A stretch of 64,000 nt of DNA from Pantoea endophytica. Lineage in GTDB: Bacteria; Pseudomonadota; Gammaproteobacteria; Enterobacterales; Enterobacteriaceae. Under the pieces are notes generated by a model that saw only the letters and a list, made by a program, of their open reading frames with translations, was not told where the DNA came from and ran no database searches. Each line of letters starts with the position of its first letter. Position 1 is the first letter of the stretch. The translations under genes and the position numbers were made by a program. The stretch is from the NCBI RefSeq assembly GCF_002858935.1, contig NZ_PJRT01000033.1, forward strand, positions 372,001 to 436,000, given 5' to 3'. This document shows, piece by piece, positions 1-64,000 of the stretch.

Positions 1-153
1 TTTACGCGCTTGCTGAATGGCGGCATTTGGCGTGTAGAAAGTCCCAAGGAAACGGCGTGCCTCATCGGCGGGTAGGTACGGGCATCCCGTTGCGTGTACT
101 ACATGGTTGTCGTTATAGCCGGCATGCTTATCGACGTAATAATAGAGTCCCAT
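1..153 (-). CDS. Small conserved hypothetical protein, C-terminal end missing
   Basis: The reading frame opens with ATG at 153 and runs off the left edge, so about 51 residues are visible, beginning MGLYYYVDKHAGYNDNHVVH. A GAGGA ribosome site lies just upstream. It resembles a family of roughly 60-residue cytosolic proteins with an N-terminal YYYV strand, an H-x-V-H-x-x-x-C-x-Y-L-P core and a following F-L-G-x-F motif. That family has no function known to me. The single Cys visible here (in ATGCPYLP) is the first of two usually present; the second would lie beyond the edge or be absent, since the position normally holding it reads T-P. There is no signal peptide. Confidence 0.7.
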   Translation of the reverse strand, partial: MGLYYYVDKHAGYNDNHVVHATGCPYLPADEARRFLGTFYTPNAAIQQARK

Positions 154-283
154 CTATCGTCCTCATTGCTGTGAAATAATAAAAGTCTAACTATTGTTGG
201 AATGGAATGAATTATAGCGACGAATGGCCGTTTTGTTTTATCTGGGACTGTGAGATCACCGGATGGCGTGGACTTGATGAGAG

Positions 284-305
284 AACGGGGCGCATTAGCC
301 CCGTT
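284..305 (-). terminator. Hairpin after ynfM
   Basis: Perfect 8-bp inverted repeat AACGGGGC / GCCCCGTT with a 6-base loop, 17 bases past the ynfM stop. The T-run on the minus strand is poor, so it may be only a transcript end structure. The rest of 154-321 holds the start region of the small leftward gene and nothing else recognised. Confidence 0.45.
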
Positions 306-321
306 TAACAGATGAAAGGTA

Positions 322-1578
322 TTACAGTTTCCGGCACTGCAATCGCCAGCCGACCAGCAAAGCCATTAATAATAGCAAGCTAATGAATGCCGTAACGCCC
401 ATCCAGCCATAGCTGTGCCAGAACACGCCGCCCAATGTACCCGCCACGCTGGATCCAACGTAATAGCTAAACAGATAGAGTGACGATGCCTGGCCTTTAG
501 CCCGACGCGCACGCGGGCCAATCCAGCCGCTGGCAACAGAGTGCGCCGCAAAAAATCCGGCGGTGAACAACATCATGCCGGGTAAAATCAGCCACAATGA
601 GTTAAACGCCGTCAGCAGCAATCCCGTCAGCATAATCGCAGTTGCGCCAATCATCACCGGACCGCGTCCAAAGCGGCTGGTCATCGCGCCGGCTTTCGGT
701 GAACTCCAGGAGCCGGTCAGATAGACCACCGACAGCAATCCCACCACCGCCTGGCTCAGCGACCAGGGCGCACTCAGCAGGCGATAGCCGATGTAGTTGA
801 ACAGCGTGACGAACGCGCCCATCAGCAGGAAGCCCTCAGCGAACAGCAGCGGTAATCCTTTATCGCGCCAGTGCAAACGGAAGTTGATCAGCAAACTACG
901 CGGACGCAGCGAAGCTGGACGGAAATGACGCGACGCAGGCAGGATTTTCCAAAACATCAGCGCGCCCGCCAACGCGAAACAGCCAATCACGCCCACCGCA
1001 ACGCGCCACGAGAAGAAATCGGTCAATACGCCCGTCAACAGGCGTCCGCTCATGCCGCCAATCGAGTTACCGCTGATGTACAGCCCCATGGAAAAGGCGA
1101 TAACGCGTGGATGAATCTCTTCACTCAGATAGGTCATGCCAACCGCCGCAACCCCGCTCAGCGATAAGCCAATCAGCGCGCGCATCAGCAAAATCCCCTG
1201 CCAACTGCTCATGGTGGCGGAAATCAAGGTACAGATAGCCGCGAGCAACAGCGCGGTAACCATCACCGATTTACGCCCAATCGCATCCGACAGCGGCCCG
1301 GTAAACAGCAATCCCAATGCCATTAAGCCGGTCGATAGCGAGAGAGAAATACTGCTTTGCGCTGGAGAAACGCCAAACTGTTGCGATAACACCGGCAAAA
1401 TGGGCTGCACGCAATACAGCAGGGCGAAAGTGGCAAGACCGGCAGAGAACAGCGCCAGCGTCACGCGCATAAACTGCGGCGATCCGCGTTCAATCCATTC
1501 TGAAGGGGTTGCAGCTGGAACAGGCTTTACGGACAACTCGTCTTCATCGAGTATCACCGCCTGAGAAGAGCGACTCAC
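322..1578 (-). CDS. ynfM: MFS efflux transporter, YnfM type
   Basis: A 12-helix major facilitator of the inner membrane, 418 residues, close to E. coli YnfM (about 417). Visible family motifs include the loop G-P-L-S-D-A-I-G-R-K after helix 2 and the conserved stretch RALIGLSLSGVAAVGMTYLS. The start is set at GTG 1578, giving MSRSSQ: a GAGGA site sits six bases upstream and the N-terminus then matches the E. coli protein. A TTG seven codons earlier has no such support. The gene diverges from a LysR regulator (1673), as ynfM and ynfL do in E. coli. Related carriers export arabinose or drugs; the substrate here is not known. The family call is firm and orthology likely. Confidence 0.9.
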   Translation of the reverse strand: MSRSSQAVILDEDELSVKPVPAATPSEWIERGSPQFMRVTLALFSAGLATFALLYCVQPILPVLSQQFGVSPAQSSISLSLSTGLMALGLLFTGPLSDAIGRKSVMVTALLLAAICTLISATMSSWQGILLMRALIGLSLSGVAAVGMTYLSEEIHPRVIAFSMGLYISGNSIGGMSGRLLTGVLTDFFSWRVAVGVIGCFALAGALMFWKILPASRHFRPASLRPRSLLINFRLHWRDKGLPLLFAEGFLLMGAFVTLFNYIGYRLLSAPWSLSQAVVGLLSVVYLTGSWSSPKAGAMTSRFGRGPVMIGATAIMLTGLLLTAFNSLWLILPGMMLFTAGFFAAHSVASGWIGPRARRAKGQASSLYLFSYYVGSSVAGTLGGVFWHSYGWMGVTAFISLLLLMALLVGWRLQCRKL

Positions 1579-1650
1579 GGAACATCCTCGTTTGAACAAT
1601 CATGCCGTTACTGTAGGAAAGGGCGAATAGGTTGTACAATATATTAATAA

Positions 1651-1662
1651 TCTCAAATGAGA
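1651..1662. promoter_or_regulatory. Palindrome in the ynfM-ynfL divergent promoter
   Basis: TCTCAAATGAGA is a perfect 5-bp-arm dyad 10 bases before the LysR start and about 70 bases before ynfM. It sits where an autoregulating LysR protein usually binds between divergent genes. AT-rich sequence just upstream (TACAATATATTAATAA) may supply promoter elements. Confidence 0.45.
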
Positions 1663-1672
1663 CGTTTAAAAT

Positions 1673-2569
1673 ATGAATGTTGAGTTGCGTCATTTACGCT
1701 ATTTCGTTGCCGTCGCGGAGGAACTGCATTTTGGCCGCGCCGCGCAGCGCCTGAATATTTCGCAACCGCCGCTAAGCCAGCAGATTCAGCAGCTGGAGCA
1801 GGAAATTGGCGCGCAGCTGTTTACCCGCACCAATCGCAGCGTACAGATCACGCCCGCCGGCGCACTGTTTTTGCAGGATGCGCGTGCCATTTTGTTACAG
1901 GTCGAGCAGGCCGCCCGCCGCGCCGCACGCGTGCATAGCGGGCAGGAGGGCGAGTTGCGCATCGGCTTTACCTCCTCAGCGCCGTTTACCGGTCTGGTTT
2001 CTGACGCGCTGTACCAATTCCGTCAGCGTTGGCCAGAAGTACACATTCAGATGCAGGAGAACAACACGCGGCAGCAGCTTGCGCCACTTCATGATGCTCG
2101 ACTCGATCTTGGTGTGATGCGCAATACGCCGCTCCCCAGCGATCTGCAGCACCGCGTGCTACTGCGTGAGCCGCTATGCGCGGTAGTGCATTGGGCGCAT
2201 CCGCTGGCCGATGCAGAGTCGATTTCCATTCAGGCATTAGCCAACGAGCCGTTTGTATTTTTCGATCCGCAAGGCGGCACTGCGTTATACGGTGAAATCC
2301 TGGCGCTGCTGCATCGCTATCAAATCAAACCTTTTATTACGCAGGAAGTGGGCGAGGCGATGACCATTCTTGGTCTGGTGGCGACCGGACTCGGCGTGTC
2401 TATTCTGCCGGCGTCATTCAGCCGTGCACGTCTGGCTGATGTGGTGTGGATTCCATTGCAGGAGTGCGACGCGATTTCTGAAGTTTGGCTGGTCTGGTCA
2501 GCGACGCGAGAACCAACGGCGCAAATGACCAATATGATGTCGCTGATGCTGCAAAATGCAGAGAATTGA
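1673..2569 (+). CDS. ynfL: LysR-family regulator, YnfL type
   Basis: A 298-residue LysR regulator of typical length. The N-terminus (MNVELRHLRYFVAVAEELHF) and the motif NISQPPLSQQIQQLEQEIGA form the winged helix-turn-helix in residues 1-60. The remainder is the two-lobed effector domain, with the usual A-T-G-L-G-V-S-I-L-P turn near residue 245. It is transcribed divergently from ynfM over 94 bases that contain a dyad. By family precedent it would control ynfM and itself. The effector is unknown. Position and sequence both agree with E. coli ynfL, next to mlc. Confidence 0.88.
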   Translation: MNVELRHLRYFVAVAEELHFGRAAQRLNISQPPLSQQIQQLEQEIGAQLFTRTNRSVQITPAGALFLQDARAILLQVEQAARRAARVHSGQEGELRIGFTSSAPFTGLVSDALYQFRQRWPEVHIQMQENNTRQQLAPLHDARLDLGVMRNTPLPSDLQHRVLLREPLCAVVHWAHPLADAESISIQALANEPFVFFDPQGGTALYGEILALLHRYQIKPFITQEVGEAMTILGLVATGLGVSILPASFSRARLADVVWIPLQECDAISEVWLVWSATREPTAQMTNMMSLMLQNAEN

Positions 2570-2599
2570 GTCCGCAGTTGAATGAGGGCCCAAACTTTA

Positions 2600-2615
2600 T
2601 GTGCGATAAATCACA
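2600..2615 (+). promoter_or_regulatory. CRP binding site upstream of mlc
   Basis: TGTGC-N6-TCACA with flanking TTA and TTT matches the CRP consensus (TGTGA-N6-TCACA) at 9 of 10 core positions. E. coli mlc is CRP-controlled, so the site is in a sensible place, centred 96 bases before the GTG start. Confidence 0.65.
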
Positions 2616-2669
2616 TTTCTAATCAAATATTTGACGCTGCTGGTCAATCTGCATCACCATAGCTGCTGT

Positions 2670-2691
2670 TTATTTAGAAGCGCGAAAATAA
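2670..2691 (+). promoter_or_regulatory. Mlc/NagC-type operator before mlc
   Basis: TTATTT-N10-AAATAA is the inverted pair of AT-rich half sites typical of Mlc and NagC operators. It lies 12 bases before the mlc start codon, which fits the autorepression known for E. coli mlc. Confidence 0.55.
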
Positions 2692-2703
2692 TGGGAGCTG
2701 GGC

Positions 2704-3921
2704 GTGAATCTGTACAGTCAACCTGGTCATATTGATCAGATAAAACAGACCAACGCAGGTGTGGTTTACCGACTGATTGACCTTTACGGCCCGATTTCGC
2801 GTATTGAGCTTTCTAAACGTGCCCAGTTAGCACCCGCCAGCATTACCAAAATCGTGCGTGAAATGCTCGATGCCCATCTGGTTCAGGAAACTGAATTTCA
2901 GGAACCGGGCAGTCGCGGTCGTCCCGCGATTGGTTTGATCCTCGATACGCTCGCCTGGCACTATCTCGCCGTGCGCATTCAGCCCGGATTTATTACGCTG
3001 ACGCTGCGCGATCTCAGCAGCCGCGCGCTGCAGGAAGATCGCCTGCCGCTGCACGCCAGCGCCGACAAACCACTGCTGCAAACCTTGCACGAGACAGTGA
3101 ATGACTTCTTTATTCGCCACCAAAGCAAGCTGGAGCGTTTGACCGCCATCGCCATTACCTTGCCAGGATTGATCAACGCCGCTTCTGGCGTGGTCCATCG
3201 TATGCCGGGTTATGACGTGCAGGATATGCCGCTGGGAGAAACGCTGGCGCAGCGCACCGGTCTGCCGGTGTTCGTGCAGCATGATATTTCCGCCTGGACG
3301 TTAGCCGAAGCGCTGTTTGGCGCATCCAGTGGCGCGCAACATGTGATTCAGATTGTGATTGATGAAACCGTCGGCGCGGGCGTGATCAGCGGCGGACAAC
3401 TGCTGCACAAAAATGGTCGTACGCTGGTGGAAATTGGTCATACGCAAATCGATCCTTACGGCCAGCAGTGTTATTGCGGCAATAATGGCTGTCTGGAAAC
3501 CGTCGCCAGCATCGGAAGCTTGCTTAATCTCACCGCCCAGCGTTTGCCGTCGCAGCCGGACAGTGTATTGCATCAGACGCCGTTGACGATTGAGAGCTTA
3601 TGCGCAGCCGCGCAGCAGGGCGATCGCCTGGCGCGTGATGTGATTGCGGGCGTCGGACACCATATTGGCCGTATGCTGGCGATGATGGTAAACATCTTTA
3701 ATCCTCAACAAATCCTTATCGGTTCGCCGCTGAATCAGGCCGCCGATGTGCTGTTCCCTGCGGTGAGCAGTACCATTCGACAACAAGCCTTGCCCGCATA
3801 TAGCAGTGAAATCCAGCTCACACCAACGGCTTTCAGCGATCCCGGCACCTTTGGCGGCGCCGCACTGATAAAAGACGCGCTCTATAGCGGCCATTTATTG
3901 GTAAAACTGTTGCAGGGATAA
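2704..3921 (+). CDS. mlc: Global glucose regulator Mlc (ROK family)
   Basis: 405 residues, the length of E. coli Mlc (DgsA), which represses ptsG, manXYZ and malT and is sequestered by dephosphorylated EIICB-Glc at the membrane. The N-terminus QPGHIDQIKQTNAGVVYRLI leads into a winged helix-turn-helix (residues about 20-80). The ROK domain follows with the zinc-binding motif C-Y-C-G-N-N-G-C-L-E-T near residue 255. The C-terminus ends LLQG as in E. coli. The start is GTG at 2704, behind GGGAG. It stands between ynfL and bioD2 as in E. coli. A CRP site and a probable Mlc operator lie upstream. Confidence 0.95.
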   Translation: MNLYSQPGHIDQIKQTNAGVVYRLIDLYGPISRIELSKRAQLAPASITKIVREMLDAHLVQETEFQEPGSRGRPAIGLILDTLAWHYLAVRIQPGFITLTLRDLSSRALQEDRLPLHASADKPLLQTLHETVNDFFIRHQSKLERLTAIAITLPGLINAASGVVHRMPGYDVQDMPLGETLAQRTGLPVFVQHDISAWTLAEALFGASSGAQHVIQIVIDETVGAGVISGGQLLHKNGRTLVEIGHTQIDPYGQQCYCGNNGCLETVASIGSLLNLTAQRLPSQPDSVLHQTPLTIESLCAAAQQGDRLARDVIAGVGHHIGRMLAMMVNIFNPQQILIGSPLNQAADVLFPAVSSTIRQQALPAYSSEIQLTPTAFSDPGTFGGAALIKDALYSGHLLVKLLQG

Positions 3922-4023
3922 TTACAGCTCACCTTAAGTTTGTCCTAACGCAATCTGCCCGCGAAAACATTTCCTTAAACTGCCTCCTTCGCACGTTACA
4001 CATCGCTTTAATGAAGGAGGAGA

Positions 4024-4728
4024 ATGGTGAAAACGCTTTTTGTCACCGGTACCGACACCGCGGTGGGTAAAACCGTGGTATCACGCGCATTATTGCAGTG
4101 CTTTGCCAAGGCGAATCTGTGCGCCGCAGGCTTCAAACCTGTCGCCAAAAGCGCGCAACTCACATCTGAAGGCTTACGTAATAAAGATGCCCTGTTATTA
4201 CAGCAGGCTTCAGGTCTCGCTCTCGATTATTCCGCCGTCAATCCTATCGCCTTACAAGAGGATGAAATCAGCACCAGCGCGTCGCAGCGTATAGATTATC
4301 CGTTGCTCAGCCGCAGTCTAAACGATTTGCAGCAGCGCGCCGCGCGCGTGGTGGTAGAAGGCACCGGCGGCTGGCGCAGTTTAATGAACGACTTACAGCC
4401 TTTGTCCCACTGGGTGCGGCAGGAACATTTACCCGTTGTGTTGGTAGTCGGCATTAAAGAAGGTTGCATCAGCCACGCTTTACTGACCGCCGAGGCGATT
4501 GCGCAGGATGGATTGCGACTCGTGGGTTGGGTAGCCAACCGTATTAATCCCGGTCTGGCGCATTACGCTGAAATTATTGATGTTTTGAGAGAAAAGCTAG
4601 GCGCACCTTTACTAGGCGAGTTGCCTTATCTGCCGCGCGCAGAACAGCGGGAACTGAGTGGTTATCTGGATGTTTCACTGCTCGATGACAATATTACGCA
4701 CGACAACAGTGCAAAGCCTGCGGCTTGA
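4024..4728 (+). CDS. bioD2: Dethiobiotin synthetase paralogue BioD2
   Basis: 234 residues. BioD enzymes carboxylate 7,8-diaminononanoate with ATP and CO2 to form dethiobiotin. The P-loop G-T-D-T-A-V-G-K-T at residues 8-16 is the family signature, followed by the conserved KPVAKSA and VVVEGTGGW segments. E. coli carries this second copy (ynfK) next to mlc rather than in the bio operon, and the same arrangement is seen here. AAGGAGGAG precedes the ATG. It may share a transcript with mlc (102-base gap), although that gap is long enough for its own promoter. Whether it makes biotin in vivo or is a back-up copy cannot be told from sequence. Confidence 0.92.
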   Translation: MVKTLFVTGTDTAVGKTVVSRALLQCFAKANLCAAGFKPVAKSAQLTSEGLRNKDALLLQQASGLALDYSAVNPIALQEDEISTSASQRIDYPLLSRSLNDLQQRAARVVVEGTGGWRSLMNDLQPLSHWVRQEHLPVVLVVGIKEGCISHALLTAEAIAQDGLRLVGWVANRINPGLAHYAEIIDVLREKLGAPLLGELPYLPRAEQRELSGYLDVSLLDDNITHDNSAKPAA

Positions 4729-4755
4729 TGAAACAAAAAGCCGCAAATGATCAAT

Positions 4756-4783
4756 GGCTGAATCTAAGATTTCAGATTCAGCC
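4756..4783 (+). terminator. Hairpin after bioD2
   Basis: Perfect 10-bp stem GGCTGAATCT / AGATTCAGCC around an 8-base loop, 28 bases after the bioD2 stop, followed by a pyrimidine-rich CTCCTCTTT. Probably a terminator, though the T-run is interrupted. Confidence 0.6.
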
Positions 4784-4906
4784 CTCCTCTTTACTGAATT
4801 AATTGCCAGAATATTCAATATCTTATTTCCAATTTTTAATAAACCCCTTGTTCTGGCGTGATTCATGCATCAGCAGCTCTGATGAATATCTTGCCGGAGC
4901 ACCTGT

Positions 4907-6280
4907 ATGTCGCAATCAGATGAGAAAGGTTTGTTGTATGGGCTGAATGACCGCATCGGTCCATTGCCTGCATTTTGTGCCGCACTGCAACATGTGCTGG
5001 CCAGCGTAGTGGGCATCATTACGCCGCCGCTGATTATTGGTTCCGTGTTGGGATTACAGGCATGGATCCCTTATCTGATCAGTATGTCACTGCTCGTTTC
5101 CGGTCTCGGTACTTTCCTGCAGGCGCGCCGCTTTATGGGCATTGGCGCAGGCATGATCTGCCTGCAGGGCACCAGCTTTGCCTTTCTCGGGGTGATTCTG
5201 TCGGGCGGATTGATGGTCAAAGCGCGCGGCGGATCGCCAGAAGAGATCATGGCGATGATCTTTGGTTGCAACCTGGTGGCGGCGATGATTCCGATGTTGA
5301 TCAGCCGCTGCATCGCGCCATTACGCAAAGTGTTGACGCCGGTGGTTACCGGCACCGTTATTACCTTAATTGGTATCAGCCTGATTAAAGTCAGCATCAC
5401 CGATTGGGCTGGCGGCCATAACGCCAACGATTTTGGCGCGCCCGGCAATCTGGCGCTCGGTGCCTTGACGCTGCTGGTGATTATCGTACTTAACCGTTCG
5501 CAAAATCGCTGGACGCGGCTGGTTGCGGTGGTGGCCGGCATTGCTGCGGGCTGTATCGCCGCAGCGTTAACCGGCCATCTCACCCTTAAGCCAATGGATG
5601 ATACGCCGTGGCTGGTAATGCCGGCGCTGTTCCGTTTTGGTTTTGCCTTCGACTGGACCATCTTCATTCCCATCGCGCTGGTATCGGTGATAGCCGTGAT
5701 TGAAGCGGTGGGCGACCTCACGGCGAACTGCATGTTGTCGCAGCAGCCGATTGAAGGCGAAGCGTTTGAGCGCCGCATGCAGGGCGGTATTTTCGCCGAT
5801 GGCATCAGCTGCTTGCTCGCCGCCGTGTTCTCTGCCTTTCCCAACACCACTTTTGCGCAAAATAATGGCGTCATCCAAATGACCGGCGTTGCCAGCCGTT
5901 ATGTTGGCATGGTGATCGGCGTGATGCTGGTGCTGCTCGGTATGTTCCCGGCGATTGGCTATATGCTGCAGCAGATTCCACCGCCGGTACTGGGCGGCGC
6001 GACCATCGTGATGTTTGGGAGCGTGGTGGCGGCCGGCATCCGCGTGATGACGCAAACGCCGCTTGGCCGTCGCGAGATGCTGATTGTTGCCGTGTCGTTT
6101 GGTATCGGTTTGGGTGTCGAAGCGGTACCTGAAGTGCTGAAACAGTTCCCGACACTGATCAGCAACCTGTTTGGTCACGCGGTGACTACTGGCGGGATAC
6201 TGGCGATTATTTTGAATGTCGTGCTGCCTTCAGAGCGCAGCGAAGCAGTGGCGGCAAAAACGGCTGAGGAGTCGCGTTAA
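4907..6280 (+). CDS. NCS2-family purine permease (XanP/UacT-like)
   Basis: 457 residues, about 14 membrane segments. It belongs to the nucleobase:cation symporter-2 family. The block Q-N-N-G-V-I-Q-M-T-G-V-A-S-R near residue 323 is the family signature and nearly identical to that of XanP. The N-terminal QHVLASVVGIITPPLIIG matches helix 1 of xanthine and urate carriers; the conserved His of XanP (in A-x-Q-H) is present. It would import xanthine, urate or a related purine with protons. The gene is unlinked in operon terms but 9 kb from the guaD-xdhABC genes it could supply. XanP and UacT cannot be separated by eye, so no symbol is given. Confidence 0.85.
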   Translation: MSQSDEKGLLYGLNDRIGPLPAFCAALQHVLASVVGIITPPLIIGSVLGLQAWIPYLISMSLLVSGLGTFLQARRFMGIGAGMICLQGTSFAFLGVILSGGLMVKARGGSPEEIMAMIFGCNLVAAMIPMLISRCIAPLRKVLTPVVTGTVITLIGISLIKVSITDWAGGHNANDFGAPGNLALGALTLLVIIVLNRSQNRWTRLVAVVAGIAAGCIAAALTGHLTLKPMDDTPWLVMPALFRFGFAFDWTIFIPIALVSVIAVIEAVGDLTANCMLSQQPIEGEAFERRMQGGIFADGISCLLAAVFSAFPNTTFAQNNGVIQMTGVASRYVGMVIGVMLVLLGMFPAIGYMLQQIPPPVLGGATIVMFGSVVAAGIRVMTQTPLGRREMLIVAVSFGIGLGVEAVPEVLKQFPTLISNLFGHAVTTGGILAIILNVVLPSERSEAVAAKTAEESR

Positions 6281-6301
6281 CAAAGCGCACGGAGTCAAAT
6301 A

Positions 6302-6410
6302 GCCGAGGGGCATATGGCAGAGGAGTAAAGCATCCCGCGCCAGGGAAGGCGCGGGCTGAGCCTCAGGGATGATTTATGGCGACTTTACGATCTGCCATAT
6401 GCCCCTCGGC
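6302..6410. repeat. 109-bp nested inverted-repeat element
   Basis: The ends are a perfect 20-bp inverted repeat, GCCGAGGGGCATATGGCAGA at 6302-6321 and its complement at 6391-6410. Inside are GTAAAG/CTTTAC, CATCCC/GGGATG and a strong hairpin CCCGCGCC-AGGGAA-GGCGCGGG at 6334-6355. The element fills the space between the convergent purine permease and osmV genes. It codes for nothing and looks like a miniature repeat of the ERIC/BIME kind but is not ERIC. It may also terminate both genes. Confidence 0.7.
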
Positions 6411-6424
6411 GACTGCTTAGGGTT

Positions 6425-7561
6425 TTACGGATTCAACCGACGGCGCGTACGTCCAGAACTGAGATAATCGGCAATGTAATCCTGCGATATCTCGCCGCTA
6501 TAACGACCTTCCTCATCGACGATCGGCATCCACACCGTGTTGTGCTCATACAGCTTCGACAGCACCACGCGTAGGTTTTCTTCCGCTTTGCCGGTCACTT
6601 TAAAGGTATGCAGCATCTCTTCGCAGCGGCCAGTGGCGCCGCGCGCTTCACGCCGCTTCACAAATCCCAGTGGCTTGCCATCTTCATCAACTACCGTCAC
6701 CGAACGCATATCGTTATCGTCCATGGTGGCGAAGGCCTCCTGCAGTGGCGTATTACGCTGCACGGTGATGGTGGGCTGCTGATCGGTGACATCGCCGGCC
6801 TGCACCAGCAACAAACGTTTCAGCGTACGGTCCTGACCGACAAAGGAGCCAACAAAGTCGTTCGCCGGTTTGGCTAACAGCTCATCCGGGCTGGCGCACT
6901 GCACAATTTTCCCCTGACCAAACACCGCAATGCGGTCGCCGAGCTTCAGCGCTTCATCAATATCATGGCTAACCAGCATCACGGTCTTCTTTAACTGGCG
7001 CTGCATCTCAAGGAATTCGTTCTGAATCACTTCACGGTTGATTGGGTCGACCGCGCCGAAAGGTTCATCCATCAGCAATACCGGTGGATCCGCGGCCAGC
7101 GCGCGAATCACGCCAATACGCTGCTGTTGACCGCCGGACATTTCGCGCGGATAGCGATGCAGGAACTTGGTCGGATCGAGCGCCACCATGCTCATCAATT
7201 CCGTGGCGCGTTCGCGGCAGCGCTTCTTATCCCAACCCAACATGCGCGGCACCACGGTAATGTTCTCCTCGATGGTCATATTCGGGAACAGACCAATCTG
7301 CTGGATGACATAGCCAATATTGCGGCGCAGGGTGACGGTATCTTGTCCGCTGGTGTCTTCACCGTTGATCAAAATCCTGCCGCTTGAGGAGGGAATCAAA
7401 CGGTTAATCATCTTAAGGGTGGTGGTTTTGCCACAACCCGATGGGCCGAGCAGCACGCACATTTCCCCGGCAGGCACTTCAAGGCTGACGTTGTCCACGG
7501 CATTGAGTGATGTGCCGTTCTTTTGCGTAAAGGTTTTCGTCAGGTTTTCCAGTTTTATCAT
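6425..7561 (-). CDS. osmV: Osmoprotectant ABC transporter ATPase with CBS domains (OsmV)
   Basis: 378 residues. The ATPase domain has Walker A G-P-S-G-C-G-K-T-T near residue 39, signature M-S-G-G-Q-Q-Q-R-I-G near 142 and Walker B V-L-L-M-D-E-P. After residue 250 a tandem CBS module follows, as in glycine-betaine importers where it senses ionic strength. Length and layout match Salmonella OsmV (about 382) rather than the shorter YehX. It is the last gene of a four-gene operon; its ATG overlaps the osmW stop (TAATG), implying translational coupling. Likely substrates are glycine betaine or choline-O-sulfate-like solutes, not provable from sequence. Confidence 0.85.
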   Translation of the reverse strand: MIKLENLTKTFTQKNGTSLNAVDNVSLEVPAGEMCVLLGPSGCGKTTTLKMINRLIPSSSGRILINGEDTSGQDTVTLRRNIGYVIQQIGLFPNMTIEENITVVPRMLGWDKKRCRERATELMSMVALDPTKFLHRYPREMSGGQQQRIGVIRALAADPPVLLMDEPFGAVDPINREVIQNEFLEMQRQLKKTVMLVSHDIDEALKLGDRIAVFGQGKIVQCASPDELLAKPANDFVGSFVGQDRTLKRLLLVQAGDVTDQQPTITVQRNTPLQEAFATMDDNDMRSVTVVDEDGKPLGFVKRREARGATGRCEEMLHTFKVTGKAEENLRVVLSKLYEHNTVWMPIVDEEGRYSGEISQDYIADYLSSGRTRRRLNP

Positions 7562-8208
7562 TATCGAATCCCCTTAGGAGTCAGCGCCGACTGCAAACGG
7601 TGCAGCAGCCAATCAAGCACAATCGCGAGCAAACAAATCATCAAGGCACCGGCAATCAACATGCGCACATCGCTGCCGCTGATCCCGTCGAGCAGTTGCA
7701 GGCCCAAACCGCCCGCACCAATCACGGCGGCAATCGCCATCACGCCGACGTTCATCACCACCGCTGTACGAATACCGCCAAAAATCACCGGCAGCGCCAT
7801 CGGAATTTCTACCCAGCGCAGACGCTGCCAGAAGGTCATGCCAATCCCGCGACCGGCTTCACGCAGTCCGGGAGACAAATTCTCCAGCGCGGTGTGGGTG
7901 TTACGCACAATCGGCAGCAGCGAGTAGAGGAACACGGCGGTGATAGCGGGAAGGGCGCCAATGCCCTGACCGATCATAGAAAACAATGGAATCATCAAAC
8001 CAAACAACGCGATGGTGGGAATGGTTAACACAATAGTGGCGATGCCGAGCACCGGCGTGGCCAGCCACTTAAAGCGCACAATCAAAATGCCCAGCGGTAC
8101 GCCAACGATGATGGCGAAACCGACCGCCACCAGTACCAGCCACGTGTGTTGCCAGGTGAGCGTCATCAAGGTGTGCCAGTTATTCATGATGTAATGCAAG
8201 GTATCCAC
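7561..8208 (-). CDS. osmW: Osmoprotectant ABC transporter permease (OsmW)
   Basis: 215 residues, a BPD-type inner-membrane permease with about five to six helices. The EAA loop is seen in L-R-E-A-G-R-G-I-G-M-T near residue 135. It starts at GTG 8208 behind TAAGGAGG, where the SD overlaps the osmX stop codon. It pairs with OsmY (9161) to form the heterodimeric channel of an OsmVWXY-type importer. Membrane topology is typical; no oddities. Confidence 0.85.
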   Translation of the reverse strand: MDTLHYIMNNWHTLMTLTWQHTWLVLVAVGFAIIVGVPLGILIVRFKWLATPVLGIATIVLTIPTIALFGLMIPLFSMIGQGIGALPAITAVFLYSLLPIVRNTHTALENLSPGLREAGRGIGMTFWQRLRWVEIPMALPVIFGGIRTAVVMNVGVMAIAAVIGAGGLGLQLLDGISGSDVRMLIAGALMICLLAIVLDWLLHRLQSALTPKGIR

Positions 8209-8217
8209 AGCGCCTCC

Positions 8218-9144
8218 TTACAGCATGTTCTTGGATTGAAGGAAATCACGCGCCACCTGTTGCGGCGACTGATGATCAATATCGACACGCTTATTCATCT
8301 CGGTGATCGCTTCGTCATTAATCAACGCGGAGAGTTGATTGAGCGCCGTATCCAAACCCGGATGGCTCTCCAGCACATCCTGACGCACTACGGGCGTGAC
8401 GTTGTAACTTGGGAAGAAGTGCTTATCATCTTCTAACACTTTGAGTTCGAACCCTTTCACGCGGCCATCGGTGGTGTAGATCAAACCGGCATCAACAAAG
8501 CCATCGCGAATCGCGTTGTAAACCAAGCCGGGATCCATCTGGCGAATCTGCGGACGATCGAGCGGCATGTTGTAGGCTTTCTGCAATGGCTTAAGACCAT
8601 CGGAGCGGCCTGAGAATTCCAGGTCCAAACCCAGTTTCCAGTTATGATCCGGATCGTTCTTGCGTACCTCTTCCAGCTTCGCCACCAGTTGCGACATGGT
8701 ATTGATGCCTTCTTTCTCCGCACGATCGCGTTGCATGGCAAACGCATAGGTATTGTTCATCGGTGCAGGATTGAGCCACACCAGCCCTAACTTCGCATCC
8801 AGCTGTTTCACCGTTTTATACGCGTCTTCGGTCGACATCGGCTTATTAATGTGGTTAAAGATGATCAGCGAAGTACCGGTGTACTCCCATGTCATATCAA
8901 TCTGTTTATTGATCATCGCGTTACGACCAATAGTGGTGGCGATATTGGTCTTGGGGATCACCTGAAAACCTTTCTTTTGCAGCCAGATTACTGTCATCGC
9001 GGAGAGGATGTGCTGCTCCGTAAAGCTCTTAGTTGCCATGGTAATCGGTGTTGCAGCCGCGGCGCTTTGGCTGATTGCCAGCGTCGCGGTGAGTGCCAGC
9101 GCAGTACGTTTAACCCAGCGCGCCAGTTTGTTGGCAGTGGCCAT
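8218..9144 (-). CDS. osmX: Periplasmic osmoprotectant-binding protein (OsmX)
   Basis: 308 residues starting at ATG 9144, chosen because AAGGAG lies seven bases upstream and the N-terminus [20 protein letters not shown] then forms a Sec signal peptide cleaved after A-A-A-A. An upstream extension to 9228 is open but overlaps osmY and lacks this signature. The mature part begins [13 protein letters not shown], the typical OpuAC-type opening of betaine-binding proteins. It would deliver the compatible solute to the OsmW/OsmY channel. Position between the two permease genes matches the Salmonella osmVWXY order. Confidence 0.85.
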
Positions 9145-9160
9145 CACAAAGCTCCTTGTG

Positions 9161-9877
9161 TTAAGCCGCAGAGTGCGGGCTGAGATAACGTCCCAATGCC
9201 GCGAGCAGCATGTCGAGCACCAGCGCAACCAGCGCGGTGGCCACAGCGCCGAGGATCAGCGTAGGGAAGTCGTTGAGGTAGATGCCGGGGAAGATCAGCT
9301 CACCAAAACTGCTGGCGCCGATCAGGAACGCCAATGGCGCGGTACCGACGTTAATCGCCGTGGCGATGCGCACGCCTGCCAGAATCACCGGCAGCGCATT
9401 GGGAATTTCCACCTGACGCAAACGCTGAAACTTCGTCATACCTATACCGTTGGCGGCTTCAATCAGCGACGGCGGTACCGCGCTTAAACCGGCAAAAGTA
9501 TTACGCACAATTGGCAGTAGCGAGGCGAGGAACAGGGCAATCAGCGCGGGACGATCGCCGATACCGACAATCACCATCGCGAGCGCCAATACCGCCAGCG
9601 GTGGCAGCGTGTTACCCACGTTGAAAATTTGCATCACGTACTCTGCCCAGCGACGAGCGAACGGACGGCTAAGCAGGATGCCGCTGGGAATGCCCACCAG
9701 TAACGCAAAGAACATTGACCAAAACACTAAAAACAGATGCTGCTGCCCGAGATAAACCAAATCTTCCCGCCGGTCGCGCAGCGTATTCAGCCCCAGCCCC
9801 CAAACCAGCAGGGCAATCACCGCAACAATCGCGAGCAGAGCCAGCCCAGCGCGGCGGGCGAGCGATGCATTTTGCAT
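9161..9877 (-). CDS. osmY: Osmoprotectant ABC transporter permease (OsmY)
   Basis: 238 residues, first gene of the osm operon. It has a BPD-type permease fold, with an extra N-terminal helix ([19 protein letters not shown]) compared with OsmW. The EAA region is [11 protein letters not shown] near residue 143. The gene ends 16 bases before osmX. The symbol follows Salmonella usage and is unrelated to the E. coli periplasmic protein OsmY. The promoter would lie in 9878-10261. Confidence 0.83.
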
Positions 9878-10261
9878 AGCCAGTGTCTCCCTGATTCAAG
9901 AAATCGTTCGATAGGTAATGTCATTCCCAGGATGACGGCGCAGTGTTAAAACGCACACATACGAAAATCCTTCACCCCGTTAAATTGCAGTTAAAATGAC
10001 TGTTATCAGATGCTTTTTCAGTGAATATCTGGAAAGCACCGCTTAGACCTATAGCAATGCTTGTCGATAAGCGCTAGTTTTTGCGGCAAAATCAGACAGA
10101 TAGAAATAATAAAAAACGCCATCTAACCCGCGTGGAATAAGGCATCATTCGACAATAAAAAATATTCATCGAAATAAGTGACGTCGTCACAGATAGGTCG
10201 CACGCAGAGGAAACTGGTCTGGCGAATTTTGAGCTAGCCTTGTTAGAAATTAAGGAGACGT
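9878..10261. promoter_or_regulatory. Divergent promoter region of osmYXWV and the DHA2 transporter
   Basis: 384 bases without a gene. It is AT-rich in 10080-10170 and must hold promoters for both flanking genes. One clear dyad is GTGACG-T-CGTCAC at 10178-10190, 72 bases before the transporter start, a possible operator for an unlinked regulator. No confident -35/-10 pair was found. Confidence 0.4.
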
Positions 10262-11722
10262 ATGACTGAAACTGCAGAATTGAACACGGAACATCGCCAC
10301 TGGATTCTTATCGGCTGCATGCTCGCTATGTTTATGGCGGCGATTGAAGTCACCATCGTGGCCACCGCCATGCCGACCATTATTGCCGATCTTGGCGGCT
10401 TTTCGCAGTTTGGCTGGGTATTTTCCATCTATCTACTGACGCAAGCCGTCAGCGTGCCGCTGTATGGCCGACTGGCAGATATGTGGGGCCGCAAACGGCT
10501 ATTGTTTATCGGTGTTTCGCTATTTTTACTGGGATCGATTCTGTGCGGATTTGCCCACAGCATGGCGTGGCTGATCCTGTTTCGCGCTTTTCAGGGGTTA
10601 GGTGCCGGCGCGATTATGCCGCTAACGTCCACCATTGTGGCGGACGTCTATTCGCCGCGCGAACGCGCCAACGTCCAGGGTTGGCTCTCCAGCGTCTGGG
10701 GCGTGGCGGCAATCATTGGTCCGCTGAGCGGCGCGTGGCTGGTGCAGCACTTTAGCTGGTCGGTGATTTTCTGGGTCAACGTGCCGATTGGCGCCATCGC
10801 CATGCTGCTGCTGGCGCGTTTTCTTCCATCGCGTGAACAAAATCAGGCCACCACGCTCAATCTCACCGGCAGCTGCTGGCTGATGATCTGCGTAACGGCG
10901 TTGCTGGTCGCGCTGCTGCAGGCAGAAGTGCTCGGTTTCTGGCTGGTGCCGTTCCTGCTGCTGGCGGTCATTGCTGCCTGGCGTTTAAAACAGCATGAAC
11001 AGCGTGCTGATGCGCCGCTGTTCCCGCTGGAAATCTGGCGCAGCCGGCTCATCGTTGCTGGCAACATCGGCAACCTGATCATCGGTGCCAGTATGATGGG
11101 CATCAGCGCCTTTCTACCAACCTGGATTCAGGGCATCACCGGCGGCACGCCGCTGCAGGCCGGCAGCGCACTGGCGATGATGTCGATTGGCTGGCCGCTG
11201 GCCAGTACATTGAGCGGTAGGTTGATGCTTATCACCTCCTATCGCTTCACCGCGCAGTTGGGCGCGCTGCTGCTGATTGCGGGCAGCGCATTACTGCTGC
11301 TACTGCGCAGCGACAGCTCAATCGTGCAGGCCGGATTCACCGCCTTTGTGATTGGCACCGGCATGGGCATGACCAGCACCACGTTTCTGGTATCGGTACA
11401 GAACCATGCGCATTACGACATTCGCGGCATTTGCACCGCCTCAATCATGTTCAGCCGCATGATCGGTTCGGCGATTGGTACCGCGTTATTGGGCGCAGTG
11501 CTGAACCTTAACTTGTCGCTGCGTCTGCCGCAGGCTGACGATCCGATGCAGAAAATCATGTCGCCTGAAAGCCGTCAGGCGCTGTCGGAGGCGACATTGC
11601 ATGACTGGACCGGACAAATCGCCAGTTCTTTACATTGGGTGTTTGTAGTGTCGTTGCTGATTGCGCTGCTAACGTTGTGGGTGGCGTGGATAATGCCGCG
11701 GCAAAGGCCGGAAGTGGAGTAA
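10262..11722 (+). CDS. DHA2-family (14-helix) MFS drug transporter
   Basis: 486 residues, proton-driven exporter of the EmrB/QacA type. Motif A is G-R-L-A-D-M-W-G-R-K near residue 65; motif C-like G-P-L-S-G-A-W-L follows near 155; the opening A-I-E-V-T-I-V-A-T-A-M-P-T-I is motif D1 of the DHA2 family. About 14 membrane segments are predicted, against 12 for ynfM. TAAGGAGACGT precedes the ATG. It stands alone without an EmrA partner or a linked regulator. Substrate unknown; related proteins export dyes, quaternary ammonium compounds or siderophores. Confidence 0.85.
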   Translation: MTETAELNTEHRHWILIGCMLAMFMAAIEVTIVATAMPTIIADLGGFSQFGWVFSIYLLTQAVSVPLYGRLADMWGRKRLLFIGVSLFLLGSILCGFAHSMAWLILFRAFQGLGAGAIMPLTSTIVADVYSPRERANVQGWLSSVWGVAAIIGPLSGAWLVQHFSWSVIFWVNVPIGAIAMLLLARFLPSREQNQATTLNLTGSCWLMICVTALLVALLQAEVLGFWLVPFLLLAVIAAWRLKQHEQRADAPLFPLEIWRSRLIVAGNIGNLIIGASMMGISAFLPTWIQGITGGTPLQAGSALAMMSIGWPLASTLSGRLMLITSYRFTAQLGALLLIAGSALLLLLRSDSSIVQAGFTAFVIGTGMGMTSTTFLVSVQNHAHYDIRGICTASIMFSRMIGSAIGTALLGAVLNLNLSLRLPQADDPMQKIMSPESRQALSEATLHDWTGQIASSLHWVFVVSLLIALLTLWVAWIMPRQRPEVE

Positions 11723-11727
11723 AAGCA

Positions 11728-11747
11728 GGGCGGCCAGAGAGCCGCCC
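11728..11747. terminator. Bidirectional hairpin between convergent genes
   Basis: GGGCGGC-CAGAGA-GCCGCCC, a perfect 7-bp GC stem between the DHA2 gene stop and the ynfD stop. On the minus strand it is followed by TGCTTTTA, on the plus strand by GAAAGTTT, so it can serve both genes. Confidence 0.7.
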
Positions 11748-11753
11748 GAAAGT

Positions 11754-12050
11754 TTACTGCGCTGGCGTATCCTGAGAGCTGCCCACGCTGTCTGGCACGG
11801 TGCTGTCACCATCACGGCCATTTTTCTTGTAGACGATTTTCTGTGTGTCGTTCTCACAATGACCCACAACCTGGCCGCCGACCTGATCGGCTTGATCATT
11901 GGCCACGATATCCAGCGTGAAGTCCGATTCGGCGACGCCGTTGTTAATGATTTTTTTGCTGATGTCCGCTTTGACGCTTTCACAAGACGCCTGCGCCAAT
12001 ACCGGCAGCGACAACATCGCCATCAGCAGAACTGCATTACGTTTTTTCAT
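11754..12050 (-). CDS. ynfD: DUF1161 periplasmic protein (YnfD type)
   Basis: 98 residues. MKKRNAVLLMAMLSLPVLAQ is a signal peptide cleaved before A-S-C-E. The DUF1161 core S-C-E-x-x-K-x-x-I-x-x-K-I and V-V-G-H-C-E-N-D-T-Q-K-I-V-Y is intact, with two cysteines that could pair. The tail is acidic and low in complexity. The start at 12050 has AAGGAG six bases upstream; an ATG one codon earlier sits too near. E. coli YnfD is of the same type and length. Function unknown. Confidence 0.78.
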   Translation of the reverse strand: MKKRNAVLLMAMLSLPVLAQASCESVKADISKKIINNGVAESDFTLDIVANDQADQVGGQVVGHCENDTQKIVYKKNGRDGDSTVPDSVGSSQDTPAQ

Positions 12051-12102
12051 CATTCACTCCTTTGGTCAGAAATCCTGTCAAAACTATAGCAGTGATAAAC
12101 GA

Positions 12103-12438
12103 TTAAGGTGCAATTGGACGTCCGGTGCGGCGGTCGAGGCAGCGCAGCGTATTCGGTTCCCAATAGGCGTTAACGTTGTAGCTCTTTTCGCAGGAGTCGC
12201 GTGTATCAAAGGCTTTGTCCGCTTTATCGAACTCTTTCTCAACGCGCGTATTGACCTTGTTACGCAGGTTTTTGGTATCGTTCCACTGCTCTTTGCTCTG
12301 GCGCGCGGCTTCATTACTGGAGGCGCTGCTGCCATCTTCAATAATCAGGCGATCGGTTTTGGCCGCAGCGATGGGCGCAGCCATTAACAGGCTCGACGTC
12401 ACCACGGTAGCCAGCAGGGCGGAAAACAGTTTTTTCAT
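12103..12438 (-). CDS. ynfB: DUF1283 periplasmic protein (YnfB)
   Basis: 111 residues starting MKKLFSALL at 12438, where AAGGA is seven bases upstream; the ATG at 12444 is too close. A signal peptide ends near A-I-A-A-A. The mature protein carries the YnfB family segments [15 protein letters not shown] and [17 protein letters not shown], close to E. coli YnfB, and two cysteines. Function unknown. It is 52 bases from ynfD on the same strand; E. coli has speG and ynfC between them, which are absent here. Confidence 0.9.
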
Positions 12439-12464
12439 CGTCATTTCCTTCAGTTAACACCAGC

Positions 12465-12539
12465 ACAGCCGGGATCGCGGCTGTAACAACCATGGCCGCT
12501 AGTATATCATCGCTGCTTCTTTGCTCACCAGCGGTGAGC
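12465..12539. promoter_or_regulatory. Two dyads between divergent ynfB and ynfA
   Basis: ACAGCCG-GGATCG-CGGCTGT at 12465-12484 lies just upstream of ynfB. GCTCACC-AGC-GGTGAGC at 12523-12539 lies 29 bases before ynfA. Either could be an operator for the divergent promoters; no matching regulator is recognised. Confidence 0.35.
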
Positions 12540-12568
12540 GCTTTGTTTAGCTTAGCGAGAGATTTTCT

Positions 12569-12898
12569 ATGCTGGTCAAAACCGCCTTGCTGTTTTTTAT
12601 CACTGCGATAGCGGAAATTGTTGGCTGTTTCCTGCCGTGGCTGTGGTTGAAGAAGGGCATGACGGCGTGGCTGCTGGTGCCAGCCGCGGCAAGTCTGGCG
12701 CTGTTTGTCTGGTTGTTGACGTTGCATCCTGCCGCGAGCGGGCGCGTTTATGCGGCCTATGGCGGCGTATATGTGCTGACGGCGCTAATCTGGCTGCGCG
12801 TGGTGGATGGCGTAAAACTGAGTACGTGGGATTGGGTTGGCGCGCTGGTCGCCTTGAGCGGCATGTTGATTATCGTAACCGGTTGGGGCCGCGCGTAA
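12569..12898 (+). CDS. ynfA: YnfA, UPF0060 small membrane protein
   Basis: 109 residues with four membrane helices, resembling SMR-type exporters. The segments [12 protein letters not shown] and [18 protein letters not shown] are nearly identical to E. coli YnfA (108). It acts in the inner membrane; an efflux role has been proposed for the family but is not settled. It diverges from ynfB as the next backbone gene. The 127 bases that follow (12899-13025) contain only minor hairpins (GCGGC-AAAA-GCCGC near 12952). Confidence 0.93.
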
Positions 12899-13025
12899 TC
12901 ATCGGCCACACCGGCGTGCGATATCAGGGGGAAACATCCCCATGAGATCGTCGCGGCAAAAGCCGCCGGAGCGCCTCACAGGATGGTCGCCCCGGATATT
13001 TCGATCAAACAGCGTGTAACCGCGA

Positions 13026-13772
13026 TTAACCTTTATGCACCTTCAGTCCCGCGGTGGTTTGCGTCACCGGCATAATCTCCAGCGTATTGATGTTGACGTG
13101 CTTCGGCAGCGTCGTCACCCAATACACCGCTTCGGTGACATCTTCCGCCGTCAGTGCGGTGGTGCCTTCATAAACCTGGCCCGCTTTATCGTCATCGCCC
13201 TTGAAGCGCACGTTTGAGAACTCGGTGCCGCCCACCAAACCTGGCTCGATATCGGTCACGCGCAGCGCGGTGCCGTGCAGGTCGGTACGCAGATTCAGGC
13301 TGAACTGGCGCACGAACGCTTTGGTCGCGCCATACACGTTGCCACCCAAGTAAGGCCAGCTGCCGGCAATCGAACCGATATTCACGATATGACCAACATT
13401 GCGTTCAACCATTGCCGGCAGCACCGCACGCGTCATGTACACCAAACCTTTGTTGTTGGTGTCGATCATATTTTCCCAGTCTTCGATATTGGCTTTGTGC
13501 GCCGGTTCCACACCCAACGCCAGGCCAGCATTGTTAACCAGCACATCAATATTGCGCCATTCAGCGGGCAGGGAGGCGATCGCTTCATCGATGGCGGCGC
13601 GATTACGCACGTCCAGCTGAACGGTATACAGATTATCGCCCAACTCATCTTTCAGCTCTTTTAAACGCTCAGCGCGACGTCCGCTGGCGATCACTTTGTG
13701 ACCTGTAGCAATGAAGCGGCGGGTGATACTTTGACCAAAACCAGCAGTTGCGCCAGTAACAAAAATAATCAT
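13026..13772 (-). CDS. ydfG: NADP-dependent 3-hydroxy acid dehydrogenase YdfG
   Basis: 248 residues, a classical short-chain dehydrogenase of the cytosol. It oxidises L-allo-threonine, serine and 3-hydroxy acids and reduces malonic semialdehyde. The cofactor motif is T-G-A-T-A-G-F-G near residue 6, then N-N-A-G-L-A-L-G, and the catalytic Y-G-A-T-K (Y-x-x-x-K) near residue 147. The sequence is close to E. coli YdfG along its whole length. AAGGAA precedes the ATG. In E. coli ydfG adjoins dcp; here 6.3 kb containing guaD-xdhABC separates them. Confidence 0.95.
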   Translation of the reverse strand: MIIFVTGATAGFGQSITRRFIATGHKVIASGRRAERLKELKDELGDNLYTVQLDVRNRAAIDEAIASLPAEWRNIDVLVNNAGLALGVEPAHKANIEDWENMIDTNNKGLVYMTRAVLPAMVERNVGHIVNIGSIAGSWPYLGGNVYGATKAFVRQFSLNLRTDLHGTALRVTDIEPGLVGGTEFSNVRFKGDDDKAGQVYEGTTALTAEDVTEAVYWVTTLPKHVNINTLEIMPVTQTTAGLKVHKG

Positions 13773-13964
13773 CTCACTGTTCCTTATACGATTTCAGGTT
13801 ATCAGCCACACCTTAGCATTAACCTCGAACCCATGCTCATGAAAACCCAAAGCAGCGTGTTGCAGGATTTTTCCTGCACATTACGAGTGCATTAGCGCAC
13901 CACAAAGACGCATCTCAACAGGCGATAAACACGCCATGCCCGGCAAAACTCGCCGCAATGTTAA

Positions 13965-13999
13965 ATCGCAACCGTTTGCGATTGCAGGCAACCGGTTGC
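13965..13999 (+). promoter_or_regulatory. Two tandem PurR-type operators upstream of guaD
   Basis: Box 1 (13965-13982) is ATCGCAA-CCGT-TTGCGAT and box 2 (13988-13999) is the perfect palindrome GCAACCGGTTGC. Both contain the PurR core GCAANCGNTTNC. Their centres are 20 bp apart, about two helical turns, on the same DNA face. TTGACA follows at 14021 and an AT-rich -10-like stretch TATTATATT at 14048-14056, though the spacing is longer than usual. This predicts PurR (or another LacI-family) control of guaD-xdhABC. The rest of 13773-14156 holds nothing else recognised. Confidence 0.65.
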
Positions 14000-14156
14000 G
14001 CATACGTTTGCTCGTTAAGCTTGACACAAAAACGCATCAGAACAACCTATTATATTGAAAGTAAACAGTATTTTTTGTTCTTTGCATTGGCATGCGCTTT
14101 GCAAACTATCTTTAAGGCAATCACCTGCACTAATAAAAAAGCACCAAGGAACCATT

Positions 14157-15485
14157 ATGCCTTACGCACCCGAAACGCTGCTGCGCGCCAGCTTCTTTGA
14201 TTTCACCGCTCTGGCCGCGCAGCCAGACGACATCGCTGCCAACGCGCGCTATCTCGAAGATGGCTTATTAACGCTGCGTGACGGCAAAGTGGTCAGCCTG
14301 GAAAGCTGGCAAATCGCGGAAGGGCGCGTTGATCCCACGCACGTCACCGATCTGCGCGGCAAACTGATTGTGCCCGGCTTTATAGACACCCATATTCATT
14401 ATCCGCAAACCGAGATGATCGGCGCCTTTGGCGAACAGCTGCTGGAGTGGCTCAACCAATATACCTTCCCGGTGGAGAGCCAATATCACTGTCCCGATCA
14501 CGCGGCAAAAATGTCGGCGTTCTTCCTGCATCAGCTGCTGTCGAATGGCACCACCACCGCGCTGGTGTTCGGCACCGTGCATAAGCAGTCGGTCGACTCG
14601 CTGTTCAGCGCCGCGCAGCAGCTGGATATGCGGCTGATTGCTGGCAAAGTGATGATGGATCGCAATGCGCCGGAATACCTGACCGAAACCCCGGAAGAGA
14701 GTTATCAGCACACGCGTGAACTGATTGAGCGCTGGCATCAGCGCGGTCGCCTGAGCTATGCGCTCACGCCGCGCTTTGCACCGACCTCGTCGCCGGAATT
14801 GCTGGATAAAGTGCGTCAGCTGCGCGAGGAGTTTCCTGATGTCTGGATGCACACGCACCTAAGTGAAAATCCGCAGGAGATCGCCTGGGTAAAAGCGCTA
14901 TTCCCGGAGCGCGCAGGCTATCTTGATGTTTATCATCATCACCAACTTACCGGCAAACGTAGTGTGTTCGCGCACTGCCTGCATCTGGAAGATCAAGAGT
15001 GGCAATGCCTGCATGACACCGATTCATCAATTGCCTTCTGCCCGACCTCAAACCTGTTCCTCGGCAGCGGCTTATTCAGCATCAAACGCTGCTGGCAGCA
15101 GGGCGTGCGCATGGGCATTGGCACCGACGTTGGCGCAGGTACCACATTTAATCTGCTGCAAACGCTGGGCGAAGCCTACAAAGTCGGCCAGCTACAGCAA
15201 TACAAACTCAGCGCCTGCGAAGCGTTTTATCACGCCACCTTAGGCGGCGCGCACGCGCTCGATTTGGATGACGTTATCGGCAATTTTAACCCCGGCAAAG
15301 AGGCCGATTTCGTGGTACTCGATGCGGCGGTGTCGCCGCTGCAGAAGCTGCGCAATGCCAACAGCAAAGACATCTGGGAGCGGCTGTTTGTAATGATGAC
15401 GCTTGGCGACGACCGCAACATCGCGCAAACCTGGGTGAGCGGCAAGCCGGTTTGGCAGCGCGAAAGTGAGGAGCAAATCGCATGA
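14157..15485 (+). CDS. guaD: Guanine deaminase
   Basis: 442 residues; hydrolyses guanine to xanthine and ammonia in the cytosol. The amidohydrolase zinc motif D-T-H-I-H-Y-P-Q is near residue 80, the M-H-T-H-L-S-E-N segment near 232, F-A-H-C-L-H-L near 275 and the metal Asp in G-I-G-T-D-V-G near 320, all typical of the E. coli GuaD type. The start at 14157 has AAGGA six bases upstream; the frame is open for 34 further codons but without an SD. It is the first gene of guaD-xdhABC and overlaps xdhA by four bases (ATGA). Confidence 0.93.
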   Translation: MPYAPETLLRASFFDFTALAAQPDDIAANARYLEDGLLTLRDGKVVSLESWQIAEGRVDPTHVTDLRGKLIVPGFIDTHIHYPQTEMIGAFGEQLLEWLNQYTFPVESQYHCPDHAAKMSAFFLHQLLSNGTTTALVFGTVHKQSVDSLFSAAQQLDMRLIAGKVMMDRNAPEYLTETPEESYQHTRELIERWHQRGRLSYALTPRFAPTSSPELLDKVRQLREEFPDVWMHTHLSENPQEIAWVKALFPERAGYLDVYHHHQLTGKRSVFAHCLHLEDQEWQCLHDTDSSIAFCPTSNLFLGSGLFSIKRCWQQGVRMGIGTDVGAGTTFNLLQTLGEAYKVGQLQQYKLSACEAFYHATLGGAHALDLDDVIGNFNPGKEADFVVLDAAVSPLQKLRNANSKDIWERLFVMMTLGDDRNIAQTWVSGKPVWQRESEEQIA

Positions 15486-16924
15486 TCCAATTCTTACTCA
15501 ACGATCGTTTAGTCACCGAACACGAGCTTGATCCCAATCTCACCGTGCTTAACTACCTGCGCGGCCAGCAGCAGCGTCGCGGCACCAAAGAGGGCTGCGC
15601 GTCTGGCGATTGCGGTGCCTGCACCGTCACGCTCGGTAAAGTCGTCGATGGGCAGATGCAGTATCAGGCGGTGAACAGCTGTTTGACGCTGGTCAGCAGC
15701 CTGCAAGGCAAGCAATTGATTACCGTGGAAGATCTCAAGCAGGGCCGCGAACTACACAGCGTGCAGCAAGCGATGGTGGATTGCCACGGCTCGCAATGCG
15801 GCTACTGCACGCCGGGTTTTGTGATGTCGCTGTTTACTCTGCAGAAAAACAGCGCTGGCTGGGACCGACATCAGGCAGAACAGGTGCTGGCGGGTAATTT
15901 ATGTCGTTGCACCGGCTATCGTCCGATCATGGATGCGGCGCAGCAGGCGTGTGAACAACCTGATGCAGATGCCTTCAGCGCCAATGGACCCGCGCTAGTA
16001 CAGCGTTTACAGGCGCTCAGCAACGATGAAGTACAGATCATCGAAGCCGCGGGCAGCCGCTGCTATCTGCCGAAAACAGTAGCGCAACTCGCCGAGCTCT
16101 ATCAGCAATATCCTGAAGCCCGTCTGGTGGCTGGCGGTACCGATCTGACGCTGCAAATCACTCAGCAATATCAGCGCTTGCCGCTGCTGATCGCGCTGGA
16201 GCAGATTGATGAGTTGAAGGTCTGCCACGAAGATGAAACGCATCTTTATCTCGGTGCTGCCGCCTCATTGCAGCATTGCTATCAGTTTTTAGCACAGCAC
16301 ATTCCAGCGTTTAGCAGCATGCTGGAGCGTTTTGCCTCATTGCAAATTCGTAATCAGGGCACGCTCGGCGGCAATATTGGTAACGCATCGCCGATTGGTG
16401 ATTGCGCGCCGATGCTGCTGGCTTTAAATGCGCGTCTGGTTTTGCAGCAGGGTGAAAAGAGGCGAGAAGTCCCGCTCGACCATTTTTTTACTGCATATCG
16501 CCAAACGGTCTTGCTGCCGGGTGAATTCATTCGCAGCATCACCATCGCCAAAGTGACGGTGTCACCCAACTTTGCGGCGTGGAAAGTGGCTAAGCGGCTG
16601 GATGATGATATTTCCGCGGTTTTCGCCGCTATCAATCTGCACATCGCGGAAGGGGTAATTGTGAAAGCGCGGCTCGCCTTTGGGGGTATGGCCGCCACGC
16701 CGAAACGCGCGCTGGCGGCTGAAGCACAACTGCTGGGCCAGCCGCTGCATCTCAGCGCCATCGAAAAAGCCTGCGCCGCGCTGAGTGAGGATTTCCAGCC
16801 GCTAAGCGACTTCCGTGCCAGCGCCGATTATCGCCTGCAGGTGGCGCGCAATCTGTTGCGCCGCTACTACGCACAAGCGTCTGGCGAGCTGACCATTACT
16901 GAGGTATCGCGCTATGTCTCATAA
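15482..16924 (+). CDS. xdhA: Xanthine dehydrogenase small subunit (2Fe-2S/FAD)
   Basis: 480 residues. The plant-type [2Fe-2S] domain has E-G-C-A-S-G-D-C-G-A-C near residue 38 and a second cluster domain with C-G-Y-C-T-P-G-F near 105 and G-N-L-C-R-C-T-G-Y near 140. The FAD domain begins about residue 190 with V-A-G-G-T-D-L and contains T-L-G-G-N-I-G-N-A-S-P. Electrons pass from the molybdenum site of XdhB through the clusters to FAD and NAD. It overlaps guaD by 4 bases and xdhB by 11, so the genes are translationally coupled. The naming follows the two-subunit Rhodobacter type. Confidence 0.93.
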   Translation: MIQFLLNDRLVTEHELDPNLTVLNYLRGQQQRRGTKEGCASGDCGACTVTLGKVVDGQMQYQAVNSCLTLVSSLQGKQLITVEDLKQGRELHSVQQAMVDCHGSQCGYCTPGFVMSLFTLQKNSAGWDRHQAEQVLAGNLCRCTGYRPIMDAAQQACEQPDADAFSANGPALVQRLQALSNDEVQIIEAAGSRCYLPKTVAQLAELYQQYPEARLVAGGTDLTLQITQQYQRLPLLIALEQIDELKVCHEDETHLYLGAAASLQHCYQFLAQHIPAFSSMLERFASLQIRNQGTLGGNIGNASPIGDCAPMLLALNARLVLQQGEKRREVPLDHFFTAYRQTVLLPGEFIRSITIAKVTVSPNFAAWKVAKRLDDDISAVFAAINLHIAEGVIVKARLAFGGMAATPKRALAAEAQLLGQPLHLSAIEKACAALSEDFQPLSDFRASADYRLQVARNLLRRYYAQASGELTITEVSRYVS

Positions 16925-19280
16925 CCGTCCGGAACTGAACGAAACGCTGCTCAAAGCCCAGTTTGCCACCGACATGCAAACGGGCGTCGGGCGCAGCAAT
17001 AAACATGAAAGTGCCGACAAGCATGTCTCCGGTGAAGCGCTGTATATCGACGACAAGCCGGATCTGCCGGGATTGCTGCATCTCTATCCGCGTCTGAGCG
17101 AGCATGCGCATGCGCGCATCACCAAACTGGATGTGCAGCCATGTTACGCGGTGCCGGGCGTAGTCAGCGTGCTGACGTGGCGCGATGTGCCGGGCCTCAA
17201 CGATGTCGGTCCGCTCGAACCGGGCGATCCGCTGCTGGCGCAGGACACAATCGAATATTTCGGTCAAATCGTCATTGCCGTCGCCGCTGATTCACCCGAA
17301 GCGGCGCGTGCCGGTGCCGCAGCGGCGATCGTTGAGTACGAAGCGCTACCGGCCGTCCTCGACGTGCGTGAAGCGCTGGAACAGCGTTTCTTTGTACAGC
17401 AGCCGCACATTCACCAACGCGGTGATGCTGACGCTGCGCTGGCGCGGGCGTCACGCCGTATTCAGGGCGAATTTCACATCGGCGGTCAGGAACATTTCTA
17501 TCTGGAAACCCAGACGGCGCTGGTGATCCCCGGCGAAGATGACAGCTTGCAGGTGTTCTCCTCGACGCAAAACCCCACAGAAGTGCAGAAACTGGTGGCG
17601 GAAGTGATGGGCATCACCATGAACAAAGTCACCATTGATATGCGGCGCATGGGCGGTGGCTTTGGCGGTAAAGAGACGCAGGCGGCGGGCGTGGCGTGTT
17701 TGTGTGCCATCGCCGCGCGTCAGCTGCGAAAACCGGTAAAAATGCGTCTGGCGCGCCGCGACGATATGCAGATCACCGGCAAACGCCATCCGTTTTTTGT
17801 CCGCTACGATGTCGGCGTCGATGATAATGGTCGCTTCTGCGGCGTGAAGATCGATCTGGCCGGCAACTGCGGTTATTCGCTCGATCTTAGCGGATCGATT
17901 GTCGATCGTGCGATGTTCCACGCCGATAACGCGTATTACCTCGGCGATGCACTGATTACCGGCTATCGCTGCCGCACACATACCGCCTCGAACACCGCGT
18001 ACCGTGGCTTCGGCGGGCCACAAGGCATGGTGGCGATTGAGCAGATCATGGATCACGTCGCGCGCGAAGTGGGAGTAGATCCGCTCGAACTGCGCAAACG
18101 TAACTATTACGGCAAAACCGATCGCAACATCACCCATTACCACCAGCAGGTGGAAGACAATCTGCTGGATGAGATGACGGAGCAATTAGAAACCAGCAGC
18201 GAATACGCCGCGCGGCGTCGTGACATCAGCGCATTTAACGCCAGCAACCGTTTTATGAAACGCGGACTGGCGCTGACGCCGGTGAAATTCGGCATCTCAT
18301 TTACCTCCAGCTTCCTCAATCAGGCCGGCGCGCTGATTTTGATTTACACCGATGGCACGGTGCAGCTCAATCACGGCGGCACCGAAATGGGCCAGGGCTT
18401 AAACACCAAAGTGGCGCAGATTGTGGCGGAAGTGCTGCAGATTGATATCAGCCAGATTCAGGTGACCGCCACCGATACCGGCAAAGTGCCCAACACCTCG
18501 CCAACCGCAGCGTCCAGCGGGGCCGATCTCAACGGCAAAGCGGCGCAAAATGCGGCGCAAATTCTGCGCGATCGCATGACCGAGATGCTGTGTCAGCAAC
18601 ATCAATGCGCGGCTGACACGGTGCATTTCAGCAACGGAATCGTGCGAGTCGGCGAGAAACACTTCACCTTCGCCCAGGTTGCACAGCAAGCGTGGCTTAA
18701 TCAGGTGCCGCTTTCTGCCACCGGTTTCTACAAAGTGCCGGGCATCCATTACGATCGCGCCGCCGGACGCGGCAAACCGTTCTATTACTTCTCCTACGGC
18801 GCGGCCTGCTGCGAAGTGCTGGTGGATACGCTGACCGGCGAATACCGCTTGCTGCGCGCCGACATTTTGCATGACGTGGGCGCGTCGCTGAATCCGGCCA
18901 TTGATATCGGCCAGGTTGAGGGCGGTTTTGTGCAGGGCATGGGCTGGCTCACCTGCGAAGAACTGGTGTGGAACGACAAGGGCAAATTGCTCACCGATGG
19001 CCCGGCCAGCTACAAAATCCCGGCGATCAGCGATGTGCCCAGTGATTTGCGCGTCACGCTGGTTGAGAACCGCAAAAACCCGCAGGACACGGTGTTCCAC
19101 TCCAAAGCCGTCGGCGAACCGCCGTTCATGTTGGGCATCGCCGTGTGGTGCGCATTGCAGGATGCGGTTGCCAGCGTTGATAACTATCGTCGCCATCCGC
19201 AGCTGGACGCACCCGCCACGCCGGAGCGAGTATTCTGGGGGATTCAGCGCTTATCAGGAGCGGACCATGATTTATCATGA
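16914..19280 (+). CDS. xdhB: Xanthine dehydrogenase large subunit (molybdopterin)
   Basis: 788 residues, the molybdenum cofactor subunit oxidising hypoxanthine and xanthine to urate. Visible are G-G-G-F-G-G-K-E near residue 245, the substrate-site segment Y-R-G-F-G-G-P-Q-G near 363, E-M-G-Q-G near 490 and, near the C-terminus, G-E-P-P-F-M-L-G with the catalytic Glu. Length agrees with XdhB of two-subunit enzymes. It overlaps both neighbours and depends on XdhC for sulfurated cofactor. Confidence 0.94.
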   Translation: MSHNRPELNETLLKAQFATDMQTGVGRSNKHESADKHVSGEALYIDDKPDLPGLLHLYPRLSEHAHARITKLDVQPCYAVPGVVSVLTWRDVPGLNDVGPLEPGDPLLAQDTIEYFGQIVIAVAADSPEAARAGAAAAIVEYEALPAVLDVREALEQRFFVQQPHIHQRGDADAALARASRRIQGEFHIGGQEHFYLETQTALVIPGEDDSLQVFSSTQNPTEVQKLVAEVMGITMNKVTIDMRRMGGGFGGKETQAAGVACLCAIAARQLRKPVKMRLARRDDMQITGKRHPFFVRYDVGVDDNGRFCGVKIDLAGNCGYSLDLSGSIVDRAMFHADNAYYLGDALITGYRCRTHTASNTAYRGFGGPQGMVAIEQIMDHVAREVGVDPLELRKRNYYGKTDRNITHYHQQVEDNLLDEMTEQLETSSEYAARRRDISAFNASNRFMKRGLALTPVKFGISFTSSFLNQAGALILIYTDGTVQLNHGGTEMGQGLNTKVAQIVAEVLQIDISQIQVTATDTGKVPNTSPTAASSGADLNGKAAQNAAQILRDRMTEMLCQQHQCAADTVHFSNGIVRVGEKHFTFAQVAQQAWLNQVPLSATGFYKVPGIHYDRAAGRGKPFYYFSYGAACCEVLVDTLTGEYRLLRADILHDVGASLNPAIDIGQVEGGFVQGMGWLTCEELVWNDKGKLLTDGPASYKIPAISDVPSDLRVTLVENRKNPQDTVFHSKAVGEPPFMLGIAVWCALQDAVASVDNYRRHPQLDAPATPERVFWGIQRLSGADHDLS

Positions 19281-20049
19281 CTGGATCAGCGTGTTGCACA
19301 GCCTGCGGGAAAAACGCGAAAGCTGCGTACTGATTACCGTGCTCAGCGAGCGGGGCTCTGTGCCGCGCGATCGCGGTAGCAAAATGGTGGTCAGCGCCAC
19401 TGACACTTTTCTCACCATTGGCGGCGGCCATCTCGAATATCAATGCATTGCGCAGGCGCGAGAGATGCTGCAGCAGCGCTGCACTCAACCGCGCAGTGAA
19501 GAGTTTGCGCTGGCTGCACGTCTCGGCCAATGCTGCGGTGGTCACGCCACTTTGCTGTTTGAACCGCTGATGCAGCAGCAGCCGGAAATCCAGGTGTACG
19601 GTGCAGGTCACGTTGGCCAGGCGCTGGTAAATCTGCTTGCCACTTTGCCGTGCCGCATCACGTGGATTGACAGCCGCGCCGCGCAGTTTCGCGCCGTGCC
19701 GCCCGGCGTGACGGTGCGTCAGGTTGAGGATCCGATTGACTGCGTGCAGGAAGCCGCGCCCGACAGCTATTTTGTGGTGATGACGCACGATCATCCACTC
19801 GATCTGGCGCTCAGCGAAGCGATCTTGCGCCGGGGCGATTTTCGCTATGCCGGTGTGATTGGTTCTGCCACTAAAGCCCAGCGCTTTCGCTATCGCTTAG
19901 AGGGCAAAGGCATTGCGGCAGATTCCCTCGCACGTTTGCGCTGCCCGATTGGTTTGGCGGATGTGAAGGGCAAGTTACCGGCGGAAATTGCCGTCGCGGT
20001 GGCGGGAGAAATCATCAGCGTTTATCAACAGCAGGCGATAAGTTGTTGA
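19267..20049 (+). CDS. xdhC: XdhC, molybdenum cofactor sulfuration/insertion chaperone
   Basis: 260 residues. XdhC binds molybdenum cofactor, protects its sulfurated form and delivers it to XdhB. The N-terminal XdhC/CoxI region has L-S-E-R-G-S-V-P-R and C-C-G-G-H near residue 90; a Rossmann-like C-terminal part starts V-Y-G-A-G-H-V-G-Q-A-L near residue 112. The start at 19267 has AGGAG seven bases upstream and overlaps the end of xdhB by 14 bases. A longer open frame back to 18901 lies within xdhB and is not used. Last gene of the operon. Confidence 0.92.
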   Translation: MIYHDWISVLHSLREKRESCVLITVLSERGSVPRDRGSKMVVSATDTFLTIGGGHLEYQCIAQAREMLQQRCTQPRSEEFALAARLGQCCGGHATLLFEPLMQQQPEIQVYGAGHVGQALVNLLATLPCRITWIDSRAAQFRAVPPGVTVRQVEDPIDCVQEAAPDSYFVVMTHDHPLDLALSEAILRRGDFRYAGVIGSATKAQRFRYRLEGKGIAADSLARLRCPIGLADVKGKLPAEIAVAVAGEIISVYQQQAISC

Positions 20050-20121
20050 GTGACGAGGAAACTGCCAGGATAGAACCATCCCGCCGCCACCGTGCGGCGT
20101 TGCTGATTATCAGGAGCGATA

Positions 20122-22170
20122 ATGAATTCACGAGCCAATCCGTTTTTCACCGCCAGCACCTTGCCGTATCAAACCCCGCCATTTGACCAGATTCAGGAAG
20201 AGGATTTTCTGCCGGCGCTGGAAGCGGGGATTGAAGAGAAACGGCGCGAAGTGGCGGCGATCGCCAGCAATCCTGACGCGCCAACCTTCGCCAACACCTT
20301 TGAGGCGCTGGAACGCAGCGGCCAGTTGCTGAAGCGCGTGAATCTGGTGTTTGGTGCCATGACTTCCGCCAACACCAGCGATCGGCTGCAGGAAATCGAT
20401 GAGCTGATTACCCCGCAACTCACCGCGCTCAATGATGAAATCTACCTGAACAGCCAGCTGTTTGCTCGCCTCGATACCGTTTACCAGCATCGCGGTTCGC
20501 AGTGCCCGGATGCCGAAGCGATGCGTCTGGCGGAAGTCACCTGGCAGCATTTCCAGCTGGCCGGTGCCAGCCTGAGCGAAGCGGATAAAACCCAGCTGCG
20601 CGCCTGCAATCAGGAGCTGGCGAGCCTCAGCACCCGCTTCGGCAATAAGTTGCTGGCGGCCACCAAAGCCGGTGCTTACGTGGTGAGCAATGTTGCGGCG
20701 CTGGCCGGATTAAGTGAAGAAGAGCTGGCGCATGCCAAAGCGGCGGCCGAAGCACGCGGCTTGCACGGCGAATGGCTGATTGCGCTGCAAAACACCACGC
20801 AGCAACCGGCGCTGCAGGCGCTGGAAGTGCGCGCCACGCGTGAAGCGCTGTTCCAGCAGGCGCTAACACGCAGCGAGCAGGGCGATGATAACGACACGCG
20901 CGACATCGTGTTACGCATGGCGCAACTGCGCGCGCAGCAGGCGAGTTTGCTCGGTTTCAAAACCTATGCCGAATGGAGCATGCAGGATCAGATGGCGAAA
21001 ACGCCGGAGGCGGCTTTTGCCTTTATGCGCAATATTGTCCCTGCCGCGCGGGCCCGCGCGGAACGCGAAGCCGCCGACATTCAGCAGGCCATTGAAGCCG
21101 CGCATCACAGTTTTCCGCTGCGCGCCTGGGACTGGAGTTTTTATGCCGAGCAGGTGCGTAAAGCCCAATACGCGCTGGATGAGAGCCAAATCCGCCCGTA
21201 CTTTGAGCTGAATAACGTGCTGGAAAAAGGTGTGTTCTGGTCGGCCAGCCAGCTTTTTGGCATTCGCTTTAGCCAGCGCCACGATCTGCCGGTTTATCAT
21301 CCGGACGTTAACGTTTACGAGATTTTCGATGCCGACGACACGCCGCTGGCGCTGTTCTACACCGATTTCTTTAAGCGTGATAACAAAAGCGGCGGCGCGT
21401 GGATGAGTAATTTCGTCGACCAAACCACGCTGCTCGGCACCAAACCGGTGATCTACAACGTGTGCAACTACACCAAGCCGCAGGCAGGCCAGCCGGCGCT
21501 GCTGAGCTGGGATGAAGTGATCACGCTGTTCCACGAGTTTGGTCATGCGCTGCACGGTTTGTTCGCCACGCAACGCTATCCGAGCTTGTCGGGCACCGCC
21601 ACGCCGCGCGACTTTGTCGAGTTCCCGTCGCAGATTAATGAGCATTGGGCCAGCAACGAGGCGGTGTTTGCCAACTATGCGCGCCACTACAAAACCGGCG
21701 AGGCGATGCCTGCTGAGCTGCGTGACAAGATGGTTCGCGCCGCAAAGTTCAACAAAGGTTACGACATGACCGAGCTGCTGGCCGCCGCGCTGCTGGATCT
21801 GCAGTGGCATTCACTGACCACGCACGACAATCCGCAGGACGTCAGCCACTTCGAGCTGCAGGCGCTGGCTGCCGAAAACATTGCGCTGGCGACGGTTCCG
21901 CCTCGCTATCGCTCCAGCTATTTCCGCCATATCTGGGGCGGCGGCTATGCAGCCGGTTATTACGCCTATATCTGGACGCAGATGCTCGCCGATGATGGCT
22001 ATCAAGCCTTTGTTGAACGCGGTGGATTAACACGTGAAAACGGTCAGCAGTTCCGCGAACATATTCTGTCACGCGGTAACAGCACCGATTTGCAGCATCT
22101 GTGGCTGGCGTGGCGCGGCAAAGAGCCGGAGATCGGCCCTATGCTGAAAAATCGTGGATTAGAGTCGTAG
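20122..22170 (+). CDS. dcp: Peptidyl-dipeptidase Dcp
   Basis: 682 residues, essentially the length of E. coli Dcp (681). It is an M3-family zinc metallopeptidase releasing C-terminal dipeptides, mostly cytosolic. The zinc site F-H-E-F-G-H-A-L-H lies near residue 470 with the downstream Glu in F-V-E-F-P-S-Q near 500. AGGAGCGATA precedes the ATG. Backbone gene adjoining ydfG in E. coli, here on the far side of the purine genes. The 72 bases from xdhC contain a small hairpin only (CGCCGC / GCGGCG around 20091). Confidence 0.95.
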   Translation: MNSRANPFFTASTLPYQTPPFDQIQEEDFLPALEAGIEEKRREVAAIASNPDAPTFANTFEALERSGQLLKRVNLVFGAMTSANTSDRLQEIDELITPQLTALNDEIYLNSQLFARLDTVYQHRGSQCPDAEAMRLAEVTWQHFQLAGASLSEADKTQLRACNQELASLSTRFGNKLLAATKAGAYVVSNVAALAGLSEEELAHAKAAAEARGLHGEWLIALQNTTQQPALQALEVRATREALFQQALTRSEQGDDNDTRDIVLRMAQLRAQQASLLGFKTYAEWSMQDQMAKTPEAAFAFMRNIVPAARARAEREAADIQQAIEAAHHSFPLRAWDWSFYAEQVRKAQYALDESQIRPYFELNNVLEKGVFWSASQLFGIRFSQRHDLPVYHPDVNVYEIFDADDTPLALFYTDFFKRDNKSGGAWMSNFVDQTTLLGTKPVIYNVCNYTKPQAGQPALLSWDEVITLFHEFGHALHGLFATQRYPSLSGTATPRDFVEFPSQINEHWASNEAVFANYARHYKTGEAMPAELRDKMVRAAKFNKGYDMTELLAAALLDLQWHSLTTHDNPQDVSHFELQALAAENIALATVPPRYRSSYFRHIWGGGYAAGYYAYIWTQMLADDGYQAFVERGGLTRENGQQFREHILSRGNSTDLQHLWLAWRGKEPEIGPMLKNRGLES

Positions 22171-22173
22171 AAC

Positions 22174-22187
22174 CGCCATTGATGGCG
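22174..22187. terminator. Small hairpin between convergent dcp and hpxO
   Basis: CGCCAT-TG-ATGGCG in the 25-base gap between the two stop codons. No T-run follows on either strand, so termination here is uncertain. Confidence 0.3.
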
Positions 22188-22195
22188 ACGCTGGT

Positions 22196-23353
22196 TCAAC
22201 CCAGCGGACCGCCTTCAATGGTATCGCACATGCCGGCCAGCACGCGCTCGCCGGTTTCGTTTTTCAAATCTGCATACCATGCCGCCGTCACTTCCGCGTC
22301 TTTAGCGTGGGTCACATCGCAGCGCTTACGGGCTTTCAACACCAAATCTTTGGTGCGCTCCACACGACGGGCTTCATAACGCAACAACGCATCCTCAATC
22401 CCTAAAGAGTGTGACGCCAGCGTCTGCGCCAGCACCACCGCATCTTCCATCGCCGCACAACCGCCTTGCCCGATATCCGGCGTGGTGCTGTGTGCGGCAT
22501 CGCCCAGCAACGCCACGCGACCTTTAACAAAACGGCTAAACGGTTCGATGTCGTGGATTTCCACACGGTTGGTGGTTTCCGGATTGAGGCGTTCAATCAG
22601 ACGCTGCACCGGTTCGGCCCAGCCGCTGAAGTAGCCTTTGAGATCGTTTTTCAACGTTGCGCGATCTTCCGGCAAGCCTTTTGGCAGCGGAACATCAAAG
22701 AAGAAGTAGAAGCGGTTATCGCTGACCGGCATCAGCGACACGCGTTTGCCTTCGCCGACAAAAGTGGTCCATTGATCGGCGGGCGCAATCGCTTCATCAA
22801 TTGTCACCAGGCCGTTCCAGTTGACGTAACCGGCGTAACGACGTTCCACGCTTTCACCCAGCACATAGTGGCGGATCACCGAGTGCGTACCATCGGCGGC
22901 AATCAGAAAATCACCTTCGGCCTGGCTACCGTCATCAAACCAGGCGGTGACGCCATGCTCGGTTTGCTCAACCTGCGTGACGCGTTTACCAAAGCTAATG
23001 CGCGAACGTCCGTAGGTATCGATCAGCATCGCCTGCAATTCGGCGCGCGCCACCGGATAGGGATATTCCCCCACCTGCTGCACCAGCGGTTTCATGCTGA
23101 AGCGGGTGAGCGTGCTACCGCTGTGCGCATCGTTATAAGCCATAAACGCCATGTTGCCGCCCAGTGCACGCAGCGGCTCTTTCATGCCCAACGCGTTGAG
23201 ACATTTCACGCCGTTGGGCCAGATAGAGATCGCCGCACCCACCGGCTTCATCTCTTTCACTGCTTCAAATACGGCGGTGTCAAAACCCGCTTTCTCCAGC
23301 GCAATCGCAGCACTCATACCGCCAATGCCCGCGCCAATCACAATCGCTTTCAT
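22196..23353 (-). CDS. hpxO: FAD-dependent urate hydroxylase HpxO
   Basis: 385 residues, matching Klebsiella HpxO (384), a flavin monooxygenase using NADH and O2 to turn urate into 5-hydroxyisourate. The FAD motif G-A-G-I-G-G is at residues 8-13, R-A-E-L-Q near 108 and the second FAD motif L-G-D-A-A-H-S-T-T-P-D-I-G-Q-G-G near 285. The segment Y-A-G-Y-V-N-W-N-G-L-V is characteristic. It continues the pathway encoded by guaD-xdhABC 2 kb away but is transcribed separately on the opposite strand. No hpxP/Q/T or allantoin genes are seen in the window. Confidence 0.9.
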   Translation of the reverse strand: MKAIVIGAGIGGMSAAIALEKAGFDTAVFEAVKEMKPVGAAISIWPNGVKCLNALGMKEPLRALGGNMAFMAYNDAHSGSTLTRFSMKPLVQQVGEYPYPVARAELQAMLIDTYGRSRISFGKRVTQVEQTEHGVTAWFDDGSQAEGDFLIAADGTHSVIRHYVLGESVERRYAGYVNWNGLVTIDEAIAPADQWTTFVGEGKRVSLMPVSDNRFYFFFDVPLPKGLPEDRATLKNDLKGYFSGWAEPVQRLIERLNPETTNRVEIHDIEPFSRFVKGRVALLGDAAHSTTPDIGQGGCAAMEDAVVLAQTLASHSLGIEDALLRYEARRVERTKDLVLKARKRCDVTHAKDAEVTAAWYADLKNETGERVLAGMCDTIEGGPLG

Positions 23354-23431
23354 ATCCGTCTCCTTTGCTATGCATTAAAGACTGCAACTTTTGTACCAGG
23401 TTGGAAGGTTGGCCGAATGGAGGCTAACTCA

Positions 23432-23446
23432 TTGATTTAAAATCAA
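23432..23446. promoter_or_regulatory. Dyad upstream of hpxO
   Basis: TTGATTT-A-AAATCAA is a perfect 7-bp-arm palindrome 79 bases before the hpxO start; its AT-rich arms suit a LysR- or GntR-type operator. A looser GCTCTGC...GCAGAGC repeat at 23469-23511 lies between it and the small exported protein gene. Confidence 0.4.
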
Positions 23447-23603
23447 CGAAGCAGCATCTGATCTTGCCGCTCTGCACTACAGTGGCGCACGTCCATGCAC
23501 TGCAGCAGAGCAACTTCTGTGAAAGAGTGAATCGATTGTTTCAGCATGGTAATTGGCCCCGCAGCAGCCATACTCATTACACCCGTTCTGCGAGGACTCA
23601 ATC

Positions 23604-23843
23604 ATGAAATGGATAATGGCTTTTACCTTGCTGTTCAGCGCCAGCGTGCTGGCACAACCGCAATGGCAGCCGGAGCGAAAAGCACCGGTGGTGCAGCTGA
23701 CGCCGATTGCCGCGAAGTGCGATGTTTCAGCCTGTCAGCAAAACTGCTATGTGCAGCAATCACAGTGTAAAAATGACAATAACGGCGGCTGCGGCTCGCT
23801 GGCACAAATTTGCGTACAAAACTGTGCCAGTCAGTGTCGTTAA
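23604..23843 (+). CDS. Cysteine-rich exported small protein
   Basis: 79 residues starting at ATG 23604, with GAGGA seven bases upstream. The N-terminus MKWIMAFTLLFSASVLAQ is a clear signal peptide with cleavage A-x-A-like at V-L-A-Q. The mature part of about 61 residues has eight cysteines in the last 42 residues (spacing C-x5-C-x3-C-x6-C-x7-C-x6-C-x3-C-x3-C), suggesting a compact disulfide-rich periplasmic domain. I do not recognise the family. It stands alone between hpxO (divergent) and the phosphatase gene. Confidence 0.75.
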   Translation: MKWIMAFTLLFSASVLAQPQWQPERKAPVVQLTPIAAKCDVSACQQNCYVQQSQCKNDNNGGCGSLAQICVQNCASQCR

Positions 23844-23918
23844 GTGAAATAAATCTGTCATAACCGAGTGCTAGCGTGTTTCCCCGGCAAGGTAATATTC
23901 TGATAACAGGGGAAAATA

Positions 23919-25181
23919 ATGAAAACCCGCTTCACTTTGATTGCAACGGTTATTCTGCTGGCACAGCAGGCACATGCGGTTTCACTGCCCGATGCGGCCG
24001 CGCTGGCAGGCTTAACCTCTACCGGTTCCACCTCCGCTTATAGCGATCTCGAGCAGCAATCGCTACAGGCTGAACGTCAGGCGCTGCAAGGTGACAGCAG
24101 CACGTTGACGCGCGAGCAACTGGAAAAAGCCAAACAGACCGCGAAACAGGCAGACACGCAGTGGCTGAAAAACAGCGGCTACGATTTCAAAATGAAAGAG
24201 AACCAGCAGGCCGGAATTGCGCTGCTTTCGGGCTTTAGCACGTTGCCCGCCAGCGTACTTGATGCCAGCCAAGCCACCGTCACCCACATCAACCTGAACG
24301 CCACGCAAAATGTGCGTCATCAGGCTCTGGCCGATGCAGAAGCCATCAGCTATCTCTATTTCCTCTCCGATGCGCTTGGTCCGCGCCTTGGCAAAGCCTT
24401 CCTCGCCGCTTACGACAAAGGTGAGATAGGTAAGGCCGCCGCGCTAATTAAAGCCAGTGAAGTCAGCACCAGCGCGGCGAAAAAGCACTTTAACTATCCG
24501 CGGCCGTTCCTGCGTGAAGGCAACAGCATCCATCTGGTGCCGGACGATGTAGTGGTGAAGGATAACGTGCGTTACACCGCCGACGGCGGCTCTTTCCCGA
24601 GTGGTCACACCAACACCGGTTATACCGATGCTTTGTTGCTGGCCGAAATGGTGCCGGAACGTTTTGAAGCATTGGTGACGCGCGGCGCACGCTACGGTTA
24701 TTCGCGTTTAGTGTTGGGCGTGCATTACCCGCTGGATGTGATGGGTTCGCGCATGGTAGCGCAGCGCAACGTGGCGAATTATCTCAACGATGCGCGCTAT
24801 CAGGCACTGTTTAGGGAAGCGCGTAATCAGTTGCGTGCCGCGCTGGAAAAAGAGTGTGGCACGTCGCTGGCAGAGTGTGCGCGCAGCAATGGCAAGGACG
24901 ATCCATATCGCTCACCGGCGATGAAGCAGTTCTATCGTTTCACCATGAGTTACAACCTGCCGAGAGCCAATGTGCAGAACGCGCCTGTCAAAGTCCCGCA
25001 GGGCGCGGAGATCCTGCTAAAAACCGCGTTGCCGCAGCTGTCTGATGCGCAGATTCGTAGCCTGATGGTGAAAAGCGCGCTGCCAAACGGCTATCCGCTG
25101 TCTGGCAATGATGCAGATCAGTCATTCTGGCAACGTGTGGATTTAACGGCGGCGTATGCTTTAGCGAAACCGGCGCGTTGA
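23919..25181 (+). CDS. Exported PAP2-type acid phosphatase with N-terminal extension
   Basis: 420 residues with a signal peptide ending Q-A-H-A. The vanadate-type phosphatase motifs are K-K-H-F-N-Y-P-R-P near residue 190, F-P-S-G-H-T-N near 225 and S-R-L-V-L-G-V-H-Y-P-L-D near 265, so the active site is complete. It resembles class A non-specific acid phosphatases (PhoN/PhoC, about 250 residues) but is far longer: about 100 residues of Gln/Ala-rich, probably helical sequence precede the domain and about 130 follow it. It would dephosphorylate organic phosphates in the periplasm. GGGGAAAATA precedes the ATG. Confidence 0.85.
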   Translation: MKTRFTLIATVILLAQQAHAVSLPDAAALAGLTSTGSTSAYSDLEQQSLQAERQALQGDSSTLTREQLEKAKQTAKQADTQWLKNSGYDFKMKENQQAGIALLSGFSTLPASVLDASQATVTHINLNATQNVRHQALADAEAISYLYFLSDALGPRLGKAFLAAYDKGEIGKAAALIKASEVSTSAAKKHFNYPRPFLREGNSIHLVPDDVVVKDNVRYTADGGSFPSGHTNTGYTDALLLAEMVPERFEALVTRGARYGYSRLVLGVHYPLDVMGSRMVAQRNVANYLNDARYQALFREARNQLRAALEKECGTSLAECARSNGKDDPYRSPAMKQFYRFTMSYNLPRANVQNAPVKVPQGAEILLKTALPQLSDAQIRSLMVKSALPNGYPLSGNDADQSFWQRVDLTAAYALAKPAR

Positions 25182-25268
25182 TATTTTGCTTTAAATTCGG
25201 TGCGGGCGCAGACACATCTGCTGCGTCACGGGCCGTCCTCGCGCCGCTAGCGCGGTGCCTTCGGCTTC

Positions 25269-25361
25269 TACGTTGTGCCAACGGACCGTTCGGGGATCGG
25301 CCGTCCTGGCCGGCCCCGAACTGCCTCACGCATCCATGCGTGAGGCTCCTGGCCCAACGTA
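25269..25361. repeat. Multi-stem intergenic inverted-repeat element
   Basis: Outer arms TACGTTGTGCCA (25269-25280) and TGGCCCAACGTA (25350-25361) pair with one mismatch. They enclose GTTCGGGG...CCCCGAAC (25288-25321, with an inner GGCC pair) and an 11-bp hairpin GCCTCACGCAT/ATGCGTGAGGC (25323-25346). The structure could fold as a cloverleaf-like RNA but has no tRNA features. It fills most of the 281-base gap between the phosphatase and the convergent toxin gene; GC-rich flanks (from 25200) may belong to it. It is probably a dispersed repeat. Confidence 0.6.
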
Positions 25362-25462
25362 AAATCCTCAGCGCTGTGGATAGCCCTTTTGCCGCAGCAG
25401 ACGCGCCAGCGCCTTTAGCAAATGTGTCCTTTTCAACAACTCGCACTGAAGCAATACCCTCG

Positions 25463-25963
25463 TCACGCTTTAATCCGGCGATCAAGCGCGAAGGGCGCTG
25501 AAGTAGCTTGTGCAAATAGGGCCGCAGCGGCGGGGTGGTCGGGATTGAGAATGGCGTTGTCTTCGCCGGTCAAAATGCTGGGCACCGTTAACAGCAAAGG
25601 AAAGCCGCCTTGCACATCGAGGAATGCGGCGCCAATCGCCTGTGTCTCTTCTTGCTGCTGATACTTCTGCCAATCGTCGGGCAGTTTATTGCTGTCCAGC
25701 GCCATGATTTCGCTTTCAGGAATCGGCAGAGTAAAAATCACAAAGCGACTTTTCTCCAGCATCGCTTTACCGGCATGCACCACCAGTTCCAGCGTGGCGA
25801 GCGCCTTTGAACTGCTGAGATACACCGTCTTAATGCCGGGCGGATTCCAGCGTCCGCCCCATTTTTCAGCGCCAGCGCCGCTAAATGCCTCGCTGGCGTA
25901 CTCTTCTTTCACGAGTCGATAAAACAGCCGATAGGGAGCATCCGGTTCCTTCCGTTGCGTCAT
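25463..25963 (-). CDS. RES-domain toxin of a type II toxin-antitoxin pair
   Basis: 166 residues. The RES fold is named for conserved Arg, Glu and Ser; the opening Y-R-L-F-Y-R-L, the segment W-G-G-R-W-N-P-P-G near residue 36, the Glu in L-A-T-L-E-L-V-V-H near 58 and a late Ser are visible. Characterised members degrade or modify NAD+, arresting growth. Its ATG overlaps the antitoxin stop by one base (TAATG). Because the pair is self-contained and flanked by repeats, it may have been acquired. Confidence 0.85.
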   Translation of the reverse strand: MTQRKEPDAPYRLFYRLVKEEYASEAFSGAGAEKWGGRWNPPGIKTVYLSSSKALATLELVVHAGKAMLEKSRFVIFTLPIPESEIMALDSNKLPDDWQKYQQQEETQAIGAAFLDVQGGFPLLLTVPSILTGEDNAILNPDHPAAAALFAQATSAPFALDRRIKA

Positions 25964-26445
25964 TACACAATTACTCCGTGTTCCAGGCGACCAATCAGCG
26001 TTAACACCGCATCACAACCCGCAGGCGTGCTCAGCATCTCCATCGGCAATGCATCATCCAGTGCCAACGCAGGTTGATACATCCAGCGCATGGCAGCGTC
26101 AACGTCACCGGAAAATAATTGCAATACGGCATCCAGAATTTCGAACACCTGATACACGCGCGCACCTTGCTCCACCGAAAGTTGCGATCCGGCTTTCTCG
26201 CGGCGGCGATAGGTATTGCGATCGATAGACACCATCTGGGCCACATCCAGCGGCGTTGCTTTCAGCACCGTGGCCGCGCGTTCAACGATGCCGACATCCA
26301 GACCTTCGGTGATCAACTGGTGCGCTTTCAGCGGATTACGCGGTAAGCCCATTTGATCCATAAACGATTGCTGAGCGTGCTGGATCAGCGTGGGATCGAA
26401 GACGCGTGCGGCATTGCCGTGATTGAATGGGGATGCAGTTGTCAT
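25963..26445 (-). CDS. Xre/MbcA/ParS-type antitoxin (DUF2384)
   Basis: 160 residues; the start at ATG 26445 follows AGGAGG, and the 15 codons open further upstream lack a site and would cover the operator. The N-terminal half is an Xre-like helix-turn-helix; the C-terminal part carries the DUF2384 pattern with R-R-E-K near residue 97, F-E-I-L-D-A near 117, A-M-R-W-M near 134 and a final L-x-x-L-I-G-R-L-E-H-G-V-I-V, which plugs the RES active site. Antitoxin first, toxin second is the normal order. A perfect palindrome upstream is the likely autoregulatory operator. Confidence 0.85.
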   Translation of the reverse strand: MTTASPFNHGNAARVFDPTLIQHAQQSFMDQMGLPRNPLKAHQLITEGLDVGIVERAATVLKATPLDVAQMVSIDRNTYRRREKAGSQLSVEQGARVYQVFEILDAVLQLFSGDVDAAMRWMYQPALALDDALPMEMLSTPAGCDAVLTLIGRLEHGVIV

Positions 26446-26460
26446 AACAACCTCCTGAAC

Positions 26461-26478
26461 AATGTTCATTTGAACATT
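26461..26478 (-). promoter_or_regulatory. Operator of the Xre-RES toxin-antitoxin operon
   Basis: AATGTTCA-TT-TGAACATT, an 18-base perfect palindrome 16-33 bases upstream of the antitoxin start. Its position suits repression by the antitoxin complex. A second partial half (GTGTACA) lies at about 26491. Confidence 0.65.
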
Positions 26479-26562
26479 TTGATAGCTCAAGTGTACATCA
26501 CTGCGCAGGGGTTGTCATTTTTTATACGATCTTAAAACTAATGCATTGTTAATAAACAATAA

Positions 26563-28047
26563 TCAACTGGCTTGCTGCCACATCTCGCGCATCGCCAGCT
26601 CCAGCTTTTTAAACACCCGATAACGTACGTCGTGAAACGCAACGCGCTCTGGTCGCGGCAACAATTCGCCGGGATTGATCTGCACCGCCTGCTGCGCGGC
26701 CTCGGCAAGATTGCGCCACGCGCCGACGCCCACACCGGCACACAAGGCGGCGCCCAGCGCGCCGGTCTCTTTGCACTCCGCCACGCGAATCGGTATGCCT
26801 AACACGTCAGCAAACATCTGCGGCCAGACGCAACTGCGCGCCGCGCCGCCCGACAAAATGGCCTGCGTAAAAGGGATGCCTGCCGCACGCAAGCGATCAA
26901 TATGCGCCCGATGGGCAAAGGTCACGCCTTCAAACAGCGCAAACAGCATATCGGCGCGCGTATGCCAGCCGCCTAAGCCATAAAACCCGGCCTTGGCCGG
27001 TTCCGATTTGCGTCCGGAATAGAGATAAGGATGATAGAGCGGTAGCTGGGCATTGGGTTGCACGTGCGCCACGCTATCGCTGCTGCGCACCGCGCCCTGA
27101 CCGCCGCGACCATCGTCAAATTCGCGCAGGAACCAGTCGAGATTCGCCGCCGAGGTGGCGCTGGCCTCAATCGCCATATAACGGTCGGACTCTACAATGG
27201 AGTTCATAAATACCGGGCGCAGATAATCGGGTTTATCCACCACCACCTGATTGATGCTCCACGTACCGGCGACAATTGAGGCTTCACCGGTGTTCACCAC
27301 GCCTGAACCCACGGCGCTGGCCACCACATCAAATATGCCCGCCACCACCGGAATGCCCGCCGGTAATCCGGTGAGCTGAGCAGCCCGGTCCGTGACATGG
27401 CCAACCACCTCGCAGGATTCATGCAGTTTGGGCAGCAGGGCGAGCGCCTCTTCGATGTCGTACAGCGCCATCAATTCACGGCTGTAGCTGCGCGCACGAT
27501 AATCAATTAAGCCGGCACCGGCGGCATCTGAAAAATCAGCGCTAATCGCACCGCTGAGAAAATGGGCGATAACATCTTTCGCGCAGAGTAAATGGCCGAT
27601 TTGCGCCCAGCGCTCGGGTTGATGTTGCTTAATCCAGCTGATCAATACCGGCGTTGCCGCAGGCCAGGGTTTTTGCAGCGAAATCTGGTAGATGCGCTTA
27701 TCCGCGCCGCTCATTTCCAGCGCGTGCACCGTGTCACAAGCTCGATGATCGATAGATTGAATACCAAACAGCGGCTGCTGATGCTTATCCAGCGCGTACA
27801 AACCGTTGCCGTGGCCGGCCGCGCCAACCGCAATCACATCGCTGGCGGGCGTCTCCGCCTGCTGCAGACAACGGCTCACCGCATCGCTGACGCCATGCCA
27901 GATATCCGCCACCGGCCGTTCGGCGTAGCCTTCCTGCGGACGATGGGTTTCTCCCGCGCACTCGGCCACCGACAATACGCGACCGCTGAGATCAAACAGC
28001 ACCGCTTTGATCATGGTGTTTCCGGCATCAATACCAACTATCTTCAT
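26563..28047 (-). CDS. FGGY carbohydrate kinase, LyxK-like
   Basis: 494 residues, a cytosolic ATP-dependent sugar or polyol kinase. The first phosphate loop is G-I-D-A-G-N-T-M-I-K-A-V near residue 5, and the second domain has G-T-W-S-I-N near 262, L-S-G-G-A-A-R-S near 407 and E-T-G-A-L-G-A-A near 440. It is nearer E. coli L-xylulose kinase (498) than glycerol or xylulose kinase. It is the last gene of the seven-gene operon, 60 bases after the aldolase gene. A polyol phosphorylated here would feed the GlpD-like dehydrogenase. It shares with the EryA homologue at 43685 only the family fold. The substrate is unknown. Confidence 0.82.
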   Translation of the reverse strand: MKIVGIDAGNTMIKAVLFDLSGRVLSVAECAGETHRPQEGYAERPVADIWHGVSDAVSRCLQQAETPASDVIAVGAAGHGNGLYALDKHQQPLFGIQSIDHRACDTVHALEMSGADKRIYQISLQKPWPAATPVLISWIKQHQPERWAQIGHLLCAKDVIAHFLSGAISADFSDAAGAGLIDYRARSYSRELMALYDIEEALALLPKLHESCEVVGHVTDRAAQLTGLPAGIPVVAGIFDVVASAVGSGVVNTGEASIVAGTWSINQVVVDKPDYLRPVFMNSIVESDRYMAIEASATSAANLDWFLREFDDGRGGQGAVRSSDSVAHVQPNAQLPLYHPYLYSGRKSEPAKAGFYGLGGWHTRADMLFALFEGVTFAHRAHIDRLRAAGIPFTQAILSGGAARSCVWPQMFADVLGIPIRVAECKETGALGAALCAGVGVGAWRNLAEAAQQAVQINPGELLPRPERVAFHDVRYRVFKKLELAMREMWQQAS

Positions 28048-28107
28048 ATCCGACTCCGTGCAACTGGCGAAGACGGCGCACCGCTTAAGCGCCGGTGCAG
28101 GTAAGGC

Positions 28108-28947
28108 TCAACCCTGCTGATAGATTTCCAGGGCGTCCGCGCCGCTGACGCCCTGATGAATAATCGCCATCAGCGCTTTCACCACGCGTGACGGATTATC
28201 GTGTTGATAAACATTGCGGCCATACACCATACCGCTGGCACCTTGCGCCATCAGCGCAGCACTTTTCGTCAGCACGCCAGCCAGTTCACCTTTGCCGCCG
28301 CCGCGCACCAGCGTGGGACAGCGCGCCGCTTCCACCACGCGATGAAAATCTTCCACGTTCTCAGTGGGATCGGCTTTGATGATATCGGCACCTAACTCAC
28401 GCGCCAGCCGCACCAGCGGCACAATTTTCTCGACATCGCCGAGTGAGCCGTAAGCCGCGCCTTGTCCGGCGGGGGCCATCACCAGCGGCTCAATCATCAG
28501 CGGCATGGCGTAGCGATCGCAAGCCTGGCGCAAGCGGCCAATATTTTCGACGCACATGCGGAAAATGCCCGGTTCATCCGGGATCAGATAGAGGTTTACA
28601 ACCACTGCGGCGGCGTCCATCTGCAATGCGGCAAGAATCGGTTCATCCGGATTGTGCAGCACCGCCCACATTTCCCGATGACGCGCCGCGTTGTAGGCAT
28701 TGCCCACATCGGTGCGCAACACCAGCGCCGGTTTACGTCCCGCCACACGCTGCAGCAGATCGGCCTGACCGTAGTTGACCTGAATCGCATCCGGCTGCGC
28801 GGCGATCAGGTTATCCATCACGCCCTCAATATTCTCCAGACCGATGAGAAAATCGGGCTCGTTGGCGATACCGTGATCAATGGCGACATCCAGACATTTA
28901 CCGTGCTGAAACAGACGCTGCATGCGCACTTTATTGGTTACTAACAT
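28108..28947 (-). CDS. Class I DeoC/LsrF-family aldolase
   Basis: 279 residues, start at ATG 28947 behind CAGGAGGAAAC; the frame extends upstream inside the dehydrogenase gene without a site. It belongs to the FbaB/LacD/LsrF group of Schiff-base aldolases. Visible are C-L-D-V-A-I-D-H-G near residue 20 and the lysine in A-D-I-I-K-A-D-P-T-E, Lys191, which matches the imine-forming residue of FbaB and LsrF. Phosphate-binding G-G-G-K and G-A-S-G-M-V-Y-G-R-N follow. In this operon it would split the keto-sugar phosphate made by the dehydrogenase, plausibly releasing dihydroxyacetone phosphate or a related triose. It overlaps the dehydrogenase by 17 bases. Confidence 0.8.
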   Translation of the reverse strand: MLVTNKVRMQRLFQHGKCLDVAIDHGIANEPDFLIGLENIEGVMDNLIAAQPDAIQVNYGQADLLQRVAGRKPALVLRTDVGNAYNAARHREMWAVLHNPDEPILAALQMDAAAVVVNLYLIPDEPGIFRMCVENIGRLRQACDRYAMPLMIEPLVMAPAGQGAAYGSLGDVEKIVPLVRLARELGADIIKADPTENVEDFHRVVEAARCPTLVRGGGKGELAGVLTKSAALMAQGASGMVYGRNVYQHDNPSRVVKALMAIIHQGVSGADALEIYQQG

Positions 28948-30685
28948 GTCGTGTTTCCTCCTGAAAAACCGTGGGGTAAAGGCCGGTAAGGCCGTGCAAC
29001 CTTGCCAGATTGGCGCAGCCGCACTGCAGCAGCTGCGCGCGTTCGCTATCGCTCCAGCCGAGCGTTGCGGCCATGATCTGCGCGATCTCCTGCACCAGCG
29101 GCGCGCTAAGTTCACCGCAAATCGCTAGCGAGGTGCGGCGCACTAGCAAATCCTCCAGCTGACAAACCTGTTCGTGCTCAATCAGATACCGCAATTCGAC
29201 ATCGCTGTAGGCGGCGTGATGCTGCAACATTTGCTCGCCGTGCTGCTGGATCAGCGCCAGCAGCGGCACGGCGCGGCTGCCGTAACGTTTGGCGAGTTGC
29301 ATTACGCGCGGTAGCGGCGCGCCATAACGCTGCGCCAGTTGCGCCAGCCACGCGGTTTGTCCAGAAGGTTTGGGGAAATCACGTCCGCCGCCAATCGGCA
29401 CATCACCGCTGGAGACCTGACGTTTTTCGCCGAGCAGCCGCAGCACGCGATCCGCCGCCTCTTCACCAAACTGGCGGAAAGTGGTCCATTTACCGCCGAC
29501 TAAACAGAGCGTGCTCCAGGCGCGATTGGCGTCAGCTGGCAACACCACTAACGAGTGATTGCGCGAGATTTGGCCGTTAAGTTTGGCCTCGCTGGCGGGC
29601 AGCGGACGTACGCCGCAGAAGGTGTAAACGATGGCGGAATCCGCCACCTCGATATGCGGGAAGACGAAGCGCAGTGACTCCAGGATATAACTCTTTTCCT
29701 CCTCTTCGCACACCACTGCATCGGGATCGTCCACGCGGATATCGGTGGAACCCACCAGCACCTTGCCAAACCACGGAAACATGATGCAGACGCGGCCTTC
29801 CTGGTTTTCGAAATAGACCATTTCGCCGTCCAGCATCTGCAGCAATTCGGGATGATCGAGGATCAGATGCGAACCTTTGGTGCCGCCAATCAGCTTTGGC
29901 AGATCGCGGTTGGAGGTGATGCGTTGGTTAAGCTGGTCGATCCAGGCGCCACCGGCATTCACCAGCACATGCGGTTGCAGGCTAAATCGCTCACCGCTTA
30001 ACGCATCCTGCAAAATAACCGTTTCGCCCTCGGCGCTGACCAGCTGCAGATAATTGAGCGCCAGCGCCTCTGGACAGGCTTTTTCGGCATCATCAATCAG
30101 CTCAAATCCCAGCCGTTCCGGCGCGCTGATCCAGGCATCGTAATAGCTGGCGCTGTATTTCACCCAGGGCGCGAATCCCGGCCAGCGGTCACGCGTGGCG
30201 GCTTCATTGCGCACCTGATGCTTCGGCATCGATCCATATTGGCGGGTGTAAATGTCATACAGGCTAAGCCCGGTTTTGATCAGCAACGCCCCGCGCCGCG
30301 TCGGTTTATCGCTCAGGCGTAGAAAACGGCGGGTAGCATTCACTAAACCGCCAGCGAGATTATCGATCGGCACCGTGGTGCGTAGGGGGAAAACATAGTG
30401 CGAAGCATTTTTCAGCAGGCGATCGCGCTCGGTGACCGACTCTTTGACCAGCGTAAATTCACCGGTTTCCAGATACCGCAAACCGCCGTGAATCATGCGC
30501 GACAGCGCACCGCTGGCGGCCTGACACCAGTCGCCTTTTTCCACCAGAATCGCCGGAATGCCCTGCAGCGCCAGCTCACGAAAAGTGCTGATGCCGTTGA
30601 TGCCGCCGCCGACAATCAACACCGGTGTCGATGAACGCAGGCGCAGGGCGCTCAGGCGTTGTTCGCGGGTTTTAATGTTATCCAT
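28931..30685 (-). CDS. FAD-dependent GlpA/GlpD-like polyol-phosphate dehydrogenase
   Basis: 584 residues. The FAD motif V-G-G-G-I-N-G near residue 26 is followed by G-A-L-S-R-M-I-H-G-G-L-R-Y-L-E near 58, the hallmark of glycerol-3-phosphate dehydrogenases, and by K-G-S-H-L-I near 270 and V-L-V-G-S-T-D near 310. The C-terminal DAO_C-like region contains R-R-T-S-L. GlpA and GlpD act at the inner membrane and pass electrons to quinone. With the kinase and aldolase of the same operon, a longer-chain polyol phosphate is the likelier substrate. It differs from EryB (42148) in length (584 against 508). Its start overlaps the SorC gene by 8 bases. Confidence 0.82.
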   Translation of the reverse strand: MDNIKTREQRLSALRLRSSTPVLIVGGGINGISTFRELALQGIPAILVEKGDWCQAASGALSRMIHGGLRYLETGEFTLVKESVTERDRLLKNASHYVFPLRTTVPIDNLAGGLVNATRRFLRLSDKPTRRGALLIKTGLSLYDIYTRQYGSMPKHQVRNEAATRDRWPGFAPWVKYSASYYDAWISAPERLGFELIDDAEKACPEALALNYLQLVSAEGETVILQDALSGERFSLQPHVLVNAGGAWIDQLNQRITSNRDLPKLIGGTKGSHLILDHPELLQMLDGEMVYFENQEGRVCIMFPWFGKVLVGSTDIRVDDPDAVVCEEEEKSYILESLRFVFPHIEVADSAIVYTFCGVRPLPASEAKLNGQISRNHSLVVLPADANRAWSTLCLVGGKWTTFRQFGEEAADRVLRLLGEKRQVSSGDVPIGGGRDFPKPSGQTAWLAQLAQRYGAPLPRVMQLAKRYGSRAVPLLALIQQHGEQMLQHHAAYSDVELRYLIEHEQVCQLEDLLVRRTSLAICGELSAPLVQEIAQIMAATLGWSDSERAQLLQCGCANLARLHGLTGLYPTVFQEETRHVSNQ

Positions 30686-31667
30686 GAGATGCTCCTCGGC
30701 TCAGGGCCAATTCCAGTACGCCTGCCGCAGTCGATTCATCAGTGACCATGCCTTTCAGCCACTGACCGTGCAGCACGCAGTCAATCGGGTCCACTTTGTC
30801 ACGACCAGCCACCACCGCCATTGAGAAGGGAATGCGTTGCAGTTCAGGCAACGTCAGGCCAACTAAACGCCGGTTGGCATCGAACGGAGCCGGTTGGCCG
30901 TTAGCATCCAGCAGCCAGGCTAACAGTTCACTGCGCGCACCGCTGGTTTCAATGCTGGAGGAAGCATGGCGCGCCGAGAGGTTAAGATCGTAGTAGCTGG
31001 AATTGTCGCTATGAATTGATCCTAAACCCACTACCGCTAACGTGGCGTTACGCGCTTTATCCAGCACCTGGTCGACGGCGCTAATGCCCATCAGCATGTC
31101 GCGTTCATCGGCAGAATCAGTAAACAGCGGGGCGTGAATCTGCCATGCGTGTCCGCCAAGACGCGCCGCCATTTCCGAGGCCACATGATTGACGTCGGTG
31201 TAATGTTTGCCTTGCACGCAGCCCAGCGCGGGTACCACTTGAACATCGTATTTACGTGAGGGCTGTAATGCTTCAACCAGCGCACTTACACCTTTGCCAC
31301 CAGTAATAGCAATGACATCGCCATCCTTTAGACGTGATAACAAATATTCTGCCGCCGCTGCGCCGACCATTTGCAGACTATGATCCTCACTGCGTGCAAC
31401 GTTCGGCGCCACCACCACCTGTTGCAACTGACCGAGGGCAGCCAGATCGCTCTCCAGTTGATGTGCTGAAAGCCAGGGGGATTTGATGGTGATTTCCACC
31501 ATGCCGCTCTCCTTGCCCTGACGTATCAGACGATTAACACTGGCAACCGATAAGCCGGTTTCAACCGCAATCTCCGACTGTTTCTTGCCATCGAGGTAAT
31601 ACATCACCAGAACCTGGTAAATCTGACGCGCGCTATGAAACGCAGGGTGCTCATTAGCGAATTCCAT
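30678..31667 (-). CDS. SorC/DeoR-type sugar-binding regulator
   Basis: 329 residues from ATG 31667; a GTG eight codons earlier overlaps the permease stop. An N-terminal helix-turn-helix (residues about 20-50, K-K-Q-S-E-I-A-V-E-T-G-L-S-V-A-S-V-N-R) precedes a large sugar-phosphate-binding domain of the LsrR/DeoR/EryD kind. Such proteins are released from DNA by a phosphorylated pathway intermediate. Being inside the operon it can autoregulate; the 36-bp palindrome at 35298-35333 is the obvious target. Confidence 0.85.
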   Translation of the reverse strand: MEFANEHPAFHSARQIYQVLVMYYLDGKKQSEIAVETGLSVASVNRLIRQGKESGMVEITIKSPWLSAHQLESDLAALGQLQQVVVAPNVARSEDHSLQMVGAAAAEYLLSRLKDGDVIAITGGKGVSALVEALQPSRKYDVQVVPALGCVQGKHYTDVNHVASEMAARLGGHAWQIHAPLFTDSADERDMLMGISAVDQVLDKARNATLAVVGLGSIHSDNSSYYDLNLSARHASSSIETSGARSELLAWLLDANGQPAPFDANRRLVGLTLPELQRIPFSMAVVAGRDKVDPIDCVLHGQWLKGMVTDESTAAGVLELALSRGASHG

Positions 31668-31680
31668 GGGCGATAATTCC

Positions 31681-32676
31681 TTATGCAGCACGGTATTTAT
31701 TCAGTAAGTGATCGATTGAGACGGCGGCCAGTAAAATCAAACCTTTAATCAACTCCTGCCAGTAAACGGAGACGTTGATTAATATTAGCGAGCTGGTGAC
31801 GATCGACAGCAATGCAACACCAAGCACCGCGCCAAGAATTGAGCCAGTGCCACCTTTCAGACTCGCGCCGCCAATGACCGCCGCTGCAATGACATTCAGT
31901 TCCATACCGACACCAAAGGTTGGCGTTGCAGAGCCAAGACGTGCCATATAAATAATGCCGGCGAGTCCTGCCAGCGTAGAGGTCAGTACTGTGACCCACA
32001 ATTTGATGCGATTAATGTTGATGCCGGAATAGGCGGCGGCACGTTCATTACTGCCGGTGTAGAACACTTTGCGAAATAACGTGGCTTTACGCAGCAAGAA
32101 GTCGAACAGTGCGACCAGCACGAAGAACAGCAGGATAACGAACGGAACGCCCCACAGAGCGCCCTGGCCGATAAATTTGAAACTCACGGGCAGGGTAAAT
32201 AATGATAGCGGCGTTCCCTGAGTGACGATCATACACAGGCCGCGCACGATAACCATCGCCGCCAGCGAAGCGATAAAGTGACTGAGGCCGATTTTTGTTA
32301 CCGTCAGCCCCATTAAAAAGCCAATCAGCGCCGCCGCCGCAATGCCGCCTACGCCAGCCAGCCAGGGATCCACGCCGCTAAGAAATAGCTGCCCAGCGAC
32401 CACCATTGAAAGACAAACCACTGCGCCAACCGAAAGGTCGATACCGCCAACTATTAGCAGAATAGTCATGCCAATCACCACAATGCCTTCAATTGAAAAC
32501 GACAGTAGCATCGCCTTCATGTTGGCCCAGGTGAGAAAGTAGGGGGAAGTGAAACTCATCACCACGAAGATCAGTGCAATGATCGCAATCAGTCCCACTT
32601 CGCGCTGTTTATGAATGCCGCCAAACAGAGACCAACGCGATTTTTGCAGTGTAGGCAAGGTGGTATTCATTGTCAT
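31681..32676 (-). CDS. ABC sugar transporter permease (RbsC type)
   Basis: 331 residues with eight to ten helices; carries the ribose-family permease block G-G-I-D-L-S-V-G-A-V near residue 73 and A-A-V-I-G-G-A-S-L-K-G-G-T-G-S near 267. A single permease implies a homodimeric channel, unlike the LsrC/LsrD pair. Its ATG overlaps the ATPase stop (ATGA). Part of the CUT2-class importer with 32673 and 34192. Confidence 0.88.
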   Translation of the reverse strand: MTMNTTLPTLQKSRWSLFGGIHKQREVGLIAIIALIFVVMSFTSPYFLTWANMKAMLLSFSIEGIVVIGMTILLIVGGIDLSVGAVVCLSMVVAGQLFLSGVDPWLAGVGGIAAAALIGFLMGLTVTKIGLSHFIASLAAMVIVRGLCMIVTQGTPLSLFTLPVSFKFIGQGALWGVPFVILLFFVLVALFDFLLRKATLFRKVFYTGSNERAAAYSGININRIKLWVTVLTSTLAGLAGIIYMARLGSATPTFGVGMELNVIAAAVIGGASLKGGTGSILGAVLGVALLSIVTSSLILINVSVYWQELIKGLILLAAVSIDHLLNKYRAA

Positions 32677-34181
32677 ACAGCCTCCGCTTCTGGAATGATG
32701 CCAGCCGCTAGCCGCATCAGGTTCTCTTCATTCATTGCCTCACCGGTCACTTCTCCGCTCATGCGCCCTTCATGAATCACGATGATGCGATCACACAGGC
32801 CAATGAGTTCCGGTAACTCTGATGAAATCACGATTAAACCCACACCGCTGGCCGCCAGTTTGGCGAGAATACTGTAGATCTCAGCCTTGGCGCTGACATC
32901 CACGCCACGTGTTGGTTCGTCAAGAAACACAATTTCCGGCTGTACCGATAACACGCGTGCTAGCGCGACTTTCTGCTGATTCCCACCCGATAGCGACGAC
33001 ACCGGATCGCTTAATTTGGCAAGCTTGAGTTTCACTTGCTTTGCCAGCGCCTCTGCCTGCTGACGCTCAAGCTGTGGACTGAGCAACAAACGATGATGAC
33101 TGACTGCGTTGACATCCAGAGCCGAAATGTTCCATTCGATCGGCATCGTTAAAAAAAGTCCGGCATCTTTGCGATCCTCCGACAAATAGACCATGCGCAG
33201 CGCAATACTCGCGGCGTAATCCCTCAATGTCACAGCTTTGCTCTTGATACGGATTGCGCCACGTTTGATGGGCAGTAAACCGCAGATACCCTGCGCAATT
33301 TCGCTGCGTCCTGCCCCCATCAAACCGCCAATGCCAAGGATTTCGCCGGGACGCAAATCAAAATTGATATCGTGGAAGTGTTTGCCATCGCCAAGCTCAC
33401 GCACTTCAAGCAATGGTGAAGCGGCGCTAACTGGGCGTTTATCAGGATAGAGTTGCGACAGTTCTCGTCCGACCAAACGTGTAATCACTTCATCGGGCGT
33501 CATGTTTTGCAGCGTTGAACTGTGTACCGTAAGGCCATCGCGTAGAATGGTGATGTGCTGGCATAGCGCAAAAATCTCTGCCATGCGATGGCTGATATAG
33601 ACCACTGAAATACCTTGCGCCTGCAACTGGCGCACAATCGTAAACAGCGTTTGAGCCTCTGGTTCGGTTAGCGCGGCGGTGGGTTCATCCAGAATGAGCA
33701 GGCGACAATCCAGCGTCAGCGCTTTGGCGATCTCCACCAGTTGCTGCTGAGAGAGAGAAAGTTCACCCACTTTTTTAGTCACCGCTATCGGCGCGAGTCG
33801 ATTCATCACCTGCTGCGCTTTTTCACGTAGTACTTTATGCGGCATGAGCACGCCGCGCTGGCCAGCGGCATGCGCCATCCAAATGTTTTCATAAATGCTG
33901 ATATCAGGACAAAGAGCAATTTCCTGATGTACCAGACCAATGCCAAGACTCTGTGCTTCACGTGGTGAGCGAATGGTCACGGCCTTGCCACACAGCAATA
34001 TCTCGCCACCATCTGGACGCAAAATGCCATCAATAATGTTCATCAACGTTGATTTTCCAGCGCCATTCTCTCCGGCCAGCGCATGAATTTCTCCCGCGCG
34101 GAGGGTGAGATCTACCCCCTGTAAAGCCCGTACCGCGCCAAAACTTTTAGTGATGCCACGTAATTCCAATAGTGCTGTCAT
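32673..34181 (-). CDS. ABC sugar transporter ATPase, tandem domains (RbsA type)
   Basis: 502 residues. Two ABC domains lie in tandem: Walker A G-E-N-G-A-G-K-S-T in the first (near residue 38), signature L-S-L-S-Q-Q-Q (degenerate), and in the second the degenerate P-loop G-G-L-M-G-A-G-R-S with signature L-S-G-G-N-Q-Q-K-V and Walker B V-F-L-D-E-P-T-R-G-V-D. This asymmetry is normal for CUT2 ATPases. The start is put at ATG 34181 (AAGG eight bases upstream) rather than the ATG at 34199, which overlaps the binding-protein stop. It energises import for the 26.5-35.2 kb operon. Confidence 0.88.
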   Translation of the reverse strand: MTALLELRGITKSFGAVRALQGVDLTLRAGEIHALAGENGAGKSTLMNIIDGILRPDGGEILLCGKAVTIRSPREAQSLGIGLVHQEIALCPDISIYENIWMAHAAGQRGVLMPHKVLREKAQQVMNRLAPIAVTKKVGELSLSQQQLVEIAKALTLDCRLLILDEPTAALTEPEAQTLFTIVRQLQAQGISVVYISHRMAEIFALCQHITILRDGLTVHSSTLQNMTPDEVITRLVGRELSQLYPDKRPVSAASPLLEVRELGDGKHFHDINFDLRPGEILGIGGLMGAGRSEIAQGICGLLPIKRGAIRIKSKAVTLRDYAASIALRMVYLSEDRKDAGLFLTMPIEWNISALDVNAVSHHRLLLSPQLERQQAEALAKQVKLKLAKLSDPVSSLSGGNQQKVALARVLSVQPEIVFLDEPTRGVDVSAKAEIYSILAKLAASGVGLIVISSELPELIGLCDRIIVIHEGRMSGEVTGEAMNEENLMRLAAGIIPEAEAV

Positions 34182-34191
34182 AATCGTCGCC

Positions 34192-35217
34192 TTACTCATT
34201 GATGCCTTTAGTGCCGCGGCGTTTCAGATAAGCATCCCAGCGGAAATCATCGGCGTTGTCTTTAGTCACCACCGCATAACCGTTATCAAGGATTGGGAAG
34301 GCAAAAGGATTGGTCCCGTTGCGTTTGGCGTCATTCATCGGATCGATCAGTTCAGGATGGGCAGCAAGGAACAAGGTCATAAAACCCATATAGCCCTGGA
34401 TGCCCTGATTTGGATTGATTGCGCCAAATACCTGACCGCTTTTAATCATATCCAGCACCTTAGCGTTGACATCCACGGTCATCACTTTCACTTTGCCGCC
34501 GTTTTCAGCCACTGCCTGCGCAGCACCAATCGCAGAGCTGGCTTCCGGCATAAAGATGCCTTTCAGATTGGGGTTCGCCTGCAACATTGAGAGTACGGCG
34601 TTATAGGCTTTCGAAGGGTCCTGATTCGTCGCAGCGCGTGCGACTAATTTGCTGTCAGGAAAGGCGGTTTTCATCTCATTAATAAACGCAGTGACACGCC
34701 TATCGTGATTATCCTGACCGGGGTTTTCCAGCACCGCAAATTCGGCACCTTTACCCATTGCTTTCCCTAGTTCGTCGGCTGCGGCTTTACCCTCACGGAA
34801 ATTGTCTGAGGTGATATAAGCAACGCGTTTACTGTTAGGTGAATCGGCGGCAAACGTTACCACTGGAATGCCCATTTCAGCAGCACGATTAATGGGCTCA
34901 ATAAAGGGGTCAGGATTCATCGGATGAAGAAAAATACCGGCGGGTTTTTGTGCCAGGATTTGTTCAAAGCTCGAGAGTTGCTGGTTAACGTCATAAGCGG
35001 GTGTGCCACCGTATACGGTCTTACAGCCCAGCTGATGCGCAGCCTGCTTGAACATTTCGTAAACCGGGAACCAATACTCTACGCCTGTCACCATCACGTT
35101 CATGTAGTAAGTTTCGCCGGGTTTACAGCGAAATTGAGGCGCATCCGCTGCTTGCGTGATGCTGGTGAAACTGCCCGCCATGAATAAACTGGCGAGTAGA
35201 ACAGTGATTTTTTTCAT
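34192..35217 (-). CDS. Periplasmic sugar-binding protein
   Basis: 341 residues. MKKITVLLASLFMAGSFTSI begins a signal peptide cleaved after T-Q-A-A or nearby. The rest is a two-lobed periplasmic-binding-protein-like (RbsB/RhaS group) domain, with L-H-P-M-N-P-D-P-F near residue 102 and T-V-D-V-N near 245. It has two cysteines near the start of the mature chain (C-K-P-G and G-C-K-T). It is the first gene after the operator-promoter at 35298-35364 and defines the uptake specificity of the operon. It is not a recognisable LsrB. Confidence 0.86.
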   Translation of the reverse strand: MKKITVLLASLFMAGSFTSITQAADAPQFRCKPGETYYMNVMVTGVEYWFPVYEMFKQAAHQLGCKTVYGGTPAYDVNQQLSSFEQILAQKPAGIFLHPMNPDPFIEPINRAAEMGIPVVTFAADSPNSKRVAYITSDNFREGKAAADELGKAMGKGAEFAVLENPGQDNHDRRVTAFINEMKTAFPDSKLVARAATNQDPSKAYNAVLSMLQANPNLKGIFMPEASSAIGAAQAVAENGGKVKVMTVDVNAKVLDMIKSGQVFGAINPNQGIQGYMGFMTLFLAAHPELIDPMNDAKRNGTNPFAFPILDNGYAVVTKDNADDFRWDAYLKRRGTKGINE

Positions 35218-35297
35218 GTTTATTCCCCGGAACTGACGCTGAATGTGTATGGCTCAGCCGTGACGACAAAACGCGGAAAAACGAGCCGGGGTTAACC

Positions 35298-35333
35298 TTG
35301 AAAATTATTTCTTATGCATGAAATAATTTTCAA
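35298..35333 (-). promoter_or_regulatory. 36-bp palindromic operator at the start of the polyol operon
   Basis: Perfect 14-bp arms TTGAAAATTATTTC and GAAATAATTTTCAA around TTATGCAT. On the minus strand it overlaps the predicted transcription start (about 35329). It is the probable binding site of the operon's own SorC-type regulator. Confidence 0.7.
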
Positions 35334-35335
35334 AA

Positions 35336-35364
35336 GGTATAAAAGCTGGCGGGGAAAAGATCAA
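35336..35364 (-). promoter_or_regulatory. Sigma-70 promoter of the polyol operon
   Basis: On the minus strand TTGATC, 17-base spacer, TATACC. The -10 box is six to twelve bases upstream of the palindrome, giving a start near 35329 and a leader of about 110 bases before the binding-protein gene. Confidence 0.65.
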
Positions 35365-35391
35365 ACGTTGGTTAATGAATTGTTTCTGACT

Positions 35392-35407
35392 TGTGAGTGC
35401 GTTCACT
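35392..35407 (-). promoter_or_regulatory. CRP site upstream of the polyol operon
   Basis: TGTGA-GTGCGT-TCACT matches the CRP core at 9 of 10 positions. Its centre lies about 70 bases upstream of the predicted start, a standard class I activation distance. The remaining part of 35408-35596 has a minor GCCAGG/CCTGGC hairpin (35499-35520) and nothing else. Confidence 0.65.
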
Positions 35408-35596
35408 AATTGCGCAAGGGGCTCTTACCGCTTTACACATTTAGTGACGAAAGCTATTTACGCATCCAGCGCTGCAAACGTGCCAACTGGGACGTTCAGC
35501 CAGGAAAGAGGAAACCTGGCCTGCAGTGATAATAAAAATCGCATTCACCGTCAGGCTAATCACGATTGAACATCAATGCAAAATAGGAATTAATTA

Positions 35597-36109
35597 ATGC
35601 TCATCACGTTTAGTGGATTACCCGGCACCGGCAAAAGCACCATTGCGCGCTTATTAGCGCAGCAGATCGGCGCGGTGTATTTACGCGTCGATACTATCGA
35701 ACAGGCGTTGCGATCGGGTGAAGAGAGCGAGAAAGCGATCGGGCCGGAAGGATATTTCGTTATCTACGGATTGGCACGCGACAATTTGCTGCTCGGTTCC
35801 ACCGTTATTACCGACTCGGTTAACGACCTGCAACTGATCCGCAACGCTTATCGCGATATCGCCTTGTTGAGCGGTGCGCCGCTGCTGGAAGTCGAAGTAA
35901 TCTGTTCCGATCGTAACAAACATCGCTTTCGCGTCGAAAATCGCGCTTCCGATATTAAAGGTTTGAAGCTGCCGGATTGGCAGGCAGTTGAACAGCGCGA
36001 ATATCAAGCCTGGGAGCGCGATCATTTGCAGCTTGATAGCGCCTTACTCTCGGCGCAGCAGTGCGTGGATGCCATTCTACAAGCGCTGCCTAAAATGTCA
36101 CAATCCTGA
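35597..36109 (+). CDS. P-loop AAA-type predicted kinase
   Basis: 170 residues, cytosolic. The Walker A motif G-L-P-G-T-G-K-S-T is at residues 7-15; V-D-T-I-E near 33 and R-V-E-N-R-A near 112 fit the small-molecule or nucleotide kinase group (adenylylsulfate kinase, chloramphenicol phosphotransferase relatives). No substrate can be assigned. It is divergent from the polyol operon across 379 bases, so co-regulation is possible. A hairpin follows it. Confidence 0.75.
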   Translation: MLITFSGLPGTGKSTIARLLAQQIGAVYLRVDTIEQALRSGEESEKAIGPEGYFVIYGLARDNLLLGSTVITDSVNDLQLIRNAYRDIALLSGAPLLEVEVICSDRNKHRFRVENRASDIKGLKLPDWQAVEQREYQAWERDHLQLDSALLSAQQCVDAILQALPKMSQS

Positions 36110-36115
36110 TCTTTC

Positions 36116-36142
36116 AGTGGTGGCGTAAAACGCGCCGCCACT
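36116..36142 (+). terminator. Hairpin after the P-loop kinase gene
   Basis: AGTGGTGGCG and CGCCGCCACT pair (one G-U) around a 7-base loop, followed by TTTCACC. Seven bases after the stop codon. Confidence 0.5.
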
Positions 36143-36287
36143 TTCACCTGAAACCCATTCTTCGATCTTAATGTGATCAACCTCCGGATTCGGCGGTTGC
36201 ATTATTGTTTATTGCTGCGCGTTTGTTATGAATGAAGCGTATTTTAGTTTCGAATGAAACTCGTAAGTTAACGAATCGGAGCATGTC

Positions 36288-37550
36288 ATGAATAATACTT
36301 TCACTTCACTGCAACAACCTGATGATTTCAAACAAAACGTATGCCTGATGAAAAGGGTGCTAAGAGAGCAGATCGGCGATGTCGAAGGTCTGTTTGAACA
36401 AGTCAGAAGCAAAATCGTCAGCGAAATTGCCGCTGCTCGCGCGGAAGAGGCGCAAAACGGCAGCGCGTGGCCGCAGGTGAGTCAGCAGGATATTGCGGCG
36501 GGACGTATCACCGATGAGGTGAAGGATCATATTCGTCGACGCGGTTGTGTAGTGGTGAAGCAGACATTCCCGCGCGATCAGGCGCTGGCCTGGGATGAAT
36601 CAATGCTCAAATACCTCGATGACAATGATTTCGACAACGTCTACCAAGGGCCGGGCGATAACTTCTTCGGCAATCTTGATGCGTCACGTCCGGAAATCTA
36701 TCCGATTTACTGGAGCGATGCGCAGATGTCAGCGCGCCAAAGCGATGCCATGGCCCAGACGCAATCTTTCCTCAATCGCTTGTGGACGTTTGAGTCGCGC
36801 GGCACGCGCTGGTTTGAACCTGACGTCAGTATCATTTATCCCGATCGTATTCGTCGCCGCTTGCCGGGCACCACCTCCAAAGGTCTTGGCGCGCACACTG
36901 ATTCAGGCGCATTGGAGCGTTGGTTACTGCCGGCGTATCAACAGGTGTTCAGCAAAATTTTCACCAACCAGTTTGATCAATACGATCCCTGGGATGCGGC
37001 GCATCGCACTGAAGTGAATGAGTATCAATCAGGGACTACCACCAAGTGCTCGGTATTCCGTACCTTCCAGGGCTGGACCGCGCTGTCGGATATGCGGACT
37101 GGTCAGGGCTTGCTGCATGTGGTGCCGGTGCCGGAAGCGATGGCCTATTTGTTGCTGCGTCCGTTGTTGAAAGATGTACCAGAAGATGAGCTTTGCGGCG
37201 TTGCGCCGGGCAAAGTGCTGCCGGTTTCAGCGCAGTGGCATCCGGAACTGATTGAGGGCTTGTGTTCGATTCCCGCGTTGCAGGCGGGCGATTCGGTTTG
37301 GTGGCATTGTGATGTGATCCACTCGGTCGCGCCGGTAGAGGATCAGCAAGGCTGGGGCAATGTAATGTACATTCCCGCCGCACCGCTGTGTGAGAAAAAT
37401 GCCGCCTACGCTACCAAAGTGGCGCAGGCGCTGGCCAGCGGTGCGTCGCCTGGCGATTTCCCGCAGGAGGATTATGAAACGCAGTGGCGCGATCGCTTCA
37501 CCCTCGACGCGCTGAATGCCAATGGTCGCCGCAGTCTGGGATTGGGCTAA
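36288..37550 (+). CDS. ybiU: DUF1479 protein YbiU, predicted Fe(II)/2-oxoglutarate oxygenase
   Basis: 420 residues, the length of E. coli YbiU (421) and close to it throughout. The motif G-A-H-T-D-S-G near residue 203 provides the H-x-D pair, and W-W-H-C-D-V-I-H-S-V near 340 the distal His, as in iron/2-oxoglutarate dioxygenases. The substrate is unknown. AATCGGAGCATGTC precedes the ATG. It is followed after 42 bases by a DeoR regulator, with which it may be linked; E. coli ybiU is not in this place, so this is a local insertion. Confidence 0.88.
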   Translation: MNNTFTSLQQPDDFKQNVCLMKRVLREQIGDVEGLFEQVRSKIVSEIAAARAEEAQNGSAWPQVSQQDIAAGRITDEVKDHIRRRGCVVVKQTFPRDQALAWDESMLKYLDDNDFDNVYQGPGDNFFGNLDASRPEIYPIYWSDAQMSARQSDAMAQTQSFLNRLWTFESRGTRWFEPDVSIIYPDRIRRRLPGTTSKGLGAHTDSGALERWLLPAYQQVFSKIFTNQFDQYDPWDAAHRTEVNEYQSGTTTKCSVFRTFQGWTALSDMRTGQGLLHVVPVPEAMAYLLLRPLLKDVPEDELCGVAPGKVLPVSAQWHPELIEGLCSIPALQAGDSVWWHCDVIHSVAPVEDQQGWGNVMYIPAAPLCEKNAAYATKVAQALASGASPGDFPQEDYETQWRDRFTLDALNANGRRSLGLG

Positions 37551-37592
37551 ATTTCTGGTAAGCTTGACAAAAATTTCACAGCAGCGGGTGTT

Positions 37593-38333
37593 ATGAACGC
37601 ACGTCATCAACAGATTATCCAATTGGTTAGCGAGCGCGGCAGCGTCAGCGTAAATGAGCTGGCGCACACCACCGGCGTCTCAGAAGTGACGGTGCGTCAG
37701 GATCTCAATCTTCTGGAGAAAGGCGGCTTTCTGCGCCGCGTGCACGGTTCCGCCGTGGCGCCAGAAAGTGATGATGTTGGCGCGCGTATGCAAACCCGCT
37801 TCGCGGTGAAAAAGCGTCTCGCCGAGTACGCGGCGTCGCTGGTGAACAGCGGTGAAACGGTGTTTATCGAAGGCGGCAGTACTAACGCTTTGCTGGCGCG
37901 TGAACTGAGTGAACGCAACGATATCACCATCATTACCGTGAGCCATTACATCGCCGGATTGCTGCGCGAAAAGGGCGGCGATGTGATCATCCTTGGCGGC
38001 CTGTTCCAGAAAAGCAGTGAATCGGTGGTGGGGCCGCTAACGCGTCTGTGTATTCAGCACCTCAATTTCCACAAGGCGTTTATCGGTATTGATGGCTGGG
38101 ATGCGGTCACCGGCTTTACCGGCCGCGATATGCTGCGCTGTGACGTGGTCAACGCCATCATGGAAAAACCTACACACACCATCGCGCTGACGGATTCCTC
38201 AAAGTTTGGCCAGATTCATCCGTTTGCGCTGGCACCGCTTCAGCCGTTTAAACAACTGATTACCGATGCCGAACTGGAGGCGAGCTATCAAAAAGCGCTG
38301 TGTGAGAAGGGCGTGGAAGTGAGTTTGGTCTAG
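37593..38333 (+). CDS. yciT: DeoR-family regulator, YciT type
   Basis: 246 residues. The DeoR helix-turn-helix occupies residues 1-55 ([19 protein letters not shown]) and the sugar-phosphate-binding domain has [10 protein letters not shown] near 90 and F-I-G-I-D-G-W near 165. It matches E. coli YciT well, including F-T-G-R-D-M near 180. YciT is linked to osmotic and envelope control in E. coli but its effector is unknown. TTGACA at 37565 may be its own -35 box. Thirteen bases separate it from the convergent hipA. Confidence 0.8.
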
Positions 38334-38346
38334 CTCACGCAATCAG

Positions 38347-39594
38347 CTATTCAAGTGAAAAAGGATTGATGAACTGCCTGTGCCACAAGCTTTCCCGATC
38401 CACCTTGCTCAAATCGGCTTCATCACAAACATGATGCCAATAGGTTTCAATCGACGTTTTTATCAGCATGAAATGCGCATGCGCGTCAGCACGACTCAAA
38501 GCAAAGTGATGAGCGGCATCCAGGCAGCTGCTCATACGACTCAGATTATTGTTGCCACTAATCAACATCGCCTGCGAGACTTCGTTGCCAGCACGACCTT
38601 GCGGGCAAATGTCATAAGCAGGCGTAAGACTGAAGTTGTTACCATCCCAAAAGGCGGCATGATTGCGGGCATGGTCATCGGTGTTGCCGCTGAGAATATT
38701 GAAGCAAAGCCGTTTATACAACTCCAGCAAAGTCTCTTTGGGCGCGGCAAAACGTTGACGAATAATTTCAGCGAGTGTTTCGTAGCTGGCATAGCGCGCC
38801 AGCATATCGTCGAGTTCAAATAGGGTCAGCGCCGAAAGCATCACTTTTCGCGTCCATCCATCGGCTTTATGTTCGCGGTCAAAGCGCTCAATCATGATCA
38901 CATCGCGTCCGGCTACTTTGACTAACTTCACCGGAGCGACATGCAATCCTGCCAACTGCGCCAACCGCATCGCCAGGAATTCGCCTTTCACCACGTTCCA
39001 GATATCCGCACTGGCAGAAAATTTCGCGATGTATTTTTTTCCCTCGGCCTCGATCAGCGCTTTTGGCCGCGCGCCACCGATCGACGTCCCATGAAAAAGC
39101 GCCTGATCCAGTTCGGGTGTTAGCGGCACGCCTTTTTCAACCCGATCAGCCGACTCCAGTAATTCAGGAAGGGTGACATTCGCAGTTGAGCGCGGAATGT
39201 ATTCCGTTGCTGAGTGCTGGAAATCCAGGGCACCAATGCGATCTGAACCGGACTCAATGAGATACGTCAGCTCATCGAGTATTCCGGTATCGACGTTGGC
39301 GCCTTTCCGTCCCATTCGACGGTTGATAATGACACGGCGCCCCCAGGCATCAGGTGCGCTGTCACGGATACATCCCGCAATGTTTAACCCATTCAGCGGC
39401 GGAATAACGCCAGTCCGCAGAGGAAGTTCATTGGGATTGAGCGGAATGCGGTTTTCTCGCTGCAGATAACTACGACCATAGTTGAAAAGCAGCGTATCGC
39501 CTTCAGCCTCAAGCCTGCCCGCCACCACTGGTGATGTTTCACCAGGCAGCCATATCCATACGTAAGCGTCTCTAAAACGCGCTTCAGAAGTCAT
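38347..39594 (-). CDS. hipA: HipA-type Ser/Thr kinase toxin
   Basis: 415 residues. HipA kinases phosphorylate GltX and related targets, stopping translation and producing persisters. The couple domain is in residues 1-100, the glycine-rich nucleotide loop in G-T-S-I-G-G-A-R-P-K-A near 168, and the catalytic loop in S-G-N-T-D-D-H-A-R-N-H near 302; all key residues (Asp, Asn, Asp in the later Y-D-I-C-P) are present, so the toxin appears intact. It overlaps hipB by 11 bases. It may be one of the shorter HipA subgroups rather than an orthologue of E. coli HipA (440). Confidence 0.88.
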   Translation of the reverse strand: MTSEARFRDAYVWIWLPGETSPVVAGRLEAEGDTLLFNYGRSYLQRENRIPLNPNELPLRTGVIPPLNGLNIAGCIRDSAPDAWGRRVIINRRMGRKGANVDTGILDELTYLIESGSDRIGALDFQHSATEYIPRSTANVTLPELLESADRVEKGVPLTPELDQALFHGTSIGGARPKALIEAEGKKYIAKFSASADIWNVVKGEFLAMRLAQLAGLHVAPVKLVKVAGRDVIMIERFDREHKADGWTRKVMLSALTLFELDDMLARYASYETLAEIIRQRFAAPKETLLELYKRLCFNILSGNTDDHARNHAAFWDGNNFSLTPAYDICPQGRAGNEVSQAMLISGNNNLSRMSSCLDAAHHFALSRADAHAHFMLIKTSIETYWHHVCDEADLSKVDRESLWHRQFINPFSLE

Positions 39595-39943
39595 CCTTCA
39601 CCTTCCTGCTACTCTTTTTTTTACTGGTGTGTTTGGGTAACAGCTTGAGCTTTTCCTCAACACGATTTCGATGGCTGACCAATGATGGCAAACACACCTC
39701 TGCATCAAACAGGGGAATGCCCAATATGGCCGCAATCTCGAAATAACTGCCAATCTGACATTTCACGTCGCCTTGCTCAATGCGATGTAAAGTCCCACGC
39801 GAAATACCGGCTCTTTCTGCTAACTCAGATACTGGAATTTGCTTCTCGATACGTTCAGCACGAATCAAGGAAGCTAATAGGGCAATCGCTTCCTGAGCAT
39901 AGCGTGAGGTGGGTGAAGTGATAGAAGCCATGACTTGTTCCAT
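39584..39943 (-). CDS. hipB: HipB-type Xre antitoxin
   Basis: 119 residues from ATG 39943, or 115 from ATG 39931, which has GGAACAAG upstream; neither site is decisive. The Xre helix-turn-helix is at about residues 36-90 (I-P-V-S-E-L-A-E-R-A-G-I-S-R-G-T-L-H-R-I-E). The C-terminal 30 residues are strongly basic (K-K-K-S-S-R-K) and longer than in E. coli HipB (88). It precedes hipA as usual. A promoter and two matching operators lie upstream. Confidence 0.85.
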   Translation of the reverse strand: MEQVMASITSPTSRYAQEAIALLASLIRAERIEKQIPVSELAERAGISRGTLHRIEQGDVKCQIGSYFEIAAILGIPLFDAEVCLPSLVSHRNRVEEKLKLLPKHTSKKKSSRKVKDDF

Positions 39944-39948
39944 ACAGG

Positions 39949-39971
39949 GTACCAATAAACGTAATTTGTAC
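39949..39971 (-). promoter_or_regulatory. hipBA operator 1
   Basis: A 23-base imperfect dyad, GTACCAATAA...TAATTTGTAC on the plus strand. It differs at only two positions from operator 2 read in the opposite direction, 97 bases away centre to centre. It lies between the promoter and hipB. Confidence 0.65.
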
Positions 39972-39983
39972 TATATATGGAAC

Positions 39984-40013
39984 ATCTTAGCCTGATATGA
40001 AGGGTTTTTTCAA
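39984..40013 (-). promoter_or_regulatory. hipBA promoter
   Basis: On the minus strand TTGAAA, 18-base spacer, TAAGAT, sitting between the two operators. The start would be about 30 bases before hipB. Confidence 0.6.
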
Positions 40014-40031
40014 CGGCGCATAATGTCAGAG

Positions 40032-40082
40032 ATGTTCACTGTGTAGTACCAATTACGCTTATTGGTACTACACAGTGAACAT
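40032..40082. promoter_or_regulatory. hipBA operator 2 within a 51-base perfect inverted repeat
   Basis: Arms of 22 bp (40032-40053 and 40061-40082) are perfect complements around TACGCTT. The inner 23 bases (GTACCAAT...ATTGGTAC, 40046-40068) repeat operator 1. It lies just upstream of the hipBA -35 box and 14 bases past the eryD stop, so the hairpin may also mark the end of the ery transcript, although no T-run follows. Confidence 0.65.
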
Positions 40083-40096
40083 TTCATCATTGCAAT

Positions 40097-41050
40097 TCAG
40101 CCCACTAATGCCTGCGCGGTGACCTCATCAGTGATCAAACCGGTCACCAGACCGCTGGCCAGCACTGCGCGAATCGCGGCGACCTTACTGGCGCCGCCCG
40201 CCAGGGCGACAATCTCTGCGCGATGCGAGAGATCGAGATCCACCGACAACGTGCGGGCTGTTAGGTTGGTGTGAATCATCTGTCCGTTGGCATCGAAGAA
40301 GTGGCCCAGCAGCTCGCCGACCGCGCCGGATGAGGAGATATCATTGATCTCCGCTTCATCAATCATGCCGGCTTCAACCAGCTGAGCCGCGGGTTCCACG
40401 GTGCCAATTCCCACCAGTTTGACTTCACTCTGCGCCGCCATGGCAAACACCTCGCTCACGCCGCGCTGCGCCAGTAACACTTCGCGATCTTCTTGGGTAT
40501 TGGCAAAGAAAGGCACGGGCATCATGTAGGCCTGCGCACCGGTTTTCTCGGCGATGCGGTGCATAACGTCGTGAGGATTGAGCGCGTAGTTGCGGGTTAA
40601 ACAGCCGAGCAGCGAGACAAAGCGCATATGCGGCGCATCAATACGTGGCAATTGATGGATGGCGGCGGAAAGGGTGCGGCCATGCCCCAGACCTAAGGTG
40701 GTAGAAGGCGACGCGGTGAGCAGGTTACGCAGGTAATCCGCGCCCGCCATGCCCAGCGCGCGCACCGGCAAGCCTTCTTCGCCAAGATCGGGGGCGACAT
40801 GACAGAAGTTAAGCGCGAATTTCGCGCGCAGACGATCTTCTAATTGGACGCAGGCGACGATATCACCATCAATCGACACCTTCACCGCGCCTTCCGCCAC
40901 CATGCGCGCAATCATGCGGTGCGTTTTCACCGACGGCAGCCCGAGTCGTTTCGCCACTTCCGCCTGCGTTAAACCGCCGACGTAGTGCAGCCAGGCGGCG
41001 CGCAGCGCCAGAGATTCGTCGCGTTCAGTCGAGGTTGGTGCCGGTTTCAT
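40097..41050 (-). CDS. eryD: SorC-family regulator of erythritol catabolism (EryD)
   Basis: 317 residues, matching Brucella EryD (316). The helix-turn-helix G-L-T-Q-A-E-V-A-K-R-L-G-L-P-S-V-K-T-H-R occupies residues 25-46; the sugar-binding domain follows, with L-G-L-G-H-G-R-T near 120 and A-G-G-A-S-K near 290. In Brucella EryD represses the ery genes until erythritol is present. It is the last gene of the eryABCD transcript, separated from eryC by a palindromic repeat. AAAGGACAACCC precedes its ATG. Confidence 0.82.
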   Translation of the reverse strand: MKPAPTSTERDESLALRAAWLHYVGGLTQAEVAKRLGLPSVKTHRMIARMVAEGAVKVSIDGDIVACVQLEDRLRAKFALNFCHVAPDLGEEGLPVRALGMAGADYLRNLLTASPSTTLGLGHGRTLSAAIHQLPRIDAPHMRFVSLLGCLTRNYALNPHDVMHRIAEKTGAQAYMMPVPFFANTQEDREVLLAQRGVSEVFAMAAQSEVKLVGIGTVEPAAQLVEAGMIDEAEINDISSSGAVGELLGHFFDANGQMIHTNLTARTLSVDLDLSHRAEIVALAGGASKVAAIRAVLASGLVTGLITDEVTAQALVG

Positions 41051-41083
41051 GGGTTGTCCTTTGGTTTATATGGTGCGCTTAAG

Positions 41084-41185
41084 CCCTCATCCCAACCTTC
41101 TCCCACAAGTGGGAGAAGGGGCCGTTCGAGCAGCGTGCGCGGACAGTTCCCTCGCCCGCTTGCGGGAGAGGGTTAGGGTGAGGGG
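41084..41185. repeat. REP-like double-hairpin repeat inside the ery operon
   Basis: Hairpin 1 is CCTTCTCCCAC-AA-GTGGGAGAAGG (41096-41119). Hairpin 2 is CCCTCGCCCGC-TT-GCGGGAGAGGG (41149-41172, one mismatch). Outer CCCTCATCC / GGGTGAGGG segments enclose both. Such CCCTCACCCTAACCC-type palindromes are dispersed in many gammaproteobacterial genomes. It lies between eryC and eryD and may lower or stabilise expression of one of them. Confidence 0.7.
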
Positions 41186-41198
41186 GAAACCGCGCCCC

Positions 41199-42137
41199 TC
41201 ACTCCGCCAAATGCAGATCCTGCACGCCGGTATCAATATGCCCGGCCCAGAAGGCGACGCTTTCGGCGATCTCCGCCACCACGTTGCTATCGGTTGGCTC
41301 GCGCTCTTTAAAACTCAGCTCAAGGCAGATCTCATTATCCTGCGCACCGCCGCGCGCCAGCGCGTCCAGCAGCGGCTGCGGCTGAATGCGGCCGCCGGCA
41401 TTGTACTGCAATGTAAAAGGTCTGTGTCCGCCTTTATCCAGCATGCTCTGTTTAATATGGATAATCGGCGAGTAACGCGGCACCGCTTCGGCCCACGCAT
41501 AAGGATCGTAATCGCGCGGATCGGCGGAAGTGACATCTCCGTGATCGATATCCGCCATCATCCACATCGGCAGCGCCATTGAGGCAGTACTCAAACGCTG
41601 CTGTAGCGCCAGACAGGCCGGAATGGTTTCGCCAAACTCGCGGCCCACGCTCATGGGTTCCCAAAACAGGTATTTCAATCCGGCGGCTTTGGCGTGTTCG
41701 GCAACGTCGGCCCAGCAATCAATGGCGATGTCGATCAGTGCGTCGCGGCGCGCAACATCGTTGAAATCCTGCTGGGTAAAGATGGCGAACTGCGAACCCA
41801 CCGCGTCGCCGCCCAGCTCGGCGGTGATATCAGCGAAGGTTTTAAACCAGCCAACATAATAGCGGCGTACTTCGACATCAGGATGACCAAAATGGTTGAG
41901 GCGACCATAGGGGCCGGTCATGCCGGAGGTCACGCGCACGCCGGTGGCGCGCAGCGCCTGCTGCATCTTGCGCGTCATGCGCGTGAGGGTCGCAGCAGGC
42001 CAGCCGGGATTGATAAATTCATGGGTGAGCTGCACATCACGGATGCGGATCTGCTGCGCCACGGTGTTAATCAAATCCTGCGGGTCGGCAAAGCGGTTCA
42101 CCAACGGATTAGTATTCAGTGACAGCGTTAACGGCAT
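41199..42137 (-). CDS. eryC: EryC-like sugar phosphate isomerase/epimerase (TIM barrel)
   Basis: 312 residues, against 309 in Brucella EryC. It belongs to the xylose-isomerase-like TIM-barrel group; metal ligands would be the Glu in F-W-E-P-M-S-V near 160, the Asp/His in D-I-D-H-G near 197, His in I-H-I-K-Q near 242 and Glu in C-L-E-L-S near 285. In Brucella EryC acts as an L-3-tetrulose-4-phosphate racemase. Here it sits directly after eryB (10-base gap). A related epimerase role on another tetrose or pentulose phosphate is possible. Confidence 0.8.
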   Translation of the reverse strand: MPLTLSLNTNPLVNRFADPQDLINTVAQQIRIRDVQLTHEFINPGWPAATLTRMTRKMQQALRATGVRVTSGMTGPYGRLNHFGHPDVEVRRYYVGWFKTFADITAELGGDAVGSQFAIFTQQDFNDVARRDALIDIAIDCWADVAEHAKAAGLKYLFWEPMSVGREFGETIPACLALQQRLSTASMALPMWMMADIDHGDVTSADPRDYDPYAWAEAVPRYSPIIHIKQSMLDKGGHRPFTLQYNAGGRIQPQPLLDALARGGAQDNEICLELSFKEREPTDSNVVAEIAESVAFWAGHIDTGVQDLHLAE

Positions 42138-42147
42138 GATTCACCTC

Positions 42148-43674
42148 TTATCCGGCATGCGTACGCAGCGGCGCGGGAGAAGCAAAGGTGGCGTTGAACC
42201 ACAGGGTGAAAGCCTGTTGCTGCGCGTCATCGAGGTGCAACTTATGCTTGGTGCGGCGCCACAACACATCCTCGGCCTGCTGCGCCCACTCGTTTTCCAC
42301 CAGATAACGCACCTCGGCTTCGTACAGCTGTCCACCAAAGTGGCGGCCAAGATCGCCCAGCGCATTGGCATGACCGATCAGCTTATCGATACGCGTGCCA
42401 TACAGCCGCGCATAGTGTTTGCGCAGCGCCTGCGGTAGCCACGGCCAGCGCGCTTTGACCTGCTCTAAGAAACTGTCGAAATCGGCATGTGGCATATCGC
42501 CGCCCGGTAAGGTGGCGCCCCGCGTCCAGTCCGCGCCCATGTTGGGGAAGAACGGCGCCAGTTTCTGTATCGCATGTTCAGCCAGCTTGCGGAAGGTGGT
42601 GATCTTGCCGCCAAACACATGCAGCAGCGGGGCATTTTGTTGATCGTCGAGGTCAAACACGTAATCACGCGTCACCGCCGATGGATTGCCTTTGCCGTCA
42701 TCAAACAGCGGACGCACGCCGGAGAAGCGCGTGATCACATCACTGGCGCGCAGTTTCACCTTGAAGTAGCGATTCACCACGTCGATCAGGTATTGCTGCT
42801 CGCTGTCGTCGGCGGTAACCGCTTCCGCTTTGCCTTGCCACGGAATATCGGTGGTGCCGATCAGCGCTTTATCGCCTTCATACGGGTTGATAAAGATCAC
42901 CCGCTTGTCGGTGTTCTGCACCAGATACGCCTGCTGACCTTCCCAGAATTTCGGCACAATGATGTGCGAGCCTTTGACCAGCCGCACGTTGCGACTGCTT
43001 GTGGTGTGCGTGACCTGATTGACGATATCCAGCACCCACGGTCCGGCGGCGTTAACCAGCACTTTGGCAAACACGGTGCGTGAGGTACCGCTGGCATCCT
43101 GCAGGGTGATTTCCCACTTGCCGTTATGACGTGTCGCCGATACGCAGCGGGTACGCGGCAGAATGGTGGCGCCGCGCTCGGCGGCATCCAGCGCATTCAG
43201 CGTCACCAGCCGCGCATCATCCACCCAGCAATCGGAGTACTCGAATCCTTTACTGTAACTGTCCAGCAGCGGCGCACCTTCAGGATCGCGGCGTAAATCC
43301 AGCGAACGCGTGCCCGGCAGTTTCTGACGGCCGCCAAGGTGGTCATAAAGAAACAGGCCAAGGCGTACCAGCCACGCCGGGCGATCGGTTGGGCTGTGTG
43401 GCAAGACAAACCGCATCGGCCAGATGATATGCGGTGCGGCGTTGAGCAGCACTTCGCGCTCGATCAGCGCCTCACGCACCAGCCGAAACTCGTAATACTC
43501 CAGATAACGCAGCCCGCCGTGCACCAGCTTGCCGGAGCGCGATGACGTGCCCTGCGCGAGGTCATCTTTCTCACACATCATTACCGACAATCCGCGACCG
43601 GCAGCGTCACGCGCGATACCAGCACCGTTGATACCGCCGCCAATCACAAACAGATCCAGCATGTGTTCACTCAT
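42148..43674 (-). CDS. eryB: Erythritol-phosphate dehydrogenase EryB (FAD, GlpD-like)
   Basis: 508 residues; Brucella EryB is about 502. The FAD motif I-G-G-G-I-N-G-A-G-I-A-R-D-A-A-G-R-G is at residue 11 and the signature G-T-S-S-R-S-G-K-L-V-H-G-G-L-R-Y-L-E at about 40. It oxidises L-erythritol-4-phosphate to L-3-tetrulose-4-phosphate at the membrane. The main alternative is a plain glycerol-3-phosphate dehydrogenase (GlpD, 501), but its place between eryA and eryC argues against that. AAGGAG precedes the ATG; eryA ends 10 bases upstream. Confidence 0.82.
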   Translation of the reverse strand: MSEHMLDLFVIGGGINGAGIARDAAGRGLSVMMCEKDDLAQGTSSRSGKLVHGGLRYLEYYEFRLVREALIEREVLLNAAPHIIWPMRFVLPHSPTDRPAWLVRLGLFLYDHLGGRQKLPGTRSLDLRRDPEGAPLLDSYSKGFEYSDCWVDDARLVTLNALDAAERGATILPRTRCVSATRHNGKWEITLQDASGTSRTVFAKVLVNAAGPWVLDIVNQVTHTTSSRNVRLVKGSHIIVPKFWEGQQAYLVQNTDKRVIFINPYEGDKALIGTTDIPWQGKAEAVTADDSEQQYLIDVVNRYFKVKLRASDVITRFSGVRPLFDDGKGNPSAVTRDYVFDLDDQQNAPLLHVFGGKITTFRKLAEHAIQKLAPFFPNMGADWTRGATLPGGDMPHADFDSFLEQVKARWPWLPQALRKHYARLYGTRIDKLIGHANALGDLGRHFGGQLYEAEVRYLVENEWAQQAEDVLWRRTKHKLHLDDAQQQAFTLWFNATFASPAPLRTHAG

Positions 43675-43684
43675 GATTTACTCC

Positions 43685-45232
43685 TTAAAACTGTTTTAGC
43701 GCGTGCCAGGCGGCAGGAAGATCGTTACGCAGCTGCTGATAGGTGGGGAACAGCTGGTTGTAGCGCTGCATCAGTTCGCTCGCTGGCGCTTCGGGCGCAT
43801 CCAGCAGCGGCATTACCCAGGTTTTGACGCAGCTCTCCATCGACGGATACGCGCCAATCGCCACCGCCGCCATCATCGCGGCACCGGCCGCTCCGGCTTC
43901 GTCGCGCTGGCTGATGCGCACCGGCGCACCAATGCAGGCAGATAAAATCTGGCGTAACGGCTGCGAACGCACCGCGCCGCCGGTTAAACGGATTTCTCCC
44001 GGCAAACTGCCCATCGCCTGATAGCAATCGCGCGCTGCAAAACCGATGCCTTCAATGATCGCCCGCACCAGATCGCCAAAATTGTGGGTGTAACTCAGGC
44101 CGGTAAAGCTGGCGCGCGCCTCGGCATTAACAAACGGCCCGCGCTCACCGGCAATCGAGATATACGGGTGATAGAGCAGGCTGCCGGGCTTCGCCGCATT
44201 GAGCCAGCGATCGATATGGCCCACCAAACGGGCATGATCGATTTCACAGCCAAAGCTGTTAAGCAGATCGCTGGCGAGATTCAGTAGCCAGTCAAGATTG
44301 AGCGTTGATGCCATATTGGTTTGCACCTGCGTGACATAGCCCGGCCACGGCAGCGGGATCACGTAGCCGGTTTGTGCCGGATTCAGCCACACCTCATCAA
44401 TGGCGACGCTGCGCAGATGCACGCCGGTCGAGCCAACAATCGAGCAGGCGGTATTGGCTTCGCCGGTATGCACGCCAGCGCCAAGCGCGGTCATCGCCAT
44501 ATCGACATAGCCGAGGCAGATTGGCGTGCCAGCCCGTAAACCGGTGGCCTGCGCGGCTTCCGCGGTTAACGGATGCGTGGTTTCTGTGCCTTCAATGATC
44601 TCCGGCAGCAGATGACGATGCTGTCCCAGGCCTAGCGCGGCAATCACCTGATCGTCATAGCGCTGGTGGCGGAAGTTGCCAAAGGTAAAGCTGGCCTCAG
44701 AAGGATCAGTGGCGCGGATGCCGGTGAGATTGAGGTAAAGCCAATCTTTGCAGTGCAGCGCCACTTCGCTGTTAGCTAACAGCTCGGGATAGAAGTGAGC
44801 CATGTGCGCCAACTGCGATCCCTGCTGACAGGTGTTGAGTCCGGTGCCGGTAGCGCGAAAGCGTGCAGCGGCTAACGGGTGATGATTGAGTTTTTCAACC
44901 GTTGGTGCCGCACGCGCATCCAGCCAGATCCAGGCATCGCCGACCGGCTGATTATTGGCACCCACCAGCCAGCTGCCGTCGCCTTGCGCGGTGACGGCCA
45001 CGGCAACCACCCGCGCGGCCAGGTTGTCGACACGCTCGCCCAGTTTGCGTATCGCCGTGACTGCATCCTGCCAGGTTTGGCTCATTGACTGCTGCGCCGC
45101 GCCGCCTTCGCTGCGGTAATAACGGTTACGCACCGATGCGCATGCCAGTTGCGTGCCTTCCAGATCAAACGCCACCGCTTTAACCACTGAGGTGCCGGAA
45201 TCCAGACCCAGAATGATATCGCCACTGTCCAC
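43685..45232 (-). CDS. eryA: Erythritol kinase EryA (FGGY family)
   Basis: 515 residues (Brucella EryA 519). It phosphorylates erythritol with ATP. G-L-D-S-G-T-S-V-V-K-A-V near residue 9 and A-F-D-L-E-G-T are the first nucleotide motif; G-S-T-G-V-H near 270, L-T-G-G-A-V-R-S near 415 and D-E-A-G-A-A-G-A-A near 440 complete the FGGY fold. The start is GTG 45232, because GGAGG (45242-45238) lies five bases upstream and covers the GTG at 45238. First gene of eryABCD, divergent from the ABC transporter operon. Confidence 0.82.
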   Translation of the reverse strand: MDSGDIILGLDSGTSVVKAVAFDLEGTQLACASVRNRYYRSEGGAAQQSMSQTWQDAVTAIRKLGERVDNLAARVVAVAVTAQGDGSWLVGANNQPVGDAWIWLDARAAPTVEKLNHHPLAAARFRATGTGLNTCQQGSQLAHMAHFYPELLANSEVALHCKDWLYLNLTGIRATDPSEASFTFGNFRHQRYDDQVIAALGLGQHRHLLPEIIEGTETTHPLTAEAAQATGLRAGTPICLGYVDMAMTALGAGVHTGEANTACSIVGSTGVHLRSVAIDEVWLNPAQTGYVIPLPWPGYVTQVQTNMASTLNLDWLLNLASDLLNSFGCEIDHARLVGHIDRWLNAAKPGSLLYHPYISIAGERGPFVNAEARASFTGLSYTHNFGDLVRAIIEGIGFAARDCYQAMGSLPGEIRLTGGAVRSQPLRQILSACIGAPVRISQRDEAGAAGAAMMAAVAIGAYPSMESCVKTWVMPLLDAPEAPASELMQRYNQLFPTYQQLRNDLPAAWHALKQF

Positions 45233-45655
45233 ATACACCTCCGAAAGAAGAAGAGTTCAATTCATCGCCGCCAACACCGAAAGGTGTTAACGGGCTGTGA
45301 TGAATTTGCTAAATAATGTCTTACACCACTTCTCACTGAGATAACATATCAACTGTATTATTTTTCGATAAAACCAATAAATTTCACCTGAAATAGCGAT
45401 TGTGATCACGAATCAGGCGTCAAAACCTTAAAGATTGAAATGAGATAACACGGCGAACAGGCTGATAGAGCGGGGTTTATTGCGCTTTGTGATGGGGCCG
45501 ACATCAATTAAGCGATCCAGATCGCTCTCCTGAAAAAATTGCGCGTCACCTGTTGACAATTTAGTCACATCAGCACAATTCTCATCACACAAGTTATCAC
45601 ATTTATAACATTATCGGCGCGATTATCGCAGCTGATGTCAGTGAGAGGTCACGTT
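45233..45655. promoter_or_regulatory. Divergent ery control region
   Basis: About 420 bases between eryA and the transporter operon. TGAGATAACA occurs at 45337-45346 and 45441-45450, and a related inverted copy AAGTTATCAC at 45591-45600; these are candidate sites for EryD or the DeoR protein. TTGACA at 45553-45558 may be the -35 box of the rightward promoter, with no convincing -10. TGTGA-TCACGA-ATCAG near 45401 is only half a CRP site. Confidence 0.5.
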
Positions 45656-46309
45656 ATGTCCGATGTCTCAATCCAGGCCCAGCAAATTTCCCGCAAGCGC
45701 GTCCAGCGTTACGCCACCCTCGGCGTGGTGGTGATTGCGCTGATCGCGGCGATGGCGCTCGACACCAAAGTGGTAAAAATGGGCTCCGCCGAAGATGCGC
45801 AGGAGCAAGGCTTCTCCCCCGACAGTTACGGCCAGAAAACCTTCCCGACCATCCAGCAGGATGTGGCATCACGCGCAGTAGATGCCAAAACGTTAGCCGA
45901 TGCGCTGCAAACTAATCAGCAGGAAGCGGTGCAGAAATATGGCGTTGGCGCACCGCTGCCGGTCTTTGCCGTCAAGTTCTCCGGCGTGGTGCAAGCCGGG
46001 CAGATGGGCATCTTCCCGATGAAAATCGATGGATTGCCGGGAGATATGCAGGTGCGGCTGCAAACCGGTCCGGCGATTACCGGCACCGATCTGCGTGACG
46101 CTAACGGCAAGATCCAGTTCGGTGATTTCACGAACCAAATCGAATATCAAAATGCCGGTTCCGCCATCAATCGTGCGATGAAAAGCGCGGTGCTCGACAA
46201 GCTGGATCGTGATGCGTTGCCGGGAAAAACCGTGCAGGTGGTTGGCGTGTTCCGCTTACTCAACGCGAAAAACTGGATGGTGACGCCGGTCAGCATGGAG
46301 GTGAAATGA
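45656..46309 (+). CDS. DUF2291 membrane-anchored protein of the sugar ABC operon
   Basis: 217 residues from ATG 45656, with GAGAGG seven bases upstream; an in-frame ATG at 45635 would swallow that site. One N-terminal membrane helix (Y-A-T-L-G-V-V-V-I-A-L-I-A-A-M-A) anchors a periplasmic domain of the DUF2291 family. Such proteins stand at the head of CUT2 sugar transporter operons, including rhizobial polyol loci; their exact role is unknown. It overlaps the ATPase gene by four bases. Confidence 0.82.
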   Translation: MSDVSIQAQQISRKRVQRYATLGVVVIALIAAMALDTKVVKMGSAEDAQEQGFSPDSYGQKTFPTIQQDVASRAVDAKTLADALQTNQQEAVQKYGVGAPLPVFAVKFSGVVQAGQMGIFPMKIDGLPGDMQVRLQTGPAITGTDLRDANGKIQFGDFTNQIEYQNAGSAINRAMKSAVLDKLDRDALPGKTVQVVGVFRLLNAKNWMVTPVSMEVK

Positions 46310-47844
46310 AACCGTTCAACCTCAATCCCGCCTTGCTGAAAGGCGAAGTGATCCTGCAAGCGCGCAACGTCAGCAAAGTGTACGGCTCCACGCACGCGCT
46401 GAAGGGCGTCAATTTCGAAATTCGTCGTGGCGAAGTGACCACGCTGTTTGGTGAAAACGGCGCGGGTAAATCGACGCTGATGAAAATTTTGTCTGGTGTG
46501 ATTACGCCAACAACCGGGGAAATCTTGCTACACGGCGAGGAGAAGACCTTTCGATCCGCCACCGAAGCGCGTGACTGTGGCATCTCGATTATCCATCAGG
46601 AGCTGAATCTCGCGCCGAATATGAACGTGCGCGACAACATCTTTATGGGCCGCGAAATCATGAAGCCGGGCGGCGTCGATTATGCCGAAGAGGCGCGCGT
46701 GACGGCGCACCTGATGGCGGCGCTGGAGGAGGAGATCGATCCGCTGACGCCGGTGGAAAACCTGCGCCTCGGACAGCAGCAGATTGTGGAGATTGCCCGC
46801 GCGCTGTCGGTGAATTCGCAGATTCTGATCATGGATGAACCGACCTCGGCACTGAGCGCGGCGGAAGTGGCGGTGCTGTTTCAGGTGATCCGTGATTTAA
46901 CCAGCCAGGGCGTCGCGATTGTCTATATCTCGCATCACCTGGAAGAGGCGCTGGAGATTACCGATCGGGCGGTGGTGCTGCGCGATGGCGTGATGACCGC
47001 CTATGCCAAACGCGATGAGATCGATCTCGAATGGATCGTGCGCAACATGGTGGGCGATCACTTTGATCTGGGATCGCCGCCGCAGGGCTACGACTTCGGG
47101 CTGCCGGCGCTGACGGTGAAAGATCTGACGCTGAAAAGTAAAACCGGCATTCGGCTGGTGGACAACTTATCGCTGGCGGTGCAAGCCGGGGAGATTGTCT
47201 GCATTTACGGGCTGATGGGCGCGGGGCGCACCGAGCTGCTGGAGTGCATCGCCGGACGTCTGCAGCAAAGCAGCGGTCACATTCTGCTGCAGGACACCGA
47301 TATCTCCGCGCTTACCATCTCACAACGCATTCAAATTGGGCTGGCGCTGGTGCCGGAAGATCGGCAGCGCGATGGCCTGGTACAAACCATGTCGGTGGGG
47401 GAAAACCTGTCGCTGGCCAGCATCGGCGACTTTGTACGCGGACTGGTGCTCTCCAGAAGCCGGGAAAAACAGCTGGTCAACGACAGCATTCGTAACGTGA
47501 CGGTGAAAACCTCTGGCGGCGATGCGGCGATTGGATCGCTCTCCGGCGGCAATCAACAAAAAGTGGTGATCGGCAAAATGCTCGCCACCCGTCCCAAAGT
47601 GATTCTGCTGGATGAGCCGAGCCGCGGCATCGACATCGGTGCTAAAGCGGAAGTGTTTCGCCTGCTGGCAGAGAACGCCAAAAAGGGGCTGGCGGTGGTG
47701 TATACCACTTCGGAAGTGGGCGAATGCCTGAGTATTGCCCATCGCATTGTGGTGATGAGCAAAGGGCGCATCTCCGCCATCTTCGACGCCAGCGTCAGTA
47801 AAGAACGCATTATGGCCGCTTCAGGCGAGTCTTTGGTGGCATGA
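46306..47844 (+). CDS. ABC polyol transporter ATPase (EryE-like)
   Basis: 512 residues with tandem ABC domains. First domain: G-E-N-G-A-G-K-S-T near residue 53, signature L-R-L-G-Q-Q-Q, Walker B I-L-I-M-D-E-P-T-S-A. Second domain: G-L-M-G-A-G-R-T-E, signature L-S-G-G-N-Q-Q-K-V, I-L-L-D-E-P-S-R-G-I-D-I-G. It energises import by the adjacent permease. Its place opposite eryABCD suggests erythritol uptake, as with EryE of rhizobia. That the substrate is erythritol is inferred only from context. Confidence 0.85.
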   Translation: MKPFNLNPALLKGEVILQARNVSKVYGSTHALKGVNFEIRRGEVTTLFGENGAGKSTLMKILSGVITPTTGEILLHGEEKTFRSATEARDCGISIIHQELNLAPNMNVRDNIFMGREIMKPGGVDYAEEARVTAHLMAALEEEIDPLTPVENLRLGQQQIVEIARALSVNSQILIMDEPTSALSAAEVAVLFQVIRDLTSQGVAIVYISHHLEEALEITDRAVVLRDGVMTAYAKRDEIDLEWIVRNMVGDHFDLGSPPQGYDFGLPALTVKDLTLKSKTGIRLVDNLSLAVQAGEIVCIYGLMGAGRTELLECIAGRLQQSSGHILLQDTDISALTISQRIQIGLALVPEDRQRDGLVQTMSVGENLSLASIGDFVRGLVLSRSREKQLVNDSIRNVTVKTSGGDAAIGSLSGGNQQKVVIGKMLATRPKVILLDEPSRGIDIGAKAEVFRLLAENAKKGLAVVYTTSEVGECLSIAHRIVVMSKGRISAIFDASVSKERIMAASGESLVA

Positions 47845-47866
47845 CATGAAAAGTGGAGCAAAAGGT

Positions 47867-48922
47867 ATGACTGACAGAACCCAAACGCTGGACACGCCGC
47901 CGGTGGTAAACAAGAAAAAAAGCGACAAGCAGCTGAATGTGGCGCGCCTGCTGCTGGAAGGGCGCGCATTCATCGCGCTGCTGGTGATTATCGCTACCTT
48001 CTCCATGTTGTCGCCCAACTACTTTACCGGCGCTAACTTTCTCACCATGGCGTCGCACGTGGCGATCTTCGGTTTGCCGGCGATCGGCATGCTGCTGGTG
48101 ATCCTCAACGGTGGCATTGATTTATCGGTGGGCTCCACGCTGGGTCTCGCTGGAGTGATGGCCGGATTTATGATGCAGGGCATCAACCTCGAAGCGCTCG
48201 GCGTGGTGCTCTATCTACCGGTGTGGGCGGTGGCGATTTTGACGCTGGTGGTGGGCGCGCTGGTGGGATTAGTCAACGGCGTGCTTATCGCCTGGTTCCG
48301 CGTTCCGGCCTTCGTCGCCACGCTCGGCACCATGTATGTGGCGCGCGGCATTGCGCTGCTGATCACTAATGGTCTGACCTACAACAAACTCTCCGGCAGC
48401 GAAGCGCTGGGGAATACCGGCTTCGACTGGCTCGGTTTTAATCGCCTCTTCAATATCCCGGTTGGCGTGCTGGTGCTGGGCGTGGTGGCGCTGGCGTGTG
48501 GTTTCCTGCTTAGCCGCTCAGCGTTTGGTCGCTGGCTGTACGCGTCGGGTGGTAACGAACGTGCGGCCGATCTGTCGGGTGTGCCGGTGAAGCGCATCAA
48601 AATCAGCGTCTATGTGTTGTCTGGCGTCTGCGCGGCACTCGCCGGGCTGGTGCTCTCCTCACAGCTCACCTCGGCCGGCCCAACCGCTGGTACCACTTAT
48701 GAACTGACTGCGATTGCGGCAGTGGTGATTGGTGGCGCGGCCCTGACCGGTGGACGCGGCAACGTGCGCGGCACGCTGCTTGGCGCGTTCGTGATTGGTT
48801 TTCTCTCTGATGGCCTGGTGATTATCGGCGTCTCTGCTTACTGGCAGACGGTGTTCACTGGTGCCGTGATCGTGCTGGCGGTATTGCTCAACACCTTGCA
48901 ATACGGACGACGCGCTCGCTAA
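47867..48922 (+). CDS. ABC polyol transporter permease (EryF-like)
   Basis: 351 residues from ATG 47867 (GGAG eight bases upstream); an ATG at 47846, just after the ATPase stop, is the alternative. A charged cytoplasmic N-terminus precedes eight to ten helices. CUT2 permease blocks G-G-I-D-L-S-V-G-S-T near 86 and V-V-I-G-G-A-A-L-T-G-G-R-G near 300. It forms the membrane channel with the 46306 ATPase and receives substrate from the 48996 protein. Confidence 0.87.
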   Translation: MTDRTQTLDTPPVVNKKKSDKQLNVARLLLEGRAFIALLVIIATFSMLSPNYFTGANFLTMASHVAIFGLPAIGMLLVILNGGIDLSVGSTLGLAGVMAGFMMQGINLEALGVVLYLPVWAVAILTLVVGALVGLVNGVLIAWFRVPAFVATLGTMYVARGIALLITNGLTYNKLSGSEALGNTGFDWLGFNRLFNIPVGVLVLGVVALACGFLLSRSAFGRWLYASGGNERAADLSGVPVKRIKISVYVLSGVCAALAGLVLSSQLTSAGPTAGTTYELTAIAAVVIGGAALTGGRGNVRGTLLGAFVIGFLSDGLVIIGVSAYWQTVFTGAVIVLAVLLNTLQYGRRAR

Positions 48923-48926
48923 CTCA

Positions 48927-48950
48927 CGCGCGCTGTTTCAGCAGCGCGCG
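48927..48950 (+). terminator. Strong intercistronic hairpin before the binding-protein gene
   Basis: CGCGCGCTG-TTTCAG-CAGCGCGCG, a perfect 9-bp GC stem just after the permease stop and 46 bases before the binding-protein start. No T-run follows, so it is more likely a partial terminator or RNA-stabilising stem that adjusts expression inside the operon than a full stop. Confidence 0.6.
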
Positions 48951-48995
48951 GATATCCGTAAAACCTGTACCCCAAATAATAACGGAGCACCAACT

Positions 48996-49943
48996 ATGTT
49001 CACTAAACGTCTCTTCATCGCGGCTGCGGCTATGGCCATCACCACTTTTGCTGCACCCACCTGGGCAGATAACGGGTTAATGACCATCATCGTTAACGAT
49101 CCTTCCAACCCTTACTGGCTAACGGAAGGCCAGGTAGCGCAGAAAGCGGCGGAAAAGCTGGGCTACAGCGCCAAAGTCAGTGCGCACAAAGGCGATACCA
49201 ATACCGAAAGTCAACTGATTGATACGGCGATCACCAATAAATCGAAGGCGATTATTCTCGATCCGGCGAACGCCGATGGTTCGGTCGGCTCGGTGAAAAA
49301 GGCCATCGCCGCCAATATTCCGGTATTTATCATCAATGCCGAACTGAACCAGAGCGGGCTCGCCAAAGCGCAGTTGGTTTCTAACAACGCGCAGGGAGCG
49401 GCGGTTGGCGCAATGGAGTGGGTGAAGCAGGTGGGTGATAGTGCGAACTATGTCGAGCTGGTCGGCCCGCCGTCAGATAATAACGCTGCTACCCGCGCCA
49501 ACGGTTTTGATACGGTGCTGTCGCAATATCCCACGCTGAAGAAAGTCGGTCAGGAAGTGGCTAACTGGGATCGCACACAAGGCTTCAACAAAATGCAGTC
49601 ACTGCTGCAAGCCAATCCCAACATTAAAGGCGTGATCAGCGGCAACGACGAAATGGCGCTGGGCGCGATCGCTGCGTTGAAAGAAGCTGGCAAGCTGAAT
49701 CAGATCAAAGTCGGCGGTTTTGACGGTTCACCGGATGCGGTTGACGCTGTGAAAGCCGGTACGCTGGCCTACACTGTGATGCAGCCGGTGGCGCAGTTCG
49801 CGCAGAAAGCGGTAGAGCAGGCGGATAGCTTCCTGAAAACCGGTAAGACCGGTGCGGCCTCGGAGAAGCAGCTGTTTGACTGCATCCTGATCACTAAAGA
49901 GAACGCCGGTAACTTTGCTTCACCGTTTGTTCTGAAGCAGTAA
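48996..49943 (+). CDS. Periplasmic polyol/sugar-binding protein (EryG-like)
   Basis: 315 residues. The signal peptide MFTKRLFIAAAAMAITTFAA leads to cleavage near T-W-A-D. The mature chain is a ribose-binding-type two-lobed protein, opening I-V-N-D-P-S-N-P-Y-W near residue 30, with S-G-N-D-E-M-A-L-G near 208 and V-G-G-F-D-G-S near 228. ATAACGGAGCACCAACT precedes the ATG. It would capture erythritol or a similar polyol for the linked permease and ATPase. Confidence 0.87.
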   Translation: MFTKRLFIAAAAMAITTFAAPTWADNGLMTIIVNDPSNPYWLTEGQVAQKAAEKLGYSAKVSAHKGDTNTESQLIDTAITNKSKAIILDPANADGSVGSVKKAIAANIPVFIINAELNQSGLAKAQLVSNNAQGAAVGAMEWVKQVGDSANYVELVGPPSDNNAATRANGFDTVLSQYPTLKKVGQEVANWDRTQGFNKMQSLLQANPNIKGVISGNDEMALGAIAALKEAGKLNQIKVGGFDGSPDAVDAVKAGTLAYTVMQPVAQFAQKAVEQADSFLKTGKTGAASEKQLFDCILITKENAGNFASPFVLKQ

Positions 49944-49948
49944 AAGTT

Positions 49949-49964
49949 GCGCAATAAATTGCGC
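49949..49964 (+). terminator. Hairpin after the ery transporter operon
   Basis: GCGCAAT-AA-ATTGCGC, a perfect 7-bp stem six bases past the stop, with T6 at about 49981-49986 downstream. The distance to the T-run is longer than usual. Confidence 0.5.
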
Positions 49965-50129
49965 CACTACGCTATGTGCGTTTTTTATAACAACCACCTT
50001 TGAAACGCACGTATTCGTAGCGGCGCGATTTATCACGCAGTGTAACGTTAGTCGCAATTTGCCAAAATCCGTATTAAACGCTGTAATGAGTGCCGAAAAC
50101 GCTTCTCGCTTCACTTTCCCGGATGAAAT

Positions 50130-50990
50130 ATGGCGCATAACCCGCAGGACTCTTCACTTGGCGTATTTATGGCCGAAACCTTACCCAGCGATAGCCGCCA
50201 GGCGCGGCAACTGGCCCGTCGCCAGTTAATCGCCGAAGCGGTGATGGCAGAAGGGGCGATTCGCATCGAAGACATCACCGATCGCTTCGGCATTAGTTTG
50301 ATGACCGCCCATCGTGATATCGACGAAATGGTTGAGCGCGGCCTGCTGCATAAATCGCGCGGCGTGGTGTCCGCGACGCCAACTAGTCTGGTTGAATCCA
50401 GCGATATCTATCGCGCCACGCGTCAGCTGGAAGAGAAACAGGCGATTGCCGATGTCGCCGCGACCTACCTCGAACCGGGACAGGCGATTTTCCTCGATGA
50501 TTCCACCACCGTGCAGCAGATGGCGCGGCTGCTCTCGGCGCGCGCGCCGCTGACGGTGATCACCAACTCCCTGACCCTCATGAACGAGCTGCGCAATGGC
50601 CGCGATATCACTTTGATGGGCCTCGGCGGACAGTTCTATCACTGGTGCAATGCTTTTATGGGCCGCATGACGCGGGATGAAATTGCCAGCCTGCGCGCCG
50701 ACGTGTTTTTCGTCAGCATGTCAGCGATTATCGATGATGCAGTGTTCCACCAATCCGCAGAAACGGTAGAGACCAAACGCGCGATGTTTGATGCCGCGCA
50801 GAAGCGCATTCTGATGATGGATAACACCAAGTTTGAACGCCGGGCGCTGCACCGTTTTGCGCATCTGAGTGAATTCGATGTGGTAATTGTTAATCAGGGC
50901 ACGCCAGTGCCTATTTTGCGGCGTATGCAGGATTTAGGCGTGAATGTGGTGGTCGCCCCGATGAAAATAAATCATTCGGTTAATTCTTGA
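50130..50990 (+). CDS. DeoR-family regulator, EryR-like
   Basis: 286 residues, longer than the usual 250 because of a 25-residue N-terminal lead. The helix-turn-helix is at about residues 45-70 (I-E-D-I-T-D-R-F-G-I-S-L-M-T-A-H-R-D-I-D), and the effector domain has F-L-D-D-S-T-T-V near 120, with an Asp in place of the common second Gly. Rhizobial erythritol loci carry a second, DeoR-type regulator (EryR) besides EryD, and the place here at the end of the transporter side is equivalent. It begins 187 bases after the binding-protein gene, so it may have its own promoter. Confidence 0.75.
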   Translation: MAHNPQDSSLGVFMAETLPSDSRQARQLARRQLIAEAVMAEGAIRIEDITDRFGISLMTAHRDIDEMVERGLLHKSRGVVSATPTSLVESSDIYRATRQLEEKQAIADVAATYLEPGQAIFLDDSTTVQQMARLLSARAPLTVITNSLTLMNELRNGRDITLMGLGGQFYHWCNAFMGRMTRDEIASLRADVFFVSMSAIIDDAVFHQSAETVETKRAMFDAAQKRILMMDNTKFERRALHRFAHLSEFDVVIVNQGTPVPILRRMQDLGVNVVVAPMKINHSVNS

Positions 50991-50993
50991 AAA

Positions 50994-51070
50994 GGCGGGC
51001 ATCCTAAATGGCGACCTTTATATGACGTGCCAATCTTTACATTAATTTAAATATATCCCGCCTCGTTGAT
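50994..51070 (+). terminator. Possible long-loop terminator after the DeoR gene
   Basis: GGCGGG at 50994-50999 can pair with CCCGCC at 51057-51062, followed by a TTTTTTTT run at about 51070. The 57-base loop makes this uncertain. Confidence 0.3.
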
Positions 51071-51185
51071 TTTTTTTACTTTCTTTAATCTGCTTAGCGT
51101 CTTATTCGGGGATTTCCTGGTTATGTACGCTGCGTAGTGCTCTATGGTTATTATTCGGCCCTGGTTCAGAATAATGAGGTATCTG

Positions 51186-51917
51186 ATGCTGATTAAACTT
51201 AAACGCACACGAACGCATGATGAGGACAGAAATCTGGCAATGTGGCTCGCCACGGCCGCCGGTGTGCTCAATGCAATCGCCCTGGGGGCGTTTGGCTTTT
51301 TCCCCTCGCATATGTCAGGTAATACCTCTCAATTATCCAGTGAAGTATCGAACGTTAATTTCCGTGATATCACCTTTTTAGCCACCATCCTGTTTGCCTT
51401 TGTTTGTGGTGCGGTCACGGCGAGAATGGTGGTGATCAGCGGATTAGCCAATGGCAATCGCATTATATTCTGCCAAATATTGTGGGTTGAAGGGCTGGCC
51501 TTAATAGCGTTATCGCTGTTTGAAATGTTCTTTTATTCGTCGGCCAACAACCGGGAAGTTATTGTCATTCTGGGCTTCCTGATGGGCGTGCATAATTCAA
51601 CCTCTACGCAGTTATCCAATGGCCGCGTGCGCTCCACCCATATTACCGGCACGTTAACCGATGCCGGAATTTCGCTGGCATCGGTATTAGCCGCGCTGTT
51701 CCGCCGCGATCCGTCAAAACAGTTCTCAGGCCAGAAACGTCAGCTGTTCACGCATCTGACTACGATATTTTCCTTCCTGATCGGCGGGATTGTCGGCCTG
51801 ATGATGTTTAAACATCTAGGTTTTAAAGCCATGTCGATGGTCGGCGGCATACTGCTGATTGTTGCCACATTGGCGATGGTGAGAACGGTGGCACGGGTAA
51901 AGCGAGCTGCTTCCTGA
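51186..51917 (+). CDS. DUF1275 (YoaK-type) membrane protein
   Basis: 243 residues from ATG 51186, with GAGGT five bases upstream; upstream in-frame starts at 51144 and 51174 lack a site. Six membrane helices are expected. The family block F-G-F-F-P-S-H-M-S-G-N-T is near residue 33, and a second copy-like T-H-I-T-G-T-L-T-D near 155. DUF1275 proteins are inner-membrane proteins of unknown function. The long 5' region (51071-51185) is AT-rich. A hairpin follows the gene. Confidence 0.8.
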   Translation: MLIKLKRTRTHDEDRNLAMWLATAAGVLNAIALGAFGFFPSHMSGNTSQLSSEVSNVNFRDITFLATILFAFVCGAVTARMVVISGLANGNRIIFCQILWVEGLALIALSLFEMFFYSSANNREVIVILGFLMGVHNSTSTQLSNGRVRSTHITGTLTDAGISLASVLAALFRRDPSKQFSGQKRQLFTHLTTIFSFLIGGIVGLMMFKHLGFKAMSMVGGILLIVATLAMVRTVARVKRAAS

Positions 51918-51935
51918 CATGATGGAGCGTGTGCA

Positions 51936-51958
51936 AGGCGGCGACTTTTTCGCCGCCT
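51936..51958 (+). terminator. Hairpin after the DUF1275 gene
   Basis: AGGCGGCGA-CTTTT-TCGCCGCCT, perfect 9-bp stem 18 bases past the stop. No T-run follows it on the plus strand. Confidence 0.5.
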
Positions 51959-52119
51959 CGCTAGTGCCACCCGCAAATAAGAATTTTTACCTTCCGTCTC
52001 ATCATAAAACACCTTAAATTCACGCCGACGAGCAGTGCCAGTCACAACAGATTGGGTATTTTAACAACAATCAAATAAACACTTTTGCATGCCATCTATT
52101 CATGGCAGTGAGGCTTTGT

Positions 52120-52329
52120 ATGCTTTTAAAACGCAGCTGTAATATTGCTATTGTCGTACTGGTCATGTTTTCTGTTACCGCGTGTGGCATGTCGCATCGT
52201 GGCAGAAATACCGCGATTGGTGCCGGTGTTGGTGCGGTAGGCGGTGCGGTACTTACCGGTGGTAGCACCTTCGGTACATTGGGTGGCGCGGCGATCGGTG
52301 GTTTAATCGGACACGAAGTTAGCAGGTAA
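52120..52329 (+). CDS. osmB: Osmotically inducible lipoprotein OsmB
   Basis: 69 residues from ATG 52120 (GTGAGG six bases upstream). The lipobox S-V-T-A-C-G near residue 22 marks a lipoprotein signal. The mature part has the glycine-zipper R-N-T-A-I-G-A-G-V-G-A-V-G-G-A-V-L and L-G-G-A-A-I-G-G-L-I-G-H, nearly the E. coli OsmB sequence. It is an outer- or inner-membrane lipoprotein induced in E. coli by osmotic stress and stationary phase. No Rcs box or RpoS promoter could be identified with confidence upstream. Confidence 0.88.
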   Translation: MLLKRSCNIAIVVLVMFSVTACGMSHRGRNTAIGAGVGAVGGAVLTGGSTFGTLGGAAIGGLIGHEVSR

Positions 52330-52423
52330 GGAAATATTCTCGCGTAACTATGAACTTTATTTCACTCTCATTTATGCTGCATAGGATATCAATACTGTTC
52401 CTACCGCAAAATGAGGTGATGAC

Positions 52424-52855
52424 ATGGAGTTCCACCGTAAAAACTGGCATGAGAAAGCCTTCGATTTAGCGAATCGAGGTATTTCACTTGATTCGCTGGG
52501 TGAGCATCAGGCTGCAGCCTGTTCATGGGGTGCAGCCGCTGAATTAGCCAAAGCGCATCTGCGAGATGACGATATCTATTTCTGGATTATGAGCGGCTAT
52601 GGCGCAATATTAATCCAGTGTCAGCGCTATCAAGAAGCAATTGAAGCGGCGAAAGAAGCCCTAGATTGGGAAGCGCAACAAAACCAAATACTTTCCCGAA
52701 TGACGCTTGCGCGTGCGCTCTATGCTCTGGGCGCAGTTGATGGCGCAAAATTTTATTTTCAGCAAATTTATGACATGCAAGGTGATGGCATTTTTGCTGC
52801 ATTACCCGAATTCGAGCACGCCACCCTGAAGGATTTAGTCCGTTTCAGGAAATAA
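52424..52855 (+). CDS. Small TPR-like protein of unknown function
   Basis: 143 residues, cytosolic, no signal peptide. Helix-turn-helix pairs with Ala/Gly patterns (D-S-L-G-E-H-Q-A-A-A near residue 25, C-Q-R-Y-Q-E-A-I-E-A-A-K-E-A near 66 and A-R-A-L-Y-A-L-G-A near 96) suggest three tetratricopeptide repeats, a protein-binding scaffold. I do not recognise the family. ATGAGGTGATGAC precedes the ATG. Its stop lies inside the following bidirectional terminator. It stands alone between osmB and idnD. Confidence 0.7.
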   Translation: MEFHRKNWHEKAFDLANRGISLDSLGEHQAAACSWGAAAELAKAHLRDDDIYFWIMSGYGAILIQCQRYQEAIEAAKEALDWEAQQNQILSRMTLARALYALGAVDGAKFYFQQIYDMQGDGIFAALPEFEHATLKDLVRFRK

Positions 52856-52880
52856 CCGGAGAGGCTTTCTCTCCGGTTAT
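52852..52880. terminator. Bidirectional terminator between the TPR gene and idnD
   Basis: ATAACCGGAGAG-GCTTT-CTCTCCGGTTAT, a perfect 12-bp stem in the gap between convergent genes, touching the TPR gene stop. Confidence 0.75.
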
Positions 52881-52883
52881 CCT

Positions 52884-53924
52884 TCAGAAAACCAGCTGGA
52901 CTTTAGCCGCACGCTCTTTATCCGCTGCCAGCTCCAGCGCGAGTGCGGCATCCTGCATGGGCATTTCGGCTGAAAGCAGCGGCAGCGGATTGATTTTGCC
53001 TTGCTCAAGCCAGCGTACTGCGGTAGTGAATTCGCTGGTGAAGCGGAAAGATCCGCGTAACTGTATCTCTTTGACCAGCAACGGCCCGATGGGATAGTTT
53101 ACCTCTGCCGCGCCCATGCCAAGCTGCACGATAATGCCGCCCGGACGGGTAAAGGCGACCAGCGAAGCCACCGCCGCGCCTGCGCCGGAAGCTTCAAAAC
53201 AGACATCAAAACTGCCGCCATTTTCTGTCCAGCGCGCAATTTGCTGTTCGTCACGCGGATCCAGCGCCGCGCTGGCACCCATATTGATCGCCAACTGACG
53301 ACAACGTTCGCTGATGTCGGTAGCCACCACTTCGGTGGCACCCGAAGCCAGTGCCGCCGCGATGACCAGACAACCGATCGGTCCGGCGCCGGTGACCAGC
53401 ACGCGCTTGCCGGTCAGATCGCCAGCCTGGCGTACCGCATGAATACAGACCGCCAGCGGTTCGGCAAAGGCCATCACTTTGGCATCCGCGCCATCGCTGT
53501 ACGGTACGCACTGCACGGGATTAACCGCCACATATTGGGCAAATCCGCCGTTAACATGCGGGAAAAACTGCGCGCTGCCCATAAAGCGCATTGAGCGACA
53601 AAGATTCTGTTTTCCTTCCTGACACAGCGCGCACAGCTGGCACGGTTGGGAAGGGTTTATCGCCACGCGCTGGCCAACCTTCAGGTCGCTGTTTTCTGGC
53701 ACTTGCTCGATGATGCCAACAAATTCATGGCCTAAAATCATCGGCGCTTTCAGTACTGACATGCCCGCGCGGCCATGCTGGAAATAGTGAATATCCGAGC
53801 CACAAATCCCGCCACGTTCAACTTTGACTAACACTTGCTGCGCGTTCCACTCAATTTCCCGCGACTCACAGCGCACATCATGTGCGGCATTGACGATCAC
53901 CGCGTTCACTCTTTTCTGCTGCAT
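52884..53924 (-). CDS. idnD: L-idonate 5-dehydrogenase (IdnD), zinc-dependent
   Basis: 346 residues, close to E. coli IdnD (343). It interconverts L-idonate and 5-ketogluconate with NAD(P). The catalytic zinc site begins G-G-I-C-G-S-D-I-H-Y near residue 38 and G-H-E near 65; the structural zinc cysteines are C-Q-L-C-A-L-C-x7-C near 93; the cofactor motif is V-T-G-A-G-P-I-G-C near 173. The segment R-G-S-F-R-F-T-S-E-F is identical to E. coli. It is the last gene of a leftward set with two carriers and an SDR; RspB-type dehydrogenases are the nearest alternative. Confidence 0.85.
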   Translation of the reverse strand: MQQKRVNAVIVNAAHDVRCESREIEWNAQQVLVKVERGGICGSDIHYFQHGRAGMSVLKAPMILGHEFVGIIEQVPENSDLKVGQRVAINPSQPCQLCALCQEGKQNLCRSMRFMGSAQFFPHVNGGFAQYVAVNPVQCVPYSDGADAKVMAFAEPLAVCIHAVRQAGDLTGKRVLVTGAGPIGCLVIAAALASGATEVVATDISERCRQLAINMGASAALDPRDEQQIARWTENGGSFDVCFEASGAGAAVASLVAFTRPGGIIVQLGMGAAEVNYPIGPLLVKEIQLRGSFRFTSEFTTAVRWLEQGKINPLPLLSAEMPMQDAALALELAADKERAAKVQLVF

Positions 53925-53935
53925 TATGCTTCTCT

Positions 53936-55297
53936 CTATGCGTTTGAAGGGGTTTCAAATTTCTTCTTATTTTCAGCCGGTTGTTCGCCGGGCGGCGTCA
54001 TCACTTCAATTTTGCCAACCAGCAGCAGGTAGGCCAAAAAGCCCATCAGTGCGACGGCAGCGATGTACCACATCGCGTATTGGAAGTTGTGGGTGCGCTG
54101 CAAAATAACGCCGATGATGATCGGACTGACAATGCCGGAGAGATTGCCAAAAATATTCAGAAAGCCGCCAATAGTGCCGATTAAGTGGCGCGGAATCACA
54201 TCGCTGCACACCACCCAGCCGAGATTAGAGAAGGCGTTGGCGAAGAAGGCGATAGAGAGAATAGCGATGGCAATTATCGGGCTGTCCTGGAAGAAATTCA
54301 CTAGCGCAATCGAACAGGTGAGCAACATCCCCAGCATTACCGGCAGCTTGCGTGCAAAGGTGCGGCTGCGGCCACGCTTGAGCAGGAAATCACTCAGCGT
54401 TCCGCCGCACAGCACGCCAGCCATCGCCATCAGATAAGGGAACATTGCGCCAATCCCCGCTTTATCGATCGACAGATGCAGCCCTTTTTCCAGATAGACA
54501 ATAAACCAGGTCAGGAAGAAGTAGAGCGTCGATGAGGCCGCGAACTGCGCGATAAATAAACCCCAGGTGGTGCGCTGGCGCAGAATGTATTTTACCGACA
54601 GCCAGTTAACCTTGCCGTTTCCGGTTTGCTGATTCACTGAACCGTGGCCGCCGCCTTTGCGGATGATATCGAGTTCCGCATCATTCACTTTGCTGCTGTG
54701 CTGCGGGTCGCGATAGACAATCAGCCAGTAAATGCCGAACACAATGCCCACCAGGCCAGAGAGATAAAATGACATCTCCCAACCCCATTGAGAGACGATA
54801 AACGACAGCACCGGCGTCAGCAGCGCCAGACCAATGTATTGCGCGCTGGAATAGGTTGCCGTTGCACGCGCACGTTCATGGTCGGGAAACCAGGTGGCGA
54901 TGATTTTGGTGTTGGAGGGAAAAGAGGGCGCTTCCGCTACGCCAATTAGCGCGCGGCACACCAACAGCATCAAAAATGACGCGGTGGCGGTGGTGAAAAA
55001 GTGATGCGACGCCAATCCCATTAGCAGGGTAAACAGGCTCCACAGCACAATCGCGCTGCCGTACAGCCAGCGCGAACCAATACGGTCAAGCAGATAGCCG
55101 ACCGGAATCTGGCTCAGAGCATAAAACCAGGTAAACATCGAAAACAGTAAACCTAACTGCGTGGCGGATAAGAAAAACTCGCCCTGAATATGGGAACCGG
55201 CTACCGCCAGGTTAGCGCGATCCATATAGTTGATAGCGGTGACAATAAACAGCATGAATAAAACGCTTAAACGCGTGCGCGTGGGTTTCATGGTCAT
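53936..55297 (-). CDS. MFS hexuronate/hexonate transporter (ACS family)
   Basis: 453 residues, 12 helices. The opening F-M-L-F-I-V-T-A-I-N-Y-M-D-R-A-N-L is typical of glucarate, galactarate and galactonate carriers (GudP, GarP, DgoT), which import sugar acids with protons. A charged C-terminal tail (E-N-K-K-K-F-E-T) ends the protein. It lies 11 bases upstream of idnD on the same transcript. Hexonate import is the likely job; exact substrate unknown. Confidence 0.85.
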   Translation of the reverse strand: MTMKPTRTRLSVLFMLFIVTAINYMDRANLAVAGSHIQGEFFLSATQLGLLFSMFTWFYALSQIPVGYLLDRIGSRWLYGSAIVLWSLFTLLMGLASHHFFTTATASFLMLLVCRALIGVAEAPSFPSNTKIIATWFPDHERARATATYSSAQYIGLALLTPVLSFIVSQWGWEMSFYLSGLVGIVFGIYWLIVYRDPQHSSKVNDAELDIIRKGGGHGSVNQQTGNGKVNWLSVKYILRQRTTWGLFIAQFAASSTLYFFLTWFIVYLEKGLHLSIDKAGIGAMFPYLMAMAGVLCGGTLSDFLLKRGRSRTFARKLPVMLGMLLTCSIALVNFFQDSPIIAIAILSIAFFANAFSNLGWVVCSDVIPRHLIGTIGGFLNIFGNLSGIVSPIIIGVILQRTHNFQYAMWYIAAVALMGFLAYLLLVGKIEVMTPPGEQPAENKKKFETPSNA

Positions 55298-55308
55298 GAC
55301 TTCATTCT

Positions 55309-56601
55309 CTATGAGTGTGCAGAGCGGGTTTGTGCCGTTGGCGTGCTCAGGCTACTAAAGGTGGTCAGTGCGGTGAGTAATACCGCCACAACCAGCGATC
55401 CGCCCATAAATACATAAGAGGCCGCTGGGCTGCCGGTCAGGCCATTGAGATAGCCCACAATCCATGCGCCGACGAAGGATCCCAACGCACCGAAGCAGAC
55501 CACGAAGGACATCGCGCCCGCCACAACGTTGCGTGGCAGCATCTCAGGGATCGCAGCGAAGAAGGGCCCGTACGGCGTGTACATCGCACCGCCCGCGATC
55601 ACCAGCAGCACCCATGAGAACCAGAAGTGCGTCGCACCGAGCGTAAAGGAAGCAATGAAGCACACCGCGCCCAGCCCAAGGAAAAGCAGCACGATGTTTT
55701 TACGCTGCTGGTATTTATCGGAGAACCAGGATGCGGTCAGCATCAGCGGCACGGCGAGCAGATAGGGCGCGGCTGAGAGCCAGCCGGTCGCGACAATACC
55801 CATGCCGGACGCGCTCTTCAGCATGGAAGGCAGCCACATGATGAAACCGTACATGCCGATATTCCAGAAGAAGTGGATAAACGCCAGCGCCAGCACTTTA
55901 GGCGAGCGGAAAGCTTCACGGTAATTCTTAACCGGTTTGATCGACTGCTGCTCTGCCGCCAGCGCGTTTTCCACCGCGCGCTTTTCGGCCTCGCTCAGCC
56001 ATTTGGCATCACGCGGTCGGTCGGCATAAATTTTCCACCAGATGAATGCCCATAAGATGGCAGGCACGCCTTCAATAATGAACATGCCGCGCCAGCCAAA
56101 GGCGTTCACCAGATAGCCGGAGAGAATCGACATCCACAACACGGTAATCGGATTGCCGAGGAACAGAAAGGTGTTGGCTTTGGAACGCTCCGCGCGCGTG
56201 AACCAGTGGCTGAGGAAGATCAGCATCGCCGGCATCACCACACTTTCTGCGACGCCGAGCAGGAAGCGGATCACCGCCAGCAACGCCACGCTGTGCACCA
56301 TGCCGGTGGCGGTGGCCAATGCGCCCCACAGGATCAGGCTCCAGAAAATCAGCTTCTTCGCCGAGTGCTTTTCAGCGTAAATGCCGCCCGGCACCTGGAA
56401 ACAGAAATAACCGAGGAAAAACAGTGCGCCGAGTAATGCCGAAATGGCGGGCGTGATATTGAGATCTTCAGCCAGACCTGCGGCGGCACCAAAACCGTAG
56501 TTGGCACGATCGAGGTAGGCGAGGCTATAGGTAATAAAGGCAATCGGGATGAGTTTTCCCCACCGACTGGCCGGTAAAATCCCTGCAATATTCTGGTTCA
56601 T
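55309..56601 (-). CDS. MFS transporter, RhmT/ACS-family
   Basis: 430 residues, 12 helices, of the same anion:cation symporter family but a different branch from the 453-residue neighbour: the start A-Y-L-D-R-A-N-Y-G-F-G-A-A and later G-G-A-M-Y-T-P-Y-G-P-F-F-A recall rhamnonate and hydroxy-acid carriers. Two ACS carriers side by side suggest that related acids or lactones are taken up separately. GAGGT precedes the ATG. It lies 12 bases upstream of the other carrier gene and 74 bases downstream of the SDR gene. Confidence 0.83.
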   Translation of the reverse strand: MNQNIAGILPASRWGKLIPIAFITYSLAYLDRANYGFGAAAGLAEDLNITPAISALLGALFFLGYFCFQVPGGIYAEKHSAKKLIFWSLILWGALATATGMVHSVALLAVIRFLLGVAESVVMPAMLIFLSHWFTRAERSKANTFLFLGNPITVLWMSILSGYLVNAFGWRGMFIIEGVPAILWAFIWWKIYADRPRDAKWLSEAEKRAVENALAAEQQSIKPVKNYREAFRSPKVLALAFIHFFWNIGMYGFIMWLPSMLKSASGMGIVATGWLSAAPYLLAVPLMLTASWFSDKYQQRKNIVLLFLGLGAVCFIASFTLGATHFWFSWVLLVIAGGAMYTPYGPFFAAIPEMLPRNVVAGAMSFVVCFGALGSFVGAWIVGYLNGLTGSPAASYVFMGGSLVVAVLLTALTTFSSLSTPTAQTRSAHS

Positions 56602-56675
56602 GCTATGACCTCAGGTCGCTTGAGTAGGATACAGCTGAGTCTTGATGCCCAGCTTAGGTCGTTTAAATCAGCCCG

Positions 56676-57443
56676 TTATAAGGTGGCGAGCCAGCCGCCA
56701 TCCACGTAAATCATCTGGCCATTGACGTAATCGGAAGCAGAGGACGCCAGATAGATGGCGGTACCAACCAGTTCGTCGGGTTTTCCCCAGCGACCAGAAG
56801 GATTACTGCTGCAGACCCATTTATTGAACTCTTCGTTTTCGATCAGCGCTTCGTTCATATCGGTGAGGATATAGCCCGGCCCAATGCCGTTGGTCTGGAT
56901 ATTGAAGGGCGCCCATTCAGCCGCCATCGATTTGGTTAACAGCTTGATGCCGCCTTTTGCCGCAGTGTAGGGCGCGACGGTAGGGCGCGCGGCTTCGCTG
57001 GTCAGCGATCCGATATTGATAATTTTCCCACCGCGCTGGCGTTCCACCATGCGTTTGGCTGCAGCACGTGAGACGAGGAACGCGCTGGTGAGATTGATAT
57101 CCAGCACCCGCTGCCAGTCGCTCAATGCCAGTTCCAGCATCGGTTTGCGGAACTGAATGCCTGCGTTGTTGATCACAATGTCGACGTGAATGTTCTCTTC
57201 ATCAAGCTGCTGGAATACCGCTTCAATCGCGGCTTCATCTGCCACATTGAACAGAAAGCCTCGGGCATCAAATCCTTGTTGCTGTAATTGCTCCAGCGCC
57301 TTATCCATGTGCTCCTGACGCGTGCCATTCAGGAGCACTTTTGCGCCGGCCTGTGCCAGGCCTTGTGCATAAGCAAATCCCAAACCGCGCGTTGAGCCGG
57401 TAATCAGGGCGGTTTTCCCGGAGAGGTTAAATAAGGTCTGCAT
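56676..57443 (-). CDS. Gluconate 5-dehydrogenase-like SDR (IdnO type)
   Basis: 255 residues from ATG 57443 (AAGGA nine bases upstream); an ATG 11 codons earlier lacks a better site. Rossmann motif T-G-S-T-R-G-L-G near residue 14, N-N-A-G near 90, and catalytic Y-T-A-A-K-G near 157. The C-terminus Y-V-N-G-Q-M-I-Y-V-D-G-G is the usual SDR ending. IdnO reduces 5-ketogluconate to gluconate, which fits with idnD downstream; KduD-like activity is the alternative. Upstream bases 57444-57706 are AT-rich and without a recognised gene. Confidence 0.8.
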   Translation of the reverse strand: MQTLFNLSGKTALITGSTRGLGFAYAQGLAQAGAKVLLNGTRQEHMDKALEQLQQQGFDARGFLFNVADEAAIEAVFQQLDEENIHVDIVINNAGIQFRKPMLELALSDWQRVLDINLTSAFLVSRAAAKRMVERQRGGKIINIGSLTSEAARPTVAPYTAAKGGIKLLTKSMAAEWAPFNIQTNGIGPGYILTDMNEALIENEEFNKWVCSSNPSGRWGKPDELVGTAIYLASSASDYVNGQMIYVDGGWLATL

Positions 57444-57706
57444 AACAAAACGTCCTTCATGTAACATGACTAACAAGTTGGATGAGTTACTTTTACGTTA
57501 TGCGCAGAAAGGCAGCAATTGGCAGGCGAGAGATTTGTAAGATATCTCACAAATTATTAATGTCATCATCAGAAGGTAATTATCTACCTTTGATGATTAA
57601 CTTAATGAAAGTAATAGTTAAATTTCGGGGTTTTGCAGTATCGCTTTTGCTGCGCGAAAAATTGCTGCTTGTGTTGCAAGCAGTGACGCGTTAAAAAGCG
57701 GTAGAC

Positions 57707-57717
57707 ATGTAGGACAA
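57707..57717 (+). promoter_or_regulatory. GntR/FadR-type operator at the start of the regulator gene
   Basis: ATGTAGGACAA fits the FadR-subfamily pattern TGT-N3-ACA. It directly abuts the GTG start codon and includes the AGGA ribosome site, so binding would block translation initiation or transcription of the gene itself. Confidence 0.55.
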
Positions 57718-58431
57718 GTGAGTAAAGCCGTGGCGCTGGAAAGTATCCAAAAACATAATGTGGTTGATGTCATCTACGAGCAGATGAAGAAGAACATTCA
57801 GGATGGTCTGTGGGAGCCGGGCTGTAAGTTGCCGTCAGAAGCGGAATTGACCGCAACCTTTCAGGTGAGCCGCGTCAGCGTGCGGAGTGCCGTGCAGAAG
57901 CTGCGAGACCTTGGCGTGGTGGTGACGCATCAAGGGAAGGGTACCTATGTTACCCGCGAAGTGGCGCGCTACGGATCGTTCAGCGATAACCAGCCCATTC
58001 TGCACCTTTCGCAGGAAGAGTTTGATGATATGCGGGTTTTCCGTCAGACCGTCGAGTTCAAATGTATGGAGCTGGCAGTGCAGAACGCCACAGATGAGGA
58101 TGTCAAAGTGCTGGAAAGCGCCCTAAATCGCATGCTGGTGAGTAAAGATGACTACAAGAAGTACTCGCTGGCGGACTACGATTTCCATCTGGCGATTGTG
58201 AAAGCCTCGCACAACAAAGTGTTCATCCACGTCATGGAATCCCTCAAGGGGATTTATGTGCATTACCTCGAAGAGTTGAACCGCGTATTGGGCATTACGC
58301 TGGAAAGCGTTGAAGCCCACATTAAAGTCTTTATGGCGTTGAAAAACCGCGATGCCTCGCTGGCAGCCGAGACGCTTAATAGCGCGATGACACATAACGT
58401 GCACGCCATCGAGGATGTACGCCATAACTGA
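57718..58431 (+). CDS. GntR-family regulator (FadR/FCD subfamily)
   Basis: 237 residues starting at GTG 57718. The winged helix-turn-helix is in residues 14-80 (K-L-P-S-E-A-E-L, then V-S-R-V-S-V-R-S-A-V-Q-K-L, G-K-G-T-Y-V). The FCD effector domain follows, with the metal-type D-Y-D-F-H pattern near residue 150 and a His near 200. Such regulators respond to sugar acids (UxuR, ExuR, DgoR, LgoR). It lies between idnO and the enolase gene, with matching operator sequences on both sides of its own gene. Confidence 0.86.
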   Translation: MSKAVALESIQKHNVVDVIYEQMKKNIQDGLWEPGCKLPSEAELTATFQVSRVSVRSAVQKLRDLGVVVTHQGKGTYVTREVARYGSFSDNQPILHLSQEEFDDMRVFRQTVEFKCMELAVQNATDEDVKVLESALNRMLVSKDDYKKYSLADYDFHLAIVKASHNKVFIHVMESLKGIYVHYLEELNRVLGITLESVEAHIKVFMALKNRDASLAAETLNSAMTHNVHAIEDVRHN

Positions 58432-58437
58432 ATAACC

Positions 58438-58460
58438 AAAAGCCCTGCACAGGGCTTTTT
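58438..58460 (+). terminator. Rho-independent terminator after the GntR gene
   Basis: AAAAGCCCT-GCAC-AGGGCTTTTT: a compact stem with a following T-run, six bases past the stop. Confidence 0.85.
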
Positions 58461-58467
58461 AATACAC

Positions 58468-58498
58468 ATAACATGTAGGACATCATACAGCATGTTAT
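58468..58498 (+). promoter_or_regulatory. GntR operator region upstream of the enolase gene
   Basis: ATGTAGGACAT at 58473-58483 repeats the motif before the regulator gene with ten of eleven bases identical. It lies inside a larger dyad ATAACATG-N15-CATGTTAT (58468-58498). This predicts control of the enolase gene by the neighbouring GntR protein. Confidence 0.6.
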
Positions 58499-58519
58499 CC
58501 AGATACTGTGAGGATCATG

Positions 58520-59773
58520 ATGAGTAACCTGAAAATTACCGATGTAAAAACCATCCTTACCGCGCCAGGCGGCATTGATTTGGTGGTGGTAAAAATCGAA
58601 ACCAGCGAACCCGGTTTATACGGTTTGGGCTGCGCCACCTTTACTCAGCGTATCTACGCGGTCGCCGCCGCGATTGAAAACTACATGAAGCCGTTTTTGA
58701 TCGGCAAAGACCCGGCGCGTATCGAAGACATCTGGCAATCGGCGGCGGTCAGCGGTTACTGGCGTAACGGTCCGGTGATGAATAATGCGCTCTCCGGTGT
58801 GGATATGGCGCTGTGGGACCTGAAGGGCAAAGTTGCCGACCTGCCGGTGTATGAGCTGCTTGGCGGCAAATGTCGTGATGGCGTGCCGCTTTATCGCCAC
58901 TGCGACGGTGCCGATGAGATAGAAGTTGAAGACAACATCCGCGCGCGCATGGAGGAGGGCTATCAATATGTGCGCTGTCAGATGGGCATGTATGGCGGCG
59001 CGGGTACCGATGATTTGCGTTTGATCGCCGGCAAGCTGGCCAAGGCGCGCAATATCCAGCCGAAGGTGTCACCGCGTAATCCTACTCACGGCATCTATTT
59101 CGATCCGGATGCTTATGCGCGTGCCGTACCGCGCCTGTTTGATCATCTGCGCAACAAGCTCGGTTTTGGCGTTGAGTTTATTCACGATGTGCACGAGCGC
59201 ATCACGCCAATCGCTTCGATTCAGCTGGCAAAATCTCTCGAACCGTATCAGCTGTTTTTCCTTGAGGATCCGGTTGCGCCAGAAAATATCGACTGGCTGA
59301 GAAAATTACGCAGCCAAAGCAGCACACCAATTGCCATGGGCGAGCTGTTTACGCAAATCAACGAGTGGAAGCCATTAATTCAAAACCAGCTGATCGATTA
59401 TATTCGCTGCCATGTCAGTACCATTGGCGGCATTACACCGGCGAAGAAGCTGGCGACTTTTGCGGAACTGTTTGGCGTGCGCACTGCGTGGCACGGTCCG
59501 GGCGATATATCACCGATTGGTGTGGCGGCAAACCTGCATATTGATCTGAGCATCACCAATCTTGGCATTCAGGAGTACACGCCGGTGAATGAGGCGCTGC
59601 AGGAAGTGTTCCCAGGTTGTCCGGAGATTGATCGCGGTTATGCCTACCTCAGCGATCGGCCGGGGCTGGGCGTGGATATCGATCTGAAAGAGGCGGCAAA
59701 ATATCCGGTATCGGGCGGTATTCCAGACTGGACTAACGCGCGTCTGCCAGATGGCACGGCGGCACGTCCGTAA
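58520..59773 (+). CDS. Enolase-superfamily sugar-acid dehydratase (ManD/RspA group)
   Basis: 417 residues from ATG 58520 (AGGA five bases upstream; GTG 58508 and ATG 58517 are less well placed). Enolase-superfamily metal ligands are visible: D-V-H-E-R near residue 222, E-D-P-V-A near 250 and the Glu in G-E-L-F-T near 276, with W-H-G-P-G-D near 327. These follow the D-mannonate/D-gluconate dehydratase group, of which RspA is a member. It would convert a hexonate to 2-keto-3-deoxyhexonate. With idnD, idnO and ACS carriers nearby, L-idonate, D-gluconate, L-gulonate or D-mannonate are candidates; sequence alone does not decide. Confidence 0.83.
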   Translation: MSNLKITDVKTILTAPGGIDLVVVKIETSEPGLYGLGCATFTQRIYAVAAAIENYMKPFLIGKDPARIEDIWQSAAVSGYWRNGPVMNNALSGVDMALWDLKGKVADLPVYELLGGKCRDGVPLYRHCDGADEIEVEDNIRARMEEGYQYVRCQMGMYGGAGTDDLRLIAGKLAKARNIQPKVSPRNPTHGIYFDPDAYARAVPRLFDHLRNKLGFGVEFIHDVHERITPIASIQLAKSLEPYQLFFLEDPVAPENIDWLRKLRSQSSTPIAMGELFTQINEWKPLIQNQLIDYIRCHVSTIGGITPAKKLATFAELFGVRTAWHGPGDISPIGVAANLHIDLSITNLGIQEYTPVNEALQEVFPGCPEIDRGYAYLSDRPGLGVDIDLKEAAKYPVSGGIPDWTNARLPDGTAARP

Positions 59774-59789
59774 ACGTATTGATGATTCG

Positions 59790-59820
59790 AGAGGAACCAC
59801 TGATTGGTTCCTCTTTTATT
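59790..59820 (+). terminator. Rho-independent terminator after the enolase gene
   Basis: AGAGGAACCA-CTGAT-TGGTTCCTCT followed by TTATTT; perfect 10-bp stem 16 bases past the stop. Confidence 0.85.
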
Positions 59821-59954
59821 TAGTTTTCAAAACGTCCTGAGGTTGCTTCGAATCGAACGTTTCCGCAAAGGCATCCGCAGGTGAAATGGCTCATGAATTT
59901 TATCCGTAATGATGATGTTGAGGCGAATATCCGAATTTAGCCGTTACAAACCAA

Positions 59955-59982
59955 AGGGCGCATAATGTATATTATGTTAAAT
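59955..59982 (+). other. dif: dif, chromosome dimer resolution site (XerC/XerD)
   Basis: The 28 bases match E. coli dif at 26 positions. The XerC arm reads AGGGCGCATAA (E. coli GGTGCGCATAA), the central region TGTATA is identical, and the XerD arm TTATGTTAAAT is identical. XerCD, activated by FtsK, recombines two copies here to resolve chromosome dimers. It lies in a 330-base noncoding gap (59774-60103) between a terminated enolase gene and a small leftward gene, so no reading frame is cut. This places the window in the replication terminus. Confidence 0.93.
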
Positions 59983-60047
59983 GAAGTAACTCATTGCGCA
60001 CTTCAACCATTATCCGCTCATCACCTGCCTTCTTTCACCTCCGTCAC

Positions 60048-60089
60048 CAACAATCCGTAACCCGCGATCATCCCGGCGACGGATTGTTG
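60048..60089 (-). terminator. Inverted repeat after the small basic protein gene
   Basis: CAACAATCCGT (60048-60058) and ACGGATTGTTG (60079-60089) are perfect 11-bp arms around 20 bases, 15 bases past the stop of the leftward gene. No clear T-run, so terminator function is tentative. Confidence 0.4.
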
Positions 60090-60103
60090 AACGCACGTTG
60101 CCG

Positions 60104-60412
60104 TTATCTGCGCCCTTTAATCACCGACGCCTTCCAGTTGAAATCACTGACTTCGCTCTCTTTCAACGATTCAGGTTTCTTCCTGCGCGTTGGCGTTTTC
60201 TTTGACTTTTCAGCCAGCGCTTTCTCTTTGGCCAGTTTCGTCGTCATAATCTGCTGCCGGGCTTCCGCAGTGAACTCTTTCTCTTTCTTTGCATCCGGCT
60301 CTTTGCCAGTGCGCTGGCGATACTTCTCCATCAATCCCTTAAACGCTTCTTCTACTGCAACGCGTTCACTGAGATTGAACTGATCGATGGAAATCATTTT
60401 CTTGTCGTTCAT
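60104..60412 (-). CDS. Small basic hypothetical protein beside dif
   Basis: 102 residues from ATG 60412; GGACGG is the only weak ribosome site, and a further 15 codons are open upstream. The N-terminus MNDKKMISIDQFNLSERVAV is followed by a long charged helical stretch (residues about 20-70) and a C-terminal Lys/Arg-rich tail with P-T-R-R-K-K-P, ending S-V-I-K-G-R-R. The composition suggests nucleic-acid binding. I do not recognise it; similar short proteins are annotated as hypothetical in Erwiniaceae. It is 122 bases from dif and diverges from the VF530-type gene. Confidence 0.65.
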   Translation of the reverse strand: MNDKKMISIDQFNLSERVAVEEAFKGLMEKYRQRTGKEPDAKKEKEFTAEARQQIMTTKLAKEKALAEKSKKTPTRRKKPESLKESEVSDFNWKASVIKGRR

Positions 60413-60537
60413 AGCGTACCGTCCAATAGTGATTTTCTGGCAACAAGTGTACAGCATTTACCGGCAATGACGATCGCACCATTGCCGCTCGCGTGGCTTT
60501 CTTGTAACCTTTGCCGTCAACATTTTAAGGATTTCCT

Positions 60538-60819
60538 ATGAACGATCATCGCTCCAAAGATCCCTTGCACGGCGTCACGCTTGAGATGCAAATTAATGCG
60601 CTGGTCGCCCATTATGGCTGGGCCGAACTGGGTAAGCTCATTAATATCAACTGCTTCAAAAGCGATCCAAGCGTTAAATCGAGCCTGAAGTTTTTACGCC
60701 GCACACCCTGGGCACGCGCTGAGGTTGAAGCACTGTATCTGGATTCACTGGATGATTTTGCTGCGGATAAGGCAGATGATTCCGCGCCAAATCCCTGGAC
60801 TATAGGCAAAGATCAGTAA
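60538..60819 (+). CDS. VF530-family (DUF2132) DNA-binding protein
   Basis: 93 residues. The family signature [10 protein letters not shown] is at residues 7-16, then H-Y-G-W-A-E-L-G near 25 and the very conserved [19 protein letters not shown] near 45. It is a small all-helical cytosolic fold described as DNA-binding; biological role unknown. The acidic C-terminal tail ([10 protein letters not shown]) is extra. Single gene with a large inverted repeat downstream. Confidence 0.88.
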
Positions 60820-60841
60820 TTTCTGGCGACAAAACCGGCAG

Positions 60842-60898
60842 CGCTACGTGAATTCTCGGCAACTTCCACCCTGCTCTTTTTGCAGAATTCACGTAGCG
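60842..60898. repeat. Long inverted repeat downstream of the VF530-type gene
   Basis: Perfect 15-bp arms CGCTACGTGAATTCT (60842-60856) and AGAATTCACGTAGCG (60884-60898) around 27 bases that include CTTTTT. It could terminate the preceding gene or be a remnant of a mobile repeat. Downstream bases 60899-61014 hold nothing recognised. Confidence 0.55.
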
Positions 60899-61014
60899 AC
60901 GTCATATCAACTCCTCCTTTCTCTCCATTTCATAGCTTCCCAACCTTGCCCGCGTCATCACATTTTCCAATGACCGATCGTATTGTAAGTTTCCATGCTG
61001 CATGACAATATCGC

Positions 61015-61032
61015 TACATGTATATACATGTA
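61015..61032. promoter_or_regulatory. 18-bp perfect palindrome upstream of the NCS1 permease
   Basis: TACATGTATATACATGTA, self-complementary throughout, 66 bases before the permease start. It resembles operators of GntR- or TetR-type proteins. No regulator gene adjoins the permease. Confidence 0.55.
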
Positions 61033-61098
61033 CCACCAAGAGAAACCACATCATACTAACAATAATTTCCCATCTTTAGCCGTTTTAGCGAGGAAACT

Positions 61099-62529
61099 AT
61101 GTCAGCCGAATCACCTGCAGCAGATTACGCCGGCGCAGAGAAACAGCGCCTGTCAGAAACGCGATCCATTGATTACATTCCTCCGAGCGAACGCCACGGA
61201 CATCCATTCAGCCAGTTCACCTTGTGGTTTGGTGGCAATTTGCAGATCACCGCCATCGTAACCGGCGCGCTGGCCGTGGTGTTGGGCGGCGATGTGGTGT
61301 GGTCGATCATCGGCTTGCTGGTTGGGCAAGTTGTGGGCGCGGCGATCATGTCACTGCATGCCATTCAGGGACCGCGTCTCGGATTGCCGCAAATGATTAC
61401 CAGCCGCATGCAGTTTGGCGTATACGGTGCGGTGATTCCGTTGGTGTTGGTGTGCATCATGTATGTCGGATTCTCTGCCAGCGGCACGGTGTTGGCCGGA
61501 CAGGCGCTCGCCAAACTGATTAATACCAGCAATGCGTCAGGCATGATCCTGTTCAGTGCGATTATCGTCGTCATTGCGGTGCTGGGATATCGCGTGATTC
61601 ACAAGCTCGGTAAAGTAGCCAGCGTGATTGGCGTGCTTGCCTTTGTTTACCTGTTTATCACGCTGCTCTCAACCCATGATCTGTCCGCGGTGTGGCAGAA
61701 CCAGCATTTCACGGTCGCTAACTTCCTGCTTGCGGTTTCGTTGTCGTCGTCATGGCAGATTGCATTTTGCCCGTATGTTTCTGACTATTCGCGCTATTTA
61801 CCGGCTAACGTCTCAGCCAAAAAACTTTTCAGCTGCGTTTTCTTTGGCACGGTTTTAGGAACGCAGGCTTCAATGACGTTGGGTGTAATTGTCGCGGCGA
61901 TTGCCGGTAAGGCTTTCTCTGGCAACGAGGTTGGCTATATTGTCAGTTTAGGCAGCAGCGCCACGATGGCGATGGTGATCTATTTTGCGATCTGCTTCGG
62001 CAAAATCACTTTCACCACGCTGAATGCTTACGGCAGCTTTATGTCACTCACCACCATCGTTTCTGGCTTCCGTCAGAAAACCGCATTAAGTCGTGGCGGC
62101 CGCATTCTGTTTGTGGTGTTGATGGTGACGATTTCTTGTGTGATTGCGCTGATTAGCGAACCCGCTTTCCTGAAATCATTCACCCATTTCCTGCTGTTTT
62201 TACTGGCCTTTTTTGTGCCGTGGAGCGCAATCAGCCTGACCGATTTCTACCTGATCACCAAAGGTAAAGTCGATGTACCGGCACTCTCCCAGCCCAACGG
62301 ACGTTACGGTCGCTGGAACTGGGCGGGCATAATTGTCTACTTCTGCGGCGTGCTGGTACAGTTGCCGTTCATTGATAATCCACTGCATCACGGTTCGTTA
62401 ACCTGGATTTTTGCCGGTAATGATGTGTCGTGGATTATTGGCTGGATTGTCACCGCACTGTTGTGGTTAGCCGCAAGAAAGGTCGATCGTCGAGGGACCT
62501 TGTCGCACTCTGTTTACCCCAATCAGTGA
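61099..62529 (+). CDS. NCS1-family purine/cytosine permease
   Basis: 476 residues, about 12 helices, nucleobase:cation symporter-1 family of the inner membrane. The cytosolic N-terminus (S-I-D-Y-I-P-P-S-E-R-H-G) is family-typical; helix 1 has T-L-W-F-G-G-N-L-Q-I near residue 41, then G-P-R-L-G-L-P-Q-M near 92 and P-Y-V-S-D-Y-S-R-Y-L-P near 226, the signature of bacterial and fungal purine-cytosine permeases. It could import a purine, pyrimidine or related N-heterocycle. GAGGAAACT precedes the ATG. It is monocistronic behind the 18-bp palindrome. Bases 62530-62685 hold only a GCCATTAATGGC dyad. Confidence 0.83.
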   Translation: MSAESPAADYAGAEKQRLSETRSIDYIPPSERHGHPFSQFTLWFGGNLQITAIVTGALAVVLGGDVVWSIIGLLVGQVVGAAIMSLHAIQGPRLGLPQMITSRMQFGVYGAVIPLVLVCIMYVGFSASGTVLAGQALAKLINTSNASGMILFSAIIVVIAVLGYRVIHKLGKVASVIGVLAFVYLFITLLSTHDLSAVWQNQHFTVANFLLAVSLSSSWQIAFCPYVSDYSRYLPANVSAKKLFSCVFFGTVLGTQASMTLGVIVAAIAGKAFSGNEVGYIVSLGSSATMAMVIYFAICFGKITFTTLNAYGSFMSLTTIVSGFRQKTALSRGGRILFVVLMVTISCVIALISEPAFLKSFTHFLLFLLAFFVPWSAISLTDFYLITKGKVDVPALSQPNGRYGRWNWAGIIVYFCGVLVQLPFIDNPLHHGSLTWIFAGNDVSWIIGWIVTALLWLAARKVDRRGTLSHSVYPNQ

Positions 62530-62685
62530 CATTGTCACGCATGTCATATTAATGAATCGCGCTCACAAGTGCTTGCAACTTTGAGCGCATTATCATTCAG
62601 CCAGCCCACCGCTACACTTTAACTAACGAGAAATATAAGCAACTGTAAGGCGCACCTGGTCGCCATTAATGGCAATCCTTAGGGA

Positions 62686-63804
62686 TTATTTGTAACTCAC
62701 CACCGTCACCCAATTGGCGTCACCGCCGGCCGGTGCTTCGCCAACGCGCTTTAGCGCCCCGCTTTCTTGATCAATGGCATAGCTGCCGGTCACCGCACTC
62801 TTTTCGCCGCTGGCAATCAACCAACGTCCGTCAGCGGTGATCGCGATGCCGCGCGGCTGTTTCTCGACTTGCCAGCTATCAATCAGCGTCAGTTTGCCGT
62901 TTGCTTTGTTAATCCGATATCCGCTGATGGTGCTGCTGGTCCGCTCGCTGACATAGAGAAAACGGCCATCCGGCGTCAGACGAATATCGGCCGCCCAGAT
63001 GCGCGGCGTGGTGTCGCTGTAGCCCGGCGGTCGCTCTTTGCCGTGTTGCAGTTGATATTTTTCCGCTACCGCATTTGGCGTCTCCGCCACTTTCACCAGC
63101 TCACCGCTGGCTTCACGACGAAACTGCGTAATGATGCCGCCCATTTCACCGATGTTGTAGAGATAGCGATTATCCGGCGACAACACCGAATGGCGCGGTC
63201 CGTTTTCTGTCGCCGTTTTAACATAGCCGTTGCCTAACCCCGAAAGCTCGCCCTCGGCGCTCAGTTTCAATTGCAGCACGCGATCGGTGCCGAGATTGCC
63301 GACATAAGCCTGCTCGCCGCTCGCATCAACAATCACCGAGTGCGCGGCATGTCCGGTTTTGTAACTCCCGACCGGCGGCGCAATCAGCTTGCCGTCGCTA
63401 TTGAGTCGATAAACGTGCACCACATCGCCATCATAGGAAGCGCCTAGCAGAAAACGACCCTGCGGATCCGTGCTGATGTAGGGATAGCTGGCCGCAGCGG
63501 ATACGCTATTCAACGGGCTGAGATCGCCCGTTTTGCTGTCGATGTTCCAGCTCACCAGTTGCAGCGGTTTACTGCGAATCGCGGCGTACAGATGTTTATG
63601 ATCGGCGCTCAACGCCATCGGCATCACTTTGCCGCCGACCTGAGTGCGTCCTAATAGTTGCAATGCACCGGTTTGCTCATTCAGCGCGTAGCGCGCGATG
63701 GTGCCATCATCGGCTTCTGAAACGTAGACAAAAGTCTGTGCCAGCAACGGCGCGCTGGCGGCCAACGACGCTAATAGCGTTGCCGCGCGTAATAGGTTCT
63801 TCAT
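62686..63804 (-). CDS. Exported beta-propeller lactonase (6-phosphogluconolactonase-like)
   Basis: 372 residues. MKNLLRAATLLASLAASAPL and following L-L-A-Q form a signal peptide, so this is a periplasmic protein, unlike cytosolic Pgl. The mature part is a seven-bladed propeller of the lactonase_7 family: repeated Y-V-S or Y-V-G blade starts, S-x-D-x-R-F/Y-L-Y motifs (T-P-D-G-R-F-L-Y-V-S near 285) and E-N-G-P-R-H-S near 198. AAGGA overlaps the stop codon of the upstream glucarate dehydratase gene, so the two are co-translated. A likely job is opening aldarate or aldonate lactones for import or dehydration. Confidence 0.82.
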   Translation of the reverse strand: MKNLLRAATLLASLAASAPLLAQTFVYVSEADDGTIARYALNEQTGALQLLGRTQVGGKVMPMALSADHKHLYAAIRSKPLQLVSWNIDSKTGDLSPLNSVSAAASYPYISTDPQGRFLLGASYDGDVVHVYRLNSDGKLIAPPVGSYKTGHAAHSVIVDASGEQAYVGNLGTDRVLQLKLSAEGELSGLGNGYVKTATENGPRHSVLSPDNRYLYNIGEMGGIITQFRREASGELVKVAETPNAVAEKYQLQHGKERPPGYSDTTPRIWAADIRLTPDGRFLYVSERTSSTISGYRINKANGKLTLIDSWQVEKQPRGIAITADGRWLIASGEKSAVTGSYAIDQESGALKRVGEAPAGGDANWVTVVSYK

Positions 63805-63813
63805 GCTGCTTCC

Positions 63814-64000
63814 TTAGCGTACCAATGACGGACGTTTGGCGTCATAGCGCCAGTTATCGATCAAAAACTGCATCCCCAGCGCATCGTTGCGATTTTTATC
63901 CGGCAGCGCGTTATATAGCGCATGCGCCTGTTCGATGCGATCCATATCCAGCTCGATGCCCAATCCCGGCCCCGGCGGTAACTCCAGATAACCATCGCGG
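63814..64000 (-). CDS. Glucarate dehydratase-like enolase, C-terminal 61 residues only
   Basis: The gene enters from the right edge; only its last 61 codons are here. G-L-G-I-E-L-D-M-D-R-I-E-Q-A-H near the start of the fragment and the C-terminus A-K-R-P-S-L-V-R correspond to the end of GudD (E. coli ends ...KRPCMVR). GudD dehydrates D-glucarate to 5-keto-4-deoxyglucarate in the cytosol. The missing upstream part holds the active site, so GudX or another aldarate specificity remains open. It is nine bases from the lactonase start, in one operon. Confidence 0.78.
   Translation of the reverse strand, partial: RDGYLELPPGPGLGIELDMDRIEQAHALYNALPDKNRNDALGMQFLIDNWRYDAKRPSLVR

Follow-up and report, generated by a model that had tools for sequence, protein, structure and literature searches.

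A seven-gene operon of Pantoea endophytica with a possible polyol kinase-dehydrogenase-aldolase route to DHAP

Described systems and the layout of the operon

The lsr operon of E. coli resembles the operon considered here in having a SorC-family regulator, an FGGY kinase, an ABC importer and an aldolase of the same fold group, but it has no dehydrogenase, two permeases and the LsrG isomerase, and its aldolase, LsrF, is without the Glu discussed below. In the ery locus (eryABCD with eryEFG), an FGGY kinase, a SorC-type regulator and an ABC importer are joined by a GlpD-family dehydrogenase, as in the operon; in the available text on that locus, however, EryC is present and no aldolase appears as a core part (PMC3599248). 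The ydjEFGHIJKL cluster of E. coli, like the operon loci, encodes transporters, a regulator, an aldo/keto reductase (AKR), a kinase, an aldolase and dehydrogenases, and YdjG is 37.5% identical to the AKR of one such locus (L120). It differs in having no GlpD-like enzyme and in the annotation of YdjI as an octuluronate-phosphate aldolase, with YdjH as its kinase. BLASTP gave no match between the operon aldolase and YdjI, and a literature search for ydj returned nothing on the cluster's enzymes among its top results. The chemistry proposed below has a parallel in polyol breakdown as suggested for Propionibacterium pentosaceum, where a ketose-1-phosphate would yield DHAP and an aldehyde; the available part of the 2023 paper that describes it names no genes, and cites Wawszkiewicz 1968 for the suggested cleavage of erythrulose-1-phosphate in this organism (PMC10733421).

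The window, a stretch of 64,000 nucleotides from a P. endophytica contig (NZ_PJRT01000033.1), carries seven minus-strand genes at 26563-35217 (Table 1), all uninterrupted in its list of open reading frames. Five neighboring pairs overlap by 4-17 bases and the aldolase and kinase genes are 60 bases apart, in keeping with the overlapping or near-overlapping arrangement of the original prediction, whose length for the dehydrogenase is also that of the list. The aldolase is counted from an internal ATG, the listed frame of 335 aa beginning at an upstream GTG. The Pfam domains of all seven proteins score above their respective cut-offs; among the NCBIfam models listed, the cut-off is reached for none of the seven (25 of 189 for the ATPase).

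The operon is not an lsr operon: its importer has a single permease, none of the seven genes is LsrG-like, and the NCBIfam models for LsrK and LsrF give the kinase 206 of 528 bits and the aldolase 91 of 297 bits, both below cut-off. The layout had been described as recalling lsr yet distinct from it, and with the dehydrogenase added to these differences the description is apt. Nor is it an ery locus, as there is no EryC-type gene between its ends. We favor, with moderate confidence, the reading that these genes together serve the catabolism of a polyol, or of a compound resembling one, by a route to DHAP.

Table 1. Features of the operon, its upstream region and the neighboring locus (positions in the window)
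Feature	Position	Strand	Basis
FGGY carbohydrate kinase, 494 aa, FGGY_N/C	26563-28047	-	ORF, Pfam
Class I aldolase, 279 aa, DeoC/LacD; Lys191, Glu153	28108-28947	-	ORF, Pfam
GlpD-like FAD dehydrogenase, 584 aa, DAO + DAO_C	28931-30685	-	ORF, Pfam
SorC-family regulator, 337 aa, Sugar-bind domain	30678-31691	-	ORF, Pfam
ABC importer permease, 331 aa, BPD_transp_2	31681-32676	-	ORF, Pfam
ABC importer ATPase, 508 aa, two ABC_tran stretches	32673-34199	-	ORF, Pfam
ABC importer substrate-binding protein, 341 aa, Peripla_BP_4	34192-35217	-	ORF, Pfam
Candidate SorC operator: inverted repeat with perfect arms of 13 bp around an 8-bp spacer	35299-35332		Pattern scan
Promoter-like TTGATC-17-TATACC	35335-35364	-	By eye; weak
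CRP-like palindrome GTGA-N6-TCAC	35393-35406		Resemblance to consensus
Erythritol-type locus	40097-50990
EryC-type TIM-barrel gene (within the erythritol-type locus)	41199-42137

The inverted repeat upstream of the operon, previously undescribed here, is probably the operator of the SorC regulator. The match is the only one in the window and none arose in 100 shuffles; the repeat is present in all 11 named Enterobacterales loci with the binding protein and SorC, and absent from the other 28. The regulator itself is 28% identical to LsrR and 26% to the EryD-like protein of the window. A consensus promoter scan did not recover the promoter-like element found by eye, and the palindrome resembles the CRP consensus. 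A stretch from the same genus (L053) has one weak operator-like match, with 6 mismatches, and no SorC or importer match.

Kinase, dehydrogenase and aldolase

Of the four FGGY kinases compared, LyxK is the closest to the operon kinase (31.8% identity; XylB 28.9%, the EryA-like kinase of the window 28.6%, LsrK 24.9%), and in this sense the kinase is LyxK-like, as predicted. It does not belong with LyxK, which together with two plasmid homologs forms a separate 100/100 group, and at this distance the likeness is no clue to the substrate. It does not belong with EryA either, the EryA-like kinase falling outside the kinase group in the tree (with long-branch warnings). Its Asp240 aligns with Asp233 of XylB. 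From sequence we infer that it is a polyol kinase.

The dehydrogenase is GlpD-like, as was claimed, down to its site residues: Arg54, Tyr55, His233, Arg317, Arg332 and Lys354 of E. coli GlpD, which we take to make up the phosphate/substrate site, are kept in all 64 aligned dehydrogenases. Position 270, in contrast, is Thr in GlpD and Ser (63 rows) or Ala (1 row) in the alignment. A GlpD equivalog it is not, for its NCBIfam score is 250 of 360 bits, below cut-off, whereas the EryB-like protein of the window reaches 766 with the same model. Identity is 30% to GlpD and 30.6% to the EryB-like protein, which is itself 50% identical to GlpD. Membership in EryB is likewise rejected, the EryB-like protein grouping with GlpD (100/100) and the operon dehydrogenase with its own orthologs. 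The enzyme would oxidize the carbinol beside the phosphate of a polyol phosphate. The kinase and dehydrogenase trees, read by eye, are concordant in their main groups; they hold 25 hand-picked loci of the 63 retrieved with these genes, plus references.

The aldolase had been called an LsrF/FbaB-like Schiff-base enzyme. Much of this stands: Lys191 is invariant in 81 of 81 aligned aldolases, and by its structure model the protein belongs to the MJ0400/LsrF fold group, the fold search placing it nearest to MJ0400 with fructose-1,6-bisphosphate or DHAP, then to LsrF, an archaeal class I FBP aldolase, YihT and LacD. What sets it apart from LsrF is Glu153, equally invariant (81/81) and absent from LsrF in the alignment. 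YihT and LacD are class I aldolases, of which YihT forms DHAP and LacD acts on a ketose bisphosphate; both are remote from the operon aldolase (15-16% and 13-14% identity in the fold search). Its Lys and Glu align with those of YihT, the latter presumably the catalytic Glu, in an alignment that is remote, there being no BLASTP match. Because Glu153 aligns, albeit remotely, with the YihT Glu and is absent from LsrF, retro-aldol cleavage is expected rather than LsrF-type thiolysis, and the enzyme is likely to be a ketose-1-phosphate aldolase. The neighborhood of a sister branch of aldolases is an independent pointer to ketose-1-phosphate cleavage: in all 7 stretches with a sister aldolase, the gene next to it is lyxose-isomerase-like (30-51% identity to the protein of L046, or by Pfam), and in 4 of the 7 there is a PfkB kinase nearby. 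The active-site residues appear to fit the chemistry predicted for the kinase, dehydrogenase and aldolase.

The same three proteins could be assigned otherwise, with the kinase acting on a sugar or ketose, the dehydrogenase serving glycerol-3-phosphate or redox balance, and the aldolase acting as a thiolase in the manner of LsrF or in biosynthesis. LyxK, the closest relative of the kinase, is a ketose kinase; the solved chain nearest to the binding protein, by sequence and by fold, is arabinose-binding AraP (6sw4); and the fold of the aldolase is nearest to ADH synthase and LsrF. We nevertheless hold this assignment to be quite unlikely, given that the kinase has an identity of 32% to LyxK and does not group with it, that the dehydrogenase has 30% identity to GlpD against 50% for the EryB-like protein, and that LsrF does not have Glu153. 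The kinship of the binding protein with AraP counts against the polyol scheme as well; a structure model of the protein did not settle its ligand.

Recurrence of the gene set

Searching with the aldolase gave 515 stretches, 80 of which (39 from Enterobacterales and 41 from outside) were kept as the locus sample. Presence of a gene means a tblastn match (E 1e-20, 36% identity, 80 residues), which is not necessarily an intact gene. By this measure 63 of the 80 loci combine dehydrogenase, aldolase and kinase, and 46 have the full set of seven. The set spans alpha- and gammaproteobacteria, including plant-associated and marine bacteria. Such recurrence is not chance, and the search for the same set in other genomes, proposed with the original prediction, bears out its view of one catabolic unit. 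Among 20 further stretches around aldolases of alphaproteobacterial samples, the triad was found in 15 and the full set in 13; two triad stretches (L202 and L205) are without some importer parts, and 5 of the 20 have the sister aldolase alone. Near-identity DNA searches found no match to the operon in E. coli, either in genomes or in plasmids. The relatives go by the database names 'class I fructose-bisphosphate aldolase', 'glycerol-3-phosphate dehydrogenase/oxidase' and 'L-xylulose kinase'. Our analysis makes these names of the aldolase and its neighbors doubtful. Relatives of the aldolase are many (515 stretches, 80 examined).

Parts of the set also occur apart, which counts against the polyol route. 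In 17 of the 39 Enterobacterales loci the retrieved stretch has the aldolase but neither of the other two enzymes. Five plasmid loci of rhizobia or Paracoccus with an ery-like layout carry a kinase-dehydrogenase pair but not the aldolase, and such pairs also occur in Agrobacterium and Rubrobacter; the first two steps therefore do not require such a cleavage.

Within the genus, 36 genomes including that of the window were compared, uncorrected for kinship and with imperfect copies counted: G005, although it has a stop, for aldolase and binding protein, G008 and G034 for an aldolase in two pieces, and G017 for a dehydrogenase match of 430 of 584 residues. Six of the 18 genomes with the aldolase are without the dehydrogenase at the cut-off used, and one (G013) has the dehydrogenase and no aldolase match. 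The operon, intact here, might be a decaying island on its way out of the genus, one that perhaps no longer serves growth. Besides these six genomes, the stop in the aldolase of G005 and the split aldolase of G008 would fit such a loss, as would the fragmented copies in L056 and L096, where several genes are broken up, and in L058, where the ATPase and dehydrogenase are. Against it are the seven uninterrupted frames in the window, key residues that are invariant across classes and operator arms that are kept, and we judge decay highly improbable. The aldolase pieces of G034 lie at contig ends, and that split may be one of assembly.

Outside Enterobacterales an AKR accompanies the set in 40 of 41 loci, as against none of the 39 Enterobacterales loci, and an iron alcohol dehydrogenase, nearest to the lactaldehyde reductase FucO (297 of 523 bits), in 5 of 41. 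Both enzymes fit an aldehyde product.

Proposed route and its substrate

In the proposed route, the ABC importer would take up a polyol, whose terminal CH2OH the FGGY kinase would phosphorylate. The GlpD-like FAD enzyme would then oxidize the adjacent carbinol to give a ketose-1-phosphate, much as GlpD acts on glycerol-3-phosphate, with the electrons going to the quinone pool, and the class I aldolase would split the product at C3-C4, releasing DHAP and an aldehyde of short chain length. Oxidoreductases encoded alongside may handle the aldehyde in many alphaproteobacteria and vibrios; in the genome of the window this step would be served from elsewhere than the operon. SorC probably represses at the inverted repeat until a pathway metabolite binds it. 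We infer all the reactions, their order, the electron acceptor and the inducer, and with them polyols as the substrate class. If true, a polyol would reach DHAP without passing through the pentose phosphate pathway, a GlpD-type enzyme making the ketose-1-phosphate that is then split.

The original prediction held that no described pathway has this set. This survives in that the genes fall outside lsr, ery, GlpD and LyxK, and no published description of the gene set or reaction was found among the top-ranked results of a search that covered few subscription journals. It has to be qualified in that cleavage of erythrulose-1-phosphate has been suggested (PMC10733421) and ydj offers a parallel. 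The reaction order, already suggested in part for erythritol catabolism, is thus not wholly new.

The erythritol-type locus, absent from the original prediction, is separate from the operon and 5 kb away, and its nearness matters for the operon's substrate. In a tetritol version of the route, threitol or erythritol would be converted by way of erythrulose-1-phosphate into formaldehyde and DHAP, whether in addition to the ery isomerase route or in its place. Apart from proximity, the dehydrogenase is present in 13 and an EryC-like gene in 13 of the 36 same-genus genomes, with both in 10 (Fisher 0.0002, kinship uncorrected); EryC is found in 5 of 7 same-genus genomes that have the dehydrogenase but not the binding protein; and the five plasmid loci of ery-like layout hold relatives of the kinase and dehydrogenase. 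For P. pentosaceum and S. meliloti, moreover, erythritol catabolism has been suggested to include this cleavage of erythrulose-1-phosphate (PMC10733421). On the other side, EryB, EryC and EryD have no match within the stretch at any of the 41 loci outside Enterobacterales, and the isomerase route could be completed by a second TIM and a DerI-like RpiB, which the genome has at some 50 kb from the ery-type locus. Formaldehyde is also toxic, and no gene for handling it was noticed in the loci read (no dedicated search was made). YihT and FbaA gave no in vivo support for the reverse reaction (PMC10733421). We regard the tetritol version as possible but doubtful, and it is unlikely that tetritols are the natural substrates of the operon, with its class I aldolase producing DHAP and formaldehyde from erythrulose-1-phosphate. 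If they are, the cleavage put forward in 1968 would gain a genetic basis, and the synthetic erythrulose monophosphate cycle a natural enzyme dedicated to its key reaction; with a tetritol as substrate, an enzyme sought for formaldehyde assimilation would be supplied (PMC10733421).

The general polyol route is directly testable in S. meliloti 1021, which has the whole unit: all seven genes with AKR and GMC, each match in one piece. AKR and GMC are without a clear role in the proposed scheme. In the available text on this organism, erythritol, adonitol and L-arabitol are assigned to the mpt transporter, and sorbitol, mannitol, galactitol and D-arabitol to the smo locus (PMC10433430); xylitol is absent from the good-growth carbon sources of Table 2 and from the accessible text of a second paper (PMC4207669). 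These assignments argue against any polyol of the common panels as the substrate, provided that the operon is expressed in such tests. The accessible S. meliloti literature also links SMb20484-20488, tags not placed on the operon, to psicose, and has SMb20504, likewise not placed, as putative sugar-binding.

Operon content and proposed chemistry

The original prediction of a seven-gene run is borne out by the ORF listing of the window, in which seven ORFs, all on the minus strand, take up the interval. Their order from 5′ to 3′ is binding protein, ATPase, permease, SorC regulator, GlpD-like dehydrogenase, aldolase and kinase. All seven proteins score above cut-off in Pfam; in NCBIfam none of the seven does so among the matches listed (for the ATPase, the best 25 of 189). 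The aldolase start is best placed at the ATG at 28947, giving 279 aa and a gene sharing 17 bases with that of the dehydrogenase. The source genome comprises 31 contigs (5.11 Mb).

Positions of the features discussed (plain numbers, window; L, compared stretches; G000, the window's own genome)
Feature	Position	Details
Seven-gene operon	26563-35217	
RES-domain and Xre/MbcA/ParS-type genes	25463-26490	directly 3′ of kinase
Perfect inverted repeat	35299-35332	13-base arms, 8-base spacer; upstream of binding-protein gene
Small AAA-type kinase, Gig2-like protein, DeoR regulator	35597-38333	divergent from operon
Separate ery-type locus	40097-50990	5 kb from operon
Second TIM region	L218:6425-16049 = G000:C25:468425-478049	~32-42 kb past window end
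Sister aldolase locus	L046:8898-16097	
Expected kinase position, S. meliloti ml28 pSymB	L137:11652-13222	no CDS listed
S. meliloti Rm41 pRM41A locus	L147:1-9641	

In the proposed pathway the dehydrogenase would oxidise a polyol phosphate at the carbinol beside the phosphomethyl group, yielding a ketose-1-phosphate for cleavage to DHAP and an aldehyde. Arg54, Tyr55, His233, Arg317, Arg332 and Lys354 of E. coli GlpD, which we take to be substrate-site residues, are present in all 64 dehydrogenase rows, the window's included, whereas at position 270 the Thr of GlpD is replaced by Ser (63 rows) or Ala (1 row); judged from sequence, the retained residues fit such an oxidation. The predicted Lys191 of the aldolase is indeed present, as is Glu153, in 81/81 rows. 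Glu153, which LsrF lacks, pairs with a Glu of YihT in a remote alignment, BLASTP giving no match between the two proteins. The aldolase model (mean pLDDT 82.9) is closest to MJ0400 with fructose-1,6-bisphosphate or DHAP, followed by LsrF, an archaeal class I aldolase, YihT and LacD. Kinase Asp240 occupies the position of XylB Asp233 in 63 of 64 rows, the remaining row having a gap. The polyol pathway logic is probably the best available reading, and we estimate the substrate candidates to be tetritols, pentitols and less common hexitols or deoxyhexitols.

The claim that no described pathway has this set holds in part: our literature search found no description of the seven genes as a unit, but ketose-1-phosphate cleavage is a known reaction type. 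According to PMC10733421, several aldolases form erythrulose-1-phosphate from DHAP and formaldehyde as a side activity, and the reverse reaction, cleavage of that compound, had been suggested to serve the breakdown of erythritol in P. pentosaceum and S. meliloti; PMC4918971 describes yeast engineered to cleave D-xylulose-1-phosphate to DHAP and glycolaldehyde. We therefore regard GlpD-like oxidation joined with this aldolase clade as a variation on a known theme.

Recurrence and descent

A genome scan with a 16-row aldolase alignment gave 515 relatives, from which 80 loci were kept; the closest relative among these (98%) is from Pantoea sp. SOD02, which makes a Pantoea the most likely source of the window. 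Gene presence means a tblastn match (E <= 1e-20, identity >= 36%, >= 80 residues), not necessarily an intact gene. By this measure the triad of dehydrogenase, aldolase and kinase occurs in 22/39 Enterobacterales loci and in all 41 others, and the same gene set does recur in other genomes, complete in 11/39 and 35/41, respectively. In ten of the 39 the triad is present but SorC and importer are missing, and 17 have the aldolase without the triad. Fifteen of these 17 are from Serratia, 14 of them adjoining another type of ABC importer.

In Serratia loci L072-L079, L081, L083, L084, L086, L087 and L089 the aldolase is divergent from the importer, with no dehydrogenase or kinase nearby; in most of these loci the importer has two binding proteins. 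Sensor kinase and response regulator genes, seen by eye, come next in L072.

With cut-offs that vary between overlapping samples, the aldolase was found in 18 of 60 relatives (all 18 of the same genus), 2/394 genomes of the order and 10/398 of the phylum, the window's own genome included each time, and in that genome alone among 274 of the class. Around G655, another compared genome, it occurs in 8/289 genomes of that genome's class and 30/151 of its family; 20 stretches read from these samples gave 15 with the triad (13 with all seven genes) and five with a sister aldolase alone.

Of the non-enterobacterial loci, 40/41 have an aldo/keto reductase gene placed between those for SorC and the dehydrogenase, vs 0/39 Enterobacterales; it is closest to YdjG (266 of 550 bits). 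A GMC oxidoreductase comes next in 31 of the 41, and five have an iron alcohol dehydrogenase for which lactaldehyde reductase is the closest match (297 of 523 bits, under cut-off). Of these accessory genes, the aldo/keto reductase and the alcohol dehydrogenase would fit an aldehyde product. S. meliloti 1021 pSymB matches all seven genes and both the reductase and GMC genes in one piece each. The kinase match is likewise one piece there and split in two in CP140955.1; as no CDS is listed at its expected place in ml28 either, certain S. meliloti strains may carry a broken kinase gene. In the pRM41A locus, GlpD-like and zinc dehydrogenases adjoin an ABC importer, with a sugar-binding regulator, sugar kinase and fructose bisphosphate aldolase also annotated; we read it as a further variant of the pathway theme.

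Independent support comes from the sister branch (L035 and L036, 50-52% identical to the window aldolase, and their relatives), since isomerase, kinase and aldolase are what a ketose-1-phosphate pathway needs. A lyxose-isomerase-like gene (assigned by Pfam for L046, by 30-51% similarity to the L046 protein for the other six) adjoins the aldolase in 7/7 stretches, with a PfkB kinase near 4/7. These stretches (L046, L038, L194-L197, L199), some with a Gfo/Idh/MocA dehydrogenase in addition to the PfkB kinase, are read as another predicted ketose-1-phosphate route.

Midpoint-rooted trees were built from 25 of 63 loci plus references (35 dehydrogenase and 39 kinase rows). In both, under this partial sampling, the copies from Enterobacterales cluster in a single group whose sister is Ancylobacter (dehydrogenase 100/97, kinase 100/99). 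This placement suggests that the unit was acquired from alphaproteobacteria. The EryB-like protein described below and GlpD form a separate group (100/100). LyxK is placed apart, with plasmid homologs, in a kinase tree carrying long-branch warnings on LsrK, XylB and others.

A possible tetritol-like substrate

The ery-type locus encodes SorC, an EryC-like TIM barrel, an EryB-like dehydrogenase and an EryA-like kinase, with a DUF2291 protein, ABC importer and DeoR regulator divergent. The EryA to EryD names follow gene content and order in PMC3599248, not comparison with characterised Ery proteins. Two observations hint that the operon substrate is itself tetritol-like. Among 36 same-genus genomes the operon dehydrogenase and the EryC-like protein occur in 13 each and together in 10 (Fisher, 0.0002), and relatives of the kinase-dehydrogenase pair are found on plasmids, at five loci whose ABC importer is laid out as in ery. 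Four of the five list DUF2291 and four DeoR, and L146 is the only one whose divergent kinase is shown grouping with EryA. Against this, EryB, EryC and EryD matches number 0/41 within the stretches outside Enterobacterales at the cut-offs used, and a second TIM and a DerI-like RpiB (172 of 240 bits, under cut-off) lie elsewhere in the genome, so that the genome may already be able to process erythrulose phosphate by way of isomerases. Their region, ~50 kb from the ery-type locus, also encodes SorC, a PGDH-like protein, a TIM-barrel isomerase-like protein, a DhaK-type kinase, an MFS transporter and transketolase, and has the look of a pathway for tetrose phosphate or erythrulose phosphate.

The upstream repeat and neighbouring genes

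The inverted repeat, which we take as a candidate SorC operator, is the sole match in the window at <= 3 mismatches (0 in 100 shuffles). At <= 4 mismatches it occurs in all 11 Enterobacterales loci with binding protein and SorC, its arms exact in eight and its spacers variable; at <= 6 it is missing from the other 28, of which L094 ends before the region. The same-genus stretch L053 has one weak match (6 mismatches) and Saccharospirillum L100 a similar repeat (3 mismatches). Upstream of 12 of 34 other binding-protein loci, all 12 Rhizobiales, lies a candidate repeat of similar form, AATATATTTCA-N5-TGAATTATATT, with spacer bases counted into the arms in some of them.

The gene pair beyond the kinase, which has no match in PADLOC, is likely a toxin-antitoxin pair. 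The DeoR regulator on the other side of the operon scores 371 of 450 bits to YciT.
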